DNA of 64,000 nt from a virus: positions 1 to 64,000 of IMG/VR virus record IMGVR_UViG_3300018080_000139. One strand, written 5' to 3'. Within the stretch, counting starts at the first letter, position 1. Every line of letters starts with the position of its first letter. Position numbers and translations under genes: made by a program. Below the pieces are notes generated by a model. The model searched no databases. It saw only the letters and a program-made list of their open reading frames with translations, and was not told the DNA's origin. Shown one piece after another: positions 1 to 64,000 of this stretch.

Positions 1-5
1 TAGAC

Positions 6-434
6 GTGGGAAAAGTCTATCGTCTCAAAGGCTGGGTGAAAAGCCAGGCCCGCTTTGGCTCCTCCCTCAGCGTCACTCTCGCCGTCGTGTCCAGGTGGAC
101 GGTCGAGGACTGGGAGTTCCTCGGCACGGACGAGGAGCGCGCGAGGCTTCACGCCAAGCGCGACACGGCCGACCGGAAGAAAAACCAGAGATACCTCGGG
201 GCCGTCGGAGACGAGATTTCCGGGGCCTTTGAAGTCCGAACGGTAAAGGAAGTCACCTCGAGGTTTGGAATTTCCAACCTCGTTGTAATTGAGAATGCAG
301 AAGGAAACCGGGCGAAATTCTTCACGACGCGCCCCGTGCGTGTCGGCCAGCCGGTCGTCGTCGCCGGAATTGTAAAGGAATGCGAGGAGTGGAACGGTTG
401 GAAATCGACACTCCTTCGAAAGGTCAAGTTTTAG
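6..434 (+). CDS. OB-fold-like C-terminal protein, cut by the left edge
   Basis: The 142 codons start at a GTG, but the frame is still open at the left edge, so this is probably the C-terminal part of a longer protein. About the last 75 residues (from GAVGDEISGAFEVRTV to the end) alternate short beta-strand stretches with glycines and end in a pattern like VGQPVVVAGIVKECEEWNGWKSTL. That resembles the OB-fold tail seen in uncharacterised phage and plasmid proteins, which suggests nucleic-acid binding. The middle (residues 35-62) is charged and helical. The stop codon TAG overlaps the first base of the tRNA-like element that follows. The function is unknown and the OB-fold call is by eye only. 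Confidence 0.55.
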   Translation: MGKVYRLKGWVKSQARFGSSLSVTLAVVSRWTVEDWEFLGTDEERARLHAKRDTADRKKNQRYLGAVGDEISGAFEVRTVKEVTSRFGISNLVVIENAEGNRAKFFTTRPVRVGQPVVVAGIVKECEEWNGWKSTLLRKVKF

Positions 435-499
435 CGGTGAGCGAAAGGGCTGGGGCGGCTTCGGCCGCCTATGAGCGGGTTCGATTCCCGCCACCGCTC
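433..499 (+). ncRNA. tRNA-like element without a usable anticodon
   Basis: A 7-bp acceptor-like stem pairs 433-439 (AGCGGTG) with 492-498 (CACCGCT). A canonical T-arm occupies 475-491 (GCGGG, loop TTCGATT, CCCGC). The anticodon position is instead a GGCGGC-TTCG-GCCGCC tetraloop hairpin, and the D-arm is tiny (AGC/GCT). The total is only 67 nt with no encoded CCA, so it is not a normal tRNA. It overlaps the stop codon of the upstream gene and is followed directly by seven T. It could be a decayed tRNA, a tRNA mimic, or a coincidence within a terminator. Confidence 0.4.
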
Positions 500-506
500 T
501 TTTTTT
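473..506 (+). terminator. Probable intrinsic terminator after the first gene
   Basis: GAGCGG (473-478) can pair with CCGCTC (494-499), immediately followed by T7 (500-506). This fold is exclusive of the T-arm fold of the tRNA-like element that shares these bases. It would end transcription of the OB-fold gene before the small membrane gene at 543. Confidence 0.55.
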
Positions 507-542
507 GTCAGGCAAACACGTTTTATGGAGGTGTAAAAAGCT

Positions 543-656
543 ATGTTGAACTTGATTTTCGCTTTGTTGTCGGTTATTGTGGTTTCCGTCGTCGTTGGGT
601 TTTCCGTCCTGGGGTTCTTGTTGATGGCCGACCGGCTGGAAAGGGGGCAAGCGTGA
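543..656 (+). CDS. Small single-pass membrane peptide
   Basis: This is a 37-codon ORF starting ATG TTG AAC, with a good ribosome binding site (GGAGGT, about 10 bases upstream). Nearly the whole protein from residue 2 to 28 is hydrophobic (LNLIFALLSVIVV...LGFLLM), one transmembrane helix. A short charged tail (ADRLERGQA) follows. Its stop TGA overlaps a GTG that could start the next small frame. No family is recognised; small one-TM proteins are common near phage lysis and regulatory genes, but nothing here proves such a role. Confidence 0.6.
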   Translation: MLNLIFALLSVIVVSVVVGFSVLGFLLMADRLERGQA

Positions 657-799
657 CGCCGAAAGAAATCGTGCAAGAGGCTGTCGACAGGATGGCGGCA
701 CCGGAGGAGTATTCCGGTTTTGTAAGGGGAAAATCATGGCAAAAAGAAATGTATGCGCGAAATCGCGGGAAGAACAGCGCTACGTCCGCGATGCGCTGA
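653..799 (+). CDS. Possible small ORF, 48 codons
   Basis: A GTG at 653 overlaps the preceding stop (GTGA) and follows AAAGGGGGC, a plausible ribosome binding site. The frame encodes a charged peptide (VTPKEIVQEAVDRMAAPEEYSG...) and ends at 799. It overlaps the following HTH gene by 64 nt in another frame, which is more than neighbouring genes do. It may therefore be a true coupled gene with a long overlap, or chance. Confidence 0.3.
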   Translation: MTPKEIVQEAVDRMAAPEEYSGFVRGKSWQKEMYARNRGKNSATSAMR

Positions 800-1701
800 A
801 AAAGAAGCTTGCGGAAGGGGAGACGGTCCGTGGCCTGGCCCGTGCCGCCGGCGTCGATCACGGCTCCCTCTCGAAAATTACGAATGGGAAGATAAGGCCT
901 TCGGACGACACGGTGGAGGCCCTCTATTCGTGTGGCGCGATCGCGCGGCCGACCGAATCCGACCTTGAGGCCTTTGCCCCCAAGAAGAAGTCCGCACCTC
1001 TCCCCTCTTGGGGTGGAGAAATCAAAACCACGGCCGAGGCCGGCCAGGACAAAGGATATTCGGATAGGACCATCCGGCGTATGGCGGCCGACGGCCGCCT
1101 GGACTACATCAGGGTCGGGCGGAGGATCATGATTGTTGTCAACGCTAAATATCGGACCCTCTCCCCCTCCGCTGGCCGGCGTGCGGATCTGGCCGAAGCC
1201 GAATGCGAGCGTCTCCGTCGGGACCTCGAAGAGGCCCGCGCGCGCATCGTTGAACTCGAAGCGTCGGCCATTGGCACACACGAATTCCTCTCGGCTGATG
1301 GGGACGACGAAGAGCCCCGTTGCGCTTGCGGCGCCGAGCTTGTGAACGCCGACGAGATTCGGGAGGGAGTCTGCACTACGTGCGCTTACCTTCACGCGCC
1401 GGCGCCGGCCTCGATCGACGTTTGCCGAGATTGCGGAGCCGATGGAGAAACCATCCTCGGCCAATGCCGGGACTGCTCCGACTTTTGGCCTGTTCGAAAT
1501 CCGGCCGGCGAGGAAATAACTGATTGGCTGGTGAAAAATCGCGACGAGGAGGACGGCTCCCGCCGTTTCCTGGATTGTCGAAACGGATCCCCGAGGCCCG
1601 GGCGCATCAAGTCCCCGCCGGCGGGGCTTTTTACCGAGTACGCCGAGGCCTGCGTGTACGTCCCTGACGACGTGCTAGACAGGCTGGAAGGGAGGTTGTA
1701 A
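736..1701 (+). CDS. HTH regulator with double zinc ribbon
   Basis: 321 residues. Residues about 12-75 form a Cro/CI-type helix-turn-helix (VRGLARAAGVDHGSLSKITNGKIRPSDDTVEAL). Residues about 95-132 look like a second, MerR/excisionase-like winged helix (TIRRMAADGRLDYIRVGRRIMI). A coiled coil covers about 148-180 (AEAECERLRRDLEEARARIVELEA). The C-terminal part has paired CxxC knuckles (CACG/CTTC near 197-216, CRDCG/CRDC near 229-247), consistent with zinc ribbons. The start at 736 follows AGGGGAAAATC. A DNA-binding transcriptional regulator is the likely role; the target is unknown. Confidence 0.7.
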   Translation: MAKRNVCAKSREEQRYVRDALKKKLAEGETVRGLARAAGVDHGSLSKITNGKIRPSDDTVEALYSCGAIARPTESDLEAFAPKKKSAPLPSWGGEIKTTAEAGQDKGYSDRTIRRMAADGRLDYIRVGRRIMIVVNAKYRTLSPSAGRRADLAEAECERLRRDLEEARARIVELEASAIGTHEFLSADGDDEEPRCACGAELVNADEIREGVCTTCAYLHAPAPASIDVCRDCGADGETILGQCRDCSDFWPVRNPAGEEITDWLVKNRDEEDGSRRFLDCRNGSPRPGRIKSPPAGLFTEYAEACVYVPDDVLDRLEGRL

Positions 1702-2303
1702 AAATGGCAAAACGAAAAAGAGTAGCTGGCTGGGCACTGGACACGGCCCTGCTTGTGGTCGGCCAGACGTCGGAGGAAACCATTGCGATTAAGCGGGAGC
1801 TGGTCCGTCTCGGACTTCAACTCTTCAGCTCGTTCGCGCGAGACTGCCACTATGACGTCCGCCGGGTAAATGCGAGTACCTGCTTTGAAGCTTCTGCGTC
1901 CGATATCTAAAATTTTTCCATCCGCCATTTCAGGGTGATATTTTACTCCGATTGCACGATGTATATGAGGATCGAACTGGTCTCCCACTCTCGTCTTTAT
2001 CTCCTCTACGCCAAGGATTTCAAGACTTTTTAGAACGGCCTCTATGATTGCATCCAACTCTTTTCGAGAAGCTATTTCGACTTCGTAGGCGCTATCGAGC
2101 ACCTCGATAAGGTTTCTCAGCCTTGTTATGATTTTGTCCTGCGACTCGCGGCCATAGACTCCTATCAATTCTGCAATCCGATTTTCTACCATCCGCAATC
2201 CTTCGCTTCTGTCGGAAATTTCTGCGACGAGTTGCCAAAAAATTTTTATCATTGACAGGAAGGTATCGTTTTGAGTATCACTGTCTTTAACATTTATAGA
2301 CAT
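1392..2303 (-). CDS. GrpE-like co-chaperone with an abnormal run-on C-terminus
   Basis: The start ATG at 2303 has an excellent ribosome binding site (GGGAAAGGAGG). Residues about 1-95 are helical/coiled. Residues about 96-155 match the GrpE beta-domain pattern: GVEEIKTRVGDQFDPHIHRAI...GKILDIGRRSFKAGTRIYPADVIVA. GrpE is the nucleotide-exchange factor of DnaK. A normal GrpE would end near position 1838. Here the frame has no stop and continues to 1392 through sequence that is plainly the antisense of the plus-strand regulator genes. The AT-rich composition differs from the neighbours, suggesting recent insertion with loss of the native stop. A 6-bp hairpin (2327-2346) sits in the leader upstream of the ribosome binding site. 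Confidence 0.55.
   Translation of the reverse strand: MSINVKDSDTQNDTFLSMIKIFWQLVAEISDRSEGLRMVENRIAELIGVYGRESQDKIITRLRNLIEVLDSAYEVEIASRKELDAIIEAVLKSLEILGVEEIKTRVGDQFDPHIHRAIGVKYHPEMADGKILDIGRRSFKAGTRIYPADVIVAVSRERAEELKSETDQLPLNRNGFLRRLADHKQGRVQCPASYSFSFCHFYNLPSSLSSTSSGTYTQASAYSVKSPAGGDLMRPGLGDPFRQSRKRREPSSSSRFFTSQSVISSPAGFRTGQKSEQSRHWPRMVSPSAPQSRQTSIEAGAGA
1704..1910 (+). CDS. Short protein possibly truncated at the AT-rich patch
   Basis: 68 codons start at ATG 1704 behind GGGAGGTTGTAAAA, two bases after the upstream stop. The first about 55 residues (MAKRKRVAGWALDTALLVV...LGLQLFSSFARDCHYDVRRV) read like a real protein. The last residues lie at the change to AT-rich sequence near 1880, where the antisense GrpE-like frame takes over. 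It may be the 5' remnant of a longer gene interrupted there. No family is recognised. Confidence 0.45.
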   Translation: MAKRKRVAGWALDTALLVVGQTSEETIAIKRELVRLGLQLFSSFARDCHYDVRRVNASTCFEASASDI

Positions 2304-2418
2304 TTTATGATCCTCCTTTCCCTTATAGTTTACAAAAAAATAAACTGAATTAATAGGGAAAAAGAGGATTTTTTTTTGCCCCTCCAAATTTTTGGTTTGT
2401 CGATATCAATTGCTATTG

Positions 2419-2454
2419 AGCCCGATTTCCGCGAATTCATGAATAATTCGGGCT
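2419..2454 (-). other. Inverted repeat at the end of the 95-residue gene
   Basis: AGCCCGA (2419-2425) pairs with TCGGGCT (2448-2454) around an AT-rich loop containing GAATTC and GAATAATTC. It overlaps the stop of the minus-strand gene at 2453. No T-tract follows on that strand, so it is at best a weak terminator. Confidence 0.35.
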
Positions 2455-2740
2455 AGAAGTCAACAAGTCCTTTGTCAACGGCGAATGAGATTATATCGCG
2501 CCAAGTGAGCTTGTAGGCTCGGTTGCTTTTGGTATGCAAGACCAAAGGCTCGCCCGACATAGTGTTCGTGAGCACCACCTCATGCAAAATAGCCGGGCCC
2601 CCGTCAGCAGCGTCTTCGTGGAAAGTGGCGAACGTCGGGTTTTCCATGCAGGGGAGCTTTTTCTTGTTCATGTTTTCGAGTATCTCCCCCGGCGCGCCGA
2701 TCTTCAGTATCCTTTTCCGTATCCAAGCAGTAAACTTCAT
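2453..2740 (-). CDS. Hypothetical protein, 95 residues
   Basis: A charged soluble protein (MKFTAWIRKRILKIGAPGE...SFAVDKGLVDF) with no recognised motif. The start at 2740 has only a weak purine stretch upstream. It lies between the AT-rich GrpE-like patch and the IS200/IS605 relic, whose left hairpin begins about 20 bases upstream, so its own promoter region may have been replaced by the element. Confidence 0.5.
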   Translation of the reverse strand: MKFTAWIRKRILKIGAPGEILENMNKKKLPCMENPTFATFHEDAADGGPAILHEVVLTNTMSGEPLVLHTKSNRAYKLTWRDIISFAVDKGLVDF

Positions 2741-2922
2741 AGAATTTCTCTGCGCCGGAAACCCCCGACTTCAGTCGGGGGAGGAAGCGCAGCCTCCTCT
2801 ATACAGTTTGTTCGACCCGGCGAAGCTGGGTCGCAGTAGACTGAACCGGCAGTCACTATTTGCCCCCTCAGACAAAAAAGCAGCCTCTTGACAATTCGGT
2901 CAAAAATATTTACCATGTGGGT

Positions 2923-2985
2923 ATGATAGAAATCAAAAGAAATCGGAATTGTGTGTATCAAATAGCATACCATGTGATATGGGGC
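2923..2985 (+). pseudogene. TnpA (Y1 transposase) N-terminal fragment
   Basis: An ATG at 2923 begins a peptide MIEIKRNRNCVYQIAYHVIW, matching the opening of IS200-type transposases (R-x-x-C/A-VY-x-x-x-YH-hydrophobic-VW, normally followed by PKYRR). After the tryptophan the match stops at a deletion joint and the frame closes soon after. The catalytic HUH and tyrosine regions are absent, so it is inactive. Confidence 0.6.
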
Positions 2986-3118
2986 TGGAGAAGCACCCCA
3001 GGGTACGAACTTTGGCTCTCCACACCAACGTAGCCTGTCAGTCTTGCGACCACGGCTCAAGCCTGGTCAACGTGAGGCTTGCAGTTTCCTACAAGCCTGC
3101 CACTTCAGTGGCGGGTAG
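2981..3118 (+). pseudogene. TnpB C-terminal tail and probable omega-RNA end
   Basis: The frame GAGEAPQGTNFGSPHQRSLSV...FLQACHFSGG ends at TAG 3116-3118 inside the right-end hairpin. This fits the disordered C-terminal tails of IS605-type TnpB proteins, whose DNA also encodes the 3' guide (omega/reRNA) RNA. No RuvC or zinc-finger part of TnpB remains. Whether a guide RNA is still made is unknown. Confidence 0.5.
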
Positions 3119-3280
3119 TTGACGTATACAAATTTTCCACACGTCAATCTCGACAAGCCATAGCCAAACCCCCAAACGCAAAGCCGGATGCATGGCCGCG
3201 GGGCGCCCCGCTCTCGTCCTCCCGTCACCGGAAATGGGATTCCTACTGTCTAACCGTAGAGCAAGCGGCCAGGGGAAATC

Positions 3281-3682
3281 TTACCCGCGAAGGCCAGACC
3301 TCTCCATCCGACGAAGCCTCGTGTAATAGTCGGGGAGTTCTGCCAGGTGATCGAGAGCGATTTTTTTGGCAAGCATGGGGTCGTCCGTGTGTTCCTTTTC
3401 GACTTCGACGCCGGCCTTGAGTTCTTCGAGGTCCGCGTCCTCTTCGGAAAACCCCCCCTTTACTGACTTCCCGTCCACCAAAAGCAGATTGGCGTACCTC
3501 GTCGCCAGCACGTAAGCGGCCGCTTCGGCCTCGTGGACGTCCAGTCCCCCTCCCTCGGCCCAGGCGTGAAAGTCCCGATCTTCGGGGTCGGGGTGCTCTG
3601 CGAGAAATCGGGCCACGTCGGTTATGATTTCATCCAGCTCGTCGGGCGACATTGCCCTTTCCAAGTCTTCTCTCACTCCCAT
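3281..3682 (-). CDS. DUF5661-like phage protein
   Basis: 133 residues with ribosome binding site TAGGAGAAAG. The C-terminal half has the pattern GVEVEKEHTDDPMLAKKIALDHLAELPDYYTRLRRM, recalling the DUF5661 signature (HT-x-D-P-x-x-AKKIA-x-DHL-x-E-x-x-x-YYT-x-L). That domain occurs in phage proteins near or fused to structural genes; its function is unknown. The N-terminal half is acidic and helical. It is the most downstream recognisable gene of the leftward operon before the IS relic. Confidence 0.6.
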   Translation of the reverse strand: MGVREDLERAMSPDELDEIITDVARFLAEHPDPEDRDFHAWAEGGGLDVHEAEAAAYVLATRYANLLLVDGKSVKGGFSEEDADLEELKAGVEVEKEHTDDPMLAKKIALDHLAELPDYYTRLRRMERSGLRG

Positions 3683-3836
3683 AATTTCTTTCTCCTAAAA
3701 CAAAATCACCTCGTAAAGAGACGTCGAAACCGGCGAACGAAACGTCGGAATCTCCCCCTCCAGCTTCGATTCTTCCGCCAATAGCGATTCGCCCCAAAAA
3801 AAATCTCATTTACCGTAGCACGGGTGAGAGAAAGTT
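3683..3836. other. Intergenic gap with no clear gene
   Basis: The 154 bases contain the ribosome binding site of the gene ending at 3281. They also hold the start of a 59-codon minus-strand frame (from 3809, MRFFLGRIAIGGR...) that has a poor ribosome binding site and overlaps the next gene. I see no convincing gene or terminator. Confidence 0.4.
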
Positions 3837-4046
3837 TTATTGCTCCCTGTTGATGATTGCCTGCTTACACACTAAATACAGACAGCGTGGGCACAAGCAC
3901 AGAATCGGCCCGGGCAGGTAGGTCTGAAAGAAAATCCTGCTACAGCCTTCGCACTGGTGAAGGTAGTTCGGCAGATTCCGCCGAGCCACTTCCGAAGACG
4001 GGGATCTTTCGTCTGCACCTGACAGCAGGTTTGTTACAGCGTCCAC
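3837..4046 (-). CDS. Small zinc-ribbon protein
   Basis: 69 codons from a GTG at 4046. TAAGGAGG, which contains the stop of the upstream gene, lies 9 bases ahead and implies translational coupling. The cysteine pattern CEGCSRIFFQTYLPGPILCLCPRC looks like a zinc ribbon. Small zinc-ribbon proteins recur across this early operon. The function is unknown. Confidence 0.55.
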   Translation of the reverse strand: MDAVTNLLSGADERSPSSEVARRNLPNYLHQCEGCSRIFFQTYLPGPILCLCPRCLYLVCKQAIINREQ

Positions 4047-4060
4047 AGTGTGTAGCCTCC

Positions 4061-4756
4061 TTAGTCTTCCAGACCTACCCAGTCAGGATGCTCCATGTCC
4101 ACTGTGTGTTCTCCTCTCGTATGATGCTTGCATTTCTTGTTGCTGCAGTACCACCAGTAATCCATATACGGGAACTCCTGCGCGTCGGGCTGCGTCACCA
4201 CGACATTGTACCCGCACTGTTTGCATGTCCCCGCAAACCAACTCGACGGGACTCTCTTCGCCGTCGCCGGAGGAAACGCCCGGCTTCCGCCTGTCGGGGG
4301 AATCATGTGGTCACTGGCGTATCGGACCGGCTCTTCACCCGTCCAGCTTTCGTATCGGCTACAGTAATCGACGCGATAGCCAGAGGGCGGATAGCCGAAA
4401 AGCTGGCATGGAAATTTCACCCAGGCGTCGCTGTCCGCGTCCCTATGCTCCACGCGTCCGGATAACCTGCAAGTGATGCAGCGGGCAAGTTTCTTTCCAT
4501 CCACGTATTCGACTTTGCCACATGGCTCCCCCACACTGGGACCCTTGAGGACGTCGGAGAGTTCTCCTGTCGTTTCCTCGCTTTCGCCCCCGGACAGATT
4601 ATCCAAAGGCAGAGTGTGACTTTTACCGGGTTTTGCACATTCGCCGCAGAGGAACAGCGCGTGGACTTCCTCCCCCAGGCTTCCCCACGCGGTGTCTGTT
4701 GTCAGATTCCTCAGTAAAACCCCACAACTACTACATCGAATTTCGTTTCCTCCCAT
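4061..4756 (-). CDS. Multi-zinc-ribbon protein, 231 residues
   Basis: At least three Cys-pair groups are visible: CSSCG/CGEC (about residues 8-40), CITC with a nearby second pair in the centre, and CKQCG/CSNKKC (about 180-210). The remainder is hydrophilic. Repeated treble-clef or ribbon motifs suggest a nucleic-acid or protein-binding scaffold. It is followed by the coupled zinc-ribbon gene at 4046. No family name can be given. Confidence 0.6.
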   Translation of the reverse strand: MGGNEIRCSSCGVLLRNLTTDTAWGSLGEEVHALFLCGECAKPGKSHTLPLDNLSGGESEETTGELSDVLKGPSVGEPCGKVEYVDGKKLARCITCRLSGRVEHRDADSDAWVKFPCQLFGYPPSGYRVDYCSRYESWTGEEPVRYASDHMIPPTGGSRAFPPATAKRVPSSWFAGTCKQCGYNVVVTQPDAQEFPYMDYWWYCSNKKCKHHTRGEHTVDMEHPDWVGLED

Positions 4757-4757
4757 C

Positions 4758-4970
4758 CTACCTATTTCCTTTCATGCGCAAAAGAATATGGTGCGCGTAA
4801 TGCAACGACGTACATGGGGGCGTGGACATCGCAGCTTCTTTCCTGACCTCGTTGGCATAGAACCCCAAAAGCTCTTCATCGGTGACTGTGACAGGAAACG
4901 TCTCCTCCTTTACAGGAGGGGGCGAATTTTCGCATGTGTGTGCGGACACCGTGATCTTCTTCATTTCCAT
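4758..4970 (-). CDS. Hypothetical protein, 70 residues
   Basis: The start ATG at 4970 follows AAAGGAGACGACGG; a second ATG two codons in (4964) is equally possible and would overlap the stop of the upstream 15-codon frame. The protein (MEMKKITVSAHTCENSPPP...HHILLRMKGNR) has no recognised domain. Its 19-nt translation leader is essentially the same as that of the gene starting at 6094. Confidence 0.5.
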   Translation of the reverse strand: MEMKKITVSAHTCENSPPPVKEETFPVTVTDEELLGFYANEVRKEAAMSTPPCTSLHYAHHILLRMKGNR

Positions 4971-5008
4971 CCGTCGTCTCCTTTCGGGTAATAACTACTC
5001 CAGTCCAT
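4961..5008 (-). CDS. Possible 15-residue leader peptide
   Basis: ATG at 5008 has a good ribosome binding site (GTAGGAG, 6 bases away) and encodes MDWSSYYPKGDDGWK. Its stop overlaps the second ATG of the next gene (ATGA), and that gene's ribosome binding site lies inside this frame. The arrangement suggests translational coupling rather than a functional peptide. Confidence 0.35.
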   Translation of the reverse strand: MDWSSYYPKGDDGWK

Positions 5009-5051
5009 GATAACTCCTACAACACAAACGCCCTGTTTACCTCAAAAACTG

Positions 5052-5405
5052 CTAACCCTCCGCAACTCTCTTCCACTCTGCCCAGGGCAAGTACTCGAAC
5101 TCCGCCTTCACGCGAGGAAAAAGCGTGGCTATCTTCGCCATAAGCGTTGCCACGGCGTCTCCACATTGCCCCTCTCCCCATGACACAGCGACATTTGCCA
5201 CGAGCGCTCGGGCGTCCAGAGGAGTCATGCTTACGTATTCCAACAAATCCTCGTTCCTCGATGGCCGAACGTCCAGGATCGTGCAGCCGGAGATAAGCTT
5301 TTTTTCCTGGTAAGCCTCGATGATTTCGTGCGTGTCCGACGGCTTAACCACCTGCAAAAGGAGGGTGACGAACGCATATTTTGGGTAATAGCGGCCTATT
5401 TCCAT
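5052..5405 (-). CDS. Hypothetical protein, 117 residues
   Basis: Starts ATG GAA ATA with CAAGGAGAACAT upstream. The sequence is a mix of helices and strands (YAFVTLLLQVVKPSDTHEIIEAYQEKKLISGCTILDV...), soluble and without signal peptide. No family is recognised. It is part of the leftward operon; about 54 bases separate it from the upstream gene. Confidence 0.55.
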   Translation of the reverse strand: MEIGRYYPKYAFVTLLLQVVKPSDTHEIIEAYQEKKLISGCTILDVRPSRNEDLLEYVSMTPLDARALVANVAVSWGEGQCGDAVATLMAKIATLFPRVKAEFEYLPWAEWKRVAEG

Positions 5406-5459
5406 ATGTTCTCCTTGAAATACCCCTCGTAGTGAAAAGGCTGATCGGGAAGCAAGTCA

Positions 5460-5819
5460 TTATGCCCTCTCCCCCACAATATCCGTGATGGATACGCTAA
5501 GTTGCACCTCGTCGCCGTCCATGCCCGCCACCGAGATGGTGACGGTGCCCGTGCCTTTTTCCGGCAGCCCGCTCCCCTCACCTCCCACCGACTCCAGCAT
5601 GCCGCGGCAGAGGTGGAGCGGGGTTTTCGGCAGCACCAAGGGATGCCCCACCGAAAACCCGTCCGTCATTTCCTTTGTCGCCTTCACCCTCACCTCCTCT
5701 ATTGCCTGTTCCAGCTCGGGGATGAGGCGGCGCACAACGGGCAGGTCGTACTGTCTGCCAGCATGCCAGGCCTCCAATTCCTGCTTTGCGCTACGGATGA
5801 CCTCTTTCTCCTCTGTCAT
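5460..5819 (-). CDS. Hypothetical protein, 119 residues
   Basis: I chose ATG 5819 (MTEEKEVIRSAKQELEAW) because GGAGGAGGTACC lies just before it; an upstream in-frame start would run into glycine-rich junk. The N-terminal half is helical. The C-terminal half (GTVTISVAGMDGDEVQLSVSITDIVG) is beta-rich. No family is recognised. Confidence 0.55.
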   Translation of the reverse strand: MTEEKEVIRSAKQELEAWHAGRQYDLPVVRRLIPELEQAIEEVRVKATKEMTDGFSVGHPLVLPKTPLHLCRGMLESVGGEGSGLPEKGTGTVTISVAGMDGDEVQLSVSITDIVGERA

Positions 5820-5872
5820 GGTACCTCCTCCACCCGCCCGTCCAGGCGGAACACGAGACACCTGTTAATTCC

Positions 5873-6094
5873 CTACATGTTAATTCCCTGCTCCTTCTCG
5901 ATAGAGAGGTGTATTTTCTGGACGGCTCCATTCTCTACCGAAAGGGTGATCTGCCCCTCCTCTATGCCCAACGTCCTACACATTGCTGCAAGGTAAACGT
6001 GCCATGTCTCCGAAACCCGAATATCCTCACGAGTCTGCAAAATCTCTTCTTTCCCGACGACGCGAACCTGCACCACGGGGATAATCTCGTCCAT
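5873..6094 (-). CDS. Hypothetical protein, 73 residues
   Basis: Start ATG 6094 (MDEIIPVVQVRVVGKEEIL) is preceded by AAAGGAGACGACGG, the same leader as the gene starting at 4970. The protein is beta-rich (GQITLSVENGAVQKIHLSIEKEQ). A longer in-frame extension upstream lacks a ribosome binding site and looks non-coding. Confidence 0.5.
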   Translation of the reverse strand: MDEIIPVVQVRVVGKEEILQTREDIRVSETWHVYLAAMCRTLGIEEGQITLSVENGAVQKIHLSIEKEQGINM

Positions 6095-6266
6095 CCGTCG
6101 TCTCCTTTCTCTAAAATTAAGTCTACCTCCACACGACTTCCTCCAGTTTTCCCCCCTCTCCCACCAGGAAAATAACTCCCAGGCACACTGGGCGGGCATG
6201 GCTAAAATTCGCTCGTCCCTCAATAAGAGGGCTGCCGCAGTAGGGGCGGCACGGAGGCGCGGCGGT

Positions 6267-6371
6267 TTATAGCCCAAAAAGGCTACAAAGCACCATAACA
6301 CCGTAAAAAATAAGACCTAAAGCTACTACGACAAATGCCGCCGTGCAATCGCTTCCCCCGTCTTCGCTCAT
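6267..6371 (-). CDS. Small membrane peptide, 34 residues
   Basis: The ATG at 6371 has a strong ribosome binding site (AAAGGAG, 7 bases away). The peptide has a short acidic N-terminus (MSEDGGSDCT) and then one transmembrane helix (AAFVVVALGLIFYGVMVLCSLFGL). It fits neatly between the genes at 6374 and 6094 in the same direction. Function is unknown. Confidence 0.6.
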   Translation of the reverse strand: MSEDGGSDCTAAFVVVALGLIFYGVMVLCSLFGL

Positions 6372-6373
6372 CG

Positions 6374-6685
6374 CTATGCTCCTTTCCACCAATAGGGGTC
6401 CCGAAGAAGTTTACCGCACTCACAATCCCCATCCCCCCAGACCTGCCGGCGGGCGCAGTGTTCCGTATGCCCCTCCGAAACCAGAAGACCTATTCTTACT
6501 TGCTCTTCGTCCTCATCGGGGGAGGACGGAATGTCAATAGAGCTAGAGCAGGCAGGGCATATGGGGCCGTCCGGCGTAATCCGAACATCGTACAGCAACC
6601 CGGACCAACCGCAAATCCCACAGGACGCTATCTCTTCGGTCATCTCTCCTTCTCCTTTAACATGCTTGGAAACAATTGTTTTCAT
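6374..6685 (-). CDS. Zinc-ribbon protein
   Basis: Two starts are credible: ATG 6685, just after the upstream stop (TAGGATG), and ATG 6643 behind GGAGAAGGAG, the stronger site. The core has CGICGW...CPAC (a zinc ribbon), and the C-terminus has CARRQVWGDGDCECG, another Cys cluster. It is about 90-104 residues long depending on start. Function is unknown. Confidence 0.55.
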   Translation of the reverse strand: MKTIVSKHVKGEGEMTEEIASCGICGWSGLLYDVRITPDGPICPACSSSIDIPSSPDEDEEQVRIGLLVSEGHTEHCARRQVWGDGDCECGKLLRDPYWWKGA

Positions 6686-6686
6686 C

Positions 6687-6905
6687 CTACAACTCCTTTT
6701 CAGAAACGTCAACGGCAAGCGGTACGGAAACACCTGCCTCGACAACAGAATGAAGAGAACACCGTATCTTTACTCCCCTCCAAAACCTTTTAAGTTCCCA
6801 GCGGATTCTCCGATTAGGAGACCAAACGGAAATGCTCGGAGTCTCCATGCCTGCGCTGTCCTCAGCGTATGTCTTGATTGCCGACTTTATAAGCTCTTCA
6901 GACAT
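6687..6905 (-). CDS. Hypothetical protein, 72 residues
   Basis: ATG 6905 (MSEELIKSAIKTYAEDSAG) has GGAGGTGGTGG just upstream, inside the 3' end of the DNA polymerase gene, which it overlaps by 8 nt. It is basic in the centre (WSPNRRIRWELKRFWRG). No domain is recognised. The overlap implies co-translation with the polymerase. Confidence 0.5.
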   Translation of the reverse strand: MSEELIKSAIKTYAEDSAGMETPSISVWSPNRRIRWELKRFWRGVKIRCSLHSVVEAGVSVPLAVDVSEKEL

Positions 6906-9564
6906 CCACCACCTCCGTGTCTCTCCAGTTAGGCCCGATCTCAACCTCAACCTCCACCGGGACAGTGATAAACTTCGGGACGTCGAGCATCTTTTCTCTG
7001 ATTATTTTGGCGACATCCATGGCTTCGGATTCGGGAGCGTCAGCCAGCATTTCGTCGTGGATGAGCCCGATTAGTTTTGCTTTCATTCCCCGACTTCGGA
7101 ATTCATCGTTGACCTTGATCGCAGAGAAGAGAGTCAAATCACTTGCGTCGGCCTGTATGCCAGCATTGACGGCCTGCCTCTCCGCCTCGCTGTAGGTCTC
7201 CCTGTTCTCGGGGTAAGCCAGGGCCACGAGGCGTCTCCGGCGTCCGAAGCTCGTGGTAATCGAAAGCGTCTCGGCCGCTTTTCGCTTCGTTTCCTCGATC
7301 CAGGAAGAGACGCCCCCGTGCTTTCGCAAAAAAACGTCCATTTTTTCCTGGGCCTCTTCCGGCGTCACCTGCCTTCCCAGCTCTGACGTGAGTTTTTTTG
7401 CGAGGGCGACGGCTTGCTGTCCATAGATGATCCCAAAGTCTATGGTCTTAGCCACGCGGCGGAGGCGATCCCTCTCGTCTTCAGGTCGCGCCAGGTACTC
7501 TTCCCTGCCCATTTCGAACATCTGCAGGAGTATGGCCGTGTGGATGTCTTCCTTGTCGCGAAATGCCTGCAGCATGTTCTCATCGCCGGATTTCATTGCG
7601 AGTATTCGGAGTTCTATTTGCGAATAGTCGGCCCGGACGATTTTACCCCCCGGGAATCGTGACTTCACGATGCTCCGTACTACCTTCATGTCGCCTTTTT
7701 TAGGAAAGTTCTGAAAATTCGGCCTTGCCGAAGAAAGCCGACCAGTCACGGTTCCACAAGGCTTTAGCTCTGGATGAGCGAGTCCATCATCACCCAGCCA
7801 GCCGGAAATCTTTTCCTCAGAGTACATCCCCAAGAGCTTGTCGACCCGGCGCACCTCGAGAATTTTCTCGAATACCGAGAGGCCCGTGGCCTCCTCGTAG
7901 GCCTTCAGAACTTCCTTGTTCGTAGAGGGAGCCCCGGTTTCGGTGTACTCGATCGGGGTAAGGCCCAGGACCTGATAGAGCAGTATCTTCATGCAATCCG
8001 TGGAGTTGACGTTGAATTCCAACGTGTCGAGCGTGATCTTGCTCTTGCGCCGCGCGTTCGCCTTGTCCTCTTTGACTTTTGTCCATCGCTTGCACGCTTC
8101 CACGGCGTGTTCGTCCCGCGCGAGATCGGACGAGGCCTTCCAGCGTTCAGCACGCAAAACCGCCTCGATCTCTTTTAGGGCCCCAAAGTCAAGGCACACT
8201 CCATTGCGTTGCACGTCGAGGAGCATTCGCAAGGCCGGCCGCATCAGGTCCTCATACACCCCGTCCTGTCCTTCGGCCTCGACCATAGGCCAAAGGACAC
8301 GCCCCACGTCGGCTGTAACCTCCGTGTCGAAAGCGTTGTAGGGGAGTAGGACATCCTCAAAAGGCAGGTCCTCGTACTGTCGATTGTTTTTCGCCACACG
8401 GCGCGACGCGAAAAACTCCTCCACTTCGTGGTCGTAGTCGATGTGCTGAGTGTACTGGTTTCCGAGCATCTTCAGCCCGTGAGTCCCTTTCTCTTCCGTC
8501 ACGGCCAGGTAATGCTCGACCATCGTGTCCCGTATCTTGTCAGCCGGGAGCCGTAACCCGGGAAACATTCCCTCGAGAAAGGCAACATCAAAAATGGAGT
8601 TGTGAAAAATCACCTCCTCCGATGTCTCCAGGACCCCCCGCAGACCGTCTTCTATCATACTTTGCACTCTCCGAGAAAGCTTGTTTTCTCGATGGCGAAG
8701 AGGGAAAATGAAGGTCGTGTTTGCCCCCTCATACTCGAAGGTGCAAGAGCAGGAGAGAACCCGGGCCCCTGGCGAGTACGGGGCCACTGTCGTCGTCTCG
8801 ACATCGACGGCGACGCGAGGGCTCGAGGATGCAACTTCGAAGACGAGATCCAAAATCCCGGGCTCATCGACGGTGACGTATTCGACGCCTGGCGGGCGGA
8901 TCTCGAGGAACCTCCGCGCAATCGTCAAGTCGACGATCACTTTTTCTTCGTTTGCCGGAGAGCGAAGAACGAAAGCGGGGTGGTATGTGACCACAACGGG
9001 GTAGGTCCGACCGTTGACGTTGATCCTCTCGATGCCCCCACGAACGTCGGAGACTGAGCGCGGGCGCCCGGTGAGCCCGTGGGCGGCGACGCCTCCAAGC
9101 GCGATTATGATGTCGGGCTTGTAGGCGTCAATCTCCGAAAGCAGAAAGCTTCTGCAATGCTTGATAGGCTTCTTGTCTGCGAGGTTGTTGTCGGGGGGGC
9201 GGCATTTCACGGCGTTCGAAAAGTATACCGTTTCGGGGTCTATTCCGGCTTCCCGGAAGAGTTGATCTTTCTTAGTCCCGGACGGCCCCGTGAATACCTG
9301 ATGGCTCTTTTCGTCCTCGTGGTATCCGGGAGCTTCCCCGACGCCCATGTATCTCCGGCCAGGCTTTGGCTCCTTCGCCGGGAGCGTGCCAAACATGAGG
9401 GGAGTCTTGCACCCCTTGAGGTACAGCCCGCACGGTTTGCAGGCCGGATCCGGCGGAGGGGCCGCTTTCTGTTTTTTTGCCTTGTCCCCCCTGGTAGCTG
9501 GTGGCGATGTCTCTGCCGCCGCCATCTTTGCTGCATCTACCAGCTCGAGATTCTCGTCTCCCAT
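6898..9564 (-). CDS. Uracil-DNA glycosylase / family A DNA polymerase fusion
   Basis: 888 residues, three domains. Residues about 40-220 are a family-4-like uracil-DNA glycosylase: CxxC (CKPC), GEAPG, SNAVKCRPP, a fourth Cys in HCRSFL (the Fe-S ligand pattern) and TYHPAFVLRSP. Residues about 245-440 are a DEDD 3'-5' exonuclease (AVDVETT, HNSIFDVAFL, YNAFDTEVTAD). The rest is a PolA palm/fingers/thumb: motif A DYSQIELRI (D646), motif B RRVAKTIDFGIIYG, motif C HDE (H836-E838). Motif B has the usual Phe of NFG-type sites but Asp in place of Asn. The ribosome binding site is AGGGGTGAG. It is likely the replicative polymerase; the fused glycosylase would act on uracil in template or progeny DNA. 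Confidence 0.93.
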   Translation of the reverse strand: MGDENLELVDAAKMAAAETSPPATRGDKAKKQKAAPPPDPACKPCGLYLKGCKTPLMFGTLPAKEPKPGRRYMGVGEAPGYHEDEKSHQVFTGPSGTKKDQLFREAGIDPETVYFSNAVKCRPPDNNLADKKPIKHCRSFLLSEIDAYKPDIIIALGGVAAHGLTGRPRSVSDVRGGIERINVNGRTYPVVVTYHPAFVLRSPANEEKVIVDLTIARRFLEIRPPGVEYVTVDEPGILDLVFEVASSSPRVAVDVETTTVAPYSPGARVLSCSCTFEYEGANTTFIFPLRHRENKLSRRVQSMIEDGLRGVLETSEEVIFHNSIFDVAFLEGMFPGLRLPADKIRDTMVEHYLAVTEEKGTHGLKMLGNQYTQHIDYDHEVEEFFASRRVAKNNRQYEDLPFEDVLLPYNAFDTEVTADVGRVLWPMVEAEGQDGVYEDLMRPALRMLLDVQRNGVCLDFGALKEIEAVLRAERWKASSDLARDEHAVEACKRWTKVKEDKANARRKSKITLDTLEFNVNSTDCMKILLYQVLGLTPIEYTETGAPSTNKEVLKAYEEATGLSVFEKILEVRRVDKLLGMYSEEKISGWLGDDGLAHPELKPCGTVTGRLSSARPNFQNFPKKGDMKVVRSIVKSRFPGGKIVRADYSQIELRILAMKSGDENMLQAFRDKEDIHTAILLQMFEMGREEYLARPEDERDRLRRVAKTIDFGIIYGQQAVALAKKLTSELGRQVTPEEAQEKMDVFLRKHGGVSSWIEETKRKAAETLSITTSFGRRRRLVALAYPENRETYSEAERQAVNAGIQADASDLTLFSAIKVNDEFRSRGMKAKLIGLIHDEMLADAPESEAMDVAKIIREKMLDVPKFITVPVEVEVEIGPNWRDTEVVDV

Positions 9565-9585
9565 ATTCTCACCCCTGAGAAAAGA

Positions 9586-9891
9586 TTAGGATTTTTTTAC
9601 GTCGGCCGCCACACGCAAATCGTTTGTTCCGGAGGCCTTCGCCTTGGCTTCTTCCCTCCGGGCTTTTTCCTTGGCTTCAGCCTCCTTCTCGCTTGCCAGG
9701 AGCTTTTTCAGATTCTCCCACCACGCGGCGCGAACGGCCTGACGCTTCTCGCATTTCCCGCGACGCCGGGCCCTCTTCACCTTGTGGGCCTGCATCTCGC
9801 CCGGGAAATGCCGGCGGAGGTTGCGCCGGCGCTTTTGTCCTTCGGACCTGGCTTTCCTCGGGCCAGACCCCTTTCGAAATTGTGTTTTCAT
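9586..9891 (-). CDS. Basic coiled-coil protein
   Basis: 101 residues. The N-terminal two thirds are very Arg/Lys-rich (RKGSGPRKARSEGQKRRRNLRRH...KRARRRGK), and a charged helix follows (LLASEKEAEAKEKARREEAKAKA). The start at 9891 has GAGAAGGAGAACGC and overlaps the upstream stop. It is probably a nucleic-acid-binding protein encoded directly upstream of the polymerase. No family is known to me. Confidence 0.55.
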   Translation of the reverse strand: MKTQFRKGSGPRKARSEGQKRRRNLRRHFPGEMQAHKVKRARRRGKCEKRQAVRAAWWENLKKLLASEKEAEAKEKARREEAKAKASGTNDLRVAADVKKS

Positions 9892-10247
9892 GCGTTCTCC
9901 TTCTCGACCGCGAGTAATGCGTTGAGTTTTATGATGGCTGCGTCTTGGAGTATTTTAAATTGCCTGTCGAACTCCTCCATGATTTCCCTGCTGTTAATCG
10001 CAGCCTCCAGCTCGTCGCGGCTGGCTGAAGCCGCCATTTCCGCCGCTTTCGCGGAGAAGGCCTCCCGGTTCGCATGGTGGAGCGCCGCGAAGTAACCGAT
10101 AAGCATGTTTTTAGGATCGGCGCCCATATCGGCGGCCTGGTCGATCATCTGGCTGACGAGGATCGACATTGCCACCTCGCGACAGAAAGCCAGATTCGTG
10201 ATTACGTGCAGGCCTTCGGAAAGTATCTGCTTTTGCTGGGAATGCAT
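9888..10247 (-). CDS. Alpha-helical hypothetical protein, 119 residues
   Basis: ATG 10247 (MHSQQKQILSEGLHVITNLAF) was chosen for the AGAAAGGATT upstream; the extension to 10388 reads as non-coding Gly/Arg-rich sequence. The protein is all-helical with many alanines (FSAKAAEMAASASRDELEAAI). Its end overlaps the next start by 4 nt. Function is unknown. Confidence 0.5.
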   Translation of the reverse strand: MHSQQKQILSEGLHVITNLAFCREVAMSILVSQMIDQAADMGADPKNMLIGYFAALHHANREAFSAKAAEMAASASRDELEAAINSREIMEEFDRQFKILQDAAIIKLNALLAVEKENA

Positions 10248-10261
10248 TTGAATCCTTTCTT

Positions 10262-10579
10262 TCAAAACGGAGGATCCTCCTGGTCGGGAGACTCCTCTTT
10301 GGCCCTCTCCCCCGCCTCGGTCTCGTCCTTCAGTTCCTTTATACACTTTTCGGGATCCGGAGCGACCCGGAAGTTCACTTGAACGCAATACTTCTCGTCC
10401 TCCAGCCGCTTTTTTCGCTCCTGCTCGGTCTCCGAAATGAGGACTACGTACCCGTTCAAGGATCTCCGGGGCTGAAACGAATATATTCGCCCCGGATTCG
10501 GGTTTTCCAGGAAGGCATTGAGGAGTGTCCGCAAATCCTGGGGATCTCCGGAAAGAGAGAAAATGAAATGCTCACGCAT
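10262..10579 (-). CDS. Hypothetical protein, 105 residues
   Basis: ATG 10579 (MREHFIFSLSGDPQDLRTLLNAF) follows GAGGGGATCT. The fold looks alpha/beta (YVVLISETEQERKKRLEDEKYCVQVNFRVAPDP), with an acidic, proline-ending tail. The open frame upstream of this start is antisense-like and was excluded. No family is recognised. Confidence 0.5.
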   Translation of the reverse strand: MREHFIFSLSGDPQDLRTLLNAFLENPNPGRIYSFQPRRSLNGYVVLISETEQERKKRLEDEKYCVQVNFRVAPDPEKCIKELKDETEAGERAKEESPDQEDPPF

Positions 10580-10587
10580 AGATCCCC

Positions 10588-10782
10588 TCACTTCCCGCCG
10601 CAAGTTCGGCAACGGTAGGAGTGGAAGCAATTGAATAACACGAGCAAGAGCCACATTACGGCCCACAGCCCGACCGTGACGAGAGTGAGAAGCAAATGGA
10701 GGACGTGGTTGACCCCTCGCTTCTCGAATGGCCTCATCTCGCCGCAATTTTTGCATTTACGCTGTATAACCAGCACCGACAT
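10588..10782 (-). CDS. Membrane-anchored zinc-ribbon protein
   Basis: 64 residues with ribosome binding site TTAAGGAGATCACCG. CKNCG near the N-terminus and CRTCGG at the C-terminus would form one zinc ribbon. Between them lies a hydrophobic hairpin or TM segment (HVLHLLLTLVTVGLWAVMWLLLVLFNCF). The same layout, split ribbon plus TM, occurs in small uncharacterised phage and bacterial proteins. Confidence 0.6.
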   Translation of the reverse strand: MSVLVIQRKCKNCGEMRPFEKRGVNHVLHLLLTLVTVGLWAVMWLLLVLFNCFHSYRCRTCGGK

Positions 10783-11032
10783 CGGTGATCTCCTTAAGTA
10801 ATCTGTGTAGATTTCGGATTCGAAACTTTTTCGTCTCGCCCGGGTTGGGGACCCCCGGGAGAGACTCCCGCGCGCCAGGCCGCCGAAAACTCGACGGCCC
10901 GGCCATCTCCCTCAGAGGTGCGGCGTTGTCGGGTTTTTGGCCTTCTGAATGGGAATCGTCAAGGCCAAACCCCGGGCCGGTGTGCGGGATTTCCACCGTG
11001 GATTCGGCCATGGCGATTTTGAGTAGTTCCAC
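10757..11032 (-). CDS. Hypothetical protein, 91 residues
   Basis: It starts at GTG 11032 with AAAAGGAGTAATC directly upstream. The sequence is polar and low in order (PHTGPGFGLDDSHSEGQKPDNAAPL), with a basic C-terminal helix (KKFRIRNLHRLLKEI). It overlaps the next gene by 26 nt. No function is suggested. Confidence 0.45.
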   Translation of the reverse strand: MELLKIAMAESTVEIPHTGPGFGLDDSHSEGQKPDNAAPLREMAGPSSFRRPGARESLPGVPNPGETKKFRIRNLHRLLKEITDVGAGYTA

Positions 11033-11034
11033 GA

Positions 11035-11259
11035 TTACTCCTTTTGGGACAAGAGTTTTCTGGCTTTCATCAGCCGGCGGGCGAAGTTGAGGGCGCTCAA
11101 GATTTCGTCGCGCCCGGCGTAATTGGCTTCTCCCATCACGGTCTCGAACACGCTGACGCGGCGTGAGAACCTGGTCACAATCTCTAGCTCGCCGGCTGTC
11201 AGAAACTTCTTCTCGTCGCCCGGGACGAGTTCCACATCGCTCTCGGGACTAGTTTTCAT
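11035..11259 (-). CDS. Hypothetical protein, 74 residues
   Basis: Polar, helical protein (KKFLTAGELEIVTRFSRRVSVFETVMGEANYAGRDEILSALNFARRLMKARKLL). It overlaps the upstream gene by 11 nt and ends 2 bases before the downstream GTG start. No family is recognised. Confidence 0.5.
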   Translation of the reverse strand: MKTSPESDVELVPGDEKKFLTAGELEIVTRFSRRVSVFETVMGEANYAGRDEILSALNFARRLMKARKLLSQKE

Positions 11260-11515
11260 AGAAATCCCCCAGGTCGACGGCCGTAGACGTCCCCTCTTTT
11301 CCCTTGCCGGACGCCGCGTCTATCACCATGTTTTCGATAGTGACGACAGCCACGTCGAATCCCAAACGCGCAATCATGTCGCGCGCGGCCGGTTCGGTCA
11401 CGTTGACCTTCGGGGGTACGAACAGCAAAGCGCGTTGGTCCGGTAAGAACAAAACACGGTGCCCCCGTCCCCGCAAAGCCGCCAAAAGCACCGCCAAAAC
11501 GTTTTTATTCTTCAT
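11249..11515 (-). CDS. Hypothetical protein, 88 residues
   Basis: ATG 11515 (MKNKNVLAVLLAALRGRGHRVLFL) has GGAAAGCCG upstream and overlaps the end of the preceding gene. The sequence alternates helix and strand (ALLFVPPKVNVTEPAARDMIARLGFDVAVVTIENM), a small alpha/beta protein. No named family. Confidence 0.5.
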   Translation of the reverse strand: MKNKNVLAVLLAALRGRGHRVLFLPDQRALLFVPPKVNVTEPAARDMIARLGFDVAVVTIENMVIDAASGKGKEGTSTAVDLGDFYEN

Positions 11516-12368
11516 CGGCTTTCCTTTCCCCTCCATCTGTGAGGCGTTTTTGCTCGAGCCCTTGCACCTCCTCGAAAAAGCCGACCGGGAATTCGTAGTC
11601 CCGGCTTATTTCCTCCTCAGACTCGACCACAAAAAACTCCGGCTGAGCGTTCCAGCGGCGGGCCCAGTCCTCGAGGGCCTTCATCATCCGTGCCTGCATG
11701 TCGAACACGGCGGCCGGCGGCACGTCCGGCCAGCCATAAGCCACCTTTCCAATTTCGGCGACGGCCCGCTTCGAGAGGTGGTCTATTATCGCCTCCCCCG
11801 GGGGGCAAAACTCCGAAATTCCGCACAGCCGAACGCGAGCCAAAACGAAAGTCTCCCGTGTCTCGAGTACGGCCTCGACCATGGCCTGCTTTTTCGTGCG
11901 AAAAGGCCCCCTCCACTGGCCGAACTGGGGCCGGTACACCCAGCCGTAACCCACCCGGCGCTCAGGGCTGATCCCGAGCATATTTCGCAACTTCTCCCGG
12001 CAAGCCTGACGATTCGTGAAGTGGCCGAAATCGGGATCGAGCATGAGACCTAAGCGCACCAGGTCCTCGGTCGAAATCCGTCGCGTGTTTTTCCAGAAGG
12101 CCTTCAGCCGGGCCGTGTCCCCCACGATCCAGGCCTTGTAAATTTCCCGGGCTGTCGCCTCGTCGGCCTCCTTGCGCCTCTGCACTGTCGTCCGCTCCAC
12201 GAGCAGCCGCAAATTTATTCTCTGCAGCTCCGCGCGATCGCGCGGCGTGATTTTCGAGATTTCATTCGCCCGGTACTTTTTAAGTGTCCTCGCTAGCCCT
12301 TCGAGGGACGAGATCACCCGGGAAAGCTCTCTCAGGTCTTGGTGGGGCAATTCCAGGTCTTCGCTCAC
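11505..12368 (-). CDS. Hypothetical protein, 287 residues
   Basis: The GTG start at 12368 overlaps the stop of the sigma-like gene (GTGA) and follows GGAGAGGGGGGAGGC, indicating coupling. The protein is mostly helical and charged (KTLKKYRANEISKITPRDRAELQRINLRLLVERTT...). A Trp-rich middle (GYGWVYRPQFGQWRGPFRTKKQAM) and an acidic C-terminus follow. Being second in the early operon suggests an early function. No family is recognised. Confidence 0.55.
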   Translation of the reverse strand: MSEDLELPHQDLRELSRVISSLEGLARTLKKYRANEISKITPRDRAELQRINLRLLVERTTVQRRKEADEATAREIYKAWIVGDTARLKAFWKNTRRISTEDLVRLGLMLDPDFGHFTNRQACREKLRNMLGISPERRVGYGWVYRPQFGQWRGPFRTKKQAMVEAVLETRETFVLARVRLCGISEFCPPGEAIIDHLSKRAVAEIGKVAYGWPDVPPAAVFDMQARMMKALEDWARRWNAQPEFFVVESEEEISRDYEFPVGFFEEVQGLEQKRLTDGGERKADEE

Positions 12369-13021
12369 GCCTCCCCCCTCTCCGCTCGAGATAGCATACT
12401 TCCTGCCTCGAGCAGGCTCACAGAAAAAATCTCGCTTACTGCCGTTCGGACCGTCCACCGTGAGGGCCTTTCACCCGTCCGCGCAAGCACCTCACGCACG
12501 CGCGCCAAAAGCTCCCCGCTCTCATAGATCTCGCGCAACGGCTCCCGGGAAGACTCCAAAAACTCGCAGCAACCAGGGTCCTCCACGTCGGCAAGGTCCC
12601 CCGCCGGCTGCTCCCTTTCCGCGCGGGAGCGCAAGCGAGCATAGCGCAAATTTCGGGCCGCCGTCAGAAAATACCTCTCCGGGCTGCGGGCCCTCCTGAC
12701 GCAGGGGTCGAGGAGGAGAACCCAAAGGTCTTGGCGAAAGTCCTCTCTCTCAGTCCAGGGAACATTTCCCTTCATACGGTCTATCACCATTTCCCCAAAC
12801 ATTTCCAGGCTTTTCGAGAGAGGCTCGTATTCCACTTTCGCCCCCGTTTTGCGAAAATTTATGCTGCTCGACCCTTCTTTCCTTCCGCGACGGAGGCTTG
12901 CAAGCCTCATCAACTCTACAGAGCAATCAACTCCCGATTTTCGAGCCCTGTGAATTCTGACATAGAGAGTGTTGCGTAATCGCGAAATCGAGCATTTTTC
13001 ACGATTTTTCAATTTCCTCAT
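12365..13021 (-). CDS. Sigma-70-family-like factor
   Basis: 218 residues. The centre reads EREDFRQDLWVLLLDPCVRRARSPERYFLTAARNLRYARLRSRAER, matching the sigma region 2 layout (D-x-x-Q-hydrophobic patch, then a Y-x-x-x-x-ARN-x-x-x-x-x-x-R helix). The C-terminal part (ARTGERPSRWTVRTAVSEIFSVSLLEAGSMLSRAERG) could be a region-4 helix-turn-helix. It is the first gene of the leftward operon, 46 bases from the predicted start of a consensus promoter. Ribosome binding site GAAAGG. It likely redirects RNA polymerase to phage promoters; it might instead be an anti-sigma or non-sigma HTH protein. Confidence 0.6.
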   Translation of the reverse strand: MRKLKNREKCSISRLRNTLYVRIHRARKSGVDCSVELMRLASLRRGRKEGSSSINFRKTGAKVEYEPLSKSLEMFGEMVIDRMKGNVPWTEREDFRQDLWVLLLDPCVRRARSPERYFLTAARNLRYARLRSRAEREQPAGDLADVEDPGCCEFLESSREPLREIYESGELLARVREVLARTGERPSRWTVRTAVSEIFSVSLLEAGSMLSRAERGEA

Positions 13022-13067
13022 TCAAAGAGCCTTTCGTCGGGAGCCTAGATAATACCTATACTGACGA

Positions 13068-13102
13068 GAGGTCATTATAGCATATCGCAAGGCGTTTGTC
13101 AA
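13068..13102 (-). promoter_or_regulatory. Consensus sigma-70 promoter of the early operon
   Basis: On the minus strand TTGACA (13102-13097) and TATAAT (13079-13074) are separated by exactly 17 bases. Both hexamers are perfect. Transcription would start near 13067 and run leftward into the sigma-like gene and the replication genes. This is the only perfect consensus promoter I found. Confidence 0.85.
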
Positions 13103-13323
13103 CTGCAAAATGCCATTCTCGGGGTCAAACAATCCCTTCCCCCGGACCCACTCACCCCTCTGAAACCCCCGAAAATAGGCTGAAACAGACTCACATTAAA
13201 CTTTTCTCCGCACCAAAACCGAAAATGCTAAGCCAAGGCTTGTATGCTATAAAGACATACAAGCCAAAGCGACTAAAGAGATAAGCTACTCTAAACGTAG
13301 AATCCTTTCGTAGAGAAGAGTAA

Positions 13324-13350
13324 GAAGACTTTCTCTACGAGAAAGTCTTC
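13324..13350. repeat. Perfect 12-bp inverted repeat with CTCTACGAG centre
   Basis: GAAGACTTTCTC / GAGAAAGTCTTC with loop TAC. The central CTCTACGAG is repeated in the hairpin at 13438-13468, and CGTAGAG occurs in the opposite sense near 13309. Confidence 0.85.
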
Positions 13351-13437
13351 GTGCTTAATGAGTAAGAGTACAAAAGTACTCTTGCGAATATGCTCTTTAG
13401 TCCGCGTTATAGGCCTTATAGCTTAAGCTTTATAGCT

Positions 13438-13468
13438 AGTATTATTTCCTCTACGAGGAAATAATACT
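13438..13468. repeat. Perfect 14-bp inverted repeat with CTCTACGAG centre
   Basis: AGTATTATTTCCTC pairs with GAGGAAATAATACT around a TAC loop. The sequence differs from the 13324-13350 hairpin except for the shared centre, so the stems co-vary around a conserved core. Confidence 0.85.
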
Positions 13469-13879
13469 TACAGCAAAAGGTATGCCACTTTTAAAAGCCA
13501 AATCATATGGTGATATTTAGCTTTTGATGCCAGGAAGGCTTTCTGCGCTAACTTCAATAACTTTATCAAGATAGGAAAATTTTTGGCTTCATCGAGACAA
13601 ATATGTCTCGATTTTGGAGGGAAGAACTCGACGGGCTGACGCCCATCGAGTCCACGACTTTCTGGTTCGTGGGAACTCACTGGCGGCGTCTTTCCCCCTT
13701 CCCAAAAATTTCCTGCTTGAACTCCCAAGCTGAAAGGCTTTATCGCAATTGGAGCGTCCTGGCGTGGAGCTTCCAGGCAAATTTTTTTGAAAAAGCTTGT
13801 TGTCTTGGAAGGCTTTAGAGCGTTCGTTTGCAAGACGTCCTCTTTGCCGAACCTCCTAAAGCATTGATAGAGAAAGAGC

Positions 13880-13907
13880 TTTACTTTTTTGCTTTCGTGC
13901 GTATAAT
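13880..13907 (+). promoter_or_regulatory. Possible promoter of the late block
   Basis: TTTACT (13880-13885), 16 bases, then TATAAT (13902-13907). The -10 is perfect and the -35 matches 4 of 6. It would transcribe rightward into the gene starting at 14003 through a leader with an ACGCC...GGCGT stem (about 13953-13983). Confidence 0.5.
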
Positions 13908-14002
13908 TTGAGTATGCTAGCTGTTCTGTCATAAAAGAGAATTACGAAAACGCCGAGGAGGCAAGGAGAAAGCCACCTGGCGTCCTCATGAGGAGTGAAA
14001 GC

Positions 14003-16726
14003 ATGAAAACGAAAACCGAGGGCGGAAGGCTCTTGATCGAGAGTGGACGCCCGCCGGAGGCGAAGGCTTCCGCGAAGGAAATGGCAAAGATGCTTGTGGA
14101 ATACCACGAGCGCGGGGGATCGGCGAAAAACGCCGTGAACTTGATGGAGGGAAAAAGCCTCGACATCGAGACGATACGCGACTTTGCGGACGTCGTCCAG
14201 ATTGAGGCGAGGCGCGCCGGCGCGGCCGGCGAAAAGTGCTTTATCGACCCCCTCTCGGGAGATATTTTGCTGGAGTCCAAAGAGGCCCCCGCGCGGGAGG
14301 CGGTCCAGCGGCTTTCGGATGCCTTGGGGGTGGCTTGTCGCGTTACGGTCGGCAAGCGGACTCGAATGCGTCTGGCCTACCCGGGGGGCATCGGGCTGGA
14401 AAAGAGCCGTAAGAACGACGATGGCACGCGCGACATGGTGGAGTCGATCGTGGATGCGAGCCCCGTCGAGAGCTTCGCGACTTCCGACGACGTCGACAGG
14501 CTGGTAGAGGCGGCCGCGACGATGACACCCAAGCAAATCGCCGAGAGGTTTGCAATCCCTTATGCTCTGGCGAAGCAAGTCTGTCAGAAGGCAGGCGGCC
14601 CCGCGCGCCCGGCCGTGCCTTGCCCGCTGTGCGCTTCGGACCTCAAGACCGAATCGAAAAGCTCCTGGCGATGCCCGGCTTGCGATTTCAAAGGCAAAGT
14701 GAGCGGGTTCATCCAGGAGGCAGCCTCGAAGGCCCCGCGCTGCAGCGTTTGTGGAAGCTTCACCGAGAGCCGGGGGGCCCGGTGCCAGTGCGGATTCGAC
14801 AACCGCGCCGCGAAGTCGCTCACCGAATCGGCCGCGCGGCCGACGAGCGAGCCGGCCGAAAAGCCGACTATCGTGGAATCCGGATGCCCCTCCTGCAAGG
14901 GCACGGCGGCCAAAATCGCCGATTCGTGGACCTGCCTCGAATGCCGCGCGAACCTGACCGAAAACCAAGTCATGTCCCTTTTCAGCCGAAAAGAAGAGCA
15001 GGAATACACCGTGGAGCCGTCGGCCGACAGGTACGGCCTCCCCGAGGGTTATTCCGTCGAATCCGAGGACCCGGCCGCGTACCCCATGGGCGGTGGTGAT
15101 TACGACATGGAGATAGCCGAGCAGGACGACGAAGAGGAGTACGAAGACGAATTCACCAGCGGTTCGATGGAAGAGCAGGACGACGAAGCCGGCCTTCCTC
15201 CGGAGGACGCCGACGAGTACGGATATGCAGAATCCGTGGATCCGGACATGGACACGGAAGCCAGAGACGAAGAGGATTACGACGAGACGACGACCGCGGA
15301 CGCAATTGGCACCTACCCCGCGCCGTTCACCGACGACAATTTGCCTCCCTACGGCGTGGTGATCGCCCCGGACGACTCGGCGAGCGCTCTCGAGTACCTT
15401 CGGGATTCGGGCATGTACGCTCCCGGGCAATCTCTCTTCGAGAGCGACGGCGAGGGCTGGGGGCTGATGGAGGGCGAGCCCTCCGGAGAGACCCCCCTGA
15501 TGGTCGCGGCCGAATCCGAGGAGGACGCCGGCCGGATCCGCGATGCCCTGACGGCTCAGGGGATCGAGTCCGAGGTGGAGGAGTTCCAGAAAGAAGAGAA
15601 GATGAGTTATCATCCGGACCGCCGCGGCGAGGGGATGGGCGGGGGCCACTACGACCAGGGCTCCACGTTCGATTACGCGCGCGGATCTGCCGGAGCCGGC
15701 CCGTCGAACGCTCCCTGGAATTACTCCTTCTATGGCGAGAGCAAAGAGGCGAGCGAGGACCCCGACCTGCAAGAGCGCGCGCGCATTTCCGCGCACGAGT
15801 CTTTCCTCACCGAAGCCCAGGAGATTTTCCGTGACGAAATGCTCCCGCAAATGGGCCTGACGCGCGCGCAACGAGACAAGGCCCTCCACCTTTTCAGTAA
15901 GGGCACGACCCCGGCCGAAGTCGCGAGCAAGACCGGGATCCCGCTGCATCTGCTCGAGCAGGGCCCCTCCGGTATGCCTTCGAGCGTCGGTGACGATTTC
16001 GAGGAGCAGGACGAGGCCGAATATATCCCTCAGCTCGGAGGAGATTGGGAGAGCGAAGGAACGGGCATAAGCTATCACCTTCGGGACCCCAAGAGTTATC
16101 GGCCCCCGCTTAAGTTCAAGACGCTCACCAAGCCGGGGGCGCCCCCGGTAAAACTCGTGCGCGCGAAGGTGGCCGGATCCGAAGTCCCCGTGAAGCTCGT
16201 GTTCATGAAAGACGATTGGACGCTCGAAGACGCGAAAGCGTGGGTCAAGAAGCACCGCGGCAAATTCCGTGAGAGCGAGGAAGAGGACTACGAAGAGCAA
16301 GACGAGTACGAAGAGCAAGACGAGTACGAAGAGCAAGACGAGTACGAAGAGCAAGACGAGTACGAAGAGCAAGACGACTCTTCGGCCGAGATGGAGGAGC
16401 AAGTAGGCCCCGATGACTTCGATTTGATCGAGGACGGGGAGGACGACTTGCGAATGATGCTCGGCGGCGATTCGGTCTTGCTTTCCGAGAAGTGGGAAGA
16501 GACCGAAAACGAGATACGCCACCGAATTCGGGACCCCAAGGGTTACGAATCTTTTTCCTACAAGTGGATCAAGCCCTCGAAGCCGATCGCTCTGCTCATC
16601 GGGCGAAAAGGCCCGGACGAGTCCGAGGTTCAGGCCCTTCGTTTTCCGAGAAAGCACTGGGATCTCTCTTCAGCCAAAGAATGGGTCTCCGCGCATGGGG
16701 ACGAACTCAAGGAGGCCCGTGGATGA
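14003..16726 (+). CDS. Large zinc-ribbon, acidic-repeat protein with two RIRDP modules
   Basis: ATG 14003 (MKTKTEGGRLLIESG) was preferred over 13988 because GGAGTG lies 7 bases before it. It encodes 907 residues. Zinc-ribbon pairs occur around residues 205-230 (CPLC/CPAC), 245-265 (CSVCG/CQCG) and 300-320 (CPSC/CLEC). A long acidic middle follows, ending in tandem DEYEEQ repeats. Two related modules (about 690-760 and 840-907) share the pattern HRIRDPKGYESFSYKW...ALRFPRKHWDLSSAKEWVSAH, a domain I recall from phage head-associated proteins. It is the first gene of the late block and has its own terminator. A structural or packaged protein is the most likely role. Confidence 0.6.
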   Translation: MKTKTEGGRLLIESGRPPEAKASAKEMAKMLVEYHERGGSAKNAVNLMEGKSLDIETIRDFADVVQIEARRAGAAGEKCFIDPLSGDILLESKEAPAREAVQRLSDALGVACRVTVGKRTRMRLAYPGGIGLEKSRKNDDGTRDMVESIVDASPVESFATSDDVDRLVEAAATMTPKQIAERFAIPYALAKQVCQKAGGPARPAVPCPLCASDLKTESKSSWRCPACDFKGKVSGFIQEAASKAPRCSVCGSFTESRGARCQCGFDNRAAKSLTESAARPTSEPAEKPTIVESGCPSCKGTAAKIADSWTCLECRANLTENQVMSLFSRKEEQEYTVEPSADRYGLPEGYSVESEDPAAYPMGGGDYDMEIAEQDDEEEYEDEFTSGSMEEQDDEAGLPPEDADEYGYAESVDPDMDTEARDEEDYDETTTADAIGTYPAPFTDDNLPPYGVVIAPDDSASALEYLRDSGMYAPGQSLFESDGEGWGLMEGEPSGETPLMVAAESEEDAGRIRDALTAQGIESEVEEFQKEEKMSYHPDRRGEGMGGGHYDQGSTFDYARGSAGAGPSNAPWNYSFYGESKEASEDPDLQERARISAHESFLTEAQEIFRDEMLPQMGLTRAQRDKALHLFSKGTTPAEVASKTGIPLHLLEQGPSGMPSSVGDDFEEQDEAEYIPQLGGDWESEGTGISYHLRDPKSYRPPLKFKTLTKPGAPPVKLVRAKVAGSEVPVKLVFMKDDWTLEDAKAWVKKHRGKFRESEEEDYEEQDEYEEQDEYEEQDEYEEQDEYEEQDDSSAEMEEQVGPDDFDLIEDGEDDLRMMLGGDSVLLSEKWEETENEIRHRIRDPKGYESFSYKWIKPSKPIALLIGRKGPDESEVQALRFPRKHWDLSSAKEWVSAHGDELKEARG
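16301..16372 (+). repeat. Four perfect tandem 18-nt repeats
   Basis: The unit GACGAGTACGAAGAGCAA occurs four times without change, encoding DEYEEQ x4, preceded by a partial unit at 16286. DNA-level identity points to recent slippage expansion. The same peptide motif appears in the scaffold part of the protease gene at 43431. Confidence 0.95.
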
Positions 16727-16802
16727 CCTTCCAAATGCCTTTCGATCGAGTTGGAAGACCAGCCGGTGAGCGGATTTCGCACCTGTCCGCTCCCGGTTTA
16801 TT

Positions 16803-16824
16803 CCCTCTCGATCGAGGGGCTTTT
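16803..16824 (+). terminator. Terminator after the zinc-ribbon gene
   Basis: CCCTC (16803-16807) pairs with GAGGG (16814-16818) around the self-complementary TCGATC, followed by GCTTTT. Two more hairpins (CTTCCAA...TTGGAAG near 16733-16762 and GAGCGGA...TCCGCTC near 16768-16791) lie between it and the gene end. Confidence 0.6.
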
Positions 16825-16829
16825 CCTAT

Positions 16830-16864
16830 GCCGCCCCCCTTCCGCGGGGGGCGTGGGTTGAAAC
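16830..16864 (+). CRISPR. Solitary repeat resembling a type I-C CRISPR repeat
   Basis: An 8-bp stem CGCCCCCC (16832-16839) / GGGGGGCG (16846-16853) with a 6-nt loop is followed by TGGGTTGAAAC (16854-16864), an 11-nt 3' tail. Type I-C repeats as I remember them have the same plan (GTCGCCCCC..., GC-rich hairpin, then GTGGATTGAAAC). This unit differs by a longer loop and G for A in GGATTG. There is only one copy in the window and no cas gene. After 33 nt an intrinsic terminator follows, so a short repeat-plus-spacer-like RNA could be made. Confidence 0.5.
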
Positions 16865-16897
16865 ATAGTTGTGGTTGGCTTTCTTCGACCAATCCCG

Positions 16898-16943
16898 GCC
16901 CACGCTACAGGTCCATTACTTCCTGTGGCCGTGGGCTTTTTTT
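16898..16943 (+). terminator. Strong intrinsic terminator
   Basis: GCCCACG (16898-16904) pairs with CGTGGGC (16930-16936). An inner ACAGG/CCTGT stem and T7 (16937-16943) complete it. Its 5' arm can also pair with GCGTGGG (16851-16857) in the CRISPR-like repeat, which would disrupt the terminator. Confidence 0.85.
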
Positions 16944-16945
16944 GT

Positions 16946-17003
16946 GCCGGCGTAACTTAGGGGACGCTGACAGTAGCGGGTTCAACTCCCGCCGCCGGCT
17001 CCA
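16946..17003 (+). ncRNA. Truncated tRNA-like element with encoded CCA
   Basis: GCCGGCG (16946-16952) pairs with CGCCGGC (16993-16999). The T-arm is canonical (GCGGG, loop TTCAACT, CCCGC; 16976-16992), and T plus CCA follow (17000-17003). Only 23 nt separate the acceptor 5' strand from the T-arm, so D- and anticodon arms cannot both exist. It starts two bases after the terminator T-tract. It may be a decayed tRNA, an attachment-site relic or a tRNA mimic. Confidence 0.45.
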
Positions 17004-17192
17004 TTCGCTTCGCGCTGATGAGGACAACACATTCAACTTTTTTAACCCGTCTGCGTTCTTTTCTAGGGATTCTGGCGGTTCCGAAAACATCGAGGCGCGT
17101 GGCGAAATCTCGAATCTGTCTGTTTTCCAGGCAGACTTCCTTGGGGGCCGGCCGGATCCCGGCCGTGCCCTCTCTCTTTTCAGGAGGAAAGC
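17004..17192. other. Leader of the decoration-gene cluster
   Basis: No gene is seen. Two hairpins are visible: GTCTG/CAGAC near 17117-17135 and a GC-rich one around GGCCGGATCCCGGCC near 17149-17164. The TTTCAGGAGGAAAGC ribosome binding site of the next gene follows. Confidence 0.5.
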
Positions 17193-17609
17193 ATGAGCTG
17201 GGAAAGCGGCGAACCAGACCTGTTCGAGCCAAGCTTGACGGGAGACTTTGCCGATAGCCAGGCCGTGGCGGACATAAAGCAGGCCGACGCTATGGCTCTC
17301 TACGTCGACTACACGAAGGGGGACGAGGACGGAATAGAGCTGAGGTTATCGTTTCGGCCGGAGGGGGCCCCGGCCGATGACTACTACCAGGATTCGCGGC
17401 TAAACATGGGTGATGGGGTGGTGACATCAATCACGTATCTCTTGAGCGAGACCGCTAAAATTCGCATACCCGACCCCGTACTCATTCAGGAAGATAAGCT
17501 TCTTGTCGAAGTCAGGGGGCTTCCGGCCGGCCCGGCGCTCACCTACTCTGGGACGGTAACACTTCGACATCGGACCAACAACCAGTATTGGCGAGGGTGT
17601 CAGTCATGA
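17193..17609 (+). CDS. Putative structural protein, 138 residues
   Basis: Starts after CAGGAGGAAAGC. The protein is beta-rich (ALYVDYTKGDEDGIELRLSFRP...LTYSGTVTLRHRTNN), like a small jelly-roll or Ig-type virion protein. Its stop overlaps the next start (ATGA). First in a run of five genes of similar style, so a head-surface or fibre role is plausible. No family name. Confidence 0.5.
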   Translation: MSWESGEPDLFEPSLTGDFADSQAVADIKQADAMALYVDYTKGDEDGIELRLSFRPEGAPADDYYQDSRLNMGDGVVTSITYLLSETAKIRIPDPVLIQEDKLLVEVRGLPAGPALTYSGTVTLRHRTNNQYWRGCQS

Positions 17610-18118
17610 CGTTGAGGACAGAGAGGTTCCAGGCAAAACGCCTTGGCGGCGGCGGTGGTGTAGGCACATTAAACGGGGTGGGCCTCCCCGCGGACCTGGT
17701 TTCCGCGGACGGGTCGGTCGACATCGTTCCAGGCGCCGGAGAAATAGACATCTCTGTTAGCTCCTCTTTCGATCCTGGCGGGGACCTTATAGCCCCTCCG
17801 GCCGGGATGGCCGCCTTTTCGGTTGTCGCCCTAAATCCAGCCGTCCCCGGCGGGATGGTACTCGCGGACTCTCTCACGCAGAAAGCGGCGTTTGGGATTG
17901 TCGAGGCAGTGGTCGGGCCGTCCGCGTCTGGGAAGGTGACGACCCTTGGAGTCGTGGAAAATCCCGCGTGGTCGTGGACTTTGGGGCTCCCGCTCTTTTT
18001 GGAGGCCTCTGGTGCTATAACGCAAACGCCGCCCGCGTCTGGTATTTTGCAACCCCTCGGAGACGTCCTTACAGCCACCAGGATTTATTTTCGGCCACGC
18101 TTGCCGATTTTGAGATAG
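17606..18118 (+). CDS. Capsid-decoration-like protein, 170 residues
   Basis: ATG 17606 overlaps the upstream TGA; an upstream TTG in frame is less likely. The C-terminal half (KVTTLGVVENPAW...LPLFLEASGAITQTPPASGILQPLGDVLTATRIYFRP) is clearly related to the end of the next protein (PGAPVFVDATTPGAVTQTPPTGVGKVVQIIGHAFSATEVEIE). That pattern is typical of small beta-barrel decoration or fibre-domain proteins of phage heads. Confidence 0.5.
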   Translation: MTLRTERFQAKRLGGGGGVGTLNGVGLPADLVSADGSVDIVPGAGEIDISVSSSFDPGGDLIAPPAGMAAFSVVALNPAVPGGMVLADSLTQKAAFGIVEAVVGPSASGKVTTLGVVENPAWSWTLGLPLFLEASGAITQTPPASGILQPLGDVLTATRIYFRPRLPILR

Positions 18119-18128
18119 GAGAAAATTC

Positions 18129-18569
18129 ATGCCCTTTCGAAAGCCTTTGGTGTTAGGAGCGAGCGGTTATGTCGAGGAGCTGCAAGCTGGGGATTACATA
18201 AGCGATCCGACTCCGGACATCGTAACTATGACCGGCGGCGGAGCCGTGGCGGTTCGCGACGCGGTCTACGTCGATGGGTCCGGAAAGGTCCAAAAAGCTA
18301 ACGCGGCCGCAATCGGGACGATGCCTGCCATCGGGTTTGCTCTCGAGGTTCTCGCGCTCGACTCCTCCGGGAAAGTCCAGATCGACGGCATTGTGTCCGG
18401 CTTCACCGGGCTCACGCCAGGGGCCCCGGTATTCGTGGACGCCACTACTCCCGGGGCCGTCACCCAAACTCCTCCGACCGGAGTGGGAAAAGTCGTGCAG
18501 ATTATCGGTCACGCATTTAGCGCGACGGAGGTTGAGATCGAACGCCAGCAGCCAATAAAACGGGGGTAG
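18129..18569 (+). CDS. Capsid-decoration-like protein, 146 residues
   Basis: Ribosome binding site AGGAGAAAATTC. The Gly/Val/Thr-rich sequence with VTMTGGGAVAVRDAVYV...GLTPGAPVFVDATTPGAVTQ resembles DUF2190-like capsid cement proteins. Its N-terminus (KPLVLGASGYVEELQAGD) is copied almost exactly at the start of the next gene. Confidence 0.5.
   Translation: MPFRKPLVLGASGYVEELQAGDYISDPTPDIVTMTGGGAVAVRDAVYVDGSGKVQKANAAAIGTMPAIGFALEVLALDSSGKVQIDGIVSGFTGLTPGAPVFVDATTPGAVTQTPPTGVGKVVQIIGHAFSATEVEIERQQPIKRG
18147..18184 (+). repeat. 38-nt direct repeat, copy 1
   Basis: Starts TTGGTGTTAGGAGCGAGCGG and encodes LVLGASGYVEEL. 37 of 38 bases match the second copy. Confidence 0.9.
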
Positions 18570-18575
18570 AGGGAT

Positions 18576-19082
18576 ATGGCGGACAGAGTTCCGTTGGTGT
18601 TAGGAGCGAGCGGCTATGTCGAGGAGCTGCAGCCGGGAGACGTTGCAAATTCTAGGCGCCCGCATTATTGGGCCGAGAGCGGGGTCTTCGCAGCCACAAC
18701 AAGCACCACCTTCCTTCAGTACCTTCGTCTTACTACCCCCTCTATCCCGGCGGGAGTCTACTGTGTTTCTTGGTCCGCTCTGTGGAGTGTTGGCGGAAAT
18801 TTTTCTCGCGGAGCGCTTCGCGTGCAGGTCGATGATACGCAAGAGATCGTCAACCCCTCGGCGACAGACGGCTTTTCCGGGGAAGCACATCTATACCCGG
18901 GATTTGTGGCGCCGACGGGTGGCGTTGACCATGAGGTGTGGTTGCGTGCTCCGGCGTCGGGATTTCGGAATGTCACGTTGGCTGCTGGGATTCACACAGT
19001 CGACCTTGATTACCGTGGCGATTCTGGGGGCTCGATGGGATTGCATCATGGGGCTTTGGCGGTTACTCGTATTGGAGCTTAG
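18576..19082 (+). CDS. Putative decoration or fibre protein, 168 residues
   Basis: The first 18 residues repeat the N-terminus of the preceding protein (PLVLGASGYVEELQPGD). After that the sequence is different and beta-rich (ALRVQVDDTQEIVNPSATDGFSGEAHLY...VTLAAGIHTVDLDYRGDSGGSMGLHHGALAVTRIG), like a C1q/TNF-type or jelly-roll virion domain. A shared N-terminal tag on two different bodies suggests a common attachment site. Confidence 0.5.
   Translation: MADRVPLVLGASGYVEELQPGDVANSRRPHYWAESGVFAATTSTTFLQYLRLTTPSIPAGVYCVSWSALWSVGGNFSRGALRVQVDDTQEIVNPSATDGFSGEAHLYPGFVAPTGGVDHEVWLRAPASGFRNVTLAAGIHTVDLDYRGDSGGSMGLHHGALAVTRIGA
18594..18631 (+). repeat. 38-nt direct repeat, copy 2
   Basis: Differs from the copy at 18147-18184 by a single base (C for T in the GGYTATG part), a silent change. 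Confidence 0.9.
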
Positions 19083-19084
19083 TA

Positions 19085-19948
19085 ATGGCGACCTCTTTTG
19101 TTTTCAGTGTGGGGGACACGGCAAACGATAAAGTTAGCCTGCCTCGCCTTTCCTCGGAGATTCGAGCATCGGCCATCGGGGCTGCCTTAGATCGCATCGA
19201 CCAGGTGGGATCGACTTTCACGGTGATCTTCAAGGCCGACCTGTCTGCTGGCGACGAGACGATACTCGATGCGCTCGTGGCGGCACACACGGGGGGGCCG
19301 CTTTCGGCGCCCGCTGAGGTTGTGGTGGAGGAGCGTATAGGCGGTTATGGCACGGTTGTCACTGGTCTCGGGATTTCCGGAGGCCCGTCCGCGACGCATA
19401 AGGCGGAATTGACGATGCTGTGTGCGGCTCACCTGCAGGGGGCCTTCCTGCTTTTCGACGGCTTCGACCTCGACGACCGCGGGCACCTGGCCCTCATCAA
19501 CCCGGCTGGCGACTCATCGCTGCAGGCCGCGGCCGATGAGGGGGCAACGGAAATTTCGGTGGAAGCCGCAAAGGCTCCCTACTATGCGCCGGCGAATGGA
19601 GCGGCCCAGGTGGAATTCTGGGACGACGACGCGCTCGTGGAACAACAACCCCTCGCCTCTGTCAGCGGGTCGACGGTCACACTCGGCGCCCCCCTCTCTC
19701 AGGCCCTCGCGTCCGGGATTGTGACGCGCGTCCGCATTGGCGGATATACCCCAGTGTCGGGAGATGACGGCCTGGCCGGTGGGGTGCGCCTGCTTGGCGC
19801 CGGCCAGCTCGTAATCAAGAACGAATTCGGGGTCTCGGAGGAGATCCCACAGGGAATGGTGGTGGCCGGTAGAATCAAGACGTCTTCGGCCGAAGGCACG
19901 AGGAAACTCGCGCTCGATTATATTTTCCGAACCAATTGTGGGCATTAA
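19085..19948 (+). CDS. Putative structural protein, 287 residues
   Basis: ATG 19085 lies two bases after the preceding stop. The N-terminal half resembles tail or head accessory proteins (TFTVIFKADLSAGDETILDALVAAHTGG). The C-terminal half is a beta-domain (EISVEAAKAPYYAPANGAAQVEFWDDDALVEQQPLASVSGSTVTL) similar to phage Ig/fibre inserts. Exact role unknown. Confidence 0.45.
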   Translation: MATSFVFSVGDTANDKVSLPRLSSEIRASAIGAALDRIDQVGSTFTVIFKADLSAGDETILDALVAAHTGGPLSAPAEVVVEERIGGYGTVVTGLGISGGPSATHKAELTMLCAAHLQGAFLLFDGFDLDDRGHLALINPAGDSSLQAAADEGATEISVEAAKAPYYAPANGAAQVEFWDDDALVEQQPLASVSGSTVTLGAPLSQALASGIVTRVRIGGYTPVSGDDGLAGGVRLLGAGQLVIKNEFGVSEEIPQGMVVAGRIKTSSAEGTRKLALDYIFRTNCGH

Positions 19949-19961
19949 AAGGGTGTAGCTG

Positions 19962-22900
19962 ATGGAAGATATACACGGACTGTTGCGGGAATTCTACGAA
20001 AGCGAACTGCTCCTCGAGAGCAAGCAGCACCCGATTGTGAGAGACGTACAGCTCAAAGAGATTTCGTGGTTTGACCTGGCGTTTACCGTTTTTACGACGT
20101 TCGCACCCACGCGCGACATGGCGCGCAAGGACGCGCGCGAAATGGGCCTTTACGGGGCAAGCCTCGCGCGGGCCTGGAAGGCTGCGGCCAAACTCAAAGA
20201 CCCTGTTGTCAGGGAGATGACCCCCCCACCATCGGACGTCACGAAAGGTGGAGAGATCAACCAGGACCGGATGGAGGCGATCGTCAAGCGCCTCAAGGTC
20301 CCGATGAAAAAGATTTACCGGGGCAAGAAGGGCTTCGAAGAGCTTCTCCCCATCGTCAGCGCTTTGAAGCCGACCGCTGTCCAGATGTGGGCCAAACCGT
20401 TCAAACTCCTTCCGAAAAACGCCTGGCCGGAGACGGCCGATGCCGACATGACAACCGACCTCCTGAAGGACCTGGGATGGGCCGAGAAAATCAGGCTCCT
20501 CGCCACCGCGGCCTGGACGGTTCGGTCCCGCGAGATGAACGCCCTGCGCTTTGGCGGGATAGACCTCGAAACTTACAACAACGCGGCTCCGGCGCTCCAG
20601 AAAGCGGGCCTTCTCTCTAAGGCAGCCACGCCGACGATCACCAAGAGCGGCCGCGCGGCCGCCGACGCTCTGGTGGCTCAGCTCAAAGCCAGGACGTACT
20701 CGAACGCCGTCGAGCAGCTCGCCGGCGACGCCCCATCGATTTCGCCCACGGCTGCCCACGCATACGCCGACGAGAAGCCGAAAGCGGCCTCGATGCCGTG
20801 GGGAGAGCAGGTGGCAATCGTCTCCCTGTGGGAAATACAGGGACGCAACAAGCCGGACCGAGAACGTAAACAGGACGCCGAGGACTTCGCCGCGTCCGAA
20901 GTCCACATCACGGCCGATTCCTTCCACTCAGCCTGGGACTCTCTTGTAGCGAAAGGACTCATCGACGAAAAAGCAAATAGACTCACACCCGAGGGCGGAA
21001 AACGCCACAGCGGAATATTTTTGCATCTCGGGGCCGGCGCCACGAAACTCGCCATGATAAAACTCCTGAACCGCGCCCCGGCCGCCGAGATGAAGGCCTC
21101 CCGCGATTTGATGGTGCAGGGGGCTATAAACCATCTGGGCTGGACGGGCCAGGCCGTTGTCGTGGCGATCGACATGCTGGGAGGGGGGAGGTTCCAGCCG
21201 CACCAGATAGCCTCCCTGGCTTACGACCAGTGTGGAATCACACAGGCCGAATGGGATGAGGGATACTCGAAAGCGGCCACGGCCGGCGGCATTATCAAGT
21301 CCCCGACCGGGCTGACAGACTTCGGCCGCCTCGTTTCCTCAGCCGTCCAGGAAGACCTGGGGGCGAAGGGGTCTCGCGTGTGGGCCGCTCTCCGCCGCGC
21401 GAAGCCGGAGAGCTACAAACCAGTGGCCGGACCCGCGTCGGCGTCAAGCGCCCCGAAGCGATTCGATGAGCTTTCGTGGTCCGAAGTAGCGCTCCTCATC
21501 GGCTACTGGAACGTGGGAAACCATAAGACTTTCGACTCCGACGGCCAGATGAAGAACAAGCTCCTCCTGTACTCCGGTCTGGATCCGGGGGACTACATAT
21601 GGGCCCACGAGGCCCTCCGCCAAAAGGGACTGGTTTCGCTTCTCGGGGGGTCAAAGACGGTCGAGGGGGCCGAGATAGCCTCGCAAGTCTTCGCTTTTCT
21701 CAGCGAAAAATACGGGACCTCCGCGCTCAACAGCTTCATGGATCAGATGAACACTCTCGTTGTCGAGAAGCCGAAGGACGTGCGCGCGAAGCTTTCCACC
21801 ACAAACAAGATGAAGCCGAAAGTCAATAAGCCTCTCGCGGCCGCTCCCAAAGCCGGCCCGGCATCCGTGAAAGACGCCGGTCTCACCTGGCAGGAAAAAA
21901 ACACTCTGCTCGTTTTCTACCTCTACCGGGGGGAGGCTTCGACGAAGGAAAAACGCGACAAGGCCCAGAAGTACGCGAACGTGGGGACGGACGAGTACGA
22001 GCTGGCCTTGGCGAAGCTGCAGCGTTTGAAGTTCCTTTCCAAGCGATTCGCCATCACCAAGGCGGGGGCGGCCGTCGCCCAGTCAATCCTCAAGGAGAGG
22101 GGGTTCGAAGAGAAGGCCCACGCCACGACGGTCAACACGCAGAAGGTGTTTTCGGCCGTGGCCGAAGCCGGGGGATACGTCAGCCCCGCGAGAGAGCGGG
22201 AGATTCAAAACCAGGCGGCCGTGGACAAGACGCCGTCGAGGGCTGAAGACACGAAGGGGGCCGGCGGGGATCTCTTGGAAGTCGAAAAGCTCGTGATGAT
22301 GCTCGTCGCGTTCACGAACCCGGGAGAGCATGACTACATCAAGTCGATGCTCGCGAAGGATCTTGGGCGGCCGGCGGGCGAGTTCGACGCCGCCGTTTTG
22401 AAGCTGCGGAAGGAAGGCTACATCCAGCCCTACCGTGACGCCGAATTGAAGGAAAGCGGGGAATGGGAACCGACGACACGGGGGTTCGCCGCACGCGACA
22501 ATATCGAGGACCTCTTGCGCGCCGTGGATGACACGGACGTCGTTGAGATTCTCACGCGAAACCTCAAGACGAAAGCCCGGGCCGCCGACGTTCGCAAGGG
22601 AGTTCTCAAGATCAACTCGGCGGAAGACCTTCGGGATCCGGAGAAGGCTGCCATAATCGCAATCGAGATCGGGCGTAATTCGAGCTACCAGCATCACGCT
22701 TCTCGTATTTACAACGATATGACCTCGTGGAATTTCCGTGACGCTCTGCCTAATCTGGAGGCGGCCTTCCTTGTGGAGGAAGACGAGAATGGAAAGCTCG
22801 GCCTGACAGGGAAGGGCGGGAAGATCGCTGACGAGATAACACACAATCGGTCTCTTTGGGACGCTTTTCGGGAATACATTCGTTCGGGGGCAAAAGAACG

Positions 22901-25900
22901 GCCCACCCCTAAAATCGACTACACGCAAAAAATTGACATCAACAGAATGGGCATCCTGGAAAAAATCACCCTGATTGGCATTTACCACAAAGAGAACATC
23001 AAGGAGATGCAGGACACGTTTGCGCGTGATGAAAACGACTATACAACCCCCACAGAGGAGGAGTTTCAAAAGGCGGCCGCCGGTCTTCTCGGGATAACGC
23101 TCGGGGGGGAGCCCATCATCCGGCCGGAGGGGATTTTCTACACACTCACCCCGGCGGGGAAGGCGACTGTGGACCTTCTCCTCGACGTGATGGGGGTGAG
23201 GAGCCCTGATGATGCTTGGGACGTGCTGGTGGCGCAACTCAATTCCGGTCAGGGCGAATTCGATTTTGAAACGGAGGGGATGGAAGAGCCTCCTTCGAAC
23301 GAGCCCAAAGAGATTTCCTGGATGACTTTCGAGATGAAAGCCGCCCTCCTCGCCGTCGCGATCGCGCAAAAGACGAAGATGGACAAGGAAGATCCCAATG
23401 CAGCCTACAAGCTTTTGGCTTACAACGTCACCGGCGATGACCTGATGTCGGTTATCCCCCGTCTCGCCTCGGACGGACAAGTGGAACTCACCGACGAAGT
23501 AAAGTGGGTGCAGGGTCCGATGGGGAAGACATACGAGAAAGAGCCGGGGGCCCCTAAGCTTACGATTCCGGGTCGTGCGACTTTGGTCTCTCTCCTATCG
23601 TGGCACGGTGATGAGAACGCCAAGGATTGCTTCCGTCACTACACGAAGACTGGGAGCATCGTCGAGCCTCCGTCGGCGGCGGAGATGAGTGCGGCGATTG
23701 CGGCGCACTATGCGAAGAAGCCCGAGGAGCCTTCCGAGCTTTCGGCCGCTATGGACACGCTCACTGCGAAGCCCCAGGACGCGGATTTGCCGAAGGACCC
23801 GGCCCGGATGGAGGGCCCCGCCCCCTGGGAAACCCTTTCCCCTTCAGCACAATTCTTGCTCGTCGTGATGAACGAGGTGGCCCCGTCGCTCACGAGTTCT
23901 CGAGACTACGTGGACGCCTACATGAAGGTGGCCGCGCCTTATGGCTACCGTCTCGGGGACTACGAAAACGACGTGAAGACTCTCCTTCAGACTTCCGGGG
24001 GCCTTATCGGCAAATCGGACGCCGGCTATTTTCCCAAGAGCGAGGCCCGGGCCGCGGCCGCTCAGATCGTTTCCCATCACGGAGCCGGGAACGTCGAGGC
24101 GGCCTTGAAGGCCCTCGCGCCCCAGTTCAAGAAGGCTCGCAGGCAGCAGGCGTCCCCGCCGGCCGGGGCCGTCGCCGATCTCACCTGGGCCGAAAAAATC
24201 GTGGCCCTCGTCTATGGGGCCTCGGACATCTCGCGAGGAAATCGCCGGTGGGTCATAAGCGCTCGTGGGGAGCTGCAAGAATTCGAGATCGAGGATGCTG
24301 TATCTTCCCTGAAGGCAAAAAAGCTCCTCTCCGTGAAGGGGTCCCCGACAGCACGCACGAAGGAGGTTGCGACTGCTATCAGGAACGCCGTCGGAGAAAC
24401 GAATACGGAAAAGGCCGCGGACATCCTGGCGAAGGAGCGTCCGAAACCGGCGGCCCTCCCGGAAGAGCCGGCGGCCCCGGCATCCTTTCCGCCTGTGTCG
24501 GGGGAGGAACCCATGGAGTGGATAGAGTGGGTGGCTCTCGTTGCGTGCATGGCTTATCCGAAGCGCGAAAGGTTCAACGAGGTCAACCGAAGGGTGAATC
24601 CCCAAAAAGGCGGTGGGATGGACCGAAACGATCTGACGGAAGGCGAGTTGTTCCTCCTGGACCGGGGGTTTTTGATCGACGTCAAGGACTCCGATGATCC
24701 TCAGTGGCTCAACTTCGGCCGGGTGCCTAAAGGCCCCGTGACCGAGGCCGGATATGCAGCCGTGCAGAGTCTGCTGCGGAAAGCGGGGATTTCCGGGGAC
24801 AACCGGGAGGCCTACAATAAAGCTTTCGAGTACCTGAAGAAGTACAAGCCGAATCCTCCCGGAGAGATCGGCGCACGGGAGGCGGCTTTCTTGTCGCTGG
24901 TTTCCTCTTTTCCCAGGGAAGCCCGGGCCGTGCTGATGTTTTACTTGTTGTGGCATAACGAGCATCCGAATTCCAGCGCCAAGCGTCCGGAGATCGCACG
25001 CGAGAGGTTCGGAATTCCCGAGAAGGTTTTCCAGGCACAAGCCTTGTTCCTTGAAGAAAAAGGGCTCCTCGAGGCGAACCGTAGCTATATCTCCAACGAC
25101 GGAAGGAGCGCCGCGTGGGCAATCCAGAATTCTCTGCAGGTGGGCTCCCCCGCCTGGGCTCTCGAGGCCTTGGGCTACCCTGAGAGACCCCTTCCCGCGC
25201 ACACTCCTCCCTCGTGGGCGGGCGGGGTGAACGATCTCCCGTGGGATGCCGTGGCTTTCCTGGCCACCATGTACTTCTCGCCACAGGCTCGAAGCGAGGG
25301 CAAATCTAAGCAATCCAACGTCTTGAACACGAATACCGGCTTGCGTACTACCTACTATTACAGTGACAGCAGTTCCGTTTTTCAGCTCGGCCTGGTAGAG
25401 GAAGGTAAAGGTCCGGAAGGCGAAACCTCCTGGAAGCTCACCGACAAGGGGACGAAAATGATGAACGCCGTCGGCCGGGTCTTCGTTCAAATCCATGGGG
25501 TACGGGACGACGGTCGGGATCTGCTCGAAGTCCTCCGCGAGTTTTTCCCGGGACGCGGAAAAGACCTGCCGGACAGGTGGGGCGAGGAGAAGCCGACGCG
25601 CCCAATCACGATGCCTCTCCCGAAGCTCGGAGAGGAACCGGCGGAGGGGAAAGAGCCGTCCGTTGGGCGTTTGAATGTCGAAGAGTTTTCGGCACCAACT
25701 AAGCTGTTTCTGGTGTGGATGGGGCTCGCGGAGAAGAGAAGCCCTCGCGAATCAGCTTTACGGCAAGCGAGATCTGCCGCTATGACCTACGGACTTAAGG
25801 ATAGAGAAATCGCGGAAAATGAGATCGTCCGCTTGGGCCTTTACGAGCCTGCGACGCAGAAACTTAGCCACAAGGGAGTCAAGGCCTTAGATGCTCTTCT

Positions 25901-27230
25901 TCAGTCTTTAAGCGCTGATTTGAGGGGGGCGGAGTCTATTCTATCCAGAGAAGTTCCACGAGGGATTCCGGTTGGGGACCAGTTTCAGCCAGACTTGATC
26001 GTTACTCGTCAGCACTTGATTACACTTGCCTCTTGTATGTTATATCCGGACAGCGAGAGGGAAAGACGAGTATTGGCGTATACGAAGCAGCATGGAGACG
26101 ACTACGACCAACGAGAATACCGGGAGACGCTGCAGGAATTAGAAGATGACCGCCTTTTGGACTTGTCTCATCGTGGACGCGGTGTTATTCCGCAAGGCCC
26201 AGTAACCGAAAAGGGCTATGCGTCACTTCTTAAAGCCTACAAGAATGCAGGAGTTTCGGAGGGAGACAGCGCAGGACTCTTAGCCTCTCTCGTCTCCCCC
26301 CCGGCCCCGGCTCCAACGCCGGCCGCGGGAAATGCCGAGAAAATCATGAACAAGGCGAGTACGGCCGAAAAATCTTTGGTGATCGCATACGGCACGACGG
26401 ACCCGAAATACTACTATGCCATTCCGGACCGCCTCACGGGTCTCCGACATTCTCCGGGCGAGCTGAAGAGGGCGGCGAACTCCCTCGTTCAGAAGGGGAT
26501 TTTCGAGCCGACGGGGCCCGCCGCGATCTTGCCGAATTTCAAACTGACGCAAACCGGGCGCGCCGCCGCCGACTACTTGAGGAGGCTCCTTTCGGCAAAG
26601 GAAGGGGCTAACATGCATTTGCAGAAGCTCCGTCCGACTCACGCAGTGAAAGTCAGGTTCGAAGGGCTTTCGCCAGAGGCGAAAATAGTGGCCTTTGCTG
26701 TGTGGGAGCAAGCCAAGAAGTACAAAGAGCGCTCTCGCTCTATGGGACTTAGTAACAAAGAGATAAAGGCGGCCGTCGAAGAGCTGCAAAATGCCGAGTA
26801 TTTGACGTCGAAGGAGGAACCGACTGGAGACATGTCGACCGCGCAAATACTGGATGCTATGCTGTACCTGAACGCAAAGCCCGGAAGTTACGGGGCGTAC
26901 AACGACGCTTTGGTTACGCTCCGTAACCAAAGAGCCGACCTGGCGAGGGAGAAGCCGCCGAAAGCGCCGGTCTCCTCACCTCCAGCGGAGCCGTCACCCC
27001 CGCCTGTCGAGACCATGACCGACCGCGCCGGGCAAACCTACTCCGTTTCAGACCTCGACCGGATTATCCCCGGAATCGCGAAAGACAAGGGAGCGCTGTC
27101 CATGGTGCAGGAGGCCTTCCGGGCCGGACAGATCGAAGACCAGGACCACTTGCGATTCCTGGCCGACGTTGTGAAAAATTACATGGAACTTCCTGAGAGC
27201 GTGAGGAGGACGACCGGATGGCTGATCTGA
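19962..27230 (+). CDS. Giant protein 1: tandem winged-helix-like modules
   Basis: 2422 residues, no signal peptide. About 18 divergent copies of a 100-170-residue module recur. Each opens with a hydrophobic helix of the type LTWAEKIVALVYG and ends in a short helix and wing (LKAKKLLSV...T-x-x-G-x-x-A). The openings are near residues 171, 277, 505, 641, 771, 892, 998, 1120, 1293, 1407, 1518, 1653, 1759, 1911, 2018, 2134 and 2237. Ala/Pro linkers separate them. The layout resembles chains of MarR-like winged helices. The N-terminus MEDIHGLLREFYESELLLES may be a head-targeting peptide. Overlaps the next gene by 13 nt. DNA binding is inferred from fold resemblance only. Confidence 0.6.
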   Translation: MEDIHGLLREFYESELLLESKQHPIVRDVQLKEISWFDLAFTVFTTFAPTRDMARKDAREMGLYGASLARAWKAAAKLKDPVVREMTPPPSDVTKGGEINQDRMEAIVKRLKVPMKKIYRGKKGFEELLPIVSALKPTAVQMWAKPFKLLPKNAWPETADADMTTDLLKDLGWAEKIRLLATAAWTVRSREMNALRFGGIDLETYNNAAPALQKAGLLSKAATPTITKSGRAAADALVAQLKARTYSNAVEQLAGDAPSISPTAAHAYADEKPKAASMPWGEQVAIVSLWEIQGRNKPDRERKQDAEDFAASEVHITADSFHSAWDSLVAKGLIDEKANRLTPEGGKRHSGIFLHLGAGATKLAMIKLLNRAPAAEMKASRDLMVQGAINHLGWTGQAVVVAIDMLGGGRFQPHQIASLAYDQCGITQAEWDEGYSKAATAGGIIKSPTGLTDFGRLVSSAVQEDLGAKGSRVWAALRRAKPESYKPVAGPASASSAPKRFDELSWSEVALLIGYWNVGNHKTFDSDGQMKNKLLLYSGLDPGDYIWAHEALRQKGLVSLLGGSKTVEGAEIASQVFAFLSEKYGTSALNSFMDQMNTLVVEKPKDVRAKLSTTNKMKPKVNKPLAAAPKAGPASVKDAGLTWQEKNTLLVFYLYRGEASTKEKRDKAQKYANVGTDEYELALAKLQRLKFLSKRFAITKAGAAVAQSILKERGFEEKAHATTVNTQKVFSAVAEAGGYVSPAREREIQNQAAVDKTPSRAEDTKGAGGDLLEVEKLVMMLVAFTNPGEHDYIKSMLAKDLGRPAGEFDAAVLKLRKEGYIQPYRDAELKESGEWEPTTRGFAARDNIEDLLRAVDDTDVVEILTRNLKTKARAADVRKGVLKINSAEDLRDPEKAAIIAIEIGRNSSYQHHASRIYNDMTSWNFRDALPNLEAAFLVEEDENGKLGLTGKGGKIADEITHNRSLWDAFREYIRSGAKERPTPKIDYTQKIDINRMGILEKITLIGIYHKENIKEMQDTFARDENDYTTPTEEEFQKAAAGLLGITLGGEPIIRPEGIFYTLTPAGKATVDLLLDVMGVRSPDDAWDVLVAQLNSGQGEFDFETEGMEEPPSNEPKEISWMTFEMKAALLAVAIAQKTKMDKEDPNAAYKLLAYNVTGDDLMSVIPRLASDGQVELTDEVKWVQGPMGKTYEKEPGAPKLTIPGRATLVSLLSWHGDENAKDCFRHYTKTGSIVEPPSAAEMSAAIAAHYAKKPEEPSELSAAMDTLTAKPQDADLPKDPARMEGPAPWETLSPSAQFLLVVMNEVAPSLTSSRDYVDAYMKVAAPYGYRLGDYENDVKTLLQTSGGLIGKSDAGYFPKSEARAAAAQIVSHHGAGNVEAALKALAPQFKKARRQQASPPAGAVADLTWAEKIVALVYGASDISRGNRRWVISARGELQEFEIEDAVSSLKAKKLLSVKGSPTARTKEVATAIRNAVGETNTEKAADILAKERPKPAALPEEPAAPASFPPVSGEEPMEWIEWVALVACMAYPKRERFNEVNRRVNPQKGGGMDRNDLTEGELFLLDRGFLIDVKDSDDPQWLNFGRVPKGPVTEAGYAAVQSLLRKAGISGDNREAYNKAFEYLKKYKPNPPGEIGAREAAFLSLVSSFPREARAVLMFYLLWHNEHPNSSAKRPEIARERFGIPEKVFQAQALFLEEKGLLEANRSYISNDGRSAAWAIQNSLQVGSPAWALEALGYPERPLPAHTPPSWAGGVNDLPWDAVAFLATMYFSPQARSEGKSKQSNVLNTNTGLRTTYYYSDSSSVFQLGLVEEGKGPEGETSWKLTDKGTKMMNAVGRVFVQIHGVRDDGRDLLEVLREFFPGRGKDLPDRWGEEKPTRPITMPLPKLGEEPAEGKEPSVGRLNVEEFSAPTKLFLVWMGLAEKRSPRESALRQARSAAMTYGLKDREIAENEIVRLGLYEPATQKLSHKGVKALDALLQSLSADLRGAESILSREVPRGIPVGDQFQPDLIVTRQHLITLASCMLYPDSERERRVLAYTKQHGDDYDQREYRETLQELEDDRLLDLSHRGRGVIPQGPVTEKGYASLLKAYKNAGVSEGDSAGLLASLVSPPAPAPTPAAGNAEKIMNKASTAEKSLVIAYGTTDPKYYYAIPDRLTGLRHSPGELKRAANSLVQKGIFEPTGPAAILPNFKLTQTGRAAADYLRRLLSAKEGANMHLQKLRPTHAVKVRFEGLSPEAKIVAFAVWEQAKKYKERSRSMGLSNKEIKAAVEELQNAEYLTSKEEPTGDMSTAQILDAMLYLNAKPGSYGAYNDALVTLRNQRADLAREKPPKAPVSSPPAEPSPPPVETMTDRAGQTYSVSDLDRIIPGIAKDKGALSMVQEAFRAGQIEDQDHLRFLADVVKNYMELPESVRRTTGWLI

Positions 27231-30200
27231 AAAAGGCCTTGGAATTTGCCTTGCAGTTCAAAAGCGTGGAGGCTGCCGCCGACCATGCCGCCAAGATTCG
27301 CGAGGGTGGGGACGAAAAGAAGCTCAAAGGCGCGAAATACCAGGCAATAGTGAAGAGCATCGAGAAGGGGGGCACGAAGGCGGAAGCGGTTTTTGCGATG
27401 CGTAAGCTCGGGCCCAAGGACTTTGCTGTTCTCGCCGTGGACTTTCATGGAATGCCGCTGACGACTCTTCGAGGTGTCGTCTCCAATCCCGAACAGTATG
27501 CCGTGCGCGCGAAAATGGAGAAGTTGAAACTGTACGAGCCCGGCCGGACGGGTGTCGTCTCCGACTTCGGGGCCCAGGTCCTGAACCTCGCGTATCCCAA
27601 CAGGACGTACAAAAATGAAAAGGCCCGGATGAAGGCCATAATGGATGATGTCTACAAGGAAGCCGACGCGAAGGCCTCAACGCCGACCGAACCCCAGCCC
27701 GACCCCAAGAAAGCCCTCCCGGTCGTCCCGGTCAAAGCCAAATACAAAATAGCGCTCGAGCGTCTGACGCCCGAGGAAAAAATCGTCCTCGTTTCGATGT
27801 CGGCCTACCCCATCGGCACGAAGCCGAAAGGCTTCCCCGGGGAATCCGTCCGGACTAAAGACCAGGCCGCTCTCGCGCAACGGTACACAAAGCTCACCCC
27901 CATCGAGTTCGTGCGGATCCAGCGGGAACTCTTCCGCGGGAAGAAGCGGGAGGGGCAGCCGGTAATCCCCCCCGTCACGTTGGGGGGCCAGAGGATTTTC
28001 CAGCAGGACTTCGCCACGAAAGACTACATCCTTTCAGACCCCGGAAAGAGCGTGGCGGACTCGATCAGAAACGCGCTCAACCAGCGGACGCACATCAAGA
28101 CGCTTCAGGCCCTGAAGAAGGAGCGTGACGCCGTGCAGGCCGCCGGCGGCCCGGAGCTTTTCGCGAAGGGGGTGAAAGCGCAGACGATAAAACCGCCGAT
28201 GGGGAGGCCTGCAGCGGCCCCGCCTCGCGTTACGATCGCCGACCTGCAAAAGCTGATGGATGACTTCCGGGAAGTCTTCGACAAGGAAATCCTTGCCGTA
28301 AATCGTTATGAGGTTTGGGAGACACCGAGAACGAAGAAAGCTTATGAGACTTTGCGCGATGATGTCATTCCGCGGCTTGTCGCCTATTGGAATTCGATGC
28401 CGAAGGGTGAGTTGGCAAAGGAATATGACAAGCACATAGAGGCTTTGCAAGACAAGTCGATGGAGCGCATGGTGATTACGGCGACACAGACACGCGCTCA
28501 GTTTCTCCTTCCCCTGCAGCACTTGGCAGCCATCAATCGTTTGGGGGAGATCGACAGAGAAGAATGGAAAAACGACAAGGCCGCTCGCCTCGATTTCAAT
28601 TCACTTGTCCTCGATGAAAAGGCAATGGTTGTTGCCCTTGCCGTCCACATTTACGACCCCAAGGAAATAGAGATTTACACTGGGTTCAATGGCAGAGAGC
28701 AGGAAGATGCTCTGAAAAGCCTGAAGGATAAGAACATCGTGGTCCTTCCCCGCATGAAGGGGAACGACTTCACGCGGCCCGAGGAGTTTCGGGCTCAAAT
28801 AGACGAGCTTGTGAGGGAGGACTATCAGCATGGGGTCGCGAAGGGTGCCTTGATGCGGTTCGCAAAAAAGACTCATTTCCCTGCGCTCTACAAACCGCAC
28901 CAGGCTGCGTACATAGTCTTGCTTTGGAAAGCTCAAAAAAGTTATGGTGACGTCACCAATGAGGAGTTTTATAAAGTAGCGAAAGAGAATGGCTATGGGC
29001 GCATGGGAGTTATGTACGCGGAAGACGCGCGCCGCTGGGCGAAAAAAGAGGGGTTGATTGAGACTGGACGCTACGACGTAGGAAAACTAACGCCTTATGG
29101 GGAGGCGTTTTTCGATTACCTATACTCGATTGTCTATCGCGGAAAGACCGTACCGGAAATGCTGAAGGCCTTGCAGCCTAAAGTAGAGGTAGACAAAATC
29201 AAAGTCGATCTCGGCGCCGGCCCCCTCACCCTAGCAACATCACAAACTAAGGCCATGACCGCCGACGACACCGGCCTGTCTTGGGAAGAAGAGATGGTGG
29301 CTTTGAGCTATCTCGCCAACGTCAAAAAGTGGGGGGGCCACCCTGACTATCGGAGGTTTATGACCACCGTCGTTCTGAGGCTCATGTCCTCCGACGAGTT
29401 CGATCGGGGCCGGGAAGGCCTGCAGAAGAAAGGCCTGGTGGGGAAGAGAGATCAAGTCACGGCCAAAACCCGGGCGCTCGGAGAACTCATCAAGAAACGT
29501 CTCGGAATGCCGGAAGGAACCGTCCAGGGGGCGCGCGACGCCCTCGCGAAAAAGCGCCCCGGCGGACCGCTCAACATCCAAAACCAGGCCACGGATTCCG
29601 CGGAATCCCCGGTGGCGTCCGCCATCGGCTCGCTCATGCAGTCCCCCCAAGCGCAAGGCGAGGACATGATCCCGGGCTCTCTCCGGGTCCCCCTCTCCGC
29701 GCGCAACAAGCTTCGCGGCGCGTACACCATGAACGACGCCGAGCTGAGCCGCCTGGTTGACGACTTTATAGCGGGGAAACAATACCTCGCACTGGTTCAC
29801 CTGTCCTCGATCCTTCCTCAGAATCCGAACATCTCGCCGCGGACGCACGACGGCCTGAGAATGATGCTGAAAGACCAGGGATATGATGCCTTCGCAGGGT
29901 TCGAGGAGGCCATGGATTATGGGCTCGCCGACGAAGTGCTGCAGATAATCGGGACGGCGACGCACCCCGGGAAAGTCGTTCCGTTCGCGAAGCTCCTCCC
30001 GAGGATTCGCAAGATCGTCACCGATGACGGCAAGTGGGAAAATCGGTATGCGGCAATCCGGATCCTCAACGTCGGTCGGGACACGTCCGACGAGGCCATG
30101 GCGCAACTCGAGAAGGCCCTCGAGGACCAGGACGAGCGTGTTCGCGGAATTGCCAAAAAGACCTTGGAGAAGCTCGGGAAGTCCTCGGGCGTCCTGACCG

Positions 30201-33200
30201 CCGTGGACAAGAGAACGGCGACGGAGCCCGGGCCCGAGGAAAAGGAGCCTCCTCGCCGGCCGGACCTGAAAGACCTATCGTGGGGTGAGCTGGTGGCTCT
30301 CGGCGTGTGGTCCTATCACCCCAACGTCGACCGGGGAATGATAGGCGATCGGCTTGCCAAGTACAAGGTCGAGGCGCCGGCGACCATCCTGGCAAATCTC
30401 GAGAAAAGACCCGGAATGATTACGACGGAGGTGCCAGGCGAAGAGGACCTGGAAGGTTTCGAAACCGTCGTCCCCCTCCCCTCGGACGAAGGGATCGTGC
30501 TGTGGGCCCTGACCGACCTCGGCCGTAGTGTGGGGGAAGACGTCCGGCGCCTGGTCGGCAACCCTGCAGAGGCTTTGAAATTCCGACAAAAAATGCAAGA
30601 ATTTATCCCGGACCGGGAGTCGGCCACGTCGAAGCCGAAGCCCGCCATATTTGCCGGGCGAGAGGAGAAGCGGGAAGCCTCGGGCCTGTGGCACGAGGGG
30701 GAAAACCGGGCCGCGGACGCGCTGGTGCTTCTCCCACTCAAGGGGATTCCCTACATACTCCTCATTCAGCGAAGAGATGGGACCTATGCTCTTCCCGGCG
30801 GATTCGTCGAAGGGAACAAGCCGGGGGCGGCCGCGGCCGCCGACGCCTCGCGTGAGGAGGTGGAGCAGGAGACCGGGCTCTCGCTTCCACCGAAGGCCCG
30901 TGAAATCGGCTACTACTCCGACAAGGGGAGAGACCCCAGGTCTACGGGTGACAGGTGGGTGTCCACTCGCGTATTTGCGTACCACATGCCGGACGCTTCG
31001 AATCTGCCTCCAGTAACGCACGAAGGCGACCCGGACGGCGGGGCCCGGCACGCGCTGTGGGTGACGATTCCTGAAACTCGAAGACTCAATTTTTACGCCG
31101 ATCACGCGAAGATCCTTAAAAAGTATCTCGAAGACGAACTACGAAACATGGCGGCTGAAGGCCTGCTCCTCCACGACGTCGTGGATGAGGTCCTGTCCGG
31201 CGTGAAATCTCGCGGGAAAATCCCCGAGATGAAACTCGACCTGTCCCGGCTGGCCTGGACGGAGAAGGTAGCCCTTCTCGCACAAAACGCCTGGTGGACG
31301 TCGATTGACGAGGTGGCCGGCGGGATGAGCCATGCCGTGGACGCTACTGGGATCGGAGAAGACGAGTACGAGGACGCTCTTGGCGCCTTGATGCAAGTAC
31401 AGATGGGCGGTGAATACATCATGAAGCCCGTCGGAAGAGTCACGTCAACAGGCGTGAAGGTTGTCGATGCTTTGCTGGCCGAGCTGCAAGCAAAGTCCGT
31501 GCCGGAGGCTTTGAGAAAGCTCAAGGCCTCCCGGCCATCCACGCCTGATGCGAAGGCCGATGAGGCGGACCTATTCGCCGGAGAAGGTCGGGACATTGGC
31601 CAAAAACTGAGAATTTCGATTCGACGACCTGACCAGGAACTGACCAACGAGGAGCTGACCGCGCGCATCAAGCACGACGTGGGCCCGTCCAAGCGTCAGG
31701 AATCTTGGAGCTTCTTCGTTCAGCGTCGCAGTCTGAAGCCGGGGATTGACGCCAAGGAATATTGGGCTATCTGGGACAAGGTCCGGCCGAACCCACACGA
31801 ACGAGAAATTGAAGTCACGTTCGAGCCCACGCACAAAGAGACGCTCACCGGGGCCGAAGTGATGGTCATTCGGGATAAAGAGAGTCGCGGCGGTTATCTG
31901 GCCATTTTCGCGTCCGGGGCAACCTCACAGATCACGCGGCACACACCCAAACAAAATTTCGTTTCCCTGAAAGACGGAACCCCGTTCAACTGGGGTTTCC
32001 CGCCGGAGGAAAAGAAGGCTCCGGCGTCGAAGGTTGTCTTGACTCCGGAGGGCAAAAGCCTGTCAGGGGAAGTCCAGGACTTTCTTCAGAAAATCGACGA
32101 AAAGCAGAAAGTAGCTCTCTTGGTCGCCGCAATCCCAGAAATTTGGAGTAAAGCGAACGCTCGGGACTACAAAGAGGCAGTTTATCTCGAGGCTACCGGG
32201 GGAGACGATGAGGACTACTGGAGGCAGATAAGCAGGCTCGAGGAGCTGGGGGGGACCGATTCGCATGGCGTGGTGACGGAATTCGGGGCCGAGGTGGTCA
32301 AAGGCATCACCGGCGGGAGGAGCCCGATTGAATTTCTACATTACAACAAGGGGGTAACGTGGCGGGTGTCTCACTATTTCTACGGCGAGACCTTGCCTCC
32401 CCGGCTGGGCCCTGCGATTTTGGCGATCCTGCTTTCTCGCAGCAGTCCGCGCGACGAGTTCCAAAAAATGAAGTGGAGCATCGAGTGGGTGGAGTACGGG
32501 AACAAGTACTTGCGTGAGCAAAACCTCCTGGACTCCTCCAACAAATTGACTAAAGAGGGGATGTTTACGGCCTACGAGATTTTCGCCTCCGCGGGGACCA
32601 GCAAACTTTCGGAAATTCTTGCGAGGCTCGACCGGCAACTGCGTTTGGACTCAAAGCCAGGGCACGATTACGCCGTCGAAGTGGCGGCCCCTCCGGGGTC
32701 TTTCGAGATGGGCATGGGAAAAATGAAGCTTCGTAAGGGTTTCTCTTCCCCCGTTTCCGTAATGCGAAAAAAAGAAGGGGAACTCCCCTTGCCGAAGGAA
32801 CTGGAAGGGTTCAAGTTGTCCGGCAAGCTTGCAAGCGTGCCAAAGCTTGTGGCTCAGATGTTCCGAATAAAGAGACCACTCAAGAAACGGAAAGAGATCT
32901 ATGAGAAGCTGCATGTAATCTTGCGTGAGGAACTGGAAGACCGGCTCAACGACGCCGGTGTGCATTCGGCCTATTACGCCGGCGGGAAGATGTCCGATTA
33001 CCGGGGTGGGGTTTACAGTGGGCTCCTCCGCGTCCTGACTCGTAAGGATGCGCTGGGAAAGCCGGAGACCGAAAAAGATATATTGATGAATGCGCGTTCC
33101 GTGCTGTGGAGTGCGGAAAAGGCCCAAGCCATGGTGGACGATCTTATCGCAAAGTACGGCAAGAAACAAAAGGAAGGCCTGGAGAGCATTTTGCCGCACG

Positions 33201-34957
33201 AGGAGCCGAAGTCCGTACCTCTCGCCGATGTCTTGAAGGCCTCGTACCTCAAGATAGTTGCCGGCCAACCGTACTCGGCCGCGGTCTACCTGTCCGAACT
33301 GTTCCGGGAGGCCCGCAAGCTTAACGCTACCTTGTCCGTGGAAGAGTTCAAAAAAACAATCGAGGACCTGGAAAAGCAGGTCGTAATCGACGCCGTTCCG
33401 GTGAACGATCGGACGATGGTGAAAAGTGGCGAGTACGCGATCACGCAGGCCGACGGAGGCATCATAGACTTTATCATGTGGCGGGAGACAGCGCAAAAGC
33501 GGGCGCAAAAGTCTTCGGTTCCCCCGCAGACATCGAAAGAGCCGGAGCTTTCCAGGGAAGAACAGGTTGCCTTGCTCGTGCTGACGCTGAAGGCCTTAAA
33601 TCCCATCCAAAAGAAGGAGAAGGCCTACCTGTACGGGCTTCCTCACGGCAAGTTCGAAGACACCCTTCTCTCTCTCAGGGAAAAGGGGTATGTCGCCCAG
33701 GGGACGAGCGCGAATACGGCCGGAAAAGACCGCGCCACAGCGATCGCGAAGGAACTCAAGGCGAAGGACGCTATAGGCGCCCTCGAAAAGATCTCGGAGG
33801 CGCGACCGGACCTCTCTCCGACGGCCGCGGCCGTTTCTGCAATCGGCGCGCCTTCGCCAAAACTGGCGTCCGTGGGCAGCCTCTCGTGGGAGGAGAAAGT
33901 TGCGCTCCTGCTTATCTACTCGACGAAGGGGAGCGCGCGGCCCGGCGCTGGGGAGCGCATGGCCGGACTCAAACGAGATGCCTTCTTTGCCGCTGAGAAG
34001 ACTCTCATCGACAAAGGCTTTGCCCAGGCGGCTCCCGGGGAAAAATCGGCCCTCATGACCGAAGAAGGCGTCAAGGCCGTAGAGCGTATGATCGCCGATT
34101 CCGGGCTGCAATACGCCGAACAGCTCATCAAGCAGATGTCCCGAAAGGATGAGGGCCTGGAGTTCTCCCGGCGGAGCTATTCGGATCCGGAAGCCTTTCC
34201 CACATTGCACCGGCTTTACATCGAGGAAGCCGAAAAGCAACCCATGATGGCGGGAAATCTTACTATCTCAGAACTTTACGATGGCATGGTTGCCAAGGGC
34301 TTTTCGAATGACGTCGAAAAGTTTAAATCGGCTTTGCTCGGATGGATGAAGGAGCGAAAACTCACACTCTGGGTGGTCGACTCTCCCCGCCTCGAGCCGA
34401 GATCGAAGACGGATGGCATACCCAGTGATCGGGGCCTTTTGTATTTTGTTCGGATGCCGCGCGAAGGCACCCCTGGCGCGCCGGCGCCGGCGCCATCGGC
34501 ACCCACAAGTCAACCGACGGACCCCGACGCAAGCAAGCCTTCAGTTTCCGCAGCAAAGAAGAAGTACACTTTGGATTTCGATAAGGCCGGCGATAAACGG
34601 AAGAGTTTTCCATATGTTGCACGTCTGTTCCTCGACGACCGCGGGGCGGTGAAGCGGGACTTCAAGGACCTCAATCGAGAGTATTTGGGAAAATATGATG
34701 TCCGCGTGTACGGTAGGTACACCGTGGAAGAGGGGGAGGTGCTGGAAATCCAAGAAGGGGAGGGATCGTGGAGAGATAAGGACCGGCATATTTACATCGT
34801 ATTGGCCGGCGAAGAGCGTTACGTGGGGAAGGCGACAGACGTTAAAGTACATCGTCAGATCACAGAATATTTGGGCGGCAAGATAGAAGTGGAAGATATT
34901 GCGTTTAAGAGGCCTCTTATACAACCACCACAGGAGGACCCCAGATTGGAAGATTAG
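27218..34957 (+). CDS. Giant protein 2: winged-helix-like modules with HEAT-like and Nudix domains
   Basis: 2579 residues, ribosome binding site TGAGGAGGACGACC. Winged-helix-like modules open near residues 64, 183, 465, 560, 687, 1020, 1344, 1626, 1728, 2110 and 2221. Residues about 838-990 look like HEAT repeats (YAAIRILNVGRDTSDEAMAQLEKAL). Residues about 1165-1300 are a Nudix domain: LPGGFVEGNKPG...REEVEQETGL, then DPRSTGDRW as in ADP-ribose-type Nudix enzymes. The Nudix box deviates, with Lys where the first Glu is expected. The C-terminal about 130 residues form a separate alpha/beta domain. Poly-domain giants of this kind resemble the polyvalent proteins of phages and plasmids delivered into cells. 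Enzymatic activity is inferred. Confidence 0.6.
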   Translation: MADLKKALEFALQFKSVEAAADHAAKIREGGDEKKLKGAKYQAIVKSIEKGGTKAEAVFAMRKLGPKDFAVLAVDFHGMPLTTLRGVVSNPEQYAVRAKMEKLKLYEPGRTGVVSDFGAQVLNLAYPNRTYKNEKARMKAIMDDVYKEADAKASTPTEPQPDPKKALPVVPVKAKYKIALERLTPEEKIVLVSMSAYPIGTKPKGFPGESVRTKDQAALAQRYTKLTPIEFVRIQRELFRGKKREGQPVIPPVTLGGQRIFQQDFATKDYILSDPGKSVADSIRNALNQRTHIKTLQALKKERDAVQAAGGPELFAKGVKAQTIKPPMGRPAAAPPRVTIADLQKLMDDFREVFDKEILAVNRYEVWETPRTKKAYETLRDDVIPRLVAYWNSMPKGELAKEYDKHIEALQDKSMERMVITATQTRAQFLLPLQHLAAINRLGEIDREEWKNDKAARLDFNSLVLDEKAMVVALAVHIYDPKEIEIYTGFNGREQEDALKSLKDKNIVVLPRMKGNDFTRPEEFRAQIDELVREDYQHGVAKGALMRFAKKTHFPALYKPHQAAYIVLLWKAQKSYGDVTNEEFYKVAKENGYGRMGVMYAEDARRWAKKEGLIETGRYDVGKLTPYGEAFFDYLYSIVYRGKTVPEMLKALQPKVEVDKIKVDLGAGPLTLATSQTKAMTADDTGLSWEEEMVALSYLANVKKWGGHPDYRRFMTTVVLRLMSSDEFDRGREGLQKKGLVGKRDQVTAKTRALGELIKKRLGMPEGTVQGARDALAKKRPGGPLNIQNQATDSAESPVASAIGSLMQSPQAQGEDMIPGSLRVPLSARNKLRGAYTMNDAELSRLVDDFIAGKQYLALVHLSSILPQNPNISPRTHDGLRMMLKDQGYDAFAGFEEAMDYGLADEVLQIIGTATHPGKVVPFAKLLPRIRKIVTDDGKWENRYAAIRILNVGRDTSDEAMAQLEKALEDQDERVRGIAKKTLEKLGKSSGVLTAVDKRTATEPGPEEKEPPRRPDLKDLSWGELVALGVWSYHPNVDRGMIGDRLAKYKVEAPATILANLEKRPGMITTEVPGEEDLEGFETVVPLPSDEGIVLWALTDLGRSVGEDVRRLVGNPAEALKFRQKMQEFIPDRESATSKPKPAIFAGREEKREASGLWHEGENRAADALVLLPLKGIPYILLIQRRDGTYALPGGFVEGNKPGAAAAADASREEVEQETGLSLPPKAREIGYYSDKGRDPRSTGDRWVSTRVFAYHMPDASNLPPVTHEGDPDGGARHALWVTIPETRRLNFYADHAKILKKYLEDELRNMAAEGLLLHDVVDEVLSGVKSRGKIPEMKLDLSRLAWTEKVALLAQNAWWTSIDEVAGGMSHAVDATGIGEDEYEDALGALMQVQMGGEYIMKPVGRVTSTGVKVVDALLAELQAKSVPEALRKLKASRPSTPDAKADEADLFAGEGRDIGQKLRISIRRPDQELTNEELTARIKHDVGPSKRQESWSFFVQRRSLKPGIDAKEYWAIWDKVRPNPHEREIEVTFEPTHKETLTGAEVMVIRDKESRGGYLAIFASGATSQITRHTPKQNFVSLKDGTPFNWGFPPEEKKAPASKVVLTPEGKSLSGEVQDFLQKIDEKQKVALLVAAIPEIWSKANARDYKEAVYLEATGGDDEDYWRQISRLEELGGTDSHGVVTEFGAEVVKGITGGRSPIEFLHYNKGVTWRVSHYFYGETLPPRLGPAILAILLSRSSPRDEFQKMKWSIEWVEYGNKYLREQNLLDSSNKLTKEGMFTAYEIFASAGTSKLSEILARLDRQLRLDSKPGHDYAVEVAAPPGSFEMGMGKMKLRKGFSSPVSVMRKKEGELPLPKELEGFKLSGKLASVPKLVAQMFRIKRPLKKRKEIYEKLHVILREELEDRLNDAGVHSAYYAGGKMSDYRGGVYSGLLRVLTRKDALGKPETEKDILMNARSVLWSAEKAQAMVDDLIAKYGKKQKEGLESILPHEEPKSVPLADVLKASYLKIVAGQPYSAAVYLSELFREARKLNATLSVEEFKKTIEDLEKQVVIDAVPVNDRTMVKSGEYAITQADGGIIDFIMWRETAQKRAQKSSVPPQTSKEPELSREEQVALLVLTLKALNPIQKKEKAYLYGLPHGKFEDTLLSLREKGYVAQGTSANTAGKDRATAIAKELKAKDAIGALEKISEARPDLSPTAAAVSAIGAPSPKLASVGSLSWEEKVALLLIYSTKGSARPGAGERMAGLKRDAFFAAEKTLIDKGFAQAAPGEKSALMTEEGVKAVERMIADSGLQYAEQLIKQMSRKDEGLEFSRRSYSDPEAFPTLHRLYIEEAEKQPMMAGNLTISELYDGMVAKGFSNDVEKFKSALLGWMKERKLTLWVVDSPRLEPRSKTDGIPSDRGLLYFVRMPREGTPGAPAPAPSAPTSQPTDPDASKPSVSAAKKKYTLDFDKAGDKRKSFPYVARLFLDDRGAVKRDFKDLNREYLGKYDVRVYGRYTVEEGEVLEIQEGEGSWRDKDRHIYIVLAGEERYVGKATDVKVHRQITEYLGGKIEVEDIAFKRPLIQPPQEDPRLED

Positions 34958-35217
34958 AAGCGGACATCCGTGACTATTACACCAAAACTTATTGGGGACA
35001 CAACGGCCAGCTGCGATTGAGTGAGTTGTGGCCTCATCTGGAAAGTTTGGGATACACACGAGAGTGGGCTAAACCGAAGGTGCTGGAGCTGAAGAACTCG
35101 GGGAAGCTTAGACTACGGGCTGCTATCAATATGTCAGGGCTGCAAGAAGCGGACATCATTCGGGAGCGTAACGAGATCTATTTTGCTCTGCAAATCCCGG
35201 ATCTTATGGATTTCTAA
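34945..35217 (+). CDS. DIRDYY-module protein with a non-standard start
   Basis: The protein LEADIRDYYTKTYWGHNGQLRLSEL...FALQIPDLMDF is homologous to the C-terminus of the next gene (DIRDFYSRTYRDHRG...FALQIPDLR), so its N-terminus must lie upstream of the first conventional start, a TTG at 35017. In frame, no ATG, GTG or TTG exists between the stop near 34906 and 35017. An ATT at 34945 sits 7 bases after CAGGAGG. Either ATT is the start or the module is joined to giant protein 2 by a -1 shift at GACCCCAG. The two frames overlap by 13 nt. Confidence 0.55.
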   Translation: MGRLEADIRDYYTKTYWGHNGQLRLSELWPHLESLGYTREWAKPKVLELKNSGKLRLRAAINMSGLQEADIIRERNEIYFALQIPDLMDF

Positions 35218-35233
35218 GCAGAGGGAAGTTAGC

Positions 35234-36031
35234 ATGGAAGATTTGAAGAAGTTTTTCGAGGCCGAACTGAGTTTAGACTTGCCTGGCTTTGCTCGACGCC
35301 GAAAAGAGTTTTGGGCCCGGATACGCAATGCTTGGGAGTCCTTCCCCTCCTTGGGCAGGGAAACCATCAAAAAGATCGAGGATGAAACTAGAAAATTTGC
35401 GGACAAGGAAAAACATCCCGCGGCTAAAATAGCGGCGAAGATAGCTGGAATACGGGCTATACAAGGGCTGTGGGACATCGACGGCGGAGACGCTTGGCGG
35501 AAGCATCGAATCGAAAAATACAACCCCGTCGGGAGAGCGGAGATTTTGATTAGAAAAGAAGCGGGGAGCATACTGAGGGACGTTTTCGAGCTTGTCTACA
35601 ACACACCACATCCAACTGGGAGCCGGGAGGCTATAGCATATAAAATCCCGCGTGACGCTCAGAAGGTAAAGCCTCTTTATCCAAAGTTCAGGACGGATTT
35701 CGTGGAACCAAAACCGCCAGGGCGCTCTCCCTCCTCGCCAACCCCTCGACCGAATAAACCTGCCTTGGATTTTGTTGGGGACATCCGGGACTTTTACTCA
35801 CGGACTTACCGGGATCACCGAGGGCTAATGCTGCTATCCCAGGCTTTGGATTACGCCGAGAGGCGTTTAAAGCTTAATCGCGGCGACGCTAAAAAGTTGC
35901 TTCTGCAGTACACCAACCAAGGCAAGTTTCGCCTGGTAAAGGCGTTTGAGATTACCGGACTACAAGAAAAAGATGTGATCCGCGAGGGAGGCAAGATTTA
36001 CTTCGCGCTCCAGATTCCGGACTTGCGGTAG
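35234..36031 (+). CDS. Hypothetical protein with DIRDFY module, 265 residues
   Basis: ATG 35234 (MEDLKKFFEAELSLDLPGF) follows GAGGGAAG; an upstream start would overlap the previous gene. The N-terminal domain (about 1-165) is helical and basic. A proline-rich linker (PKPPGRSPSSPTPRPNKP) leads to the C-terminal about 85-residue module shared with the preceding small gene. The N-terminal peptide is like those of giant protein 1 and the gene at 36428. Confidence 0.55.
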   Translation: MEDLKKFFEAELSLDLPGFARRRKEFWARIRNAWESFPSLGRETIKKIEDETRKFADKEKHPAAKIAAKIAGIRAIQGLWDIDGGDAWRKHRIEKYNPVGRAEILIRKEAGSILRDVFELVYNTPHPTGSREAIAYKIPRDAQKVKPLYPKFRTDFVEPKPPGRSPSSPTPRPNKPALDFVGDIRDFYSRTYRDHRGLMLLSQALDYAERRLKLNRGDAKKLLLQYTNQGKFRLVKAFEITGLQEKDVIREGGKIYFALQIPDLR

Positions 36032-36039
36032 GAGGACTT

Positions 36040-36423
36040 ATGGAACCTGACATAAAGACGCTGAAAAAACTGGTGGAGGACTTCGACACCCTGTTTTCGT
36101 TTTTCACGCCACTTGCTCCGCAAAAGGCCGGGTCCTACATGCTTCAACTCAAGACGGCCGTCGGAGAGCCGGAGATGAAGCGGGCCTTGGACTATTACGC
36201 GCAGAAGTTCTCCTCCCCTTCTTCAGAAGAAATTCGTGACGCAGCCGAGAACGTCCGGACGTCGCTTGCTGTTCTCAACAAGCGCCTGGACCGGGCTTTC
36301 GACATCGTTTCTTCCAGGGCCTACGAGCGGGAGTACGAGGCCCGATATGGGGAGCCGCCGGCGGACGCTCGCTTCTCGAAAAAAATAAGAGAGGCTATTG
36401 ACAGACTGACTTGTAGGGGATAG
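36040..36423 (+). CDS. Helical hypothetical protein, 127 residues
   Basis: Ribosome binding site TAGGAGGACTT. All-helical (KTLKKLVEDFDTLFSFFTPLAPQKAGSYMLQLKTAVGE...). No family. It lies in the set of small genes that follow the giant proteins and may be a packaged protein. Confidence 0.5.
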   Translation: MEPDIKTLKKLVEDFDTLFSFFTPLAPQKAGSYMLQLKTAVGEPEMKRALDYYAQKFSSPSSEEIRDAAENVRTSLAVLNKRLDRAFDIVSSRAYEREYEARYGEPPADARFSKKIREAIDRLTCRG

Positions 36424-36427
36424 ACTT

Positions 36428-36937
36428 ATGATGGAAGACTTTAAACCGATCTTTTTCGAAAGCGCGCGCCGAAGTCTGACGGAAGACTACAAAGCCGAGA
36501 ATACCAAGAATTTCGGGCGTGTGATGAACCTCGGCGCGAGCTTGGCGGCCGATTTTCGGGGGATCGCAAACTTACCAGAGGTGGCCGCCGAAGACAAAGG
36601 AGACTATCTGCAGGCCGCGGAAAAGCTGAAGCGTGTGGCGGCCGCGGAAAGCGAGTTTATCTTGGCATTGGAGAGGCTGATGGAGGTTCACGGGATTCTT
36701 GTGGAAGAAGAAGACGACTTGTTTCGCTTTTCGAACCCGATAAAGAAGGCTTTCGGTTATGGTGGAAAAGACGAGCGCCCGGTTTTTTTCCCCAAACGTA
36801 AGAAAATTCTCGAGCGCATACGTAAAGGCCGCGACAGGATGATGGCGGCTTTTGTGCAGGGTGTGAGGTCGTGGGCAAAAGAAAAATACGACAGGTATGA
36901 GGACCTCCGCCCGGCCCCCCCTGGAGGATGGAGATGA
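36428..36937 (+). CDS. Hypothetical protein, 169 residues
   Basis: Begins ATGATGG, so either Met may be used. N-terminus MMEDFKPIFFESARRSLTEDY is of the putative head-targeting type. The rest is helical and charged, with a basic stretch near residues 115-140 (FFPKRKKILERIRKGRDRMM). No family is recognised. Confidence 0.5.
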   Translation: MMEDFKPIFFESARRSLTEDYKAENTKNFGRVMNLGASLAADFRGIANLPEVAAEDKGDYLQAAEKLKRVAAAESEFILALERLMEVHGILVEEEDDLFRFSNPIKKAFGYGGKDERPVFFPKRKKILERIRKGRDRMMAAFVQGVRSWAKEKYDRYEDLRPAPPGGWR

Positions 36938-36963
36938 CACGGGAAGCTTTTCCGCGGCGGTGA
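36934..36963 (+). CDS. Nine-residue coupled mini-ORF
   Basis: ATG 36934 has the best ribosome binding site of the area (GGAGGATGGAG) but encodes only MTREAFPRR. Its stop TGA shares a base with the patatin ATG (TGATG). It probably serves to deliver ribosomes to the patatin start. Confidence 0.35.
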   Translation: MTREAFPRR

Positions 36964-37829
36964 TGGAGCCAGCCCCTCTCGTTTTCAGTGGTGGTGGCTC
37001 GAAAGTGCCAATCCATGTCGGAGCGCTGCAGGCGGTCGAAGACGTTGGAGTTGAAGTCTCCTCCTACTTGGGGACATCGGCCGGCGCGATCGTGGCCGCC
37101 CTGGCGGCCGACGGGATGAAAGCGCGGGAAATGTGGTCTCTTGTTCGTACTCTCGACTTTTCGAAGTTTGTGAAGAGGACCTGGCCGGAAGTGGTCGCTA
37201 ATTTTTTCTTCGGCCGCGGTCTCGTGTCCGGAGCGTATCGCCATGATTTTTTTCGGGAGTTGTTCGGCATCAAGACTATGGCGGACTTGCGAAATCTTAA
37301 GGTTTTCGGGCATTCGCTGGCGCGGCGGCGATGGGTGGAAATCTCGGCGACCTCGTACCCGGGGATGCCGGTTGCCTTGGCTTTGCAGATTTCCACGGCA
37401 ATTCCGATCCTGTTCAGCCCCGTTGGCATTGGCAAGGTCTCTCGGAAGACAAAGCGGGAATTCGACCGGGATTGGCTGGTTGATGGAGGGGTCTCCAAGA
37501 ATTTTCCGGTCGATCGCGCTGGCCGTCGCTTTGTCGGTCATCTGATAGACTCACCGGAAGGCCCGGATTGGCAGGACATCTCTGTGCGCTCACTATTTCG
37601 CGAGACGTTTTCTCAGCTTGTGGGCGCCAACGCCGAGGAGTCTATCCGTAACGCCAGCCCGAATGGGCTCGTTGTCCGCTCGACTTATCGAAAATCCGTA
37701 ACCGATTTTTCGGTGAGCGCGCAGGAAAAAGAAAATATGTTTGATCTCGGTTACGCCGGGATGTCTGAAAGCTTGAAAATATGGCTCAAGGAGGAGTGTT
37801 ATGATAAAAGGCCCGCAGAAGCCCGGTGA
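36963..37829 (+). CDS. Patatin-like phospholipase
   Basis: 288 residues from ATG 36963 (MEPAPLVFSGGGSKVPIHVGAL). Visible family motifs: the oxyanion loop GGGSK near residue 10, the nucleophile elbow GTSAG (Ser39) and the Asp of DGG (D174), giving the Ser-Asp dyad of patatin lipases. No signal peptide or TM segment, so it would be cytosolic or virion-packaged. Patatin-like enzymes hydrolyse membrane lipid acyl chains. Patatins act in anti-phage defence and as secreted effectors, and are unusual beside phage head genes. A longer in-frame start at 36897 is possible. Confidence 0.85.
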   Translation: MEPAPLVFSGGGSKVPIHVGALQAVEDVGVEVSSYLGTSAGAIVAALAADGMKAREMWSLVRTLDFSKFVKRTWPEVVANFFFGRGLVSGAYRHDFFRELFGIKTMADLRNLKVFGHSLARRRWVEISATSYPGMPVALALQISTAIPILFSPVGIGKVSRKTKREFDRDWLVDGGVSKNFPVDRAGRRFVGHLIDSPEGPDWQDISVRSLFRETFSQLVGANAEESIRNASPNGLVVRSTYRKSVTDFSVSAQEKENMFDLGYAGMSESLKIWLKEECYDKRPAEAR

Positions 37830-38178
37830 CGCCCCGGTCAAAGCGCCGGCGGAAGACAGCGACGTCAAGCGAGACGGGAACCGCTTCATCGACGCGATTT
37901 TGGCCGCCATGCAAAAGCAGGTGGATGAAGACCTCGCTTCGATACGCGAGGAGATGAACGAGATGCGGAAGCAATTCGAGGATTTGAAGTCAGAGAACGC
38001 GACGAAGCGGACGGAGCTGCTCAAGCAAGTGGACGAGAAGAACGCGGCTGCGCGAAAAGACGTCGACGACTCGATGGCACAGTATCAAACCTCGATAGAC
38101 AACAGCGTTCAGGCCGTCGCGAATCTCGAGCGACGGCTGACAGGGCTGAAAGTGAGTCTCGAAGTCCCCTCGGCGTAA
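37801..38178 (+). CDS. Coiled-coil protein, 125 residues
   Basis: Ribosome binding site CAAGGAGGAGTGTT lies inside the end of the patatin gene (29-nt overlap). Residues about 25-120 form a continuous heptad coiled coil (VDEDLASIREEMNEMRKQFEDLKSENATKRTELLKQVDEKN). The N-terminus is Pro/Lys-rich. A partner of the patatin or of the membrane protein next to it is plausible but unproven. Confidence 0.6.
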   Translation: MIKGPQKPGDAPVKAPAEDSDVKRDGNRFIDAILAAMQKQVDEDLASIREEMNEMRKQFEDLKSENATKRTELLKQVDEKNAAARKDVDDSMAQYQTSIDNSVQAVANLERRLTGLKVSLEVPSA

Positions 38179-38199
38179 AAGCAGTGAAGGAGGTTTGCC

Positions 38200-38643
38200 A
38201 TGGAGAACGGCGGAAACAAAGAGCCGGACAGCCAAATAAAAAGCCTGGAAGACTTGAAATCTGGAGTGGATGACGACCTTCCTAAGGGGGATCCAGACAC
38301 TTACGTTCGTGAGTATCAAACGAAGACGCGAGAGGGACGCTGGACAACGCTTATCGAGACCGCGCGAGAGGGTGTGAAGATCACGAAGCGGATAAGCCGA
38401 ACGCTCGACGAAATAAGCTCACGGCTTGAGTTCATGTCGGACCTGGGGGTTCTTCTGTGCGCCGTAATGCTGGGGGCAAAGATCGTCACTCTCGGGATGG
38501 AGACAGTCACCGGCTGGACCGACGTCCTGTTCGCGCTGACTTGTACAATTATGTGGATGAACAACGGCGCGCGCCTTCCAAAATCCAAGACGGCCGTGGT
38601 CGCGAAGAAGATCAAGGACACCTTCACGAACTTGCAGGATTAG
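38200..38643 (+). CDS. Two-TM membrane protein, 147 residues
   Basis: Ribosome binding site GAAGGAGGTTTGCC. Residues 1-80 are polar, including a helical stretch (LIETAREGVKITKRISRTLDEISSRL). Two hydrophobic helices follow (LGVLLCAVMLGAKIVTLG and VLFALTCTIMWM), then a basic tail. Placed between the coiled-coil and the FHA protein, it could anchor this module in the membrane. It also has holin-like size and topology, though holins are normally beside an endolysin. Confidence 0.6.
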   Translation: MENGGNKEPDSQIKSLEDLKSGVDDDLPKGDPDTYVREYQTKTREGRWTTLIETAREGVKITKRISRTLDEISSRLEFMSDLGVLLCAVMLGAKIVTLGMETVTGWTDVLFALTCTIMWMNNGARLPKSKTAVVAKKIKDTFTNLQD

Positions 38644-38650
38644 GATTGAG

Positions 38651-40171
38651 GTGGAAATGCCCGAATTATTATATCTCGACAAGTACGGGGAGAAGAAGAC
38701 TCTCGAAGTCAAGGAGCGTGCGACAATCGGCACTTTCGACGACTGCGATGTGTGCTTGTCTTCCTCAGCGCTCGACGAAAGGCATGTTCTGATTTTCAGC
38801 GCGGAGTGTGGCTGGGAGGACGAATTTTCCGAGGCGGACGCCGGCAAGTACTTCGTGAAAAACGTGGGGTCCCGCCCTGTTTTCGTCCACCATGTAATCC
38901 GGAGAGCTAGCGAAGTGCTGGAGCCTGGAGCGAGATCAGGCCTGTCCGCAAAAGTTTCCATTTCGGTTGGGACTGCACGCGAGGGAGACCAGGTTACGGT
39001 CGTGTGGATGAATGCCGAAGCGGAATACGCCGACGAAGATTACCGGATTGTCCGGCTGAAAGCCAGCAGTGGAAAAGACGAGCTTCTCGATCTCGAGGTG
39101 CGAAGGCATCTCGAAAATTACTATCTGCGCTTGCGAGGGGTGGCCGCGAAGCCTGGGGATGTCGCGCGGGCGACGGCTCTTTTTCTGCGAGAGTCTTTCG
39201 ACGTGTCCATGGCCGCCATCTATCGCCGGACCGGGCCGAAATGGAAGTCCGCGGCCGTGTCCCGGAGGCTGAAGAGCGATGAGTACGTACCGTCGACGAC
39301 GATTTTCCGTCGGGCCATCGAGGAAAAGACGCCACTCCTCGTTCGTTTCGAAGACGGCGTGGTAAAAATCGACGAAGAGGCCTCGACACCTTCGCTTTCC
39401 GTTGTGGCGTCGCCGGCAAAGCGCGCCGTACTAATCCCTCTCTTTCAGGGGGATAGCGTTTTCGGAATGCTGTACTTGGACACGCGCGACGAGACCATCT
39501 TGACACAAAAGGACTATGACGTTCTGGTCCGGATGGTTCACCGCGGGGGGGTGGGAGCCGTTCTCGCCGGCTATCTCGCCGAGGACGCGGAGGCGAAGCA
39601 GTTTTTGCTTTTTCGGGATTCTCCACCGCGTGGTGAATACTGGCGTTACGTTTTCGCGGCGGAGAGGGCGCCTTACCCCCTTACGGGAGTTAAGGTTGAC
39701 AAGGACCGCGGGATTATGCGCTTTCTTTTCGGACACGTTTCCGATAAGCTCTCTACGGTCTGCCGGGTCAAGAGCTTTTGCGCGGGGGCGATGGCCGCCG
39801 GCGTCGAGGATTTGCTCACCATCGCCACCAGGTACTCGGTTTCGATCGACGACTCCGTCGATCTGCTTAAAGCTGGGCTGTCGCACATAACAGTGGCTTT
39901 CCCGGATGAGGGGGATATACTCGACGACACGGACGCCGAGACGCGGACCGTTCGCGTCGGCCTTTTCGGGGACGTGTATGCCTACATGCGGAAAGACGGT
40001 AAGGTGTATGAGTTTCGAGACGACGAGGAAGGCTACAGGGATTTCGAATTCGCCGTCGGGGACTACTTGGTGATTTCTCTTCGCCGCATTCCCGATAGAT
40101 TTCTCACCGATCGAGTCCGAGAGCTGAAAAAGCACAGTCGCGACTTCTTTTTGCTCGCAAGGGAGAGATGA
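38651..40171 (+). CDS. FHA-GAF-phosphatase-like signalling protein
   Basis: Start is GTG 38651 or ATG 38657, both near TAGGATTGAGG. Residues about 5-115 fit a forkhead-associated domain (RATIGTFDDCDVCLSSSALDERHVLI: the strand-loop binding phosphothreonine). About 160-310 fit a GAF domain (ATALFLRESFDVSMAAIYRR...VLIPLFQGDSVFGMLYLDTR). About 320-506 resemble a SpoIIE/PP2C fold (GDYLVISLRRIPDRFLTDRVREL), but I do not see the usual metal-binding aspartates clearly. The stop overlaps the kinase start (ATGATG), so the two proteins are co-produced. Confidence 0.6.
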   Translation: MEMPELLYLDKYGEKKTLEVKERATIGTFDDCDVCLSSSALDERHVLIFSAECGWEDEFSEADAGKYFVKNVGSRPVFVHHVIRRASEVLEPGARSGLSAKVSISVGTAREGDQVTVVWMNAEAEYADEDYRIVRLKASSGKDELLDLEVRRHLENYYLRLRGVAAKPGDVARATALFLRESFDVSMAAIYRRTGPKWKSAAVSRRLKSDEYVPSTTIFRRAIEEKTPLLVRFEDGVVKIDEEASTPSLSVVASPAKRAVLIPLFQGDSVFGMLYLDTRDETILTQKDYDVLVRMVHRGGVGAVLAGYLAEDAEAKQFLLFRDSPPRGEYWRYVFAAERAPYPLTGVKVDKDRGIMRFLFGHVSDKLSTVCRVKSFCAGAMAAGVEDLLTIATRYSVSIDDSVDLLKAGLSHITVAFPDEGDILDDTDAETRTVRVGLFGDVYAYMRKDGKVYEFRDDEEGYRDFEFAVGDYLVISLRRIPDRFLTDRVRELKKHSRDFFLLARER

Positions 40172-41223
40172 TGCAGCCTACGCAGCAACCGGCTTTAGAC
40201 GAGTTTCTGTCGACGGTAGACGCGATTGCTGGAGGAGACCACTCCCCGGACACGCTGCAAAAGATGTGCGTTCTGTGTTCGCCTGACTATGAGCCCACGC
40301 GCGAAGACAAGGTTCGATTGGGTGGCGAAGCGATTGTCCTAAAAGTATCAAATACTGTGCTTGATCGCGCAGAAGTATTAAAAATACCCCGACGCGCACT
40401 GGTCGAGAATAAGAGGCTTCTGGCACGGTATTTTCGGGGAATGCAACTGCAAAGCCGTGTCCACCGCTACGTTCGCGCCGGAGTCCCAGAAGTGTACGCA
40501 GCACGATATAATGCCCCGTTTGTCAGCATGGAGTGGATTCGCGGGCTGGCACTACTCCGCTTCCTCGAGCAAGCGGGCCAGCGAGAGTCCGCCCGGTTTT
40601 TTGTTAGCATCTTGGACTTGGTAGCCAGCCTGCATGATCGAATGGTGATTCATCGGGATCTTACACCCTCTAATATACTCGTGGGGGTGGATCCTGTAAC
40701 GGAAGCTCTTTGCCCTTACCTTTTGGATTTCGGCCTCGCAAAGCGCGTGCAAGGCGAATCAACGCTTACGGGAATTGGAGCAAAGCTGGGGACGAACGGC
40801 TGGGCGAGTCCGGACCAGCTCGATGATGCCGCGCGTGCTGATTTCCTGGACGACGTGTACACGGCGGGGCGTTTGCTCTACGTGATGGCTACTTATGCCA
40901 CGACAAAAGCCTGTCCGCGGAAAGATCGCGATTATGACGAGCGGCTTTTACCTGGGGAGTGGCTTCCAATTTTTCAGGCGGCGACCGCTCCACGAGAGGC
41001 TCGCTACCAATCTATCAGGGAGCTTCGGGCTGCCGTCGCTCGTGTCGTGGGGATCGAGGACGTAAGTATTGTTAGGGTGCCCGACCCCATTTCGGTTTTC
41101 TCAGAAGATCTACGGTCGACCAGAAAGATTCGGAAAGTTTCGCCCCCTCCCGAGAGTACGGAAGGGGATGACCTCGTAGACCTTTTCGTAAAAGCGGTAA
41201 GGTCTGCAATTTATAACTCGTAG
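40168..41223 (+). CDS. Serine/threonine protein kinase
   Basis: 351 residues. Hanks-type motifs: a glycine-poor nucleotide loop (VRLGGEAIVLKV), the beta3 Lys in AEVLKI (K72), catalytic HRDLTPSN (H162-N169), DFG (D187-G189) and the activation segment GTNGWASPDQ in place of APE. No TM segment or PASTA domain. The C-terminal about 60 residues are disordered, with basic SRxxRK-like patches. Together with the upstream FHA/phosphatase-like protein it forms a kinase-reader pair. Targets could be host proteins or virion proteins. Confidence 0.88.
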   Translation: MMQPTQQPALDEFLSTVDAIAGGDHSPDTLQKMCVLCSPDYEPTREDKVRLGGEAIVLKVSNTVLDRAEVLKIPRRALVENKRLLARYFRGMQLQSRVHRYVRAGVPEVYAARYNAPFVSMEWIRGLALLRFLEQAGQRESARFFVSILDLVASLHDRMVIHRDLTPSNILVGVDPVTEALCPYLLDFGLAKRVQGESTLTGIGAKLGTNGWASPDQLDDAARADFLDDVYTAGRLLYVMATYATTKACPRKDRDYDERLLPGEWLPIFQAATAPREARYQSIRELRAAVARVVGIEDVSIVRVPDPISVFSEDLRSTRKIRKVSPPPESTEGDDLVDLFVKAVRSAIYNS

Positions 41224-41235
41224 GAGGGACGGCAA

Positions 41236-41844
41236 GTGACGATAGGAAATTACGGTTTGGAATTTACTTTCACCAATGAAACGGACGGGATCGTGTCCGC
41301 CAATCAGCTCGGGATCCCCGGCCTGGCCCCGGGAGAGACGGTAACGATTTATGAAAACAAGTTGCGCCCGGGGCATTTCGGCATGGTCGATGGGGGGAAA
41401 CTCTCGGTGTCTCCGGAGCTTCCCCCCGACCTCGTGACGCGCGCGGCGTCGCTGAACTGGCAGGACTCGGAGTGGAGGAAACTCCTCGAGATGCTGGCCG
41501 CCAGCAAAGACAGCCTGGCTTTCGCTTCGGACGCACCGGCCACCGCCGACGTCGACGCCGAAGTCGAGGTGGAGCTTTTCCTGCTCGACGCGGCGGGAGT
41601 ACCGATCCTGCTCGACTCCGAAGAGGAAGTGGACATCAGCGTGGACACCGGGCTGATCGTGGACGTGTCCGGTTACGTGTCCGGAGACTTGAACGACGTC
41701 GGGCCGATTCGCGCGAAGTGCGCGTCCGGGCTTATCACGATCACCGTGACCGACGACGCGGCCGAAGCGCAAACGATTTCGCTCGCAAACCCGTCGACCG
41801 CCGGACTGACCGTCACCGACACGCACGTCGTAACTTACAGTTAA
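41236..41844 (+). CDS. Ig-like domain protein, 202 residues
   Basis: GTG start behind TAGGAGGGACGGCAA. The N-terminal part is a compact beta-domain. The C-terminal about 85 residues (VEVELFLLDAAGVPILLDSEEEVDISVDTG...ITVTDDAAEAQTISL) look like a bacterial Ig fold as found on phage heads and fibres. Probably a virion surface protein. Confidence 0.5.
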   Translation: MTIGNYGLEFTFTNETDGIVSANQLGIPGLAPGETVTIYENKLRPGHFGMVDGGKLSVSPELPPDLVTRAASLNWQDSEWRKLLEMLAASKDSLAFASDAPATADVDAEVEVELFLLDAAGVPILLDSEEEVDISVDTGLIVDVSGYVSGDLNDVGPIRAKCASGLITITVTDDAAEAQTISLANPSTAGLTVTDTHVVTYS

Positions 41845-41857
41845 TAGGGAGCGCGGG

Positions 41858-42208
41858 ATGATGACGATTTCCGTCAAGGGGGCCGTGCAGGTAAAAAACG
41901 AGCAGGGGCGCGTCGAATACTCGGAGCTGCTGGCGAAGGATTTTTCTGTTGCTGAACACTATATTCGGCATTTGAAAATAGCCGCCGGCTCCATAGACGC
42001 CAACCTGGACTTGGGCGGGGTGAGCGACATCACTTTCGCCCTGATCCTCTCTGATCTGCCCGTGGCCCCGAAAATAAACGGAGCCCTGTCGGCTCTCCCG
42101 GCCGGAAACATGTTTGTTTTCAGCGGATCGACGGGAAGCTACATCACAGACATTAAGCTGTCGAACGCGGCCGGCACGGACGCTAACTTGCGCGTTATTT
42201 TGGGGTAA
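41858..42208 (+). CDS. Putative structural protein, 116 residues
   Basis: ATGATG start; weak GAGCGCGGG upstream. Beta-rich sequence (IKIAAGSIDANLDLGGVSDITFALILSDLPV...GSYITDIKLSNAAGTDANLRVIL) like a small decoration or connector protein. No family is known to me. Confidence 0.45.
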   Translation: MMTISVKGAVQVKNEQGRVEYSELLAKDFSVAEHYIRHLKIAAGSIDANLDLGGVSDITFALILSDLPVAPKINGALSALPAGNMFVFSGSTGSYITDIKLSNAAGTDANLRVILG

Positions 42209-42212
42209 TGCC

Positions 42213-42494
42213 ATGAGTAGCAGCTTGACATATTACTACTACCTACAGGCCTTCCCGTACCCCCGCGCGGGATCGTATCCTCGGAGACCGCGAGACGAGG
42301 CGTTCGAGGAGAAAGTGGATCGTCCAATGTCCCCCAGCGCCAGAATGATAAATGAGAATTTGGCGACGACCAAGGGGGCTATGCTGTGGTGGTATTGGGG
42401 GCTCGGTGCTTATCCGTACCCGACCGCCGGGCAATACAACAAGAAGAAAAAAAAGAAGCGAAAGGGGATAAGCCCATGGGACTCGCTAACGTAA
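42213..42494 (+). CDS. Tyr/Pro-rich small protein ending in a Lys run
   Basis: 93 residues from ATG 42213. Two similar Tyr-rich ends (YYYYLQAFPYPRAGSYP and WWYWGLGAYPYPTAGQY) flank a polar centre; the C-terminus is KKKKKKRKGISPW. The Lys run is encoded over an A8 tract containing A AAA AAG in the correct frame for a -1 ribosomal shift into the next gene, whose frame is open across this tract. Confidence 0.5.
   Translation: MSSSLTYYYYLQAFPYPRAGSYPRRPRDEAFEEKVDRPMSPSARMINENLATTKGAMLWWYWGLGAYPYPTAGQYNKKKKKKRKGISPWDSLT
42449..42455 (+). promoter_or_regulatory. Candidate -1 ribosomal frameshift site
   Basis: A AAA AAG in the zero frame of the 42213 gene (codons AAA 42450, AAG 42453), the same heptamer as the dnaX shift site. 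A -1 shift joins residue 80 of the Tyr-rich protein to KEAKGDKPMGLANV of the next frame. The start codon and ribosome binding site of that gene follow 20 bases later. Confidence 0.45.
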
Positions 42495-42886
42495 AAGTGG
42501 GGGGCTTCGCGTTCAAGGCGGACGTGGAGTTCAACGCGGACCCGCGCCAGAATATCGCATACATCTTGAAGATTTTGGGCGAGCCGGCGAGCAAGCTGTA
42601 TCCGTCAGTGCCTTCGAACTCAGCCCCCCCTCCCGGACGCGGTTTGCAGTTCGACGTCCGCCCGGAGAGTGGGGACCCGATTCCCGGCGGCGTGGGCTTG
42701 CGCGCTGTCGGAATTCGCGAAGTCGTTACGGCTCCGCCGGGGGCGCTGGGGATTAACGATCCTTTCCCGGAGGATTACGGGACCCTCGAGGTTTTCGATC
42801 CGAACGACTCGGGCTACGAAGCCCCGTATCCTAATGACAGGTTTCCTTCAACCCCTCCGGAGCTTCCGGAAAAGACGTTTCCGTAA
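42476..42886 (+). CDS. Hypothetical protein, 136 residues
   Basis: ATG 42476 (MGLANVKVGGFAFKADVEFNADPRQNIAYIL) follows AAAGGGGATAAGCCC and overlaps the preceding gene by 19 nt in the -1 frame. Rich in Pro, Gly and Asp in its C-terminal half (FPEDYGTLEVFDPNDSGYEAPYP). It may be made alone and as a frameshift fusion with the preceding protein. Confidence 0.5.
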   Translation: MGLANVKVGGFAFKADVEFNADPRQNIAYILKILGEPASKLYPSVPSNSAPPPGRGLQFDVRPESGDPIPGGVGLRAVGIREVVTAPPGALGINDPFPEDYGTLEVFDPNDSGYEAPYPNDRFPSTPPELPEKTFP

Positions 42887-42895
42887 GGGGGGAAT

Positions 42896-43147
42896 TTGCT
42901 CGAGACAAAGATTTTTCCACCGAAAGATGCGGAGGCCTATGACTTCCATCGCGAGGCGTACTCGCCTTTTGTCAAGGTCTCTCTGCCTGGGGGCGGCGAT
43001 GAGTACTCGTTGCTGTGGGAAGAGTTCGTCTCGTGGTTTCGTCGCGTGTGCCCGGCCTATTGGCCGCGCGATCGCGCGCAAACATATCTTTTCAACTTTC
43101 GAAAGTTGCGGTTTTTCCTTGAGACTCAGGATTTTATACCGCTGTAA
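42896..43147 (+). CDS. Hypothetical protein, 83 residues
   Basis: Starts at TTG 42896 after AAGGGGGGAAT. Aromatic and charged (FHREAYSPFVKVSLPGGGDEYSLLWEEFVSWFRRVCPAYWPRDRAQTYLF). No motif is recognised. The short spacing to both neighbours supports a real gene in the head cluster. Confidence 0.5.
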   Translation: MLETKIFPPKDAEAYDFHREAYSPFVKVSLPGGGDEYSLLWEEFVSWFRRVCPAYWPRDRAQTYLFNFRKLRFFLETQDFIPL

Positions 43148-43159
43148 AGGAGAAAAATC

Positions 43160-43420
43160 ATGCCTACCGGAATGGTTCGCGACTTGAAAATCATCCCGTC
43201 GCGTAAAGAGAACGGGAATGTCGACATCACCACGCCGCACGGAGACGAGATGGACGCCGTCTTCTCGGGCACTCCGGCCGCCGCCGCCGAATATCTCGTG
43301 GACAACCACGGGTTGACATTGCAGGCGGCTCAGGAGTGGATAGCCCGGGCGCGTGAGGTTCGAGGCATCACGAAAGGCGTGGGATACACGCAGGTACACC
43401 CCGCCGTAGGCCTCGGCTAA
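43160..43420 (+). CDS. Hypothetical protein, 86 residues
   Basis: Ribosome binding site AAAGGAGAAAAATC. Contains a helical C-terminal half (AAAAEYLVDNHGLTLQAAQEWIARAREVRG). It lies directly upstream of the prohead protease gene, where a small head protein would be expected. No family is named. Confidence 0.5.
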   Translation: MPTGMVRDLKIIPSRKENGNVDITTPHGDEMDAVFSGTPAAAAEYLVDNHGLTLQAAQEWIARAREVRGITKGVGYTQVHPAVGLG

Positions 43421-43430
43421 CGGCGGCGGC

Positions 43431-45248
43431 GTGATGACTACGACAACGCCGAAATGGTTTCTCTACGACTCGGTTCTACTGGATTACTCCATTACCGAGA
43501 GCGCTGAAGGGCTCTTGATTTTGCGCGGGAAGGTGCAGCACGCCGACATAAAAAACGACAACAACCGGGTGTATCGTTACTCCGTGCTGGACAAGGTTTT
43601 GAAAGCGCAAAAGGTAAGAGACCGGCTGCGTCGGCGTCTCATGGTCGGGGAGCTGGAGCATCCTGAAGACGGCATCACGAAATTCTATCGAGTTTCGCAT
43701 CTGGTGACGGATCTCCGTTGGGGAGAGGGAAAGGTCGTCTTGGGCTCCTTCGAGATTTTCGATGACGTTCCGCATGGAATAATCGTGGCGCGCCTGATCC
43801 GTCGGGGGGTTCCTGTGGGAGCCTCCACGCGCGGGAAGGGGACGTCTCACGAGCAGGATGACGTCGAATTCGTGGACGACAACTATGATCTGGAGACGGT
43901 CGACATTGTCTACAACCCTTCGACTCCGGGAGCGTACCCCAAGCCCGTGAAAGTTGCCATGTCCGGGGAACTTCCGACCTGGGAGCGAGATGAGGAGAAG
44001 ACATCCAGAAAACTCGTGAGCCTGGCCGATGATGCGGGTCGGGTTCGCGTGGCCGCTTCACGCGGAAAAGCTAGCGATGAGGAGATACGGCGTTGTGAGA
44101 GGGACCTCTCGGGGGTGTCCGGACATGGCGACGCGCTCCTCGAGAAGTTTTGTGAGTTAATCAACAGGGACTTGAAGGAGGCCAGAAAAATGGCGAAAAG
44201 CAAGTTGACCGTCCCCGTCCAAGCGGTGAGCCAGATGATAGAGGCGATCCGGTCAGACGAGGAGGAATACAAACCCCCCACCGAGGAGCGAAAGAAGCGG
44301 CGTAAGACCGAGCAGGAGGGGGACGAGTACGAAGAGCGGAAAAAGCGCCGGCGCAAATCGGAGCAGGCCGAATACGAAGACGAGTACGAAGAGCAAGATG
44401 ACGAAGAAGGCTTGGACGACGAGGAGTACGAAGAGCGCAAGCGGCGTCGGAAAATGGAGGCGAAGAAGAAACGCCAGCGCAAATCGGAGCAGGCCGAATA
44501 CGAAGACGAGTATGAGGAGCAAGATGACGAAGAAGGCTTGGACGACGAGGACGAGTACGAGGAGCAGGACGAGCCCGAAGAGGAGTACGAAGAGCAGGAC
44601 GACGAAGAAGAAAAGCCCGCTCCTCCTCCCCCCGTCGAAAAGAAAAGCTTTCTCTCTCGCAAGGAGAGGAAATGCGAATCCGCCGGCGTGCTGAGAAAGG
44701 CTCTCGTCCGCGAGCGCAAGCTCAAAAACGCGCTCGTCGAGCGCGCGCGTCAGCTTCGCGCGGCAAACTCCGTGTTGGCGTCGAAGCTCGACAGCTCTGT
44801 GGACTTGATCGCAAAAGTGGTCGAGCGGGTGGAGGCGGAGAAAAAGCGCCGTATCCTCTCGCGGGCGACGGCCGAAAACCCGGAGATGGGAAATCTGCTC
44901 CCGGTGCTGGAGCGGTGCAGCGCACGCGAACTCGAAGAGGCTGTCCGTTTGGTGCAGGAAAGCAGGGAAACCAAAATGCGGGAAGAGGAAAGCCGTCGTC
45001 AGGAGGAAGCAGCTCGACGTACCCCGCCTTCGCGCAGAAGGTACACACCGCCGCCGGCCAGAACGCGAGAACTGATGGTCGAATCTCAGGATCTCCCCGC
45101 CGAGGACCTTCCGAAAAAGCAAGTGAAGGAAAACAAACTGTCTTTGGGAAGGATTCTCGAGGAGAGCCGCCACGGGGCGGATAGCGACTATTCGCGAATG
45201 GCCGATAACCTGATCGACGGCGGGCACCTTCCGCCCGGATGGATGTAG
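43431..45248 (+). CDS. Prohead protease fused to scaffolding protein
   Basis: 605 residues. About 1-200 match the T4 gp21-type prohead serine protease: catalytic His in MVGELEHPED, Ser in VGASTRGKG, and a core VSHLVTDLRWGEGKVVLGSFEIFDDVPHG. Residues about 254-605 are a charged scaffold: KR- and EYEEQDDEE-rich repeats, then a long helical core (LRKALVRERKLKNALVERARQLRAANSVLASKL). An internal ATG at 44190 (residue 254) has AGGAGG in place, so scaffold alone can also be made. The protease would process the head shell and scaffold before DNA packaging. Confidence 0.8.
   Translation: MMTTTTPKWFLYDSVLLDYSITESAEGLLILRGKVQHADIKNDNNRVYRYSVLDKVLKAQKVRDRLRRRLMVGELEHPEDGITKFYRVSHLVTDLRWGEGKVVLGSFEIFDDVPHGIIVARLIRRGVPVGASTRGKGTSHEQDDVEFVDDNYDLETVDIVYNPSTPGAYPKPVKVAMSGELPTWERDEEKTSRKLVSLADDAGRVRVAASRGKASDEEIRRCERDLSGVSGHGDALLEKFCELINRDLKEARKMAKSKLTVPVQAVSQMIEAIRSDEEEYKPPTEERKKRRKTEQEGDEYEERKKRRRKSEQAEYEDEYEEQDDEEGLDDEEYEERKRRRKMEAKKKRQRKSEQAEYEDEYEEQDDEEGLDDEDEYEEQDEPEEEYEEQDDEEEKPAPPPPVEKKSFLSRKERKCESAGVLRKALVRERKLKNALVERARQLRAANSVLASKLDSSVDLIAKVVERVEAEKKRRILSRATAENPEMGNLLPVLERCSARELEEAVRLVQESRETKMREEESRRQEEAARRTPPSRRRYTPPPARTRELMVESQDLPAEDLPKKQVKENKLSLGRILEESRHGADSDYSRMADNLIDGGHLPPGWM
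44190..45248 (+). CDS. Nested scaffold protein from an internal start
   Basis: ATG 44190 (MAKSKLTVPVQAVSQMIEAI) is in frame with the protease gene and is preceded by GAAGGAGGCCAGAAAA, an ideal ribosome binding site. It would give a 352-residue free scaffold with the acidic repeats and coiled coil but no protease. The arrangement copies lambda C/Nu3. Confidence 0.6.
   Translation: MAKSKLTVPVQAVSQMIEAIRSDEEEYKPPTEERKKRRKTEQEGDEYEERKKRRRKSEQAEYEDEYEEQDDEEGLDDEEYEERKRRRKMEAKKKRQRKSEQAEYEDEYEEQDDEEGLDDEDEYEEQDEPEEEYEEQDDEEEKPAPPPPVEKKSFLSRKERKCESAGVLRKALVRERKLKNALVERARQLRAANSVLASKLDSSVDLIAKVVERVEAEKKRRILSRATAENPEMGNLLPVLERCSARELEEAVRLVQESRETKMREEESRRQEEAARRTPPSRRRYTPPPARTRELMVESQDLPAEDLPKKQVKENKLSLGRILEESRHGADSDYSRMADNLIDGGHLPPGWM
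44352..44549 (+). repeat. Duplicated 72-nt acidic repeat
   Basis: The segments 44352-44423 and 44478-44549 are nearly identical and encode RKSEQAEYEDEYEEQDDEEG plus LDDE. Only a few silent differences separate them, so the duplication is recent. Confidence 0.85.
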
Positions 45249-45286
45249 ACGACGCGCTACAAAGCGCAAAACGAAAGGAGAAAAGC

Positions 45287-46723
45287 ATGTTGATGCCACA
45301 GATAGAGGGGGTCCCCCCCATTGCCAACCTGGCGGAAAATCTCCAGATGGGCGGCCAGACAATCCTGGAACGCACCCAGGAGAAGGGAGCCAAGCTCGCC
45401 GCCGAGGATTGGAGTCACCTTTGCCGCCGCCTCCCGAAAAACATGCGGTGGCGAACCGCCATCCTGCTGGAAAACACGAAGTCTTACTTCAAGAACTTCA
45501 ACGAGACCGTGCGCCAGCAAGCAATCGGGAACTTCGACAAGTTCGCCTTCCCGCTGATCCGGGCCATATACCCGAACCTGGTGGCCCAGGAACTCGTTTC
45601 CGTACAGCCCATGACCGGGCCCATCTCCCTGATTTTCTATCTCGACGCTTTGTACGGCTCGAACAAGGGGAGCGTCCAGGCGGGACAGGCCGCGTTCGAT
45701 GCGGTCTCCGGCCCCAACGAAAACCCGTCTTACAGCTCCGAAGACGTCGAGCTGGAGCCGCTCGGCGCCGGCGACGACGCGGAGACGAACTTCACGGGAA
45801 ACGTAGGATACACCCCCATATACCAGGGGACTGTGCAGGTGGCCGCCGGCGATGTCGTTGGTTGGGACGATGGGGACGGCAACATAACCGGAACCGGGAT
45901 TGCGGCGGGAAGCATCGACTACGACACCGGAGCCTACGACATCACTTTCTCTGTGGCCCCGGTGGGCGGGACGATCATCACGGCCTCGTACCGTTTCGAC
46001 ATGGAAGGCTCGGAACTGGTGCCGCAAATGGACATCGGGATGGTCTCCACCCCTGTCGTTGCCCAGCACCACAAGCTGAGAATCCGCTGGTCGATCGAGG
46101 CTCAGGCTTCGGCCAGATCCCTCCACGGCCTGGACGCGCAAAGTGAACTCATGGCATTCACGGCGGAGGAACTCAAATTCGAAATCGACCGCCGTGTCAT
46201 AAGGGACTTGTACAACATCGCCCTCGCCGGACACGTTTTCTGGCAGATCACCCAGCCGGCCGGCGTGAGCTTTACCGAACACAAGCTGTCTTACATCGAC
46301 GCTTTGATCGAGCTGGGCAACTTGATTTTCCGTGCAACTCGGCGTGGGAACATGAATTTCATCGTGACGTCCGTGGAGGTGGCAAATATCATCGAAAGCC
46401 TCCCCACTTTCGTCGCCGAGCCGAACGCTTTTTCGGTCCAGAGGACGGCGGGCGTGGTCAAGGTCGGCGTGCTCAACAACAGGTGGACCGTCTACAAAGA
46501 CCCCTTCCTCGGTAACGGACAGCCGAACCCGAGAGTGTTTTTCGGCGGCTACAAAGGCGGGAGCTGGATGGACGCCGGCTATGTCTTCGCTCCGTATCTC
46601 CCCCTGTACACGACTCCTACGATCTTTTTGGATGACTTCTTGGGGAGGAAAGGTTTGGGCATCGCCTACGGAAAAAAGACGATCAACCCCAGATTTTACG
46701 GCACCGGCGAAGTCACCGCGTGA
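45287..46723 (+). CDS. Major capsid protein, T4 gp23-like
   Basis: ATG 45287 (MLMPQIEGVPPIANL) has AAAGGAGAAAAGC; starts further upstream overlap the protease end. 478 residues. The N-arm and PLIRAIYPNLVAQELVSVQPMTGPISLIFYLDALYG match the start of the HK97-fold core of gp23-type capsid proteins. An inserted Gly/Asp-rich beta-domain (about 180-245, GYTPIYQGTVQV...GSIDYDTGAYDITF) interrupts it before the core resumes (GMVSTPVVAQHHKLRIRWSIEA). The upstream protease probably trims the N-terminus. Confidence 0.88.
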   Translation: MLMPQIEGVPPIANLAENLQMGGQTILERTQEKGAKLAAEDWSHLCRRLPKNMRWRTAILLENTKSYFKNFNETVRQQAIGNFDKFAFPLIRAIYPNLVAQELVSVQPMTGPISLIFYLDALYGSNKGSVQAGQAAFDAVSGPNENPSYSSEDVELEPLGAGDDAETNFTGNVGYTPIYQGTVQVAAGDVVGWDDGDGNITGTGIAAGSIDYDTGAYDITFSVAPVGGTIITASYRFDMEGSELVPQMDIGMVSTPVVAQHHKLRIRWSIEAQASARSLHGLDAQSELMAFTAEELKFEIDRRVIRDLYNIALAGHVFWQITQPAGVSFTEHKLSYIDALIELGNLIFRATRRGNMNFIVTSVEVANIIESLPTFVAEPNAFSVQRTAGVVKVGVLNNRWTVYKDPFLGNGQPNPRVFFGGYKGGSWMDAGYVFAPYLPLYTTPTIFLDDFLGRKGLGIAYGKKTINPRFYGTGEVTA

Positions 46724-46734
46724 TTCGGGCAATC

Positions 46735-46758
46735 GCGGGGAGGGCTTTTCCTCCCCGC
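46735..46758 (+). terminator. Hairpin after the capsid gene
   Basis: GCGGGGAGG (46735-46743) pairs with CCTCCCCGC (46750-46758), loop GCTTTT, with no T-tract. It is more likely a 3'-end stabiliser or partial terminator that boosts capsid mRNA relative to downstream genes. Confidence 0.5.
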
Positions 46759-46807
46759 ACGCCCATACACTAATTAGCCTGGAAAGCAGAAGAAAAGGAG
46801 AAGAGAA

Positions 46808-47290
46808 ATGACGCAGCAAACCCAACAGAAATTCATCAATAACCGACCGTACAGGGTGGTAGGCCTCAACGGAGCCGGCGGGCGGAAAGAAGTGGCCCCC
46901 GGGGCCGTGGTAGGCCCAGAGTTCGCAAGCCTCGTCAACCAGCGAAAAGGCCTCGTACCTTACGACGGGCCGCGCCCTCTCGGCCAGATGCAAAAAAGCG
47001 GAAAGGGAGCGCCCAAGCGCCCCAAATTCGCTCAGATGCTCGGGGCGAACGACGACGCGAAAGAGGCGCGCGACCGCGCCCAGAAAGCCAAGGCCATAGC
47101 CGGAGGTGAAGCCTATATGGATCAGAGTTATGAAGAGTGGTGCGACGTCGCCGCGCAAGGAAAACTCGAATCGTTTTCGCGTTCCCAACTTTTAGGACTC
47201 GGGCGTTTTGTGGGGATCGACTTTGCGGAGGCGACCGCGAAAAAAGACATCATAGGCACGCTCAGAACCAAGCTCGCTCCCGGAAAGTAG
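46808..47290 (+). CDS. Head protein, 160 residues
   Basis: Ribosome binding site AAAAGGAGAAGAGAA. The N-terminus (FINNRPYRVVGLNGAGGRKEVAPGAVVGPEFASLVNQRKGLVPY) is a small beta-domain. A basic linker leads to a C-terminal helical region (SQLLGLGRFVGIDFAEATAKKDIIGTLRTKL). The C-terminus looks like a LEM/SAP-type helical pair, as found in some head-completion proteins. The precise role is not clear. Confidence 0.5.
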   Translation: MTQQTQQKFINNRPYRVVGLNGAGGRKEVAPGAVVGPEFASLVNQRKGLVPYDGPRPLGQMQKSGKGAPKRPKFAQMLGANDDAKEARDRAQKAKAIAGGEAYMDQSYEEWCDVAAQGKLESFSRSQLLGLGRFVGIDFAEATAKKDIIGTLRTKLAPGK

Positions 47291-47297
47291 GTAGACG

Positions 47298-48353
47298 ATG
47301 GCAGAAGTAGTGCAGCGCTCCTCCTCTTTCAGCCCGCAAGGAAACTCGGCGCCAGACCTGCTGGTAATTGAAACCAGTTTTCAGCGGGGCGGCCGGGCTG
47401 TCGCCGTGAGCGACCTGGTTTTGCGTGTGTTTTCGGATGGAGTGCAAATACTCCCAGACATTACGGCAAGCACGGAACCAGCAATCGAGCGTAAAGTGTC
47501 CGGGTGTGGAACGTACTACTTCGTCCGCCTCAATCCCGATGGTTTGGGGGAATCACCGCTGGAAGCCCGATGGTATGCCACCTACGACGGAAAGCCCTGG
47601 TGCCCCTCCCCCCAGATCACCATGGTCGCCACACAGTCGACCATGGATGGCGTCTTGCTATCGTCAGAGCTTCGCGACTGGATTTTGCGTAAGTTGGGCT
47701 GGCCGAAGCAGGGGGTGGAGCTGGACGAATCACAGATTTGCGATTCTATCGCAGACGCGCTTGCCGAATACAATCAATACGTGCCGAGGTGGAAATATGG
47801 CGAGATCCGTCTCGTCACCGGGCGGAAAGCATACACTATAACCGAATTCGGCCGCGGGGTTTATGATGTCCAATTTCGTCGGAAAGAAGGAACTCCGATC
47901 ATCTCAGACCCTCTATTTGGTCGTCACTACCCCAGGTTTTCGCAGTTGGCTTTCGATGACTTCGTTTTGTCACAATCGCATTACGGGACGGTCCTTCGTG
48001 TCACTGGACAAGAGCCAATTTGGCGTTGGGATCCGGGGACCCCGACAAAAATTTTTATTGACACGGGTGAGTGGGATCGCTCCTTCTACGAGGTCACATA
48101 TGCTTACGGGGTAGACCACCGCCTGGGAGACATCACGCCGGCGCACCAGCAAACTTTGAAACGTCTTGCCCTGGCGCGCGCCAAGATCGTTCTTGGAGAG
48201 ATCCGCGAAAAATTCGGGGACTCTGTAATCACTCCAGGCGGGAACGTGCAGCTCAACGGCGGGAAGCTGAAGGATGAGGGGTTTCGGGAGGCGGAGGCCT
48301 TACAGGAGATACTGCAAGGCCTCGCCATCCCAATGTGGCCGATCTATGGCTAA
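47298..48353 (+). CDS. Neck protein, T4 gp13/gp14 type
   Basis: 351 residues. The first about 115 are an Ig-like beta-domain (DLVLRVFSDGVQILPDITAST...LEARWYATYDGKPW). The rest, LRDWILRKLGWPKQGVELDESQICDSIADALAEYNQYVPRWKY...VTYAYGVDHRLGDITPAHQQTLKRLALARAKIVLGEIREKFG, has the layout of phage neck/head-tail connector proteins. It sits between capsid and tail-completion genes, as expected for a neck protein. Confidence 0.55.
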   Translation: MAEVVQRSSSFSPQGNSAPDLLVIETSFQRGGRAVAVSDLVLRVFSDGVQILPDITASTEPAIERKVSGCGTYYFVRLNPDGLGESPLEARWYATYDGKPWCPSPQITMVATQSTMDGVLLSSELRDWILRKLGWPKQGVELDESQICDSIADALAEYNQYVPRWKYGEIRLVTGRKAYTITEFGRGVYDVQFRRKEGTPIISDPLFGRHYPRFSQLAFDDFVLSQSHYGTVLRVTGQEPIWRWDPGTPTKIFIDTGEWDRSFYEVTYAYGVDHRLGDITPAHQQTLKRLALARAKIVLGEIREKFGDSVITPGGNVQLNGGKLKDEGFREAEALQEILQGLAIPMWPIYG

Positions 48354-48377
48354 ATGTGGATAAGTGGGGGAAAAGCC

Positions 48378-48899
48378 GTGTACGACGCGGAGCTACCTGT
48401 AGACTTTACAGGCAATTACGACATAGAAGTATATCGCGCGCTCCATCTGGAAAACTGGAAGCGTGATGTATCTTTTATGTGGTGGCGCCGCTTGATCCGT
48501 GATCCCCGCCTTGTCTACGATGCTGGCTACAGGTACGACGCACAATACAAGTACGACGAATACGATTCGGTAGACCCCCTCTACAACGAGGCAATGGAAA
48601 AACGCTACCACCCACCTGTTCGCATCAGGATTTTCTTTCAGGAGCAGGGGAACCAGGCGGACCTGTTCAAGCTTGGGATTATCGAGAGCCGGCCGGCAAT
48701 CTGCAAGTTTTCGGTTTTCGCGCTGGAAGAGGCGGGCTTCTCCTCGGACGCTGTAGCTCCAGGGGATTTGATTCTGTACGAGCAGCACGAGTACGAGATT
48801 TCGACTGTAATTGGGGATGTCGAGGCTCAGTGGTTGTCAAGCTCTATCCCATTCATCCTGCTTTGCAAACTCAACGTGGTTGACAGGATTTCAGCGTAA
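48378..48899 (+). CDS. Putative neck or connector protein
   Basis: GTG 48378 (VYDAELPVDFTGNYD) follows AAGTGGGGGAAAAGCC; ATG 48354 just after the previous stop is the alternative. Tyr/Asp-rich (YDAGYRYDAQYKYDEYDSVDPLYNE), then a beta-rich C-terminal half (PPVRIRIFFQEQGNQADLFKLGI...DLILYEQHEYEISTVIGDVEAQW) resembling head-tail joining proteins. The stop overlaps the next ATG (TAATGG). Confidence 0.5.
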   Translation: MYDAELPVDFTGNYDIEVYRALHLENWKRDVSFMWWRRLIRDPRLVYDAGYRYDAQYKYDEYDSVDPLYNEAMEKRYHPPVRIRIFFQEQGNQADLFKLGIIESRPAICKFSVFALEEAGFSSDAVAPGDLILYEQHEYEISTVIGDVEAQWLSSSIPFILLCKLNVVDRISA

Positions 48900-49534
48900 T
48901 GGCGAAAAAACTGAAAATGGGAGTCTCCTTTCGGGGGGACACGCACAAGATGAAGCGCTACGTCGCGAAAGTCGCTCGGGAAGCCGGAATGAAGGCCGCC
49001 CGGGAATTTCTCCTCGAGCTGGGAGGAAGCTTTCTCTTCCGGCTGCAAGAGGCGATTTTGCGTCAGGACCTCGATCTTGCAGCTCTCAGCAAGCCTTACG
49101 TGGAGTTCAAAAAGCGGGCCGACCTCGATCCTAGAACACTGATAGCTACAGGGGAATACGTCGAGTCAATCGAGATACAGGAACGGATGCGCGGTGAAAA
49201 CTACATGGTTGTGGTCACTGTGCCTGACCGAGAGCATGAGACGTCAGGAGTGAATCTGCAGCTACTCGCGCGCGTGCTGGAGTACGGGAGCGTCAAAAAC
49301 AACATACCTCCAAGGCCTCACTGGCGCGCAATCAAGGAGATGTTTTTGCTGCAAGAGGATATGATCTCTCGACGCGCCGAGGAGAAGATCGCGCGCGAAG
49401 TTCGTGAGGCGATAAAACGCGGGCGCGTCGAGGCGGCTTATCGCAAAGCCAGCGAGCAGTGGAAGGAGTTGAATCCAGCGGAGGAAGCGCGTCTGCACGG
49501 TGTGGCGGAGTCTTTTCGGAGTGGTCGTATATGA
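48899..49534 (+). CDS. Tail-completion protein, HK97 gp10-like
   Basis: 211 residues. The pattern LIATGEYVESIEIQ...LLARVLEYGSVKNNIPPRPHWRAI (a Gly-x-x-x-x-x-x-x-PR-x-x-WR signature) is typical of gp10/virion-morphogenesis tail-completion proteins. Basic helical ends. The stop overlaps the next ATG. Confidence 0.6.
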   Translation: MAKKLKMGVSFRGDTHKMKRYVAKVAREAGMKAAREFLLELGGSFLFRLQEAILRQDLDLAALSKPYVEFKKRADLDPRTLIATGEYVESIEIQERMRGENYMVVVTVPDREHETSGVNLQLLARVLEYGSVKNNIPPRPHWRAIKEMFLLQEDMISRRAEEKIAREVREAIKRGRVEAAYRKASEQWKELNPAEEARLHGVAESFRSGRI

Positions 49535-50400
49535 GCATAAACAACCCACCCCCAGGAATCGAGTTTCTGTCCTCGTTCACAGAGGCAAATCCGGTAGACC
49601 AGCTCCGGCTTTATGACGACCAGATTAAGCGCTGGGTGCTTACTTTCAGCCATCCAGACATCAAGACGCGATCGACAAGCGAGTGCGCGCCCAACGGACA
49701 GCCCGGGCCGATGTTTACTCAGATCGCGACGCCTGACCGGCCTTTCGCCGAGATGCGAAACCTGTACAACAAGCAGCTTCCGGAGAGGGAGCGCCGGCGC
49801 GACCCGATTATCCGCCCGGACTTTCCGGCTTGTTCGATAACTCGCATGGGGCCGCAAAAAGACATGGGGCGCCGGCGTCACCGCGGGGTTTTTCGGCGTG
49901 CCGGGTGGGTTAGCGACCAGCAAAAAGAGGTATATCAGATTCCTTACCCGGACCCCTGGAATATACCCTATCAGGTCGACGTCACTGCGATAAACCGGCG
50001 CACGCTTAACCTCGTGCAGACATGGATGATGTTACAATTTGACGACGATCGCTTTTACGTCACTGTGGATTTTCGTCAGGTCCACGCCGAGGCCTACAAG
50101 TATCCTTATGTATTTCCGGTTCGCTTTGACTCTCTTGACGACACGAGCGATCTCGAGGTGGGGGATGGCGAGAGATTTTTTAGGCTGACCTTGACCGTGA
50201 CGGTTGAGGCCATGCTCATGCGCCCGGTACGCAAAGTGCCGGTCGTGCATACCTACAACTACGATTTTTACGAGTACGAGGAGGCGAGGATTTCGCAGGC
50301 CGCGGAGAGGATGCCTGAATTCACGTTGGCGCCCCCTGTAGTTGCGGCGGAGCCTCCCGACGCGGTTATCCTGGAAATCCAAACTGGAGGGATTCCCTAA
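49531..50400 (+). CDS. Putative tail terminator / sheath-stabiliser protein
   Basis: ATG 49531 overlaps the preceding stop (ATGA). 289 residues, with VYQIPYPDPWNIPYQVDVTAINRRTLNLVQTWMMLQFDDDRFYVTVDF in the middle, a layout resembling T4 gp15-like terminators. Position just before the sheath gene supports this. The family match is from memory. Confidence 0.5.
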   Translation: MSINNPPPGIEFLSSFTEANPVDQLRLYDDQIKRWVLTFSHPDIKTRSTSECAPNGQPGPMFTQIATPDRPFAEMRNLYNKQLPERERRRDPIIRPDFPACSITRMGPQKDMGRRRHRGVFRRAGWVSDQQKEVYQIPYPDPWNIPYQVDVTAINRRTLNLVQTWMMLQFDDDRFYVTVDFRQVHAEAYKYPYVFPVRFDSLDDTSDLEVGDGERFFRLTLTVTVEAMLMRPVRKVPVVHTYNYDFYEYEEARISQAAERMPEFTLAPPVVAAEPPDAVILEIQTGGIP

Positions 50401-50591
50401 TGCCACACACGATCAAAAACAAGCTCCGGCAAATGCAGCCGGTGCTGGTAAAAGACACCGCCACCGGGAGATCGAAGGTCTTAAACCTCCTCCCGCGCGC
50501 GACGGTGGAGGTGGACAGCGCCGCCGTGACAGCGGACGTTGAGAAGAGGCATACGGCCGGCCTGGTCGTATTGACAGAGATCGGAGGTTAA
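50400..50591 (+). CDS. Small protein before the tail sheath gene
   Basis: 63 residues, ATG overlapping the upstream stop (TAATGCC). Beta-rich (QPVLVKDTATGRSKVLNLLPRATVEVDSAAVTADVEKRHTAGLVVLTEI). No named family. Confidence 0.55.
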   Translation: MPHTIKNKLRQMQPVLVKDTATGRSKVLNLLPRATVEVDSAAVTADVEKRHTAGLVVLTEIGG

Positions 50592-50595
50592 GAAC

Positions 50596-52464
50596 ATGGC
50601 CGAATACATTTCCCCGGGGGTCTACTCGCGCGAGATAGATCTCTCTCAGTACGCGCCGGCGCTCGCCACCGCAATTTTCGCTGTAGTCGGAACGGCCCAG
50701 AAAGGCCCAGTGAACGACCCTACTCCGGTTACAAGCGCTCTGGAATTGCAAAACAAGTTCGGCGTGGGGGCGCTCACGCATTACGCCGTGTACGCGATGG
50801 AGCAGTACTTGCGAAATGGCCGTCAAGGGCTCTTTGTGCGCGTGACCGACGGGACGGAGTCGGCAGCCTCGAAAGCCGTCGCTGGGGCGGCGCAAATCGC
50901 GTTCTTCAAGGGGTTCAAAAACCTGTCCGGCGGAATCGACTTGAGCGTGCGCTATCGGATTCGCGTCACCATCGACGGGAGCAGTCACGACATCAACCTG
51001 CGCGACAGCTACACCGGGGACCTCACCGACGTCCCGATCGAGCAGATAATCACGGCGATAAACAATACGGTTGCTGGCGCCGCGGCGAAAGACAATCTCA
51101 ATGCCTACCCAATAATCCGAGGTACGGTGGCGGGGGAGGCGTCGGGAGAGGTGACAATAGAGGCCTACGCCGACCCCCTGACCGACGCCGGCCAGCATGT
51201 TTTCGGCGTGCCGTCCATCCCCTACACCGTCACTGGGATTGACGCCGAAGCGGCGGCTCTCACCGTGTACGCGGAGAGTCCGGGGACTTTCGCCAACGGC
51301 TTGCAAATCCGGATAGAGAACGGGACTACGACGGGGACCTTCAAGCTTTCGGTCTGGGACGTCCAAAGCAATCTGCTCGAGACCTACGACAACCTGACCA
51401 AAGCGAACGTGGAAAAGACGATAAACGGTGTCAGTGCTTACATCGTGGTGGACGACGAAGGGAACGACAGCCTTCCGGACCCGGCGACTTACTTGGCGAC
51501 CCCCCCGACTCCCGTCTCCTACTCTCTCGCCGGAGGGGCCGACGGAATTTCTACCATTTCAGACGCCGACTACATCGGGACCGTCACGGGCGGCGTGAAG
51601 ACCGGGCTGAAAACGCTGAACAATCCGGAAATCATCGACGTCAACATCGTTGCCACTCCTGGGGTTTCCAGCGGCCCGGTCGTCCTGGAGCTGCTCGAGC
51701 TTTGCCGCTCCCGCGGCGATTGTCTCGCGATCGTCGACCCCCCGATGGGGCTCGACTACGACGACGTGATAGATTGGCACAACGGGAACGGGGCCTACGA
51801 CGGCTTGCATCCCACGTTCAACTCGTCCTACGGGGCCACCTATTGGCCGTGGGTCGAGCAGTACGACCCGAACGCCGAAGAGCGGGTTTTCACGCCACCG
51901 TCCGGCTGGGTGGCCGCTCAGATGGCCTTCACCGACTACCTGAACGATCCCTGGTATGCTCCGGCCGGCCTCACGCGGGGGCGGCTTAACACTGCCCTTC
52001 GGCTCGAAAAGCCTTCTCCCGATCTGGGACAGAGAGACTTTTTGTATGGCAATGGAAACGCCGTCAACCCCATCGTCGACTTCCCGCGTGATGGGATCTT
52101 GATTTACGGCCAGCGCACCCTGCAGCGGACGGCGAGCGCGCTCGATCGAGTAAACGTCCGAAGGATGTTGCTCTTCGCGCGAAAGCTCATCGCTACCGTA
52201 TCGCAGATACTCGTTTTCGAGCCGAATGACTCCACTTTGTGGCGTCGCGCGACGAATCTTATCAATCCGATTTTGAACAGAATCAAAGCCGGCCGTGGAA
52301 TAGAAGAGTTTCAGGTGAGGATCGACTCCAGCACCAATCCGCCCGATGTCCGGAACAGAAACGAGATGCACGGGAAACTCTTTATCATCCCGACAAAGGC
52401 CGCGGAAAAAATCGTACTCGATTTTGTGATTTTGCCCTCGGGGGCCGAATTCTCCGAAGGTTAA
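50596..52464 (+). CDS. Contractile tail sheath protein
   Basis: 622 residues. The N-terminus AEYISPGVYSREIDLSQYAPALATAIFAVVGTAQKGPVN is the classical sheath start. The C-terminal domain (RRMLLFARKLIATVSQILVFEPNDSTLWRRATNLINPILNRIKAGRGIEEFQVRID...AEKIVLDFVILPSG) is the conserved inner sheath domain. The middle carries variable surface insertions. Ribosome binding site TCGGAGGTTAAGAAC. This protein identifies the phage as a myovirus. Confidence 0.95.
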   Translation: MAEYISPGVYSREIDLSQYAPALATAIFAVVGTAQKGPVNDPTPVTSALELQNKFGVGALTHYAVYAMEQYLRNGRQGLFVRVTDGTESAASKAVAGAAQIAFFKGFKNLSGGIDLSVRYRIRVTIDGSSHDINLRDSYTGDLTDVPIEQIITAINNTVAGAAAKDNLNAYPIIRGTVAGEASGEVTIEAYADPLTDAGQHVFGVPSIPYTVTGIDAEAAALTVYAESPGTFANGLQIRIENGTTTGTFKLSVWDVQSNLLETYDNLTKANVEKTINGVSAYIVVDDEGNDSLPDPATYLATPPTPVSYSLAGGADGISTISDADYIGTVTGGVKTGLKTLNNPEIIDVNIVATPGVSSGPVVLELLELCRSRGDCLAIVDPPMGLDYDDVIDWHNGNGAYDGLHPTFNSSYGATYWPWVEQYDPNAEERVFTPPSGWVAAQMAFTDYLNDPWYAPAGLTRGRLNTALRLEKPSPDLGQRDFLYGNGNAVNPIVDFPRDGILIYGQRTLQRTASALDRVNVRRMLLFARKLIATVSQILVFEPNDSTLWRRATNLINPILNRIKAGRGIEEFQVRIDSSTNPPDVRNRNEMHGKLFIIPTKAAEKIVLDFVILPSGAEFSEG

Positions 52465-52475
52465 GGAGGTAAATT

Positions 52476-53057
52476 ATGCCTATAACTCCAATGACGAGCA
52501 ATCATCTCGCCTCTCAGCTCGGAACCTTCGAGCCTCAGCGGCGAAACCACTATCAAATCCGATTTTTCTTGGGCAACTTCCTGGATGAGGAAATGCTCAC
52601 ACTCGGAATCGTCGGAGGCTTCATGCCGTCCGAGGGCAATGAGGAAATTCAGATCCCGCACAAGAACGAAGACGTTTGGGTGGCCGGACGGCGAACGCTC
52701 GAAAGCGGAACGATCCGCGTTCGCGATTACGTCGACCGCGAAACGCTGGCGGCCATCCTCCGTTGGCGCCAGCAAGTCTACAATCCTTTGACGGGCGGCG
52801 TGGGCTTCGCAAGCCTCTACAAAAAATCCGGGGAAATTCTGCTCACGGCTCCGGATGGAATCAGCAACGAACGCATTTGGCAACTTATCGGGTGCTGGCC
52901 GACGCAGGCGAACCCCGGGGAGCTGGCCGACGACCAGAACGATGTCGTCGTTGCCGACGTCACGATCCGATTCGACAAAGCCATTCCGCTTTTTGCAATC
53001 TCGGCGGAATCGAGTTTGGCCGCTTCGATTCCTTCGGTAGCCGGCGGCCTGGTCTAA
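52476..53057 (+). CDS. Tail tube protein
   Basis: 193 residues right after the sheath, ribosome binding site TAAGGAGGTAAATT. NHYQIRFF...EEIQIPHKNEDVWVAGRRTLESGTIRVRDYVDRETLAAILRWRQQVYNPLTGGVGFASLYKKSG has the tube-protein layout. It forms the inner tail tube inside the sheath. Confidence 0.85.
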   Translation: MPITPMTSNHLASQLGTFEPQRRNHYQIRFFLGNFLDEEMLTLGIVGGFMPSEGNEEIQIPHKNEDVWVAGRRTLESGTIRVRDYVDRETLAAILRWRQQVYNPLTGGVGFASLYKKSGEILLTAPDGISNERIWQLIGCWPTQANPGELADDQNDVVVADVTIRFDKAIPLFAISAESSLAASIPSVAGGLV

Positions 53058-53082
53058 AAAGTAAACAGAAAGGAAGTCTGCC

Positions 53083-53874
53083 TTGGAAAATATACCTGAA
53101 AGTACTATCTTTGAGGACGTTGTCCTACCGTCTCGTGGTTATCTCTACAAGACGGACGCCGGGGAGCTGATAATTCCCGATGGCAAGATACGGATACATG
53201 CCATGACCGGCAAGGCGGAGAAAATCCTGTACGGAAGCGCCGGCGAAGGGAAAATAGACGCCTTGATTCGACTCTGCACGACCCTTCCCGGCGCTCTCTC
53301 CCCAGCCGAATTGACGATGGGGGATCGAAATTACATCCTGGTAAAACTCCGAATACTCTCCTTGGGGGAGGCCTACCCGGTGCGCTGTCGTTGCGAATCT
53401 TGCCGAGAGCAATTCGCCTATCAGGTGGACCTGTCAAGGCTTGACGTGAACAGTTTCGGGGACGAAGCGGAGGCCGAACCGTTCAAAGTTACGTTACCTC
53501 TGAAAGGCTGCGAGGTGGGGTTTCGGCTTCTCCGCGGTCGGGATGAAGAGGTTGTCCGAAAGTTTCGCCGGCGGTGCCAGCTCGAGGGAAAGCAAGAAGG
53601 CGGAGGGGACGCTTACATCTTCTCACTTTCCCGCCGGATTGTGTCAGTAAACGGACACGCTTCCGAGGGGGCAGCATCCTTCGACTTCGTGGAAAACCTA
53701 GTGTCACGAGACTTGACAGCTTTTCGTCACGCATACGACGAAAAGAATGTCGGGGTGAACATGGAGCTGAAAGTGGTGTGCCCTTCGTGCTTGTACGAGT
53801 CCGAAGAGACACTTCCTTTCAGCGATGAGTTTTTTCGCCCAAAGCGTCGACATGTACCGGAGCGTGCTTTTTGA
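53083..53874 (+). CDS. T4 gp26-type baseplate assembly protein
   Basis: TTG start at 53083 with AAAGGAAGTCTGCC. 263 residues. VVLPSRGYLYKT...IRIHAMTGKAEKILYGS and LTMGDRNYILVKLRILSLGEAYPVRCRCESC fit the T4 baseplate protein family (PF12322 as I recall). Two Cys pairs (CRCESC and CPSC) could bind zinc. Such proteins help build the baseplate hub and lie upstream of the tape measure. Confidence 0.65.
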   Translation: MENIPESTIFEDVVLPSRGYLYKTDAGELIIPDGKIRIHAMTGKAEKILYGSAGEGKIDALIRLCTTLPGALSPAELTMGDRNYILVKLRILSLGEAYPVRCRCESCREQFAYQVDLSRLDVNSFGDEAEAEPFKVTLPLKGCEVGFRLLRGRDEEVVRKFRRRCQLEGKQEGGGDAYIFSLSRRIVSVNGHASEGAASFDFVENLVSRDLTAFRHAYDEKNVGVNMELKVVCPSCLYESEETLPFSDEFFRPKRRHVPERAF

Positions 53875-54031
53875 GCAGTTCAACCTGATCCACCATTCAG
53901 GTTTTGATTATGGATCTCTGGAGAACATGCCGACGCCCGAGCGCCGGTTTTTCCACAAAACGCTGGTCGACCTGCTCGAAAAACAGAAAAACGAAATTGA
54001 GCGGGCGGCCGCAAAAAGGAGCAAAGGGTAA
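53825..54031 (+). CDS. Small protein upstream of the tape measure
   Basis: 68 residues; overlaps the preceding gene by 50 nt in another frame. MYRSVLFEQFNLIHHSGFDYGSLENMPTPERRFFHKTLVDLLEKQKNEIERAAAK is helical, the size and place of the second tail-assembly-chaperone part of many phages. A start at Met10 (53852) would reduce the overlap. Confidence 0.55.
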   Translation: MSFFAQSVDMYRSVLFEQFNLIHHSGFDYGSLENMPTPERRFFHKTLVDLLEKQKNEIERAAAKRSKG

Positions 54032-54035
54032 ATAG

Positions 54036-56171
54036 ATGCCTCGCGAGCATGATCTTGGATTTATGCTTTCCCTCAAAGACAACATGTCAAAATCCATAAA
54101 GGGGATCGAGGGAGCTATTGACGACCTGACGGAGTCCATCGAAAAGGCTGAAAGGCAGACGGAGAAGGACTTCGATGGTGTCGGCGGGGCAATCGAGAAG
54201 ATGGGACGCAAACTCGAGGAGGGACATAAAGAGGCAAAGACATTTCGTGAGCGCTTATCGGGAGCGCGTAACAGTGTGCTTTCTGGCTTGAAGGACACTC
54301 GCGGCGGCATGTCAGACCTTGCCAATATGACCGACGACCTTATAACCTCGATGCGTTCGATTTTTTCGATCGAGGGTGCCGTGGGGATGGCTAACCGTTT
54401 TGTCGCGGCCGCCTCGACAGTCGAGGAAAGCCTTGTCGCGATGCACCGCCGAATCGACCTGATTGGGGAAACCAGGTCCGATGTGAGTGGTCTTACGGCA
54501 ACCTTCGCGGACATGCGAGAAGAAGTCCTGGACGTGCAGAGGGAGCTTCGAATCGGGTTTGAGCGCACCGACGCGCTCGTGCGAACGCTCTCGATCGACC
54601 AGATGCGCCTGGCGCGCGGGCCCATGCGCGAGTACATCGCATCCGTTTCAGCTTTGTCCTTTGCGACCGAGCTTTCGGAGGGGGAAGCGGCAAATGCCTT
54701 ACAAACATATCAAGTCTGGTACGGGGCCGAGGATGGCTTCCGCCAACTGTCCAACCAAATTCGGTTTCTCGCCGCGACAACGCGCATGTCCGCAAGCGAG
54801 GCCGTCGACGCGGCCCGCTCGTTTCAGGACGTGGCTCTTGCAATGGAAATGCGTGGGCGTGGGGGAACAGGGCTTGCAGCGCAAATAAACACGATAACGG
54901 CGATGGTCCGGGAGACACGAGGGGACGTGTCCGAATACGCCGGGCTCATGACAAGACTCACGAGTCCGGACATGGCGACCATGCGCCAGGCCCGGGCGCA
55001 ACTGCGGGCCTTCTTCCAGCAAGCGGGGATGACCGTAAATCTTGACGACCTGATAGACCGTCAGGGGGATCTCGTTGAAGTCTTTCTGCAGATGCAGGAG
55101 GCCACGCGCGCGCTCAGCCAAGACAGGTTCATGCTGCTCAACAAGTCCATGGAAGACCTGACAGGGGTCTCGGGCCGAAACCTCTTGCTGATGCGCCAAT
55201 ACGAAGGATCCCTCCGGGGGATTTCGGAGGAGTCTGCTGAGGCTGCAACCAGGACGGACGATCTCGACGCCGCGGCGGAGAGGTCGCGGCAAACTCTCCG
55301 CGAGCAGGCGGACCAGATGCGCGCGGCCTTCGCGCCAATGATGGCCGAGCTGGGAGAAAACATCCGGGAAGTCGTCGTCTACATGGGGGACCATCTAATC
55401 CCTGTAATTTCTGAGATAGCTGATAATTTCTCTTCTGTCGATCGCTTTGTCGAGTCCATCGGCGCCGGTATCGACGCTTGGGCTGAAAAATATCCCGCGT
55501 TCGGGACGCACCTTGAGGGTCTAAAAGAAGTGTTGTCTTGGGCATGGGAGACAATACAGCAAATAGGGAGCTACCTTTCGGGGATTGGAGAGGACTTTGG
55601 GCATTACATAGAAGGTATAGAATCCGACATCGAGAGGATTCAGCACATTTTAGATGCATTGGTTGAGACCTGGCACAGGATAAAGGCCTTTCTCGGCGCG
55701 GAAGACACCCAGCTTCGCGCGGATCTGCCTGAAAGCTTTCGCGAAGAAATACGTGGGATGACAACGGGAGAACTCCCGATGGGGGTGGGCCCTCACGAGT
55801 TCGAGCCTATGGCCGGCGGCGGAATAATCCGGCGCCCCCTCCTTCTTGGGGAGGGAGGAGAAGAAGCTGTAATCCCTTTTGACGACCTGGGAGCGCTTTT
55901 CGCGGATACGCTTGACACCATGAGCCGAAGCCGGGTCACGCGCGCGGCGGCCGAACACGTTCGCGCCGTGACGGCTCCCGCGGTCGTGCAGATGGGTGGA
56001 AGGTCGGCCGTTCCGTCGACGGGAACTCCGGCCGTCCGCCTCGATGCGCGCAAAGTCGTAAACGTGCTTCGTGAGCTTCTGGCTGAGGTAAAGCGGGGGG
56101 GCGGCCAGATGCGCGCCGGCAAAATTGAGATGTCCGACGAGGAAAAGCTCCTCTATCAGTGGGGGATATAA
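54036..56171 (+). CDS. Tail tape measure protein
   Basis: 711 residues, mostly helical. Coiled coils at the N-terminus (IKGIEGAIDDLTESIEKAERQTEKDFDGVGG) and a typical C-terminal segment AGGGIIRRPLLLGEGGEEAVIPFDDLGALFADTLDTMSR, found near the end of many tape measures. By the usual 0.15 nm per residue it predicts a tail of about 105 nm. No lytic domain is visible. Confidence 0.85.
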   Translation: MPREHDLGFMLSLKDNMSKSIKGIEGAIDDLTESIEKAERQTEKDFDGVGGAIEKMGRKLEEGHKEAKTFRERLSGARNSVLSGLKDTRGGMSDLANMTDDLITSMRSIFSIEGAVGMANRFVAAASTVEESLVAMHRRIDLIGETRSDVSGLTATFADMREEVLDVQRELRIGFERTDALVRTLSIDQMRLARGPMREYIASVSALSFATELSEGEAANALQTYQVWYGAEDGFRQLSNQIRFLAATTRMSASEAVDAARSFQDVALAMEMRGRGGTGLAAQINTITAMVRETRGDVSEYAGLMTRLTSPDMATMRQARAQLRAFFQQAGMTVNLDDLIDRQGDLVEVFLQMQEATRALSQDRFMLLNKSMEDLTGVSGRNLLLMRQYEGSLRGISEESAEAATRTDDLDAAAERSRQTLREQADQMRAAFAPMMAELGENIREVVVYMGDHLIPVISEIADNFSSVDRFVESIGAGIDAWAEKYPAFGTHLEGLKEVLSWAWETIQQIGSYLSGIGEDFGHYIEGIESDIERIQHILDALVETWHRIKAFLGAEDTQLRADLPESFREEIRGMTTGELPMGVGPHEFEPMAGGGIIRRPLLLGEGGEEAVIPFDDLGALFADTLDTMSRSRVTRAAAEHVRAVTAPAVVQMGGRSAVPSTGTPAVRLDARKVVNVLRELLAEVKRGGGQMRAGKIEMSDEEKLLYQWGI

Positions 56172-56887
56172 TGGCCGTACAAAACGCAGACGCCAGCCAA
56201 CCAGAAATAGCGGACGCCTTTATCAAGATCGTTGTTCCCCCCAATCCACGCGATTTCGGAGTACAGCGAGACCAGCTTAATTTCACTTCGACCCCGATAA
56301 TTTCTGGGGTGGCCTCGAACGCACAGTACATGAGCCAAGACGTATTCGGGGGGTCCGAGCCGATAAAGCTCTGGCAACATACGGGGATGAAAACTTTTGC
56401 GCTGGCGACTAAGTTTTTCGTGCAGAACAACCCACAAAGAGACGTGATAGATCGCGTGCGCTGGTGCGAGGCGCTGCAGTACCCTATTTCTGTCGAGGGG
56501 GGGTCGAACGCTTTTCACCCCCCGATCGTGCTTGTCCGGATAGGCTCGTGGTTTCGGGCCCGCTGCGTGGTTACTCAGGTTTCTTACGACCCGAATTTAA
56601 TGGCTACTGTGGGGGATTTCCCTGGGAACACGCGATTTGATCGCCGGAACTTTTTCGATCTCCTCTCGGACGTCGTTTCCGGAGTCCAAAACCCGGAGGC
56701 GGCGCCGGCGCCCCTGGCGACATATCCGGTTTCGGTCGATGTGTCTTTGATGTTCGAGGTGACAACGCAGATCCTGAACCGCGCACAAGCGGACGCGAAC
56801 GAGCAGGGGACTATGCAGCCGTCGCGTTACACTTTTCAAACGGTGGCCTCTGGCCTGCAGGGCTTCAACCCGGAGGATATACGATGA
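56171..56887 (+). CDS. Baseplate/tail-tip protein, 238 residues
   Basis: ATG 56171 overlaps the tape-measure stop (TAATGG) after GTGGGGGATAT. FVQNNPQRDVIDRVRWCEALQYPISVEGGSNAFHPPIVLVRIGSWFRARCVVTQVSYD is the pattern of the tail protein encoded between tape measure and gp53-like genes in many myoviruses. It is commonly annotated as a baseplate or LysM-adjacent protein. Specific role unknown. Confidence 0.6.
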   Translation: MAVQNADASQPEIADAFIKIVVPPNPRDFGVQRDQLNFTSTPIISGVASNAQYMSQDVFGGSEPIKLWQHTGMKTFALATKFFVQNNPQRDVIDRVRWCEALQYPISVEGGSNAFHPPIVLVRIGSWFRARCVVTQVSYDPNLMATVGDFPGNTRFDRRNFFDLLSDVVSGVQNPEAAPAPLATYPVSVDVSLMFEVTTQILNRAQADANEQGTMQPSRYTFQTVASGLQGFNPEDIR

Positions 56888-57234
56888 GCCGGCGCCTACT
56901 TCTAAGCGCAAACAGCAGGTATCAACTCACTCCGTATTTCTCGCGCCGAATCTCTGAGAAAACCCCATCGACAGGAAGCGTCCAGTTTTTTGGAACCTTT
57001 GTAGCACCGGAAATATCTCCAGGAAACGACGACGCACTATACACCATGCGCGAAAGCGACAACGGCCGCCTCGATCTCGTAGCGTACAGGTATTATGGGA
57101 CTTCGGAGCTGTGGTGGGTTATCGCGCTCGTGAACGGGATTGCTGATCCCCTGCAAGGGGTGGACGCCGGGACAGTCCTCACCATCCCCCGGCTTAAGAA
57201 AGTGTTTTCCGCGCTCACGGAAGGGGAGTTCTGA
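56884..57234 (+). CDS. Baseplate wedge protein, gp53/LysM-like
   Basis: 116 residues. DALYTMRESDNGRLDLVAYRYYGTSELWWVIALVNGIADPLQGVDAGTVLTIPRLKKV is the compact LysM-like fold of gp53-type wedge proteins (RLDxVAYRYYG-x-x-x-LWW-x-I-x-x-x-NG, ending in LxIP). Overlaps both neighbours by 1-4 nt. Confidence 0.8.
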   Translation: MSRRLLLSANSRYQLTPYFSRRISEKTPSTGSVQFFGTFVAPEISPGNDDALYTMRESDNGRLDLVAYRYYGTSELWWVIALVNGIADPLQGVDAGTVLTIPRLKKVFSALTEGEF

Positions 57235-58442
57235 TGCCAAGGAGCTTGACGTCGCCGCCGGTCCTCGAGTATCGAATAGGAGACCAGGACGTGATTTCCC
57301 CGGCCAGCGTCGTTGAGAGTTTCGAATTCTCCTCTGTGATCTCGCCACCAGGGGCCGACGTCCACCAGGTGACGATAGCAAACCCGCAATTCCAGGGGTT
57401 CAACGCACAGCGGATACAAGAGCGCCAGGAGATCTCCTTTCGTTTTGGCTGGGCCGGCGAAATCGACCGGGCCCCTATTCGGCGCGCGCTATTGGTCGAC
57501 TACGACGTGGTTTTCGAAGGCAGAAGCTCACGACTTACAATCACGGGGGCGGACAAAAGCGTTGAGATCAATAGGGGGACAAGAAACCAGGCCTACGTGG
57601 AAAAGCCTATATCCTCGATAGTGCAAGAAATTGCTGGACGAAACGGGGTCTCGGCCGACATAGAAGAAACGAGGGGGGCTTACACCCTACGGCAGGTTTG
57701 GATTTCGGACATCCAGTTCATAACTCGTGTCCTTCTCCCTAAAGCAATTTCGGCAAAAACCGGCCGGGGGGACTATGATTTGTATTTCGATGGCAAGGGG
57801 GTTCTGCACTTCCACCCCCCAAAGCTTGGAAATCAGGTCTACAAAAAGTACACCCTGAGCGACGGCGGGGGTCCGATCTCGAAATTTCGCGTGTTTTTCC
57901 GCGGTGAATACTCGAATGCGGCTGGGGGACTGTCAACGACGGCTTTCGGCTACGACCCCTTCGAGAAGCGGACATTGCAGTTCACGGCGCGGGACACGAC
58001 GACGCGGGAGAAGGACCCCCAAGGAACAAAGTCGTTCCTTTTCAGCCTCCCGCGCGCGGCGACAGATGGGAGGTTTTTGCACAACGGCTATCCGATCACT
58101 CAAAGCGGCGTCGAGAACGAGGCGAAAGCCCAATTTTACGCGGCGCACCGGAAACGGTATGGGGCTGTGGCGGTCATGACTGGGGACCCCTTTATCGAGC
58201 CCGGGAAGCAAGTCTCTATCCAGATCCCCACGGACGCTGGAGGGAGGTTCCACCTGCTCTCCGGCCGCTATCTCGTCGAAGGTGTGCGCCATCTGATCGA
58301 CGCCGACAAATTCGTCTCGGTCTTGTCGCTCACGAAATCGGCTGCAGCCGACGGGGAGGAGACGGTTTCGGGCGTGCGTCCGGGAGTGATCCAAGAAGAG
58401 GTGACGAGCGCAACCGTGAGAGAGGCGGTGGAGTTGCCATGA
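57234..58442 (+). CDS. Baseplate hub protein, gpD/gp27-like
   Basis: 402 residues. SSRLTITGADKSVEINRGTRNQAYVEKPISSIVQEIAGRNGVSADIE is the phage late-control-D pattern, and DYDLYFDGKGVLHFHPPK continues it. It would form the trimeric hub that joins tube and spike. Translationally coupled to the spike gene by a 4-nt overlap. Confidence 0.75.
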   Translation: MPRSLTSPPVLEYRIGDQDVISPASVVESFEFSSVISPPGADVHQVTIANPQFQGFNAQRIQERQEISFRFGWAGEIDRAPIRRALLVDYDVVFEGRSSRLTITGADKSVEINRGTRNQAYVEKPISSIVQEIAGRNGVSADIEETRGAYTLRQVWISDIQFITRVLLPKAISAKTGRGDYDLYFDGKGVLHFHPPKLGNQVYKKYTLSDGGGPISKFRVFFRGEYSNAAGGLSTTAFGYDPFEKRTLQFTARDTTTREKDPQGTKSFLFSLPRAATDGRFLHNGYPITQSGVENEAKAQFYAAHRKRYGAVAVMTGDPFIEPGKQVSIQIPTDAGGRFHLLSGRYLVEGVRHLIDADKFVSVLSLTKSAAADGEETVSGVRPGVIQEEVTSATVREAVELP

Positions 58443-59503
58443 TAGGTGGAAACACGAAGCCGGCCCGGTTCCAACGGGATCAGCAAGTATTCCCCGGGCT
58501 TTACCGGGCTTCGGTTGTCGACAACAACGACCCGGACCAACTTTGTCGGCTGAAAGTGAAAGTTTTCGACCTCTACCGGGACATCCCACCGGAAGGACTT
58601 CCGTGGGCATGGCCTTGCTACCCCGACGGCGGAGGAAACGACTACGGGCACGTTTTCATCCCGGAAATCGGGTCCACAGTCTGGGTGATGTTCGAGCAGG
58701 GTAACGTCGACCGCCCGGTTTGGATGGGGACTTTTTACGGCTCCCCGGAGGGACAAAAAGAAACTCCGGCCGTTTTCCGGGGAGACCCCTCCGACCCGGC
58801 CGCTCAGGACTCGGAACCGCTGATCGACGAGCCATCATCCTGGGCGGCCGAATACCCGAAAAACCGAGGAATTCGCACGAAAAATGGAATCGTGATCGAG
58901 TACGACGACACGGACGGGGCCGAGAGGATTCACCTGTATCACCCCTCCGGATCGCACATGGAATTCCGGGCAAACGGTGATGTGGTTTTGCACGTCGTTG
59001 GAGACTATCACGTTGTAGTCGATGGCGATGTGGAGGAGTACTACAAACAGAATCACCACCAGGAAGTGGATGAGGACCAGTTAAAGGAAATCCACGGGAG
59101 TCGTGAGGAGACCATCGACGTCGACAAGACCCTCGAGGTTTTGGGGGAGAAGACCGAAGAGGTTGTGGGCCCCGTAACGCACCAGTATTTGAACACGTTG
59201 ACAGAGACTGTCGTCTTACAGGTTCTGCAGAACTTCCTCAACACCTACACGCGCACGGTCACGCTCCCGGGAACCGAAAACTACCAGGCTACCTACACGC
59301 GCGCGGTCACGCTCGACGCGATCGAGACGTATTTGGCGAACTACACGAAAACCGTGAACCTGCAAATACTCGTGCAGTCTCTCCTGGATAACATTCGAAT
59401 CACGAACGAGACCGCACCTGAGAAGAAAATTTTCATCACGGCGCACCCGGATTCGGGCCAGATTATCTTGTCGGCCGGCGGCGACACGTCGGTTATCGGA
59501 TAA
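58439..59503 (+). CDS. Baseplate spike protein, gpV/gp5-like
   Basis: 354 residues. The N-terminal OB-fold reads PGLYRASVVDNNDPDQLCRLKVKVFDLY...IPEIGSTVWVMFEQGNVDRPVWMGTFYG. Next is GIRTKNGIVIEYDDTDGAERIHLYHPSGSHMEFRANGDV, then a beta-helix of repeated strands (NTLTETVVLQVLQNFLNTYTRTVTL...). No lysozyme insertion. It forms the membrane-piercing tip. Confidence 0.85.
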   Translation: MIGGNTKPARFQRDQQVFPGLYRASVVDNNDPDQLCRLKVKVFDLYRDIPPEGLPWAWPCYPDGGGNDYGHVFIPEIGSTVWVMFEQGNVDRPVWMGTFYGSPEGQKETPAVFRGDPSDPAAQDSEPLIDEPSSWAAEYPKNRGIRTKNGIVIEYDDTDGAERIHLYHPSGSHMEFRANGDVVLHVVGDYHVVVDGDVEEYYKQNHHQEVDEDQLKEIHGSREETIDVDKTLEVLGEKTEEVVGPVTHQYLNTLTETVVLQVLQNFLNTYTRTVTLPGTENYQATYTRAVTLDAIETYLANYTKTVNLQILVQSLLDNIRITNETAPEKKIFITAHPDSGQIILSAGGDTSVIG

Positions 59504-59512
59504 GGAGGCGAA

Positions 59513-59917
59513 ATGCCTACGATCCCCTCTATCCCTCAGCCGATAAAAAGGCGGACACGGGGGTATTTTTCCCCCCAGGACGGCCTGGCGACCATACGCG
59601 ATTCCATCGTGACAATTCTCGTTACGAGGATCGGGGAGCGCGTCCACCTCCCGGAGTTCGGGTCTCGTCTCCACGAGCTGGTTTTCGAGCAGCAAGACGA
59701 GGCTTTTCAGGTCCTCGCCCAGGAGTATGTTTTCGAGGCGCTCAGGACGTGGGAGCCACGAATTGATCTCATATCGGCCGTGGTGTCTTTTTCGAAACAC
59801 AGGGAGCATACGGCCGAGCTGGCAATACAATTTCGTGTTCGCCAGCCAATCCCGGCTGAATCGAGCTTGACATTGGCAATCAACCGAGACACTGGATTTA
59901 TTGAGTTAGGGAGGTAG
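59513..59917 (+). CDS. Baseplate wedge protein, gp25/gpW-like
   Basis: 134 residues. IRDSIVTILVTRIGERVHLPEFGSRLHELVFEQQDE and the conserved TWEPRIDLI are diagnostic for gp25-like proteins, which start sheath assembly on the baseplate. Ribosome binding site TAAGGAGGCGAA. Confidence 0.9.
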   Translation: MPTIPSIPQPIKRRTRGYFSPQDGLATIRDSIVTILVTRIGERVHLPEFGSRLHELVFEQQDEAFQVLAQEYVFEALRTWEPRIDLISAVVSFSKHREHTAELAIQFRVRQPIPAESSLTLAINRDTGFIELGR

Positions 59918-59922
59918 GAAAT

Positions 59923-61713
59923 ATGCCAGCTCCGAGCATACCGAATCCAACAGCGGATCCTAATGACCGCTATCCGGCAATAGACTATTCGTCTCGGGAC
60001 TTCCCGACCGTCAAGCAAGCGCTCATCGAATTCATAAAGGCTCGTTTCCCCGCAACATTCACGGACTTTACGGAATCTAACTTGTCGGTGATGCTCCTCG
60101 AAGTGTGTGCGTGGGTGGCCGACATGTTGAGCTTTACAATCGACATGGCCGCGAACGAATGCTACCTCCCCACGCTGCGTCAGCGGGAAAATGCTGTAAA
60201 TTTGGTGAAGCTTATAGGCTACGAGCCATCGCCACCGGCTGCGGCCTCGGCCGAGTTGCTTGTGGACACGAATATTGTCGGCGGCCTCGCTCAGGACGCC
60301 ACTATTTCGGCGGGGGCGTCGATTTCCGTTCAAGGTCTGACCTTCGAGCTTCTCGAAGATTTTGTTCTACTCGCCGGCAACCGCGACGCTGGCCCGGGAA
60401 GCACTACCGGGCTGCCTGGGCCCACGTTCGCCGAAGGCGTGAGCTACGACGAATCATTTACGGTTCCGGCGTCGACACCGAATCAAATCTACACCTTGGG
60501 AAACTATCCCGTAATTCGGGGGAGCGTGGAAGTCAGGGTCAACGGCTCCTTGTGGAATGAAGTGGAGGCCTTGGTCTTTGCTGGGCAAGCGAATTCATAC
60601 GCTCTCGATTTCGATGGTGACAACAGGCCGACCATTCGCTTCGGGGACGGCGTAAGCGGTAACATCCCGCTGGCCGGGTCGCTTATCGAGGTCTATTCGC
60701 GCGTTGGCGGGGGGGAGGCCGGGAACATCGGGGCCGGTCTCATTTCCACCCAGCTTTCGGCGACCACGATTTCGGGGACCGTTCAGCTCGCCGCGACCAA
60801 CCCGAACCCGGCAAGCGGAGGAGCTGAGGAGGAGTCCCTCGATTCGATCAAATTCAACGCTCCTCGGTATGTCCGGACACATGGCAATGCCATATCGAAA
60901 CTCGACTATGACACCTTGATTCCGATTTTTGTAGACCCCACTTACGGAGCTATCGCAAAGGGTGTGGCCTTTCCGCGCGTTGGGAAAACGAACTCGAGCG
61001 CTAACGAGATTGACGTGTTCGTGTGGACCCGAACGGCCGGCGCTCTCGTTGGTGGAGCCAGCCAGGGGCTCAAAGAGGCCTTGCTCGACTACCTGAACAT
61101 CAGGAAAGTGCTTAACCTCGACATTTTTATCAACGACGGTCTCTTGAAGGACATCGACATGGTAGTCACGCTTTTCGTCGACCAGCGCGTCAAGCTCGCC
61201 GATGAAATCGTTGCCGATGTCGAGACGGCCTTGCAGGATTTCTTCGACCGGGACAGCCTGGAGCCGGCGCAAACTTTTTTTGTCTCGGAAGTCTACTACC
61301 TGTTGATGGGCCTTGCCGGAGTTCAGCAGGTGAATCTGGGGGTTCCAGGAACGGAAGACACGGCCAGCGACAGCGTGGACGGGTTTTTCATCGCAGGCCT
61401 CACCACGGAGGTTACGTTGACGGCCGGCGGATTGGTCCCGAACGCTTACGCGGGCGGGAGAATCGTCTACACGTCCGGAGCCTTGAACGGGAGGCAGTTC
61501 CCTATTTTGCGAAACACCGCTAGCGTGGTCACGGTCGACGGAATAAATTCGCTCCTCGCCCCCGGGGACACTTTCGACTTGTTTTCGTTGTACGATCCGC
61601 TAAACGACATCGCGGTGGCGGACAACGAAATCTATCGGCTCGGGTCGTACACAGTGGCCGCCTACGAGCGCAGCCAGGACACGCGCGAGAGCTTCCTGAT
61701 AACCTACGTGTAA
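59923..61713 (+). CDS. Baseplate wedge protein, gpJ/gp6-like
   Basis: 596 residues. FPATFTDFTESNLSVMLLEVCAWVADMLSFTIDMAANECYLPTLRQRENAVNLVKLIGYEPSPPAAA is the baseplate J N-terminus. GGEAGNIGAGLIST and DSIKFNAPRYVRTHGNAISKLDYDTLI complete the family core. It is longer than P2 J and closer to T4 gp6-type proteins. Starts after GGGAGGTAGGAAAT. Confidence 0.88.
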   Translation: MPAPSIPNPTADPNDRYPAIDYSSRDFPTVKQALIEFIKARFPATFTDFTESNLSVMLLEVCAWVADMLSFTIDMAANECYLPTLRQRENAVNLVKLIGYEPSPPAAASAELLVDTNIVGGLAQDATISAGASISVQGLTFELLEDFVLLAGNRDAGPGSTTGLPGPTFAEGVSYDESFTVPASTPNQIYTLGNYPVIRGSVEVRVNGSLWNEVEALVFAGQANSYALDFDGDNRPTIRFGDGVSGNIPLAGSLIEVYSRVGGGEAGNIGAGLISTQLSATTISGTVQLAATNPNPASGGAEEESLDSIKFNAPRYVRTHGNAISKLDYDTLIPIFVDPTYGAIAKGVAFPRVGKTNSSANEIDVFVWTRTAGALVGGASQGLKEALLDYLNIRKVLNLDIFINDGLLKDIDMVVTLFVDQRVKLADEIVADVETALQDFFDRDSLEPAQTFFVSEVYYLLMGLAGVQQVNLGVPGTEDTASDSVDGFFIAGLTTEVTLTAGGLVPNAYAGGRIVYTSGALNGRQFPILRNTASVVTVDGINSLLAPGDTFDLFSLYDPLNDIAVADNEIYRLGSYTVAAYERSQDTRESFLITYV

Positions 61714-61730
61714 GGATTTTTCGGATTTTA

Positions 61731-61747
61731 CTCTATCCTGGATAGAG
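61731..61747 (+). promoter_or_regulatory. Hairpin covering the tail-I ribosome binding site
   Basis: CTCTATCC (61731-61738) and GGATAGAG (61740-61747) are perfectly complementary. The 3' arm includes the first bases of the GAGGAGGG ribosome binding site (61745-61752) of the GTG start at 61761, and a T6 run follows. It could lower translation of the next gene or act as a weak terminator. Confidence 0.45.
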
Positions 61748-61760
61748 GAGGGATTTTTTC

Positions 61761-63215
61761 GTGGTAGACCAGTTTGATTTTTACGCGCGGCTTATACCGT
61801 TTCGGCATCGCGCGGCGGACGTCGATGAGGCCCTGAAGGCCATCGTTGACGCTTTTCAGGGGGAAATTCTATCCCTGAAGGCCTCCGCGATAGCTTTGCC
61901 AGAGCTACAATCTCTTGACGACGTGCCCTGCGACTATCTGGCCTACCTCGCGAATTTGATCGGGCTGCAAACCGAGGATTGCGACCCGTGCGCCCTCATC
62001 CGAGAGCAAATCCGCGCGGCTGTGCCGATTTACGGGATAAAAGGGACCACGCTGAGCTTTGAGGCTCTCATGCGAACGCTAGGGTTCCAAGCTACCGTGA
62101 TCCCCCTCTTCGAAGACAGCCCGGACAGCGCAATAACGATCGACGAGAGCGCCGCGATAACCGGATTCAACACGCGCCTCCCCGGCTGGCATATGTCCTC
62201 GAGAATAAGGCTGGAACTCGAGAGACTTCCGGAAGCCGAGCTTCTCTCGATTTGCGGCTTTGAAGGGGGTTTGCTCACCCCATTCCTCCTCGCGCGCTTG
62301 TTGAAGAAGCTTCGAGAAATCACGCCCATTCACATCGAACTCGATATGAACACGGTCTACTCGTTTTCAGACGTCATTGGCGTTGATGATGCCGTTTTGA
62401 TTGCGATAGACTACTTGACGCGCGTCAAAATGGGTTGCTGCTGTTACCACGGCAAGGGCGCGCGCGTCGAGAACTACCACACTGTCGTAAGGTATGACGC
62501 TGGGTTCAAGTATGACGAAAGCCCTCCGAGAATCTACGATGAGCCTGGGGAGCATTCGCGCGCGCCAGAGATGGATTACCCCCCGTTTTATTACGATACG
62601 GTCTACTCGCACGAATGCCAATATCCCGACCATATCTATGATCCTTTTCGCTATCGGCTTTCCGGGATATATTGCCGGCGCGACGAAAGCAATGCCTTCG
62701 CGCTGCAGCGTTATGGCTACAACAAAGGCGGTGGCGCGGACATGTCAATCTCTACGCTTCTCGACACGGTTTCAGCCCCGTCCGCAAAATTCGTCTCCAA
62801 TATGCACGTAATCGTAGGGGATTTCGTGCGGATCAATCACGAGTACCGCAAGGTGGAAGAGGTCCTGGGAGAAACGAGCCTTCGCATAGTCGCTCCGTTC
62901 TCCTGGCCCGATGGAATTTACGACTACGAGATTATCTTTTCTGACGCCTACCACAGACGCGAAGCAACGCACAAAGACCCTTTAAACTTCACGGTGCCGA
63001 CATATTACCATCGCATCGAGCTTACTATATATAACCTGTTCGACACGGGATTACTTTTCGACGACGGGCTATTTTTCGATGACGGAGGGCTGAAGCACAA
63101 TTGCTGTATATCCGAAAAGCTCGTGTCTGAGGAAGACGGAAGTGGGGTGGAGGAAGTACACTACCCCGATGAAACAATTATCCCCGGAAGTGAGGGAATA
63201 CTTCTGAAGCCGTAA
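61761..63215 (+). CDS. Tail protein I-like with long C-terminal extension
   Basis: 484 residues from GTG 61761. The first about 200 (LKAIVDAFQGEILSLKASAIALPELQSLDDVPCDYLAYLANLIGL...IRAAVPIYGIKGTTLSFEALMRTLG) match P2 gpI-type baseplate proteins. The C-terminal 280 residues are Tyr- and Cys-containing beta sequence (GCCCYHGKGAR, YDYEIIFSDAYHRREATH), probably a fibre-attachment domain. Confidence 0.75.
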   Translation: MVDQFDFYARLIPFRHRAADVDEALKAIVDAFQGEILSLKASAIALPELQSLDDVPCDYLAYLANLIGLQTEDCDPCALIREQIRAAVPIYGIKGTTLSFEALMRTLGFQATVIPLFEDSPDSAITIDESAAITGFNTRLPGWHMSSRIRLELERLPEAELLSICGFEGGLLTPFLLARLLKKLREITPIHIELDMNTVYSFSDVIGVDDAVLIAIDYLTRVKMGCCCYHGKGARVENYHTVVRYDAGFKYDESPPRIYDEPGEHSRAPEMDYPPFYYDTVYSHECQYPDHIYDPFRYRLSGIYCRRDESNAFALQRYGYNKGGGADMSISTLLDTVSAPSAKFVSNMHVIVGDFVRINHEYRKVEEVLGETSLRIVAPFSWPDGIYDYEIIFSDAYHRREATHKDPLNFTVPTYYHRIELTIYNLFDTGLLFDDGLFFDDGGLKHNCCISEKLVSEEDGSGVEEVHYPDETIIPGSEGILLKP

Positions 63216-63216
63216 G

Positions 63217-63732
63217 ATGGCTGGAAAGGGATTTGACGTTATGCCACAAGAATTCAACAAGGCCTATCCGGAGTATAACGCCGACGTCGTTTCCTCCAGG
63301 TTGCGCGCCCAGTTTAATGCCTTGGCGTCCCAGAGTGAGGGCGCAAGCGAGCCCCCCGACCTGCAGCGCGGAATGCTCTGGCTGGACATGGCCGAAACTT
63401 TGAACTGGAAGCTGAAAATGCGAATCGAGGGGGACGGCGCCAACCCGGATCGCTGGGTGGTCCTCTTCGAAAACGTGAACACCCTGCTCGGGTCCCCCAC
63501 AGCTCCTGGCGGATCCAGCCAGTACGAACATGACCAAGCCGTGGCGGCGAATCCGTGGGCCGTAAATCACGCGCTGGGCCGACAATTCGTAAGCGTCGAA
63601 ATAATCGACACGTCGGCGTCCCCGCCGAAAAACGTGGACCCGAGCGCTTACACCGTGGAGTATGACGACGAGGACAACTGCACTATCACTTTTGTCACGG
63701 GAGCCACCAGTGGAAAAGCCATTGTTTCTTGA
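63217..63732 (+). CDS. Putative tail-fibre-associated protein
   Basis: 171 residues, starting immediately after the previous stop (TAAGATGG). DLQRGMLWLDMAETLNWKLKMRIEGDGANPDRWVVLFENVNTLLGSP resembles phage fibre proteins. The C-terminal half (VSVEIIDTSASPPKNVDPSAYTVEYDDEDNCTITFVTGATSGKAIVS) is a short beta-domain typical of fibre shafts. Confidence 0.5.
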   Translation: MAGKGFDVMPQEFNKAYPEYNADVVSSRLRAQFNALASQSEGASEPPDLQRGMLWLDMAETLNWKLKMRIEGDGANPDRWVVLFENVNTLLGSPTAPGGSSQYEHDQAVAANPWAVNHALGRQFVSVEIIDTSASPPKNVDPSAYTVEYDDEDNCTITFVTGATSGKAIVS

Positions 63733-64000
63733 CCGGCTACCGATCAAGCTCAACGTCGAAATAATCGAGTATCGGCAGGGTGGCGTGATCCCGCAAAAGG
63801 TATGGCGCAAGAAAAACGTCGTCGTCAATGTCGGGCGTGAGCAAATCGGTCTGATGCTCGCCACAGGAATTTCAAACCAGATCACGGAAATCGCCTGGGG
63901 GGACGGCGGACACGACGTCGGGGACCCCTCGCAGTACACGCCGGCGTCCTTGACCGATACGGCCTTGGTCAACGAGATTTTCCGGAAGGCCATAACAAGC
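63710..64000 (+). CDS. Tail-fibre-type protein, cut by the right edge
   Basis: GTG 63710 follows ACGGGAGCCACCA and overlaps the previous gene by 23 nt. The frame is open to the right edge (97 codons): VEKPLFLDRLPIKLNVEIIEYRQGG...NVVVNVGREQIGLMLATGISNQITEIAWGDGGHD. The GREQIGLMLATG...I-x-x-IAWGDGG pattern is common at the N-terminus of phage fibre or baseplate-periphery proteins. The C-terminus lies outside the window. Confidence 0.6.
   Translation, partial: MEKPLFLDRLPIKLNVEIIEYRQGGVIPQKVWRKKNVVVNVGREQIGLMLATGISNQITEIAWGDGGHDVGDPSQYTPASLTDTALVNEIFRKAITS

Follow-up and report, generated by a model that had tools for sequence, protein, structure and literature searches.

The window that we analysed comprises the first 64 kb of a virus record of 95,867 bases that has no end repeats. 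It contains two giant genes lying one after the other on the same strand. A sequence-only reading had described two overlapping genes encoding 2422 and 2579 residues, and this was found to be exact: the end of giant 1 and the start of giant 2 share 13 bases, both frames are uninterrupted, and a GAGGAGG-type ribosome site precedes the start of giant 2. Codon usage agreed with that of the other late genes of the phage (r = 0.95 for giant 1 and 0.91 for giant 2), which excludes an assembly artefact and gives no obvious sign of recent acquisition. An artefact was likewise ruled out by the presence of two open frames of more than 7 kb with usual codon use. The features of both genes and their surroundings are listed in Table 1.

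Table 1. Features of the giant genes and the adjoining head-gene region, in positions of the 64-kb window
Feature	Position	Strand	Remarks
Three genes common with relative L009	17193..18569	+	Left flank; 27-52% identity; last two decoration/cement-like
Giant 1	19962..27230	+	2422 aa, 266 kDa, pI 6.6; 18 winged-helix modules and Pro-rich linkers
Giant 1 N-terminus, MEDIHGLLREFYESELLLE/SKQ	19962..20021	+	Weak, post hoc likeness to T4-type capsid-targeting propeptide, [LI]xE cleavage site
G1-1	20451..20771	+	Residues 164-270; AlphaFold2 winged helix, pLDDT 87.5, pTM 0.79
G1-2	20769..21107	+	Profile, leave-one-out
G1-3	21111..21434	+	Profile, leave-one-out
G1-4	21447..21782	+	Profile, leave-one-out
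G1-5	21858..22178	+	Region matching Pfam PF24409 wHTH-PRTase_assc and PADLOC PRTase_III-A (retron type III)
G1-6	22248..22595	+	Profile, leave-one-out
G1-7	22614..22925	+	Found by profile, missed by helix-1 motif
G1-8	22923..23264	+	Profile, leave-one-out
G1-9	23298..23660	+	Most divergent, below leave-one-out threshold; AlphaFold2 pLDDT 85.2, pTM 0.76, clear beta-hairpin wing
G1-10	23811..24158	+	Profile, leave-one-out
G1-11	24156..24470	+	Profile, leave-one-out; LTWAEKIVALV
G1-12	24492..24866	+	Partner of G1-16 by score and in the tree (UFBoot 92)
G1-13	24888..25217	+	Profile, leave-one-out
G1-14	25215..25565	+	Includes EarA / phrog_11046 regulator-like match
G1-15	25662..25985	+	Profile, leave-one-out
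G1-16	25977..26336	+	Profile, leave-one-out; partner of G1-12 in tree
G1-17	26361..26657	+	Found by profile
G1-18	26646..26963	+	Profile, leave-one-out
Giant 2	27218..34957	+	2579 aa, 287 kDa, pI 8.8; 6 clear and 4 degenerate winged-helix modules
G2-1	27740..28153	+	Profile, leave-one-out
G2-2	28580..28903	+	Profile; fails leave-one-out test
G2-3, degenerate	28895..29221	+	hhalign 60%
G2-4	29252..29587	+	Profile, leave-one-out
HEAT-like stretch	30002..30232	+	E 4e-5, below Pfam's cut-off
G2-5, degenerate	30251..30622	+	hhalign 44%; fails leave-one-out test
NUDIX domain, ADP-ribose-pyrophosphatase type	30692..31135	+	Altered Nudix box
G2-6	31223..31564	+	Profile, leave-one-out
G2-7, degenerate	32030..32347	+	Profile; hhalign 46%
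G2-8, degenerate	32360..32662	+	hhalign 12%, shuffles <=1.5%
G2-9	33524..33835	+	Profile, leave-one-out
G2-10	33857..34180	+	Profile, leave-one-out
Patatin-like phospholipase gene	36897-37826	+	E 7e-27; within head-gene cluster just after giants
Weak GAF (FHA-like by eye) protein and serine/threonine-type protein kinase	38657-41223	+	Head operon
Protein kinase, small head genes, prohead protease, major capsid protein	40168..46723	+	Right flank, also in L009
Prohead protease	43434-45245	+	Right flank of giants
gp23-type major capsid protein	45287-46720	+	Right flank of giants

A scan with the helix-1 motif (L-x-W-x-E-K) gave 18 starts in giant 1 and 7 in giant 2 above 7 bits, compared to an expectation of ~0.7 starts above 8 bits per shuffled protein; the scan served as a guide only, because its matrix was built partly from the same sites. 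The first module profile, built from 24 motif-picked modules, recovered three copies that had not been used in building it, at residues 888-982 (i-E 1.9e-4) and 2157-2228 (i-E 7e-9) of giant 1 and at residues 1631-1697 of giant 2 (i-E 1.6e-4). With leave-one-out profiles, the left-out module was still found in 22 of 24 cases, and 20 of the 24 modules outscored the best match (5.4 bits) among 200 shuffled proteins, with G1_34, G1_1121, G2_463 and G2_1020 falling below this threshold. None of the other genes of the phage scored above 5.9 bits against the module profile. Profile searches thus did relate the modules to one another, as the sequence-only reading had supposed.

For the final alignment, G1_34 and G2_1020, which were never recovered, were removed and two new giant 1 copies were added, resulting in 24 modules (18 from giant 1 and 6 from giant 2) of low mutual identity, 14-32% to the first row. 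Four degenerate modules in giant 2 were aligned by hhalign with probabilities between 12 and 60%, whereas the control, shuffles of two of the four, reached at most 1.5%. An additional 'module' at the N-terminus of giant 1 (residues 28-145) was not supported, with no leave-one-out match and an hhalign probability of 1.2%. In the end giant 1 has 18 modules and giant 2 has 10. Of these 28, 24 are clearly homologous and four degenerate, and the earlier count of some 30 was therefore fair. Both proteins had also been described as made of these modules. This holds for giant 1, where the modules account for 75% of the protein and the linkers between them are rich in Pro and Ala (Pro 11.4% outside the modules vs 4.2% inside), but not for giant 2, where they cover ~40% (1003/2579 aa) and where NUDIX, HEAT-like and unassigned domains are found in addition. 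In a tree of the modules, those of giant 1 and giant 2 were intermixed (6 label changes vs a shuffled mean of 5.5), with weak support everywhere, so a simple whole-gene duplication from giant 1 to giant 2 was not supported.

AlphaFold2 models were made for two modules, the typical G1-1 and the most divergent G1-9, with the other modules supplied as an alignment. In both, a three-helix core, a beta wing and a C-terminal helix were predicted, and G1-9 showed a clear two-strand wing. Foldseek searches with both models returned mostly winged-helix proteins, among them MarR Rv2887, MntR, SSV1 F-93 and CggR, and further matches to PadR, RTP, TFIIE, ORC and DnaD. Since the E-values were 0.02 or worse and the TM-scores mostly 0.35-0.55, the modules clearly belong to this fold class but are divergent members of it. 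When compared to the PDB, the module profile matched S19e at 7e-4 and MarR at 3e-3. The two models, Foldseek and the PDB profile agree, and the predicted assignment of the modules to a divergent branch of the winged-helix fold is well supported; structure prediction, which the sequence-only reading had named as the means to overturn its winged-helix claim, upheld it. A plain helical solenoid was ruled out by the predicted wings.

The modules resemble MarR/PadR-type regulators in their helix order, in an LT-x-x-G turn from wing to helix and in weak profile matches. In contrast to these regulators, the giants string ~28 units in two chains and carry an acidic recognition helix and mostly short wings without D-x-R. 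The charge of the recognition helix was counted over its first nine positions, a stretch picked after the controls were seen, and the full 13-residue stretch was abandoned because it did not discriminate, E. coli SlyA looking acidic there as well. At the start of the helix the 24 modules had a mean of 0.9 basic and 2.3 acidic residues, 17 being net negative and two net positive, compared to none net negative among the controls, which were only five sequences (E. coli MarR, SlyA and MprA, PDB 3f3x and S19e). The MarR-type D-x-R wing motif, searched with a loose regular expression, was missing in 22 of 24 modules. Neither a recognition helix free of excess acid nor a D-x-R wing, the two features expected of MarR-type DNA binding, thus characterizes the modules. 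From these residues, a canonical DNA-reading mode appears unlikely for most of them, and the charge analysis leaves room for nonspecific DNA contact through other faces of the module.

These results bear on the suggestion, also made in the sequence-only reading, that the giants bind DNA, either coating or condensing the packaged genome or acting after injection as repressors of promoters at many sites. Winged helices most commonly serve to bind DNA, helix 2 of the modules is mildly basic (mean +1.1), giant 2 has a pI of 8.8 and the genes are located among head genes, all of which would fit such a role. However, the acidic recognition helices and the mostly missing D-x-R argue against it, and giant 1, with a net charge of -8 and a pI of 6.6, is unlike DNA-condensing proteins; we therefore consider DNA binding improbable as the function of the giants. 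With an acidic recognition-helix face and mostly short wings, the modules are most likely protein-binding and would act as beads that hold proteins rather than as readers of DNA. The charge result also warns that not every phage winged helix is a DNA-binding regulator.

Pfam PF24409 matched giant 1 with a whole-protein E-value of 5.5e-10, a value that sums over its modules, and PADLOC PRTase_III-A matched it at 8.7e-5. Both models describe the winged helix associated with effectors of type III retrons, and PRTase/WH effectors are found in type III-A1 retrons (PMC12548924). The giants could accordingly be pictured as late intracellular hubs or decoys that stay outside the particle and hold host regulators or defence proteins, with modules that imitate, for example, the retron type III winged helix. 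We regard this as unlikely, since late-gene location favours the virion and the matches reflect a general winged-helix resemblance: the E-value sums over modules, single modules match Pfam weakly, at 0.0024 at best, and the relationship is thus one of resemblance and not of membership.

The giants are surrounded by head genes on the same strand, with decoration-like genes upstream and the kinase, the protease and the major capsid protein downstream; the gene for a gp20-type portal is found farther on, at ~77-79 kb of the record. For the patatin-like gene, an exact-peptide scan of IMG/VR gave no relative. Judged by this gene context, a location of the giants in the head is plausible. A relative of 47.6 kb (L005/L009), with a major capsid protein 57-58% identical and a sheath 62% identical, keeps both flanks in order, including the protein kinase of the head operon, without the giants between them. 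The giants are thus accessory and dispensable, as they are absent from this syntenic block.

The same comparison weighs on a structural role, in which the giants would serve assembly and not act on the host, as an internal scaffold of the prohead, a core, an inner-shell or a tail-neck component. Because the relative with its 58% identical capsid protein and 62% identical sheath lacks them at this place, a core function in assembly is improbable for them, and the embedded NUDIX domain would be odd for a scaffold. We thus find a structural role rather unlikely, although the operon is common to decoration-like proteins, the protease and the major capsid protein, many repeated weak binding sites would suit a lattice, and DarA/Hdf of P1 line the inner head surface (PMC12810830).

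The NUDIX domain of giant 2 has ADP-ribose pyrophosphatases as its nearest relatives. Its Nudix box reads EEVEQETGL where active hydrolases have REUxEExGU, with R changed to E and the first E of EE changed to Q; the loss of this Arg and of one Glu makes catalysis doubtful. Two distant relatives have free-standing NUDIX genes close to their capsid gene (L007:11885-12958 and L008:175-1029).

The first 20 residues of giant 1 contain LLLE/S. Such sites also occur in other genes and are few in the relatives, and reading this N-terminus as a putative capsid-targeting propeptide is a weak, post hoc suggestion. A polyprotein cut into modules by the prohead protease was rejected, as LxE-type sites do not recur in the linkers. 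In one of the distant relatives, two adjacent proteins (L007:10492-11873) start with MIEFLKLFEA and MIEFLRLFES, which look like two copies of a capsid-targeting propeptide.

Several known systems were compared. Winged helices are known mainly as nucleic-acid or adaptor domains in single or few copies, and tandem winged-helix adaptors are represented by Vps22/25/36 of ESCRT-II and by LOTUS/OST-HTH proteins such as MARF1. Like the giants, these adaptors place winged helices in series, and theirs bind protein or RNA and not promoters; in contrast to the giants they have few units and are cellular and mostly eukaryotic, a comparison made by PDB search only. Polyvalent proteins, such as P1 DarB/DdrB and the N4 virion RNA polymerase, adjoin late virion genes, carry enzymatic domains and have been proposed to be injected (Iyer et al. 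2017, PMC5512222). The giants likewise are large multidomain proteins beside late virion genes, and giant 2 holds an enzyme-like domain of nucleotide metabolism in its NUDIX of ADP-ribose type. However, polyvalent proteins combine many different enzymes whereas the giants mostly repeat one non-enzymatic fold, and the diagnostic polyvalent-protein domains (peptidase, ART, DNA methylase/helicase, ParB-like nuclease and MuF) were absent from the giants in Pfam, PHROGs and PADLOC. Packaging and injection have been predicted for polyvalent proteins. Head-internal Dar proteins (PMC12810830) and ejection proteins (PMC5694885) provide further cases for comparison. The T4 internal proteins and Alt and the ejection proteins of SPN3US-phiKZ occur together with a gp23-type capsid protein, a gp20-type portal and a prohead protease, as here, and the N-terminus of giant 1 weakly resembles a short capsid-targeting propeptide, which only suggests targeting and cleavage. 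No sequence similarity to the giants was found, and the giants are far larger than the T4 internal proteins.

Our tentatively favoured reading, which falls short of an even chance, is that the giants are accessory late proteins located inside the head, probably ejected, that bind many proteins at once. A winged-helix module of ~100 residues would have been multiplied ~28 times and diverged into a string of beads, joined in giant 1 by the Pro/Ala-rich linkers. The proteins would be made together with the head proteins and packed inside the head, small beads on flexible linkers could exit through the tail with the DNA, and the ejected giants may then engage many host (or phage) proteins at the same time, like polyvalent or ejection proteins. 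The expenditure of 15 kb of a 96 kb genome record on ~28 modules, at a place where a relative whose capsid is closely similar does without them, suggests a strong local advantage. If the giants are packaged, they would represent a new architecture for virion-delivered binders and offer a way to find the targets of a phage at entry.

In single-sequence searches of INPHARED and PLSDB, no relative of the modules or the whole giants was found, and the only matches were to NUDIX (of giant 2 in INPHARED). Scans of IMG/VR with the giants and of GTDB with giant 1 only gave no relative either, although both needed exact 8-residue matches and could miss distant relatives. The module profile found nothing in 16 capsid-related virus records, in a search run without a positive control. 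Among the proteins searched, no other carried so many winged helices; by this number the giants stand apart from other giant multidomain proteins encoded by late phage genes, of which they are a variant. A more doubtful step would be to see in them a new class of viral repeat protein, in which a winged helix stripped of its DNA-reading surface became the bead repeated ~28 times in two head-packed, injected binders of multiple host proteins.

Three further observations were made. In L009, the prohead protease ORF (minus strand) contains a long run of EDDLEDS-type acidic repeats. At 13988-16726 (+) the window encodes a very acidic protein of 907-912 aa (net -92) with a zinc-ribbon-like match, 23% homologous to a 566 aa protein in L009 and a possible scaffold. 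At 6898-9564 (-) lies a DNA polymerase I in which an N-terminal uracil-DNA glycosylase domain is fused to exonuclease and polymerase domains (Pfam: UDG 9e-23, exo 1e-11 and pol A 6e-85).
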